A model generated the notes under the pieces. The model did not search any database, was not told where the DNA came from, and saw nothing but the letters and a program-made list of their open reading frames with translations. DNA of 17,423 bases from an uncultured Cellvibrio sp. (GTDB taxonomy: Bacteria; Pseudomonadota; Gammaproteobacteria; Pseudomonadales; Cellvibrionaceae). The position numbers and the translations under genes are program-made. Below, in pieces: positions 1 through 17,423 of this stretch; position 1 is the stretch's first letter, and every line of letters starts with the position of its first letter. The stretch is from NCBI GenBank assembly GCA_946886255.1, contig CAMPIG010000048.1, forward strand, positions 1 through 17,423, in the 5' to 3' direction.

Positions 1-3000
1 ATCCGTAATGTTGTCGTGGAGGGTGGTGTTTTTGTAGTCCACAATTTTCCATTCGATATCCAATGAATCCCAACACTGGACGTTCCAGCGGTAGGGTTTG
101 CTCGCATTGCTATATTCTGCATACGACGCTGCCAGACAGTTGGAGGAGCCGTAAGAAACAAAGAGAATTCCGCCCAGGATTGAACCGAGAGAGCTCATCA
201 CCAGACGAAAATCCAGATCACGTTTTTCGAATACGGTATCCAGGGCCATCAGAGCATAAGGAACAGTAATAAAGTCGCGCTCGGTCAATTCATGGGACGC
301 CTTGTTCACAGCGCGCACATGGCCGTTGGCAGAACCACCGGAGCAATGAATAACCCCATTGAACTTTCCGTATTGTTGTTCGGCTTTATCTACGAGTGTT
401 GCGAGTTCGACAAGGTCATTATCGTTAGGCATGGGTGCCAGAAAAATACCGCCCAATGCGGCCAGTTCCCTGAAACCGCCGATCTTCACGGAGATATCTT
501 CCTTGGGGTCATGGGTTTCCAGCCAGTTATCCCATTCCTGCTGCTGCGGCATAGAAACATCCCCCAGAACCAGCACGGTAGCTTGATACTCAGTTAACAG
601 CGTTTTGGAGACTTCCAGGCCAATGCCGACCAAGCCATCGTATACCAGATAAATACCACCTTTTTTTATCGGGCTGTACATGCCAGTTTGTGCATCAATT
701 TCAATGCGCTCATAGCTTTGAACCCAGCGGCGAGTGTTGCGAAAAGCGCAGATAATTTCTGCCTGATCAAAGCGAATTTCATTCTGTACCTGTTGCAGAA
801 GTTCGCTTTCCTCTTCAGAGTTTTTGGTTGGCAGGTACAGGTCAATTGCCTGGCAAGTGATATTCTGGAATTCTTGTTGCAGCACTTTGACCAGACCAAT
901 GATTGAGGCTTTCTCCGGGCGAATTTTCTCGACACCGGTGATGTCATGCATGTCACTGGTCAACACTTTAATAGACAAGTTGCTGTTGAATTTGTGGCGA
1001 TTCAGGGATTGCACCAAATTTAATACGCTGTAATAGCCTTTAAACTGCGTGCTGCGAAAGGTATCCAGATTTACCGATGAAGCTTCACGATGCCGGCTTT
1101 CCACCGTCCATAGGTGTAGCACCCGGCTGGGCAGCTCAAAGGAATCCTGCAAGTGCTGCACCAAAGAATCATATTCCGCGAAATTGCTAGGATTTAATTT
1201 GTAGCGGCCGTCGCCGAGTTTTTCGAAATTCTCGCCTTGTGTGACAACAACTACTGATTCCCCAAGGTCTTGTAAGGATTGAATCAATCGATTGCAAAAA
1301 TTATTGTTGTTGGAAAAAACCAGCCACTGCGCACCGGAGACCAGCTCCGCTTGAACAAGCGGGCGTAAAGTTTTGCGTTGCCAGGATTGCTCGTAAAACC
1401 ATTCGCCGGGTGACCCGGTCTTGTTATTGAGTTTGAATTCCTCAGAGCGTTCTGTTTGCTTGCGATCAAAGTCAATCCAGTAGCGCTGCATTTCAAACGG
1501 ATAGGTGGGCAAAGGAATACGTTTGCCCACCGCAATGTCTTCCTGAGACCAATCTATCGGTTTCTGATTGAGCCAGTTTCTGATGCTATCAGGCGTAGTG
1601 TTTGCAATCTGCGATGGAAATAAAAAGCTACTGAGGTTACCGGCGTGACAATAAGCATTATCCTCTCCGGCAGAAAGTTGATCCAGCTTAACGATGGCAT
1701 CGCCAATATTCTCAGCAACTATAACCGCTCGCTTCTCAAAGCTGTTGCGCCCGAACTGAAGGGTAAAGGCAATGTCTTCCAGCGCTACATTGTCCTGATT
1801 CAAACAACAGTTCGCGAGGTTGGATGCTTGTTGCGCGAGAGCGCTACTGGTTCGGGCGCTCAAAAACAACGCCACCGGACTATTGATGGACAGTTTTGGT
1901 GTGGCGCGCAACGGTGCCTCTTCCATAACGATATGGCAATTGGTACCGCCTACAGCGAGCGAACTCACGCCAAGGCGTCTGATATCCCGGGTCCAATCGG
2001 TTAACTTGTTGTTAACTTGAAACGGTGAATTGGCAAAATCAATTTTTGCGTTCGGTGTTTTAAAATTAATACTGGGTGGGATTTGTTTATGTTCCAGGGT
2101 GAGGACGCCCTTGATAAAAGACGCAATACCCGCCGCCGCACCGAGGTGGCCGATATTGGGCTTTACCGAACCGATCAGGCATTTACTATCGGACTGCTCA
2201 AACTCCTCAAACACATTAACCAACGCAGCAACTTCAATTGGGTCACCTAATTTGGTGCCGGTTCCATGTGCTTCAATGTAAGAAATATCACGCGGCTCGA
2301 GATCAGCTGACGCCAACGCTTGAATCACGACCTCCGCCTGTCCTTCAACACTGGGCGCGGTATAACCCACTTTTTCATTACCATCATTGTTGATCGCTGA
2401 GCCGCGAATGACGGCGCGAATATTGTCGTTATCGCGCAATGCATCTTCCAGACGTTTTAATAGCACAACACCACAGCCACTGCCCCATAAAGTGCCGGAA
2501 CCTTCATCATCGAAAGCGCGGCAATGCCCGTCGCGCGACAATATACTGTCTTCCACATACATATAACCGGCTTTATGTGGAACCATCACCGAGGCGCCAC
2601 CGGCAATGGCCATGTCACACTCGCCCAACAGCAAGCTCATACGCGCAAGATGCACAGCGACCAGAGATGATGAGCATGCGGTATTAACGTTGATGCTCGG
2701 TCCTTTCAAATTTAATTTATAAGACAGGTGAGTCGGCAAGTGATCCTTGTCATTGCTGATGAGAATTTGCTGCTCACCAGCGGTTCGATAAATCTCGTCA
2801 TTACCACACAACTTTGCATTGTAATATTGTGTTACCCCGGCAGATCCGTAGACCGCGACAGGAATATCGAGTGAATAAGGATTGTATCCTGCATCCTCAA
2901 ATACCTCCCAGCCACACATTAAAAACAATCGACGTTGTGGATCCAGAATTTTGGCTTCCCCAGGGCTGAACCCAAAAAAACCTGCGTCAAACATTTCTAC

Positions 3001-3225
3001 ATTATTTAATACTGGTGCGGAGCGTACGTAGTTGGGATGGTTGTACACATCTGTTGTAATACCGCTCTCGCGGAGATCCTGATCATTCAATATTTCAACG
3101 CTTTCTACGCCGTTTTTCAGGTTGTCCCAGAATTGGTCGATATTATCGGCACCGGGAAAACGACAGGACATGCCGATGACAGCGATAGCTGTAGAGTCGG
3201 ATGTTGTATGTGGTTCGTGTTTCAT
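1..3225 (-). CDS. AT-less polyketide synthase, KS-KR module (3' end outside window)
   Basis: This is the N-terminal 1075 residues of a modular PKS; the frame is open to base 1, so the C-terminus is missing. The start ATG at 3225 has an AGGG Shine-Dalgarno (3233-3236) seven bases upstream. Residues about 12-445 are a ketosynthase with the full triad: Cys184 in NTACSSS, His320 in EAHGTGT, His360 in PNIGH. A post-KS linker ends near YPFEMQRYW, and the sequence then passes directly to a ketoreductase: structural half from about residue 605 (LHLWTVE motif), catalytic half from about 856. No acyltransferase lies between, so extender units must come in trans. The KR keeps Ser1012, Tyr1025 and Asn1029 with the normal 13-residue Ser-Tyr spacing. 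Its cofactor loop reads VYDGLVGIG instead of TGGxGGIG, and the usual Lys position appears to be Tyr990, so activity is uncertain. A carrier domain presumably follows beyond the edge. The gene starts 57 nt after the FkbH-containing synthase and probably accepts its chain. Confidence 0.95.
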   Translation of the reverse strand, partial: MKHEPHTTSDSTAIAVIGMSCRFPGADNIDQFWDNLKNGVESVEILNDQDLRESGITTDVYNHPNYVRSAPVLNNVEMFDAGFFGFSPGEAKILDPQRRLFLMCGWEVFEDAGYNPYSLDIPVAVYGSAGVTQYYNAKLCGNDEIYRTAGEQQILISNDKDHLPTHLSYKLNLKGPSINVNTACSSSLVAVHLARMSLLLGECDMAIAGGASVMVPHKAGYMYVEDSILSRDGHCRAFDDEGSGTLWGSGCGVVLLKRLEDALRDNDNIRAVIRGSAINNDGNEKVGYTAPSVEGQAEVVIQALASADLEPRDISYIEAHGTGTKLGDPIEVAALVNVFEEFEQSDSKCLIGSVKPNIGHLGAAAGIASFIKGVLTLEHKQIPPSINFKTPNAKIDFANSPFQVNNKLTDWTRDIRRLGVSSLAVGGTNCHIVMEEAPLRATPKLSINSPVALFLSARTSSALAQQASNLANCCLNQDNVALEDIAFTLQFGRNSFEKRAVIVAENIGDAIVKLDQLSAGEDNAYCHAGNLSSFLFPSQIANTTPDSIRNWLNQKPIDWSQEDIAVGKRIPLPTYPFEMQRYWIDFDRKQTERSEEFKLNNKTGSPGEWFYEQSWQRKTLRPLVQAELVSGAQWLVFSNNNNFCNRLIQSLQDLGESVVVVTQGENFEKLGDGRYKLNPSNFAEYDSLVQHLQDSFELPSRVLHLWTVESRHREASSVNLDTFRSTQFKGYYSVLNLVQSLNRHKFNSNLSIKVLTSDMHDITGVEKIRPEKASIIGLVKVLQQEFQNITCQAIDLYLPTKNSEEESELLQQVQNEIRFDQAEIICAFRNTRRWVQSYERIEIDAQTGMYSPIKKGGIYLVYDGLVGIGLEVSKTLLTEYQATVLVLGDVSMPQQQEWDNWLETHDPKEDISVKIGGFRELAALGGIFLAPMPNDNDLVELATLVDKAEQQYGKFNGVIHCSGGSANGHVRAVNKASHELTERDFITVPYALMALDTVFEKRDLDFRLVMSSLGSILGGILFVSYGSSNCLAASYAEYSNASKPYRWNVQCWDSLDIEWKIVDYKNTTLHDNITD

Positions 3226-3282
3226 GACTTATCCCTATTTTTCATGTTTGGTCTGAAGGTTTTTGATAATGTGCAATCCTGA

Positions 3283-6200
3283 TTACGCGACTTGAAGGCG
3301 CTTGATCATCTGCCGTTGACGTTGAGCTCTTTCCCTGGCTTTACCCATCTTTCCTTTTTTCTCATTCGAGCCGGATAAATGTCTGGCCAGGGATGCAATG
3401 GAAGGAAATTGAAACAATGTGGTAATCGGAATATTTTTTTCCATCTTCTCGCTCACCCGGCTGGCCAGTTCAACAAGCTGCAATGATGTGCCGCCAAGAT
3501 CGAAGAAAGAGGTTTCGGTATCCAGCTGCTCCGTGCGTAAAACCTCGGCGTAAACCAGTGTCAGTATCGCTTCCAATTCATTGGCCGGAGTCGCTGTTGG
3601 TTGCGCTTTTGAAGGTGAGGTCTTTCCTTTGTATGCGGCCCGTAAGGCCTCCGAAATTTTGTCCAGGCTGTTAAGCTCTCGGGCAACGGAGGCCATAGCT
3701 CGAGGTGATTTGGTGTATTGATGGAGCCTGGATTGATCAGTGTTGTTACCTTCGATATCGTTCATCAAAGGCTGCTCTACACGGCTCGGCTCAAAACGTA
3801 AAGTAGCGCCCTGTGTACTGCTTAACGAAAAATAATTCTCCGTGTCATGCCAACGGGCCGCAGTAATAGACTGATAGAAGGTATGAAGGGGAACATTTTT
3901 TTCGCTGGCTCGGTATTCCAGATGCAATCTTTCAATACCGGCATCCAGCGCCCGGCGGGCAAGGGAGCTAAGCATATGATGCTCTACTCCCTTGCCTAAC
4001 ACGCGACAACTGAGCAGGAAACTGTCCAGGCGAATATGATCGGTGTTCATCTGATAGAAGAGCACACCTACCAAACCGTAATCGCCAAATCGATCGCGCA
4101 CGTTAACGGTTTTACATTCGTAATTGTCGAATTGTATTTTGTTACTGATCTCGCTGGCAGTATGACGACGGGTGGTGGCGTTAAACTGATTGGTGCGCTG
4201 CATCAGCTGCTCCACACGAGCAATTGAATCCTGATTTATATCGGCAATGTCTACGTGTAGTTCCAGCTTGGAAAGAAAATCCTCAAATGAAACTGATTGG
4301 GATTCTGCACGATGACGTTCGAGATTCTGCCGGTACATCGCTACACGTTTTTTATCTTCCGCTGTGACCGCATTGGTATCGAGATCCCAGATACTGTGGC
4401 AAAGCCGTTCGATTTCTTCCGCCACCTGTGGAAATTGAATAGTGAGCACCTGGGGTAATGCTGCTTCAACCTCCGCACATTCGACCGGATTGTCATCAAT
4501 GAAGATAAAGCTGTCCAAACCCAGTTTCAGTTCATGACTGAGTTGTAACAGGTTTTCGGATTTCGGTTGCCAGTTAATTTTCCAGGTAAGGAGATTTTCC
4601 AGCCCCAGAGGTATATCGGAGCGGCTGTTGAATACAGCAAGAACATCTTCCTCTACATTCTTACTGGCCAAACACAACAGTACCCCGCGTTTTGACTGTT
4701 CGATCAGGAAGTTGTGGAACTTCAAGCGCGCCTCATCAATCACGACACCTCGTGGTCCAACTTCGCCTACCACACCGTGCCAGAGTGTGTTATCGCAATC
4801 AAGCACGATAACTTTATAGGGTAAGGTGGCCACTGATCTGACTTTGCGTATTAACGACGTACCGAGCGCAGTAAAGTAATCGGGTTTGTAGGGCACATGC
4901 CCGGCGTTATCGGCAACTTCATCAAAAATGTGTGCGACCGGATACGTTTGGGTGATGGAATCCGCGTCGAGCAAGCGCACATTGGGTAATGCGGCTACCA
5001 CATCAGCCAGGTCTTGATTGAGCTGATGGTGAAGCGCAGCATTTTCTCCGTGAGCGGGTAGTACGGCGAGAATTAACGGATTACTCTGAATGCTGGCGCT
5101 GAAGCGTAACGCTGCTACAAATTCTGCAAAAATGGTGCGCTTACGTTGCTCCGCTGGGGTATGCGTATCCTTATCAAAACGTAGCCAATCATCATAGCGG
5201 ACCAGCACCAGATTCATGCCTTCGTGATTTTGGTTAAGTAACGAACCGGGATCAAGCAGCCCCTGGAAGACCTGGTTGTAGGGAGCAAACTCCAGTGAAA
5301 AATCCAGCTGTACTTTATCAAGCCAGAATTGAATGGAGTCCGTGAGCGGTTCAGCGGTAAAGGTAGCGGAAATGATCAGCCTCGGCTTCTGCTCCGTGCA
5401 TGAGGATGAAACCTTCGTCAACAAGGGCGTGGATACGAGATCATAGGAACGATGATCGGCTTCTGCATGGCCTATATCGCGCAGGATGAGCTGAAAAGAC
5501 TCCAGGATATTGGCGGCAGTCTGCGAGGTAAATAAATCCGGATTGAAATCCATAAAAACACGCAGACGATTACCGCGCACATCCACCGTGAACAGCATGT
5601 CAAAATCCAGGGTGATCAACGGAATATCCATGGGTGACAGGCGTAGGTCATTGTGCGTAGTTATTACGTCGTCACGCTCAATCATATTGAAGAGAATCTG
5701 AAACAGGGGATTGTGGTTTTTAGGTGACGGCACATTCAAATAGCTCACCACATCACCGTAGCCCACGCGTTGATGATCAAATACCTGGTAAATGTTGGTT
5801 TTGGTTTGTTCAATCAACTCATCAAGCGTGGCCTGAAGATTGATTTTGCTGCGCAGTATCAATGTGTTGGAGAGGAAGCCGACCATATTGCGAGTGTCGG
5901 GCAGATTACGATTGGCATTGGGTACGCCGATAAGGATGTCGTTCTGCTGGCAAATCCGAGCCATCAATAAATTAAAGACAGAAAATACCAGCGCAAAACG
6001 AGTTGCATTAAATCGTTTGGCTATTCTATCAAGCTGGGTAAAGTTCTCGCCGTCCAGTTCGAAGGAAACCTGCTCGGCACGAAAGGTTTGCTGAGCTTGC
6101 CGCGGAAAGTCGAAAGGCAGGTTCAGGCTAATGGGTGCATCCTTTAAGAAAGCTCGCCAAAAGTCGAGATCCTTTTGCTTCCGATTGTTGTCCTGACTAT

Positions 6201-9200
6201 GTAGCCAAACAAGATAGTCAGTAAACTGACCGCTCAATGGTAAGTGCTGATTATGATCCCTGCCGTCAGTGAGTGAACTGTAAATCTGAATCAAGTCCCT
6301 GGCGATAATATCGCAGGAACTTATATCAGCAATGATATGGTGTACAACAAGTGACAACACATAATCATCATCGCCGCTTTCAATCACCGTAACCTTAAGC
6401 AGAGGCCCCTTAGCAATATCAAATATCGTTCCGGCTGCGTGGTTAACAATGGAATAAGGGGAAGTATCCTTGGCTAACTGATGCCACTCCAGGCTGATGT
6501 ATTGATTATCAACAACTCTCTGAACAGGTTCTCCTTGTTGCAGGTCAAAGACAGTTCGCAAGGATGCATGACGTGCAATCACTGCATCAAGTGCGTTTTG
6601 TAATCGTTGCTTATCCAGTTTGCCGTTCAGGCGATAGGCTGCAGAAATGTTGTGACGCGTATTGTTCGGATACATTTGTGATAACACCCATAAGCGCAGC
6701 TGGTCTGAGCTGAGGGGAATGTCATCGTGACGTTGCAGCATCGGTATAACGAATTCTTCTGACTCTGTTGTCGCTATGGTTCCTGTTTCCTGTTCGATCA
6801 GGTTGCAAAGATCACTAAATGTATTGCATCGACTGAAAGTACCGAGAGTTATGTCGAGTGATAACTTCCGGTTAATCTCTGTGACAACCTGGGTGGTGGT
6901 AATAGATGTCCCGCCCAAAGCAATAAAATTATCGTTAGGGTGAATGTCCTCAACACTCAGGTACTTCAGCCAGATACTCTTGATCAGTGAATGGATATCT
7001 GACACCTGTTGAGTCGGCTCAATGACTGGCAAGGCTAGTGTTGATGGGGGAGCTACCAGTTTTTCCGCATCATCCGTATACCAATAGCGTTGTTGCGCAA
7101 AAGGGTAGTGGGGCAGGCTGGTCAGTTTTGCCTGCTGGTTTGTCGGTAAACGTTGCCAGGGAATTTGTGTTCCCTTAACCCAAAGCTTTGCAAGTTGGGT
7201 TAATCGAGCACCTTGTGCAAGTGCACCAATGAAGTCTTCTCCCTCAGGGCAATCGAGAAAATCTTCAAGGTCGCGGTCCTCCGATACTGCATTGAAAAAG
7301 CTTATCTGTCCGCCTTCGCCGGTATGTGAGAAGCGCAGCAGTTCTTCAATAAGTTCGCGTTTGTTATTTGCCACCACGGCAAGTCGATAAGCCATGGCTT
7401 CTCTGCCGGTCTGCATGGTATAGGCCAGGTCTTGTAAGCTGTCTTCAGCGCCGGGGTAAATGGAAGATGTCACATGGACTTTCTTTAACGTATCCAGTAA
7501 ATCACTCACTGAATATTGCAAGGCAATCTGGCGAGGTGTTATGGATATCTGCCAGGTTTCTTCGATGGCCTCCGTCACGGCCATGTAGTCACTCAGATGA
7601 AAACCTATGTCCGCGAGCAACGTGTGTTGATCGTGCAGCTGGATTCTTCCACCGGTTGCATTGGCTATCAGCTTTGTGAGGCCGGGTAGGGTAATGTCGG
7701 CATCGGGTAATGCCGCCTTTATCTCAATACTGTGCGCCAGATCGCTCGCATAGGTCATCAATCGCTCTTTTGAGCGCGCTGAAACGACAAAGACTGAGGG
7801 TTTATCCTCCGCTGAGCAGGTTGGTTTTATCGACGAGTATTCCTCCACTATCACGTGCGCATAAGCACCGCCGATACCAAACGAACTTATACCGGCCCGG
7901 CGCGGATATTTTGGGTTGGGTTGCCAATATTGATTGGTACGAGGGATAACAAAAGGTGTATTTTCCAAACTCACATAAGGATTCAGCTCGCGCAGATGCG
8001 GCATGGCCGGAATCGTTTTGTGTTTCATGGAAAGAATGACTTTCAACAAACCGACAATCCCTGCGGCGCCTTCTGCATGACCGATATGTGCTTTAGCGGT
8101 AGTAAGCGCGCAACGATTGTGGTGATGGTCCACATCCTTAAACGCAAGTTTCAATCCATTGACTTCGATGGGGTCGCCGAGGGATGTACCTGTGCCATGC
8201 GCTTCAATATAAGAAATACTGTCGGCGGGGATGTTGCCAGCCTTGAGAGCCTTTTCGATGACAGCTGCTTCCTGGGTTACATTGGGTGCGGTAAAAGATG
8301 CACTGTAACCGCCGTGGTTGACCGCCGCACTTTTGATAACGGCGTGGATTTGGTCACCGTCGCGCTCGGCTTTTGACAGAGGTTTTAATAGTACGGCCGC
8401 AACGGCTTCACCGGGCAGATAGCCATCGGCGCGGCTGTCGAATGGATAGCTGCCACCGGATTTGGACAACGCGCCGATGGTGCAGAAATAGCGAAAGTGT
8501 AATGGGCTTAACACCAGGTTAGTGCCAGCTACAAATGCCATATCGCATTCGCCGCTACGCAGTGCGCTCAATGCTGCATTAATGGCAACCAATGATGCTG
8601 AGCAGGCAGTATCCAGTGGTAAGCTCGGACCTTTCAGGTTCAGATAAAAAGATGGTCGGTTTGCCAGCATGGTAAGGGCATTACCAATACCGAAATAAGG
8701 GCTCATCTCGCCCAGGTGACGTACCAGTTCCAACTCGTAATCGTGGAAGCAAGCGCCCACGTACATACCGGTGTTGGTTCCGCGGATTTTATTTGCATAG
8801 CCGGCATCTTCGATTGTGTGATAGATAACCTCGAGAAGATGGCGCAGCTGGGGATCGAGGATGGCAGCCTCCTGGGGAGGAATATTAAAAAAAGCTGCAT
8901 CAAATTTATCAACATCATCAATGAAGCTGCCGCGAGTGCAGTATATAGCATCTGGCACATCCGAATTTTCTTCGCGCCATTTTTTGTATTCAAAATGGTC
9001 CTCGGGGATATCGCGAAACAAATCTGTTTGTTCGGCAAGGTTCTTCCAGAATTCGTCAAGATTCTTTGAACCAGGAAATTTTCCTGCCATGCCGATAACC
9101 GCTATATCTTCATTTACAGAGTTGTGAGAGCGGCATAAGGTGTTGATATGTTCTTGATCAGATGGCATTGCATTTGAAAACTGATCAAATATTTTATCCA

Positions 9201-9576
9201 GTGTGAAATCTGTAGCGGAAGTGTTGTTACGTTTTTCAACGGGCTTGGCGGACACCTTATCCTGGCTATCTTCAGTTGATGGCGACGGAGACGAAAAATT
9301 AATAGCGTCGGAATGATCTGTTTCCAGAAAATGGGCGAGATCAGTAATGCTTTGGTATTCAAAAAAAACGGTGGGCGGCAATTCGATCCCCAGATCATGT
9401 TTGATGTTATCCGCGATGGATACCAAACTGATGGAATCGACCCCCAGATCCATAATGTTGCGTGCTTCATCCGTGCGTTTTACCGCTTGTCCAGTAATTT
9501 TCTGGATGCTTGCTTTTAGATATTCAGTAATATTCTTTTGAGGCTTATCAAGGCCAACGTTGTTCGTCTTTTCCAT
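3283..9576 (-). CDS. Hybrid PKS/NRPS with embedded FkbH domain: ACP-KS-PCP-C-FkbH-PCP
   Basis: Numbering is from the upstream ATG at 9588. The ATG at 9576 (residue 5) is preferred because GGAG (9583-9586) lies six bases before it. Domains: ACP about 20-90 (GVDSI, Ser52); low-complexity linker 92-157; KS 158-585 (Cys329, His464, His504); post-KS linker holding an ACP-like insert at about 632-702; PCP 860-935 (LGGTS, Ser895); condensation domain about 946-1390 (HHIIAD, 1083-1088); FkbH domain about 1400-1940; PCP 2000-2072 (Ser2035); basic tail. The FkbH part shows the HAD motif DCDNT (Asp1597, Asp1599), ASKN (1641-1644), IDDNP (1697-1701), then FGDYGLVG and SCRVLGKGVE with Cys1861. FkbH proteins are known to dephosphorylate 1,3-bisphosphoglycerate and load glyceryl on a carrier protein. 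There is no A, AT, KR or TE domain. Inference: the C domain esterifies the polyketide onto the glyceryl hydroxyl. The N-terminal ACP probably completes the split module begun by the KS-DH protein at 14067-17423. Confidence 0.96.
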   Translation of the reverse strand: MEKTNNVGLDKPQKNITEYLKASIQKITGQAVKRTDEARNIMDLGVDSISLVSIADNIKHDLGIELPPTVFFEYQSITDLAHFLETDHSDAINFSSPSPSTEDSQDKVSAKPVEKRNNTSATDFTLDKIFDQFSNAMPSDQEHINTLCRSHNSVNEDIAVIGMAGKFPGSKNLDEFWKNLAEQTDLFRDIPEDHFEYKKWREENSDVPDAIYCTRGSFIDDVDKFDAAFFNIPPQEAAILDPQLRHLLEVIYHTIEDAGYANKIRGTNTGMYVGACFHDYELELVRHLGEMSPYFGIGNALTMLANRPSFYLNLKGPSLPLDTACSASLVAINAALSALRSGECDMAFVAGTNLVLSPLHFRYFCTIGALSKSGGSYPFDSRADGYLPGEAVAAVLLKPLSKAERDGDQIHAVIKSAAVNHGGYSASFTAPNVTQEAAVIEKALKAGNIPADSISYIEAHGTGTSLGDPIEVNGLKLAFKDVDHHHNRCALTTAKAHIGHAEGAAGIVGLLKVILSMKHKTIPAMPHLRELNPYVSLENTPFVIPRTNQYWQPNPKYPRRAGISSFGIGGAYAHVIVEEYSSIKPTCSAEDKPSVFVVSARSKERLMTYASDLAHSIEIKAALPDADITLPGLTKLIANATGGRIQLHDQHTLLADIGFHLSDYMAVTEAIEETWQISITPRQIALQYSVSDLLDTLKKVHVTSSIYPGAEDSLQDLAYTMQTGREAMAYRLAVVANNKRELIEELLRFSHTGEGGQISFFNAVSEDRDLEDFLDCPEGEDFIGALAQGARLTQLAKLWVKGTQIPWQRLPTNQQAKLTSLPHYPFAQQRYWYTDDAEKLVAPPSTLALPVIEPTQQVSDIHSLIKSIWLKYLSVEDIHPNDNFIALGGTSITTTQVVTEINRKLSLDITLGTFSRCNTFSDLCNLIEQETGTIATTESEEFVIPMLQRHDDIPLSSDQLRLWVLSQMYPNNTRHNISAAYRLNGKLDKQRLQNALDAVIARHASLRTVFDLQQGEPVQRVVDNQYISLEWHQLAKDTSPYSIVNHAAGTIFDIAKGPLLKVTVIESGDDDYVLSLVVHHIIADISSCDIIARDLIQIYSSLTDGRDHNQHLPLSGQFTDYLVWLHSQDNNRKQKDLDFWRAFLKDAPISLNLPFDFPRQAQQTFRAEQVSFELDGENFTQLDRIAKRFNATRFALVFSVFNLLMARICQQNDILIGVPNANRNLPDTRNMVGFLSNTLILRSKINLQATLDELIEQTKTNIYQVFDHQRVGYGDVVSYLNVPSPKNHNPLFQILFNMIERDDVITTHNDLRLSPMDIPLITLDFDMLFTVDVRGNRLRVFMDFNPDLFTSQTAANILESFQLILRDIGHAEADHRSYDLVSTPLLTKVSSSCTEQKPRLIISATFTAEPLTDSIQFWLDKVQLDFSLEFAPYNQVFQGLLDPGSLLNQNHEGMNLVLVRYDDWLRFDKDTHTPAEQRKRTIFAEFVAALRFSASIQSNPLILAVLPAHGENAALHHQLNQDLADVVAALPNVRLLDADSITQTYPVAHIFDEVADNAGHVPYKPDYFTALGTSLIRKVRSVATLPYKVIVLDCDNTLWHGVVGEVGPRGVVIDEARLKFHNFLIEQSKRGVLLCLASKNVEEDVLAVFNSRSDIPLGLENLLTWKINWQPKSENLLQLSHELKLGLDSFIFIDDNPVECAEVEAALPQVLTIQFPQVAEEIERLCHSIWDLDTNAVTAEDKKRVAMYRQNLERHRAESQSVSFEDFLSKLELHVDIADINQDSIARVEQLMQRTNQFNATTRRHTASEISNKIQFDNYECKTVNVRDRFGDYGLVGVLFYQMNTDHIRLDSFLLSCRVLGKGVEHHMLSSLARRALDAGIERLHLEYRASEKNVPLHTFYQSITAARWHDTENYFSLSSTQGATLRFEPSRVEQPLMNDIEGNNTDQSRLHQYTKSPRAMASVARELNSLDKISEALRAAYKGKTSPSKAQPTATPANELEAILTLVYAEVLRTEQLDTETSFFDLGGTSLQLVELASRVSEKMEKNIPITTLFQFPSIASLARHLSGSNEKKGKMGKARERAQRQRQMIKRLQVA

Positions 9577-9582
9577 AAATCG

Positions 9583-9586
9583 CTCC
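9583..9586 (-). promoter_or_regulatory. Shine-Dalgarno GGAG deciding the start of the hybrid synthase
   Basis: On the minus strand GGAG is followed by the six-base spacer CGATTT and then ATG at 9576-9574. The alternative in-frame ATG at 9588, four codons earlier, overlaps this GGAG and has no purine-rich motif of its own upstream. The downstream ATG is therefore the likelier start, which shortens the protein by four residues to 2097. Confidence 0.6.
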
Positions 9587-9603
9587 ATGTTTACATGTTA
9601 TGG

Positions 9604-9619
9604 ATTAATTCCAATTAAT
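9604..9619. repeat. 16-bp AT-rich palindrome in the gap before the hybrid synthase
   Basis: ATTAATT-CC-AATTAAT is a perfect 7-bp inverted repeat with a two-base centre, located 16-28 bases upstream of the two candidate starts of the hybrid synthase gene. The centre is too short for a stable RNA hairpin loop, so if it has a role a DNA-binding protein is more likely. An AT-rich palindrome of this size can also arise by chance. Confidence 0.25.
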
Positions 9620-9654
9620 GAGTCCAGTCTGTACAACGAATGCTGGTGGTATTC

Positions 9655-9669
9655 GCGAGCCGAGCCCGC
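9655..9669 (-). other. Short GC-rich hairpin just after the beta-barrel gene stop codon
   Basis: In the transcript GCGGGC-UCG-GCUCGC can form a six-pair stem with one G-U pair, beginning three bases after the TAA at 9673-9675. No run of U follows, so it is not an intrinsic terminator. It could slow decay of the upstream message or reduce read-through. Function is not shown by the sequence. Confidence 0.25.
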
Positions 9670-9672
9670 TGA

Positions 9673-10839
9673 TTAAAAGTGCCAATCAAACCTTAAGCTG
9701 ACCATGCTGTCTTTCTCGTAAGCAAGCAAAGCGTGATTCGCTCTGGAAAATACAGAACCTTCTATCTCCAGCGTAAATTGCTTTCCCACTCGACGTGACA
9801 ACTCCATCTTTATGACTGTTTCCCCGGTTTCCTTGTCTACAATTGCACCCAATAAAGTTGTGGTGTCCTGTAGGTCGTTCAGTGCGATACGCGTGCCCAG
9901 GAAAATATCACGGCTAAATACATTGCTTGCTTCACCTCGTTCGTCATATATGTATTCCATCAACAATCCGATATCCGCATTGGTGTCAATCACTTGAAAG
10001 AAGGTGTATTCAAATCCGCCTACTGCCGCACGGTAATCTTCATAAAGATTCTGGTTTGCAATAGCTTCAAGTTTCCACAGCCAGGCGTCTGTCGTAAGTT
10101 GTAAATCAATACCGAACTGGCGGACCTTGGCATAAACCGGAATTAAATATTTACCGGTTTCATCGGCCTCCAGAAAGGGCTCCCGCCCGATGCCCTCGAA
10201 CCAATGAAGACCAAGGTCAATGTCACCGACATAATGGCTGTAGCGGATGGCATAATCCTGATGCGCATTTTTCTTTGTTCCTGAATAGCGGGCACTGTCA
10301 TTATCCACGGGTAGTGGTGTTCGATATCTGCCTTGGGCTGAGGGATAAACGCGTTCGCGAAATACCGGGAGCCAATAGAGTGACAGGTTTCCCCAATCAC
10401 GAATAAATGCAGCATTTACCATAGGCTGGCCGAGCTTTTCGTCTTGATAAATACTCTCAACCAGGTCCACCTGATTGATGATATTCACCAGATGCCAGGA
10501 TTCGGTTACTCCCCAATAAACAATATTCACTCCCGCATTCACGTCGACGAATTTGTTATCGTATGACCAATGAAGCTCGCGAATATCGATATGATTACGT
10601 TCTTCGTCATCACTGCCAGTTCGGCCGAATGCTTTAAATGAAAAGCTATGTTCGTCACCCCGCCATGTTATTTCAGGTTCCGTCACTATCTCCGGTGAGT
10701 TGTTACGCTTCTGGGTAATAAATTTTGGATCATCCCAAAAATAATTCTGCTGTAACCCCACGCTGCCAGAAAATTCTGCGTCAGCGAGCCCGTATATCGG
10801 CCACAACAACAGTGCTATGGCCAGAGTAGCTTTCTTCAT
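9673..10839 (-). CDS. Outer-membrane beta-barrel protein paired with RND exporter
   Basis: The 388-residue protein begins with a classical signal peptide: MKK, then a hydrophobic core (ATLAIALLL), with probable cleavage after LADA at about residue 21. The mature part has alternating short polar and aromatic strands, no long hydrophobic helix, and ends in SLRFDWHF. A C-terminal Phe in such a strand is the usual assembly signal of outer-membrane barrels. The segment YWGVTESWHLVNIINQVDLVE-like (about 107-127) resembles DUF1302-type barrels that occur beside MMPL/RND pumps and LolA-like proteins; this family link comes from memory of the motif, not a search. The gene starts 14 nt after the stop of the RND-LolA gene and has no good Shine-Dalgarno, so coupled translation is plausible. 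Probable role: outer-membrane step in exporting the cluster product or a lipid precursor. It could instead be a structural partner rather than a channel. Confidence 0.85.
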   Translation of the reverse strand: MKKATLAIALLLWPIYGLADAEFSGSVGLQQNYFWDDPKFITQKRNNSPEIVTEPEITWRGDEHSFSFKAFGRTGSDDEERNHIDIRELHWSYDNKFVDVNAGVNIVYWGVTESWHLVNIINQVDLVESIYQDEKLGQPMVNAAFIRDWGNLSLYWLPVFRERVYPSAQGRYRTPLPVDNDSARYSGTKKNAHQDYAIRYSHYVGDIDLGLHWFEGIGREPFLEADETGKYLIPVYAKVRQFGIDLQLTTDAWLWKLEAIANQNLYEDYRAAVGGFEYTFFQVIDTNADIGLLMEYIYDERGEASNVFSRDIFLGTRIALNDLQDTTTLLGAIVDKETGETVIKMELSRRVGKQFTLEIEGSVFSRANHALLAYEKDSMVSLRFDWHF

Positions 10840-10853
10840 AGGATATAAATGTA

Positions 10854-11684
10854 CTATTGGATGCGTTTCAAACGGCTTTTATCGAAATCCTGCTCAGTTA
10901 ATCCGGTATTGAATACATAATCGCCATACAGGAGTGTTGTGCTTTTATTAGTCTGGTGATTAATCATATTCAATGTATGCGCTCTCCAATAGCCAGCGGA
11001 TCGCAGGTAGTTACTCAAGGTCAGTGTCTTTAGCAGATCGCCTTTTCGATCGTAGAACTCTACCTTGCGCACTTGATATACCTTTTGGTCGATCCACACT
11101 AACAGGTGTGAGTAACCGGAAAATTCATATTGCGGAAGTCTTTTTACAAGATCGCAGGTCATATCTTCGCAGGCTTCTTCTCGCACCCATTCGTGGGAAT
11201 ATTTATTCAGCTCCAGAGAAGTAAAATCTTCAAAAGCAAATTCTGACCCGACAAAGGGGCCGGATTTATTTTTCGATGAAATGCGTTTGATTCGCTTAAG
11301 GGACGGCAAGTAAAGCCATTGATCATCTGCTTCCAGTATCTTTGCATGAGATAGCAGCGCGGTACCGGAGATATCCTTGGGTTCGTTAAAGGTGACGATA
11401 CTTTTATCGCCGAGATCTTCATTGGCAACTTCCAATGTTTGTATATGTAGGTTGCGCGAGGCTTCTTCACCGGAGGCATTTTTTAACACCATCTTCAGCT
11501 CAACTTCGCTGCTGGTAAATCCTCTGTCTGTGCGATCAGAGCGCGCTGAAATTTCGTAGCCTTTGGTTTCATTCTCGGTGGTCTTTGCGACCGCACTATC
11601 TGATGTCGTCATCAGCAACGCACTAATGGCTATCACCAATACACCCAGCGTGCCCTCTGTTGCCATACCTTGGTTTTTAATCAT
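10854..11684 (-). other. Possible internal translation unit: LolA-like outer-membrane lipoprotein-sorting protein
   Basis: Met781 of the RND fusion opens a 276-codon segment that looks like a complete stand-alone gene. Its ATG at 11684 is preceded by AGAGG with a five-base spacer. The encoded N-terminus has Lys followed by a hydrophobic stretch (GTLGVLVIAISALLM) and an AxA cleavage site (AVA, then KT). The length agrees with free LolA-like sorting proteins. The reading frame is nevertheless continuous with the pump and no stop codon separates them. Both a fused protein and a separate secreted protein from the internal start are possible; sequence alone does not decide. Confidence 0.5.
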
Positions 11685-14024
11685 ATTTACCTCTGATGTC
11701 TTAACGTGTTTTCTGTCATCCAGAAGGACGAGCAATGCTGGCAATAGCAGCAGGTCGAGCAATAAAGCGAGCAGTATTGTGATGGTGGTCAATAACCCCA
11801 GATCTGCATTGATTTTGAACGTTGAGCCGGCCATGACAATAAAGCCAGCGATCAGGATCAATGTATTGATGACGATGGCTGGGCCAACATTGTGGAAAGC
11901 GTAAGCAACAGCTGCTCGGGCATCTAACATCTTTTCCCGGCGTGCCAGGTCATACTTGGCCAGGAAATGAACGGTGTCATCCACGACGATACCCAGGGAA
12001 ATAGCCGCAACGGCCGCAACGGAAAAGCCCACTGTACCGACTAACAATGACCAGATGCCGAAAGCGGCAAGGATGGGCAAGCCGTTGGGAATCAGACTCA
12101 ATAAACCTAATTTAAAGCTGCGCAGGGTGATGATAAGAATCAATGCAATAGCCAGGATCGCCATGATGGTTCCAGCGATCATGCTCTGCACATTGCGGTC
12201 AGCAATATAAGTAAACATCACCTGGGCACTGGTCGGCCTGGTTTCTTGCATGTATGCCGGGAAATTAGCCCCGATCCATGCTTGCGTGTTATCCAGGAAT
12301 GCTTTGGTTTGCGTTGTAGAGGTCTTGCCAAGGGTAACTGTCACACGGGTGGCGGATTTATCGATATTGATGCGATCATTCAAATCGAGACCGTAGGGGA
12401 GAGACAATTCATACAGCAACAGGTACTGGGCTGCTTCCGTATCATCGGCGGGTATCTTGTAGAATGTTTGGTTATCGCCATGAACATTTTTGTTCAACCG
12501 TTTGACGATATCGGTAATAGAAAAAACATGGACCACATTCGGCTGTTGACGCAGGAAATCGGTAAATTGCTCCAGCTTTGTCAGGTATTCATTACTGCTG
12601 ATAGCGCCGGATCCGGCGGCAGGAATAGAGTATTCAATGGGATACATACCAAACTTTGTTGTGGCTTGGTCGGTATCATTACGGAATTCTATTTTTTTGG
12701 AAAAATAATCGCTCCACTGGTCATCGAACTCAATACTGGGTACAAAGGCTACCAGGCCAAGACTCAGAATGATGCAAAAGCTGGCAAGCACTTTGGTATT
12801 GGCGTTCACAAAACTGGCTAGCTTGTCCATCCATCTTTCGCCGAAGCTATCACTCCCGGTTTGTTTGATGCGCATGGGTAGGATAGCCATCAATGCTGGC
12901 AACAAGGTGATGGACAATAACCAACCGGCCGCAATACCTGCAGAGGCCATATTGCCTAAATGCCAGTAGGGTGGTGCATCGGAGAAGTTCAAAGCCAAAA
13001 AGCCAACAATGGTGGTTAATGAAGTGACCGTGACGGGCATCAGGTTAATGCGCAGGGATTCCACAACAGCCTCATGACGCGACATGCCTTTGCGGATTGC
13101 TTTCTTGAATGACAACAGGATGTGGATGGAGTCAGCAATTGCCAGTGTAAGGATAATGATCGGTACCGAATTCGAAATGGGTGTAAGAGGCACACCTGTA
13201 AAACCACCCAATCCCATGCCGACGCCAATAGATAAATACACAACGGCAATCGTCATCAGCGTGCCAACAATTGAGCGTAACGCTAGCAATGTCAGTAACA
13301 CCAGTACGCCATACATGAGTGGGACCAACTGTATGGAGTCCATATACCCCGCTTCAGCAAAAGCGTTATTCAGCATAGAGAACCCGGTCAGCGATACCTT
13401 GATGTCAGGAAATTCCTGTTCGATAAGCGCTTTGTATTCGCGCGCTTTTGCTGCTGCGGTTGGTACTTCATACAGGCTTTGGCCGGGGAACTGCATGACC
13501 ACATTGATTGCCGTTGCTGAACTGTCGGCTTTGATCAATTGGTCTAGCAGCAGTGGTTCATTAATCGCTGTCTCTTTAATACGGTTGATATCTGTCGGGG
13601 AGAGATTTTCTGCATTGCTATAAAGATCCTCTACCGTCAGGTCATCATCTTCCGCGTAGGAGTTTTGAAAATTACTGATGGAATCTACCCGATTGGTAAA
13701 AGGAATAAGCCAGGCTTTCTCTGTCAGCATTTCTACCGCTTTCAGATTCTCATTGGTGAATACGTTTCCATTTTTGGGTTCCAGCACGAAGAAGAAGTTG
13801 TCGTTCTTGACATAGGTCTTCTGAAAATTTTCAAAGGCGGTCAATTCCGGATTGTCGCCAGAAAAAAATACGCGATAGTCTGTTGAAAAGCTGAGTAACT
13901 TTCCGCCTGTTCCGATGGCCAGCGCCGCTGCTACGGTAATGACCACAACGATGTAGCGGAACCGGATGACTGACTTAGCCAGACCGATTGCAAACCGGTC
14001 AACTACGTCAAAATATTTGGACAT
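10854..14024 (-). CDS. RND-family (MMPL-like) exporter fused to LolA-like protein
   Basis: The 1056-residue protein has a strong start: AGGGG (14031-14035) six bases before ATG. Residues 1-770 form a compact RND pump. TM1 is about 24-42, a periplasmic loop covers 43-230, TM2-6 span about 232-382, TM7 is about 411-430, a second loop covers 431-612, and TM8-12 span about 614-768. Charged membrane residues fit proton relay in the family: Asp298 and His301 in TM4; Asp682, Asp683 and His686 in TM10. Residues 781-1056 are a separate unit. They comprise a hydrophobic segment (about 791-806), AVA at 811-813 resembling a signal peptidase site, and a LolA-fold domain with WLYLPSLKRIKRISS, the hallmark of the outer-membrane lipoprotein-sorting protein family usually encoded beside such pumps. 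A Cys pair occurs in EACEDMTC. Inference: a proton-driven pump hands a lipid-like product to the LolA-type carrier and on to the barrel protein encoded next. The fused form would carry the LolA domain on a thirteenth membrane helix facing the periplasm. Confidence 0.93.
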   Translation of the reverse strand: MSKYFDVVDRFAIGLAKSVIRFRYIVVVITVAAALAIGTGGKLLSFSTDYRVFFSGDNPELTAFENFQKTYVKNDNFFFVLEPKNGNVFTNENLKAVEMLTEKAWLIPFTNRVDSISNFQNSYAEDDDLTVEDLYSNAENLSPTDINRIKETAINEPLLLDQLIKADSSATAINVVMQFPGQSLYEVPTAAAKAREYKALIEQEFPDIKVSLTGFSMLNNAFAEAGYMDSIQLVPLMYGVLVLLTLLALRSIVGTLMTIAVVYLSIGVGMGLGGFTGVPLTPISNSVPIIILTLAIADSIHILLSFKKAIRKGMSRHEAVVESLRINLMPVTVTSLTTIVGFLALNFSDAPPYWHLGNMASAGIAAGWLLSITLLPALMAILPMRIKQTGSDSFGERWMDKLASFVNANTKVLASFCIILSLGLVAFVPSIEFDDQWSDYFSKKIEFRNDTDQATTKFGMYPIEYSIPAAGSGAISSNEYLTKLEQFTDFLRQQPNVVHVFSITDIVKRLNKNVHGDNQTFYKIPADDTEAAQYLLLYELSLPYGLDLNDRINIDKSATRVTVTLGKTSTTQTKAFLDNTQAWIGANFPAYMQETRPTSAQVMFTYIADRNVQSMIAGTIMAILAIALILIITLRSFKLGLLSLIPNGLPILAAFGIWSLLVGTVGFSVAAVAAISLGIVVDDTVHFLAKYDLARREKMLDARAAVAYAFHNVGPAIVINTLILIAGFIVMAGSTFKINADLGLLTTITILLALLLDLLLLPALLVLLDDRKHVKTSEVNMIKNQGMATEGTLGVLVIAISALLMTTSDSAVAKTTENETKGYEISARSDRTDRGFTSSEVELKMVLKNASGEEASRNLHIQTLEVANEDLGDKSIVTFNEPKDISGTALLSHAKILEADDQWLYLPSLKRIKRISSKNKSGPFVGSEFAFEDFTSLELNKYSHEWVREEACEDMTCDLVKRLPQYEFSGYSHLLVWIDQKVYQVRKVEFYDRKGDLLKTLTLSNYLRSAGYWRAHTLNMINHQTNKSTTLLYGDYVFNTGLTEQDFDKSRLKRIQ
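11690..11694 (-). promoter_or_regulatory. Internal Shine-Dalgarno before the LolA-like segment
   Basis: AGAGG on the minus strand, five bases (TAAAT) before the in-frame ATG at 11684-11682, inside the RND fusion gene. Position and spacing are ideal for initiation at a gene start and would be unusual by chance exactly at the boundary of a signal-peptide-like segment. It suggests that two genes were joined by loss of a stop codon, or that internal initiation still happens. Confidence 0.55.
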
Positions 14025-14066
14025 GTCACACCCCTGCTTCTTTAATGAATTTATAAATGTGCATAG

Positions 14067-17000
14067 TTACGCACGCTCCAGATGTTGCCTGGTTTTCTTC
14101 CAGGCGTTATTGCTTAAGATCCTTTTGCACACGATGCCAGATGCTTCCAGGTAGACTTCGCCTCGCTCGTCGCAGATAACGGCATCGCATTTCAGTATCT
14201 GTTCGTTAAGCAGTACGCGTTTTATCATGCAATAAGAGCGACTGGCCGGCGGCCGATGAAGAACAACTTCGTTAATACTGAAAGGAATGTAAACTGTGGC
14301 TGGCTCGTGGAGGAACGCGAATTTTGCACTGACAATCGCGGCATCCAGCCAGGCGGGATGTAGAGAATAGTGAGCGAAACTCTCTAACAGATCCTGGCTG
14401 ATGTTGATCATTGAAAGTGCCTGGTTTTCACCAACCAATATTTTTTCTACCGTGGTTAACGAACCTTGGTAATCGACACCCTGAGTGCGAAGCAATTGAT
14501 AGATGTCATGCTTGTCGTAAGCTGTAGTTAAGCTATGGGCCAGTGAATTAAGATCGAGATTCGAAGGATGTCGATCAACGACGGTAATATTGCCGCTGGA
14601 TGATTTCTCAATTCCGGTGCGGTCACATATCTGGTGGTTGCTCTCAAAAGCTATGCTGCTGGTGTTACTCTGTTGAAGACGAATAGAAACACGCGCATAT
14701 TCATCCGCGGTTAACGATAAGGGCGAGTAAAACACAATACGCTGAATGCAGTTGGCATGTTTAAACTCGGAGCGCGCGCGCGCAGCCTCCAACCCCATGC
14801 TCGGATAAGTTACTCCCAATAACACTTCATCATCAAAAACTTTGTGTTCTCTTAGATAAGCCTCGCCCTGGTGAAAATCTTCATACCACGCGGGCACCTC
14901 ATCAAGAGTCAATGGTGTAGCTGTATTGAGGGTCTGCGTTTGGCCAACCAAAGGCAGCTGGCGAGGTTCTATCCAGTGGCGCGTGCGGCTAAACGGATAA
15001 CCCGGAAGACTCATGCGATGTGGCTTTTTATCGCCATAGAGTCGGTGCCAATCAACAACCGCTCCTTGCAACCAGAGGTCACGTAAACTTCCAAGATCAT
15101 AACGTTCGAGCGCCCGCTCGATATCCGTAGGGGGTATCTCTATATTGTTGTGGTCCACAGCATGGTAAGACCCAACGGGACATTGACCTTTATCTGCAAA
15201 ATTGGCGAGTACTTTTACCAAGGTATCTTTATCATCGGAGATAACGGCCAGGCGATGATCAAAAGCATCTCGTCCTGCTTGCAAGGTGTAGGCTATATCC
15301 GCAAGGTTGGCACCAGATTGCGTGAGGGATCGGCTTAACGATTTGGCATAGGTGCGCAGGTTCTCTGCGGACTTTGCGGACAACAGGATAAGTACAGGTT
15401 TAATGTCTTTTTCAGTAACTAAGTCGGGTGCGCGATTTTCAGAATATTCCTCAAGAATAAGATGCGCGTTTACGCCGCCTGCTCCAAAGGCGTTGATCCC
15501 GGCGCGGCGCGGCAGGGGATTTCCAGTGGCGTCGGTCAATGTTTCCCAATCCCGGCGAGAGTTCAGCAGATAGAAAGGCGATTTTTTCAGATCAAGATAA
15601 GGATTGACATTGTTCAGGTGGATCAGCCCGGGCAGCTTTTTAAATTTAAGACTAAGCAGGACTTTTATGACACTGGCAATGCCGGATGCTGATTCCAGAT
15701 GGCCGATATTGGTTTTGATTGTGCCTATGCCACAGGCAGGATCAGAAACACCGGATTCTTGCGTAGTAAATTCATTGAAAGCTTTTTTCAATGCGCTGAT
15801 TTCAATTGGGTCGCCGAGTTTTGTTCCAGTGCCATGTGCTTCGATATAAGAGATCGTAGCGGGATGTACACGGGCATGCGAATAGGCTTCTTTAATTAAC
15901 TGATACTGGGCTTTCAGATTCGGTGCGGTCAGGGCATTCGCATGCCCGCCATGATTGGTATGGCTTCCTTTAATGACTGCAAGAATATTGTCTTTGTCTG
16001 CTATGGCGCGCGTGAGAGGTTTCAATACAATGGCTGCACCACCTTCGCCGCGCACAAAACCATCAGCGCTTTCATCAAATGATTTACAGCGACCGTCGGC
16101 ACTTAACATATGTGCTTGTTCAAACACCGAGCTGAGGCGAGGGCTCATCATAATGCTGATGCCGCCGACAATCGCTTGTGAGCAAACGCCTGCCTTTAAA
16201 TCCTGGACTGCCCGGTGAATCGCAACCAGTGAGCTGGAACACAAGGTATCTACCGGCTCACTGGGGCCGGAAAAATCGAATAAATAAGAGATACGATTAA
16301 CCAGAAATGCATGGTTGTTGCCAAAGCTCATCGCTGGTGAGATATCAACAGCGTTACTGTGCAAGTAATCCGCATAATCGCGATTCGATAAGCCGACATA
16401 AAGCCCCGTTCGGGTGCCGGAAAACGCGGATACTCGATAACCGGCATCTTCAATGGCATGCCAAACCAGTTGAATAAAGAGCCGTTGCTGTGGGTCCAGG
16501 AGAGCAGCTTCGGTAGCGTCGATACCGAAAAATTCTGCATCGAACTTATCGATATCTTTAACAAAGGAGCCCCAGCGCGATTGGGTCTTGCCACCGCCTT
16601 CGGAAGCTTTGCCTGACGCATCGCGCCATGACCAACGGTCCTCCGGGATTTCGCGAATAAAATCCTGCCCATTCCAAAGCTTTAGCCAAAATTCCTCCAG
16701 GTTTTCGCTGTCGGGCATCAGTGCTTGCATGCCAATAATGGCAATGTCTTCATCTGCGTAATTATTGTGTGTTTGCCCTGACGCTGCTGCCTCAACCTGC
16801 GAGGGCAGAATGGCCGGTGGGTAGGGAGCTTCGGCAATCTTCATAGCCGTCTCCCGGGAGGGGGTTGCTGAACACAGGTTCCCCAGGGATGCCCCAATCT
16901 CTGCCTGGTATTCTGCTAATAGGTAATCAGCAAATTCTGCAAGCGTGTGGTATTCAAAGAGCACAACGGGCGTGATGTCAGTCTTGTAGCTGGAATTGAT

Positions 17001-17423
17001 TGCAGAAACAAACTCCGTATTTGATATGGAATCAAAACCATAGTGGGTCAGATGGGTGTTATCAGAAATCTTACCTGCAGGAACTTTGGTGATGGATGAT
17101 GCAAGGTCTTTCAGATTGGCTAGCAGAAGATCACGTAGCTGTTGTGGACTAAGGGTATTCGCGGCAGGTTGTACATCGATTGCTGGCGGTGTGCCGGTCG
17201 ACGCAAGTTCAGCGAAATAGCCGCTTATCGTGTCTGCATATTCATTGGCAATATGTCTTGCAACTTCGCGCAATGTACTGTGTTCAAAGAAGATAATCGG
17301 CGTCAGGTCTGTACCAAAGGTATTATTAATACTGGTTGCTAACTCGGTATTTGCAATAGAGTCAAAGCCTAATTCGGCAAGGACTGAGTCGCCATGGATA
17401 CTTGCCGAATTGAGTTTAAGGAT
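14067..17423 (-). CDS. AT-less polyketide synthase, tandem ACP-KS-DH (5' end outside window)
   Basis: This is the C-terminal 1118 residues of a PKS; the frame is open to base 17423. A TTG at 17273 could be taken for a start, but the in-frame sequence before it encodes the rest of an ACP, so the gene continues upstream. In window numbering: first ACP to about residue 54 (GFDSI, Ser22); second ACP about 95-172 (GFDSI, Ser132); KS about 222-662 with Cys395 in DTLCSSS, His530 in EAHGTGT and His575 in TNIGH; post-KS linker ending YPFSRTRHW; dehydratase-type double hot-dog about 845-1100. The DH keeps His860 and Asp1027 but its motifs differ from the standard ones. The protein stops soon after the DH, with no carrier, KR or AT. 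The matching ACP is probably the one that opens the hybrid synthase at 3283-9576. The stop lies 42 nt before the RND gene. The DTLCSSS form and the lack of an AT fit trans-AT synthases. Confidence 0.95.
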   Translation of the reverse strand: MLKLNSASIHGDSVLAELGFDSIANTELATSINNTFGTDLTPIIFFEHSTLREVARHIANEYADTISGYFAELASTGTPPAIDVQPAANTLSPQQLRDLLLANLKDLASSITKVPAGKISDNTHLTHYGFDSISNTEFVSAINSSYKTDITPVVLFEYHTLAEFADYLLAEYQAEIGASLGNLCSATPSRETAMKIAEAPYPPAILPSQVEAAASGQTHNNYADEDIAIIGMQALMPDSENLEEFWLKLWNGQDFIREIPEDRWSWRDASGKASEGGGKTQSRWGSFVKDIDKFDAEFFGIDATEAALLDPQQRLFIQLVWHAIEDAGYRVSAFSGTRTGLYVGLSNRDYADYLHSNAVDISPAMSFGNNHAFLVNRISYLFDFSGPSEPVDTLCSSSLVAIHRAVQDLKAGVCSQAIVGGISIMMSPRLSSVFEQAHMLSADGRCKSFDESADGFVRGEGGAAIVLKPLTRAIADKDNILAVIKGSHTNHGGHANALTAPNLKAQYQLIKEAYSHARVHPATISYIEAHGTGTKLGDPIEISALKKAFNEFTTQESGVSDPACGIGTIKTNIGHLESASGIASVIKVLLSLKFKKLPGLIHLNNVNPYLDLKKSPFYLLNSRRDWETLTDATGNPLPRRAGINAFGAGGVNAHLILEEYSENRAPDLVTEKDIKPVLILLSAKSAENLRTYAKSLSRSLTQSGANLADIAYTLQAGRDAFDHRLAVISDDKDTLVKVLANFADKGQCPVGSYHAVDHNNIEIPPTDIERALERYDLGSLRDLWLQGAVVDWHRLYGDKKPHRMSLPGYPFSRTRHWIEPRQLPLVGQTQTLNTATPLTLDEVPAWYEDFHQGEAYLREHKVFDDEVLLGVTYPSMGLEAARARSEFKHANCIQRIVFYSPLSLTADEYARVSIRLQQSNTSSIAFESNHQICDRTGIEKSSSGNITVVDRHPSNLDLNSLAHSLTTAYDKHDIYQLLRTQGVDYQGSLTTVEKILVGENQALSMINISQDLLESFAHYSLHPAWLDAAIVSAKFAFLHEPATVYIPFSINEVVLHRPPASRSYCMIKRVLLNEQILKCDAVICDERGEVYLEASGIVCKRILSNNAWKKTRQHLERA

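Follow-up and report, generated by a model that had tools for sequence, protein, structure and literature searches.

The window considered here (the whole stretch of DNA that was analysed, 17,423 nucleotides from an uncultured Cellvibrio sp.) carries five genes, all of them on the minus strand. The central one, ORF2, spans positions 3283-9588 and encodes 2101 residues when counted from the first ATG; since a GGAG motif lies six bases 5' of the second ATG, 2097 residues is the likelier length. The features are as follows.

1..3225 (-): ORF1, KS4 plus a KR without the catalytic Lys, truncated at the edge of the window (Pfam, KR alignments, KS tree)
3286..3375 (-): C-terminal basic tail of ORF2, KARERAQRQRQ..., its end partly conserved in alignment A1
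3376..3561 (-): acceptor carrier of ORF2, Ser2035 (residues 2010-2071; PF00550)
3862..4824 (-): FkbH-type HAD phosphatase and GNAT-like glyceryl transferase (residues 1589-1909; DCDNTLW, FIDDN, SCRVLGKGVE; TIGR01686, 299.7 bits)
4825..5391 (-): NEX domain, SGNH/GDSL-like fold, the FkbH N-terminal extension (residues 1400-1588)
5431..6726 (-): condensation (C) domain (residues 955-1386; HHIIADI; PF00668, 288.8 bits)
6793..6993 (-): donor carrier, LGGTS, Ser895 (residues 866-932; PF00550 stretch)
7729..9114 (-): KS3, with an intact Cys-His-His triad (DTACSAS, EAHGTGT, KAHIGH; Pfam, motifs)
9319..9531 (-): N-terminal ACP of ORF2, Ser52 (DLGVDS; PF00550 stretch)
9673..10839 (-): probable outer-membrane protein, a role assigned by inference (74% to the related cluster G417)
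10854..14024 (-): RND/MMPL transporter fused to a LolA-like domain (PF03176, 116.8 bits; PF17131, 190.8 bits)
14067..17423 (-): ORF3, the 3' part of an upstream PKS, ACP-ACP-KS2-DH-like, truncated at the edge of the window (Pfam)

The layout of ORF2, derived from Pfam, NCBIfam (25 of the 36 matches in window proteins were listed) and motif positions, is ACP-KS-PCP-C-NEX-FkbH(HAD+GNAT)-PCP, with the catalytic motifs retained. Pfam places the KS at residues 160-532 and finds three PP-binding stretches, the best at 2010-2071, and the AMP-binding family is absent from its table for ORF2. An earlier note on this DNA, which had read the range 3373-6753 (C through PCP) as a C domain, an FkbH domain and an LGGTS carrier without an adenylation domain, was thus right on all these points: HHIIAD lies at residues 1083-1088 and LGGTS at 2031-2035, the carrier Ser being indeed residue 2035. 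What it left unnamed is the NEX of FkbH proteins, which makes up the approximately 190 residues separating C from HAD. The FkbH match (residues 1591-1909) scores 299.7 bits against a curated cut-off of 146.65, and the DxD-T, S and DD motifs of the HAD part are all present, together with the GNAT-like C-terminal part; in the 120 best protein matches, the D-x-D-x-T motif occurs in 120 of 121 HAD domains. The C domain keeps its catalytic HHxxxD, with the Gly of the canonical HHxxxDG replaced by Ile, and this D-I ending is found in 10 of 115 FkbH-linked C domains from the same matches. A gap check found no KR between KS3 and the donor carrier. The basic tail could possibly serve as a docking helix to ORF1.

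Nine other database proteins, 39-80% identical to ORF2, align with it end to end, and the full domain order was detected by a domain script in nine of the ten (in P0010 the script missed the N-terminal ACP, which is visible in the alignment). All of them place FkbH after ACP, KS, PCP and C, as the earlier note had described, and this shared layout indicates that the ORF2 architecture is more than a product of chance. A named strain, Cellvibrio sp. ARAG 10.3, is the source of one close relative, which opens a way to look for the product. For seven of the ten proteins, the longest contig with an ORF1 homologue has the same length as the contig of the ORF2-type protein, an indirect sign of co-occurrence; no ORF1 partner was found for P0005 (Marinagarivorans) among the homologues listed. 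Wider searches gave 159 relatives in a profile scan of genome contigs with alignment A1, the best 80 of which correspond to 76 loci; three of these loci (L004, L008 and L037) carry NEX or HAD according to a script, and L001 and six further loci were added from separate searches. Over 390 genomes of one order, 92 had a match, the best places being mostly KS-only, and a scan of viral contigs yielded no relatives. NEX-FkbH had one match, 3slr, in a sequence search of solved structures, and the first structure model matched mainly structures with C domains.

An intact related cluster, G417, shows the gene order PKS1, RND, OMP, ORF2, KS-KR-ACP, AT-AT, and the assembly order would be a formyltransferase-A starter, two KS modules, ORF2, KS-KR-ACP and the ATs. 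ORF3 corresponds to the final third of the 3753-residue G417 PKS, with 71% identity across 1140 columns, the RND-LolA protein is 90% identical to its counterpart, and in the counterpart of ORF1 an ACP follows the KR. The outer-membrane protein candidate (9673..10839) had no match in Pfam or among the NCBIfam matches listed. PKS1 of G417 ends in KS-DH without a carrier and ORF2 opens with an ACP, so the two are read as one split module, whose KS2-DH part, with an atypical DH, is probably completed by the N-terminal ACP of ORF2. The system is of the trans-AT type, with KS modules lacking an integral AT and a discrete AT in the cluster: Pfam found Acyl_transf_1 in none of the three window PKS proteins, while one G417 protein has two such stretches. 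The A domain of G417 presumably selects glycine, as we read its code (DILQLGMIW) by eye against the Stachelhaus positions.

The partner protein ORF1 has a KR that departs from the usual pattern. At the aligned site, the catalytic Lys is missing in all twelve members of the family (P0121-P0132, P0121 being that of the window), although Ser and Tyr are retained in the twelve, and the cofactor motif reads YDG(L/F)VGIG instead of TGxxxGxG, which is not what an active ketoreductase displays. The simple proposal that the next KR reduces the new ketone was therefore rejected: the KR is probably inactive and the module non-reducing, and, the Lys being absent throughout, the ketone should remain. The conservation of a Lys-less KR after C-FkbH-PCP is tangible and calls for an explanation, and the role of this KR can be tested. 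When 80 KS domains were placed in a tree, KS1 to KS3 grouped among trans-AT KS domains, while the sister of the KS4 family is the KS that follows C-NEX-FkbH-T in a different line, G435 (node 0.936). P0142, not known to follow FkbH, is the next to join this clade (node 0.987), and only one of the eleven other post-FkbH KS domains is sister to the KS4 family, the rest being scattered over both halves of the tree.

The internal position of FkbH had been considered unusual. This does not hold, since the 120 best protein matches contain 115 C-NEX units, 93 of them with domains before them (21 being KS-PCP); the matches were selected by a C-FkbH-PCP query, so that these numbers document existence in number and not frequency. 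None of the 21 KS-donor units listed, which belong to few KS clades, carries a KR between KS and PCP, and this implies a beta-ketoacyl donor. That every donor is unreduced was nevertheless rejected as a rule: L004 is KS-DH-KR-T-C-NEX-FkbH-T, so its donor passes a KR, and the published foxicin line has one as well.

All these observations could be integrated in a model that, taken as a whole, we consider probable. The growing chain would be built by the upstream PKS and KS3 and would reach the donor PCP at Ser895; as the KS3 module lacks a KR, the chain would most likely be a beta-ketoacyl thioester at this stage. KS3 could also be non-elongating despite its intact triad. FkbH would take a glyceryl unit from 1,3-bisphosphoglycerate, an intermediate of sugar breakdown, dephosphorylate it and most likely load it onto the acceptor PCP at Ser2035. 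The C domain would then most likely use a glycerate hydroxyl as the nucleophile, forming an ester with the chain from KS-PCP, and the acylated glycerate would be handed over to KS4 of ORF1, which would add a C2 unit at the glycerate C1, the ketone probably staying in place. Export of the product is probably the task of the RND-LolA-OMP set. Of the ideas of the earlier note, three gain support from sequence, the intact relative cluster and co-occurrence: that the PCP is loaded with a glyceryl unit, that the donor is a polyketide, and that the chain goes on to the KS-KR protein, except that the KR in that protein is probably not reducing. The ester, the only sensible bond, stays a prediction.

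Other fates of the glyceryl unit were also weighed. Glyceryl carriers give rise in other pathways to tetronates, and glyceryl-ACP also to hydroxy- or methoxymalonyl units. The beta-ketoacyl glycerate ester might be released directly, by Dieckmann attack of its active methylene on the glyceryl thioester to a 3-acyl tetronate, with KS4 acting elsewhere or idle. The KR-less donor module, the tetronate pathways and the lack of thioesterase-family matches in the five window proteins and six scanned G417 proteins would agree with this, but ORF1 comes next after ORF2 both in the window and in G417, the two types co-occur, the sister of the KS4 family sits after a C-FkbH-PCP, and no FabH-like family was found in the same six proteins, which makes such release unlikely. 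Conversion of the glyceryl unit to a malonyl-type extender, a known fate, appears highly improbable, given the C domain fused upstream of FkbH and the lack of a dehydrogenase plus O-methyltransferase pair in the six scanned G417 proteins. Finally, the chain might skip C-FkbH-PCP as an idle relic, as suggested for the FkbH-containing first module of the oocydin PKS OocJ; the Gly-to-Ile change in the ORF2 family would fit, but the retained catalytic motifs and the conservation of the module across ten proteins, down to 39% identity, render this quite improbable.

Under the favored model of glycerate esterification and KS4 extension, one line joins FkbH glycerate loading, ester-forming C domains and KS extension, and KS-PCP-C-NEX-FkbH-PCP units may deliver beta-ketoacyl glycerate esters, a simple, testable rule. 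A more speculative extension, which we regard as doubtful though conceivable, is that the cassette makes heterocycles: with the C1 ketone added by KS4 and kept by the redox-dead KR, Knoevenagel closure by the active methylene of the beta-ketoacyl glycerate ester would give an ACP-bound 3-acyl-5-(hydroxymethyl)butenolide or a fused lactone of related type, in both trans-AT and cis-AT lines, whose products MMPL-LolA systems would carry to the outer membrane. If so, the logic would be that of malleicyprol, with a ketosynthase replacing the reductase. The parts are of known kinds, and what is new here is the G417 order, the KS-KR co-occurrence, the Lys-less KR and the KR-less donors listed. A literature search, mostly without subscription papers, turned up no trans-AT line of known product in which a KS comes after an internal C-FkbH-PCP.

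Several known systems resemble parts of this line. In vioprolide VioA (FAAL-ACP-C-FkbH-PCP), and likewise in corramycin ComK, glycerate is loaded and the C domain then esterifies it, according to the citing papers, which bears out vioprolide as a precedent. ORF2 shares with them the lack of an A domain and the order C-(NEX)-FkbH-PCP, but their donor is a fatty acid from a starter FAAL and peptide extension follows, whereas a KS precedes and follows in our case; the ORF2 module, coming after KS-PCP and not directly after FAAL-ACP, would work like a vioprolide-type module without being its starter variant. The C domain of malleicyprol BurF forms an ester between a fatty acid-polyketide chain and a hydroxy acid on a carrier and, as in ORF2, a NEX lies between C and T; in BurF, unlike ORF2, it comes without HAD/GNAT, other proteins load the hydroxy acid, and a reductase ends the line. 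No thioester reductase follows the acceptor carrier in ORF2, the in-window part of ORF1 or the G417 KR-ACP piece; one follows FkbH-T in L001 and L008. By analogy, the glycerate ester of vioprolide and the hydroxy-acid ester of BurF count in favor of the model. A polyketide donor is no departure from known cases, as had been thought: foxicin FoxBII-FoxBIII, ACP-(KS-AT-DH-KR-ACP)x2-C-FkbH / PCP-TE, has a polyketide protein feeding C-FkbH and PCP, and glyceryl incorporation was proposed for it. Foxicin has cis-ATs, donor modules with KR and DH, and a TE terminus, in contrast to the absence of an integral AT, the KS-only donor and the further KS of the ORF2 line. A further parallel is G435, from the same family as G417, FAAL-like-T-C-A-T / KS-AT-T / C-NEX-FkbH-T / KS-AT-KR-T / TE / MMPL / LolA-like / DUF1302, which shares with the window a KR-less KS, then C-FkbH-T, then a KS with a Lys-less KR, as well as MMPL, LolA-like and outer-membrane-type genes, and differs in its cis-ATs, lipopeptide-type starter and TE. 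Best protein matches between both are 23-48% identical (the outer-membrane proteins being unmatched at E 1e-5), and the G435 C-FkbH is only 29% identical to that of ORF2, so the cassette was not passed down as a single block.

The window holds five genes, all of them on the minus strand:

Genes of the window, with the databases behind the domain assignments
14067-17423, minus strand: upstream PKS, end only (ORF3); Pfam
10854-14024, minus strand: RND/MMPL transporter fused to a LolA-like domain; Pfam
9673-10839, minus strand: probable outer-membrane protein
3283-9588, minus strand: ORF2, ACP-KS-PCP-C-NEX-FkbH-PCP; Pfam/NCBIfam
1-3225, minus strand: ORF1, start of a KS-KR protein; Pfam

The FkbH domain of ORF2 scores 299.7 bits, the cut-off being 146.65, its C domain is matched in Pfam with 288.8 bits, and the Pfam table of the window proteins contains no AMP-binding family for ORF2, which bears out the earlier note's reading of a C-FkbH-PCP unit lacking an A domain. 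The KS Cys-His-His residues, the C-domain HHIIAD, the HAD motifs DCDNTLW and FIDDN and the carrier serines Ser895 (donor) and Ser2035 (acceptor) are all present, and their positions in ORF2 show that the note had placed the unit and its acceptor serine correctly. The FkbH domain very likely loads a glyceryl unit, and an ester is likely to be formed by the C domain. The C motif (window 6322-6342) ends in D-I, not D-G, an ending shared by all ten T-KS-T-C-FkbH proteins and absent from the 104 other FkbH-linked C domains with a readable motif among the 120 best matches listed (one had no motif). A carrier-like segment is inserted in the linker of KS3, the KS of ORF2 (window 7459-7731; residues 620-710). 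Its HHalign probability was 96.9 with the family's own ACP, 93.5 with the donor carrier and 49.6 with the acceptor carrier, against 0.09 with two control blocks, and by eye it lacks the carrier-motif Ser in 10/10 aligned ORF2-type proteins.

When ORF2 residues 940-2101 were used as query, at least 3088 proteins among 7989 scored candidates matched at E ≤ 1e-30. Architectures were counted in the best 120 of these, a list selected by the C-FkbH-PCP query itself, within which internal C-FkbH-PCP units are numerous. There, 115 C domains directly precede NEX, the N-terminal extension of FkbH proteins; A-T (69), KS-T (21), HAD-T (2) or a lone T (1) lies ahead of them, 22 sit at the protein start, and the HAD part is followed by T-C (40), T-KS (5), a terminal T (59) or nothing (11). 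None of the 21 KS-T-C-NEX units in this list has a KR between KS and carrier, the gap being 195-328 aa save in P0038 (625 aa), where methyltransferase families are among the Pfam domains listed. Given this lack of a KR, a beta-ketoacyl donor chain would be expected, provided that the KS elongates. A strict rule of unreduced donors is ruled out by one locus, L004 (KS-DH-KR-T-C-NEX-FkbH-T), and by foxicin, whose donor modules contain DH-KR (PMC5318452).

The earlier note also proposed hand-over to the KS-KR protein, and this gains support from the adjacency of ORF1 and ORF2 in the window and in genome G417, as well as from longest-contig sizes. Among 27 homologues of the second half of ORF1 (E ≤ 1e-10), seven each share this size with one of the ten ORF2-type proteins (653730, 32884, 125262, 16527, 53958, 27582 and 20105). 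The G417 ORF2 has the same length and start as one of the ten, P0003; another, P0005, has no ORF1-type partner among the 27 listed. Transfer from ORF2 to KS4, the KS of ORF1, is likely. When 80 KS domains were placed in a tree, KS4's family came out as sister to a KS of genome G435 that follows C-NEX-FkbH-T and belongs to a cis-AT line (node 0.936), whereas KS1 to KS3 are placed among trans-AT domains; KS4 was therefore probably recruited from a cis-AT-like source, as far as the tree indicates. The next to join this group (node 0.987) is P0142, which is not known to lie after an FkbH, and the remaining 10 of 11 further post-FkbH KS domains are scattered over both halves of the tree. More tentatively, KS4 may be specific for glyceryl esters.

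The KR of ORF1 (window 139-642) has the Rossmann motif YDGLVGIG and no catalytic Lys. In its family (P0121-P0132, P0121 being the window's own), YDG(L/F)VGIG occurs in 12/12 and another residue replaces the Lys in 12/12, with Ser and Tyr kept; the Lys is retained in 12 of the 15 more distant KRs listed (P0133-P0147). The G435 KR after C-FkbH-T likewise lacks it, but keeps TGGFLGLG. By the usual rules, these Lys-less KRs would be non-reducing, although their sequences are well conserved, and the ketone formed after KS4 is likely to stay unreduced. The product chain might then cyclise.

An intact relative cluster occurs in G417, the sole genome with a match among 21 of its genus (E ≤ 1e-60); in its family, 15/144 genomes have a NEX-FkbH match (E ≤ 1e-20), free-standing FkbH proteins counted. 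The cluster comprises a LysR regulator, a 3753-aa PKS, RND-LolA, OMP, ORF2 (75% identity), KS-KR-ACP, a protein with two acyltransferase stretches, a metallo-beta-lactamase-fold hydrolase and an FMN reductase. An apparent frameshift splits KS-KR-ACP over two ORFs, and this break near the KR start (L139, 8290-11987) may be either a sequencing error or real. The 3753-aa PKS contains Formyl_trans_N, AMP-binding, two KS, two DH-type domains, one KR and three carrier stretches; no carrier follows its terminal KS-DH, and ORF2 opens with a carrier, so that the two read as parts of a single split module. The A domain of this PKS looks glycine-specific when its code positions are read by eye. An F-A-PCP start with proposed formyl-glycine loading is described for phthoxazolin and relatives (PMC5764310). 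In the window, a tandem pair of carriers precedes KS2 (17025-17372), and the DH-like domain of the KS2 module (14811-14849) reads EHKVFDDEVLLGV, in which the G and P of the usual HxxxGxxxxP are missing; it could be an isomerase or an idle domain. No thioesterase family matched in the five window proteins or the six G417 proteins scanned.

A transporter-LolA fusion and a probable outer-membrane protein lie within the PKS operon (window 9673-14024), and the G435 C-FkbH line adjoins like genes. Such genes in a PKS operon suggest that the product is lipid-like and destined for the outer membrane. The G435 row reads FAAL-like-T-C-A-T, KS-AT-T, C-NEX-FkbH-T, KS-AT-KR-T, TE, MMPL, LolA-like and DUF1302, the FAAL-like label being taken from a Pfam match; it has the same theme as the window in another PKS type. 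Its best matches to the window's proteins are 23-48% identical, and the outer-membrane protein of the window has no match there. A possible split form of the C-FkbH module is seen in genome G430 (L146, 1-16000): one ORF ends in C, NEX-FkbH lies in the ORF after it, and KS-KR-T-KS comes next.

Parts of this chemistry are already known. Glycerate is esterified by C-FkbH-PCP in vioprolide biosynthesis (as cited in PMC8949500 and PMC10099666), and a polyketide donor has been proposed on C-FkbH for foxicin (PMC5318452) and shown by experiment on C-NEX-T for BurF. In BurF, the polyketide/hydroxy-acid ester is reduced and a Knoevenagel-type reaction closes the butenolide, so that a reductase stands at the place which the ketosynthase occupies in the window. 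A similar reductase-type ending is seen in L001 (Niallia) and L008 (Verrucomicrobia MAG), where KS, carrier and C-NEX-FkbH-T precede a thioester-reductase-type domain. A KS-PCP, C-FkbH-PCP, KS line with a known product was not found in the literature searched, which covered few subscription papers.
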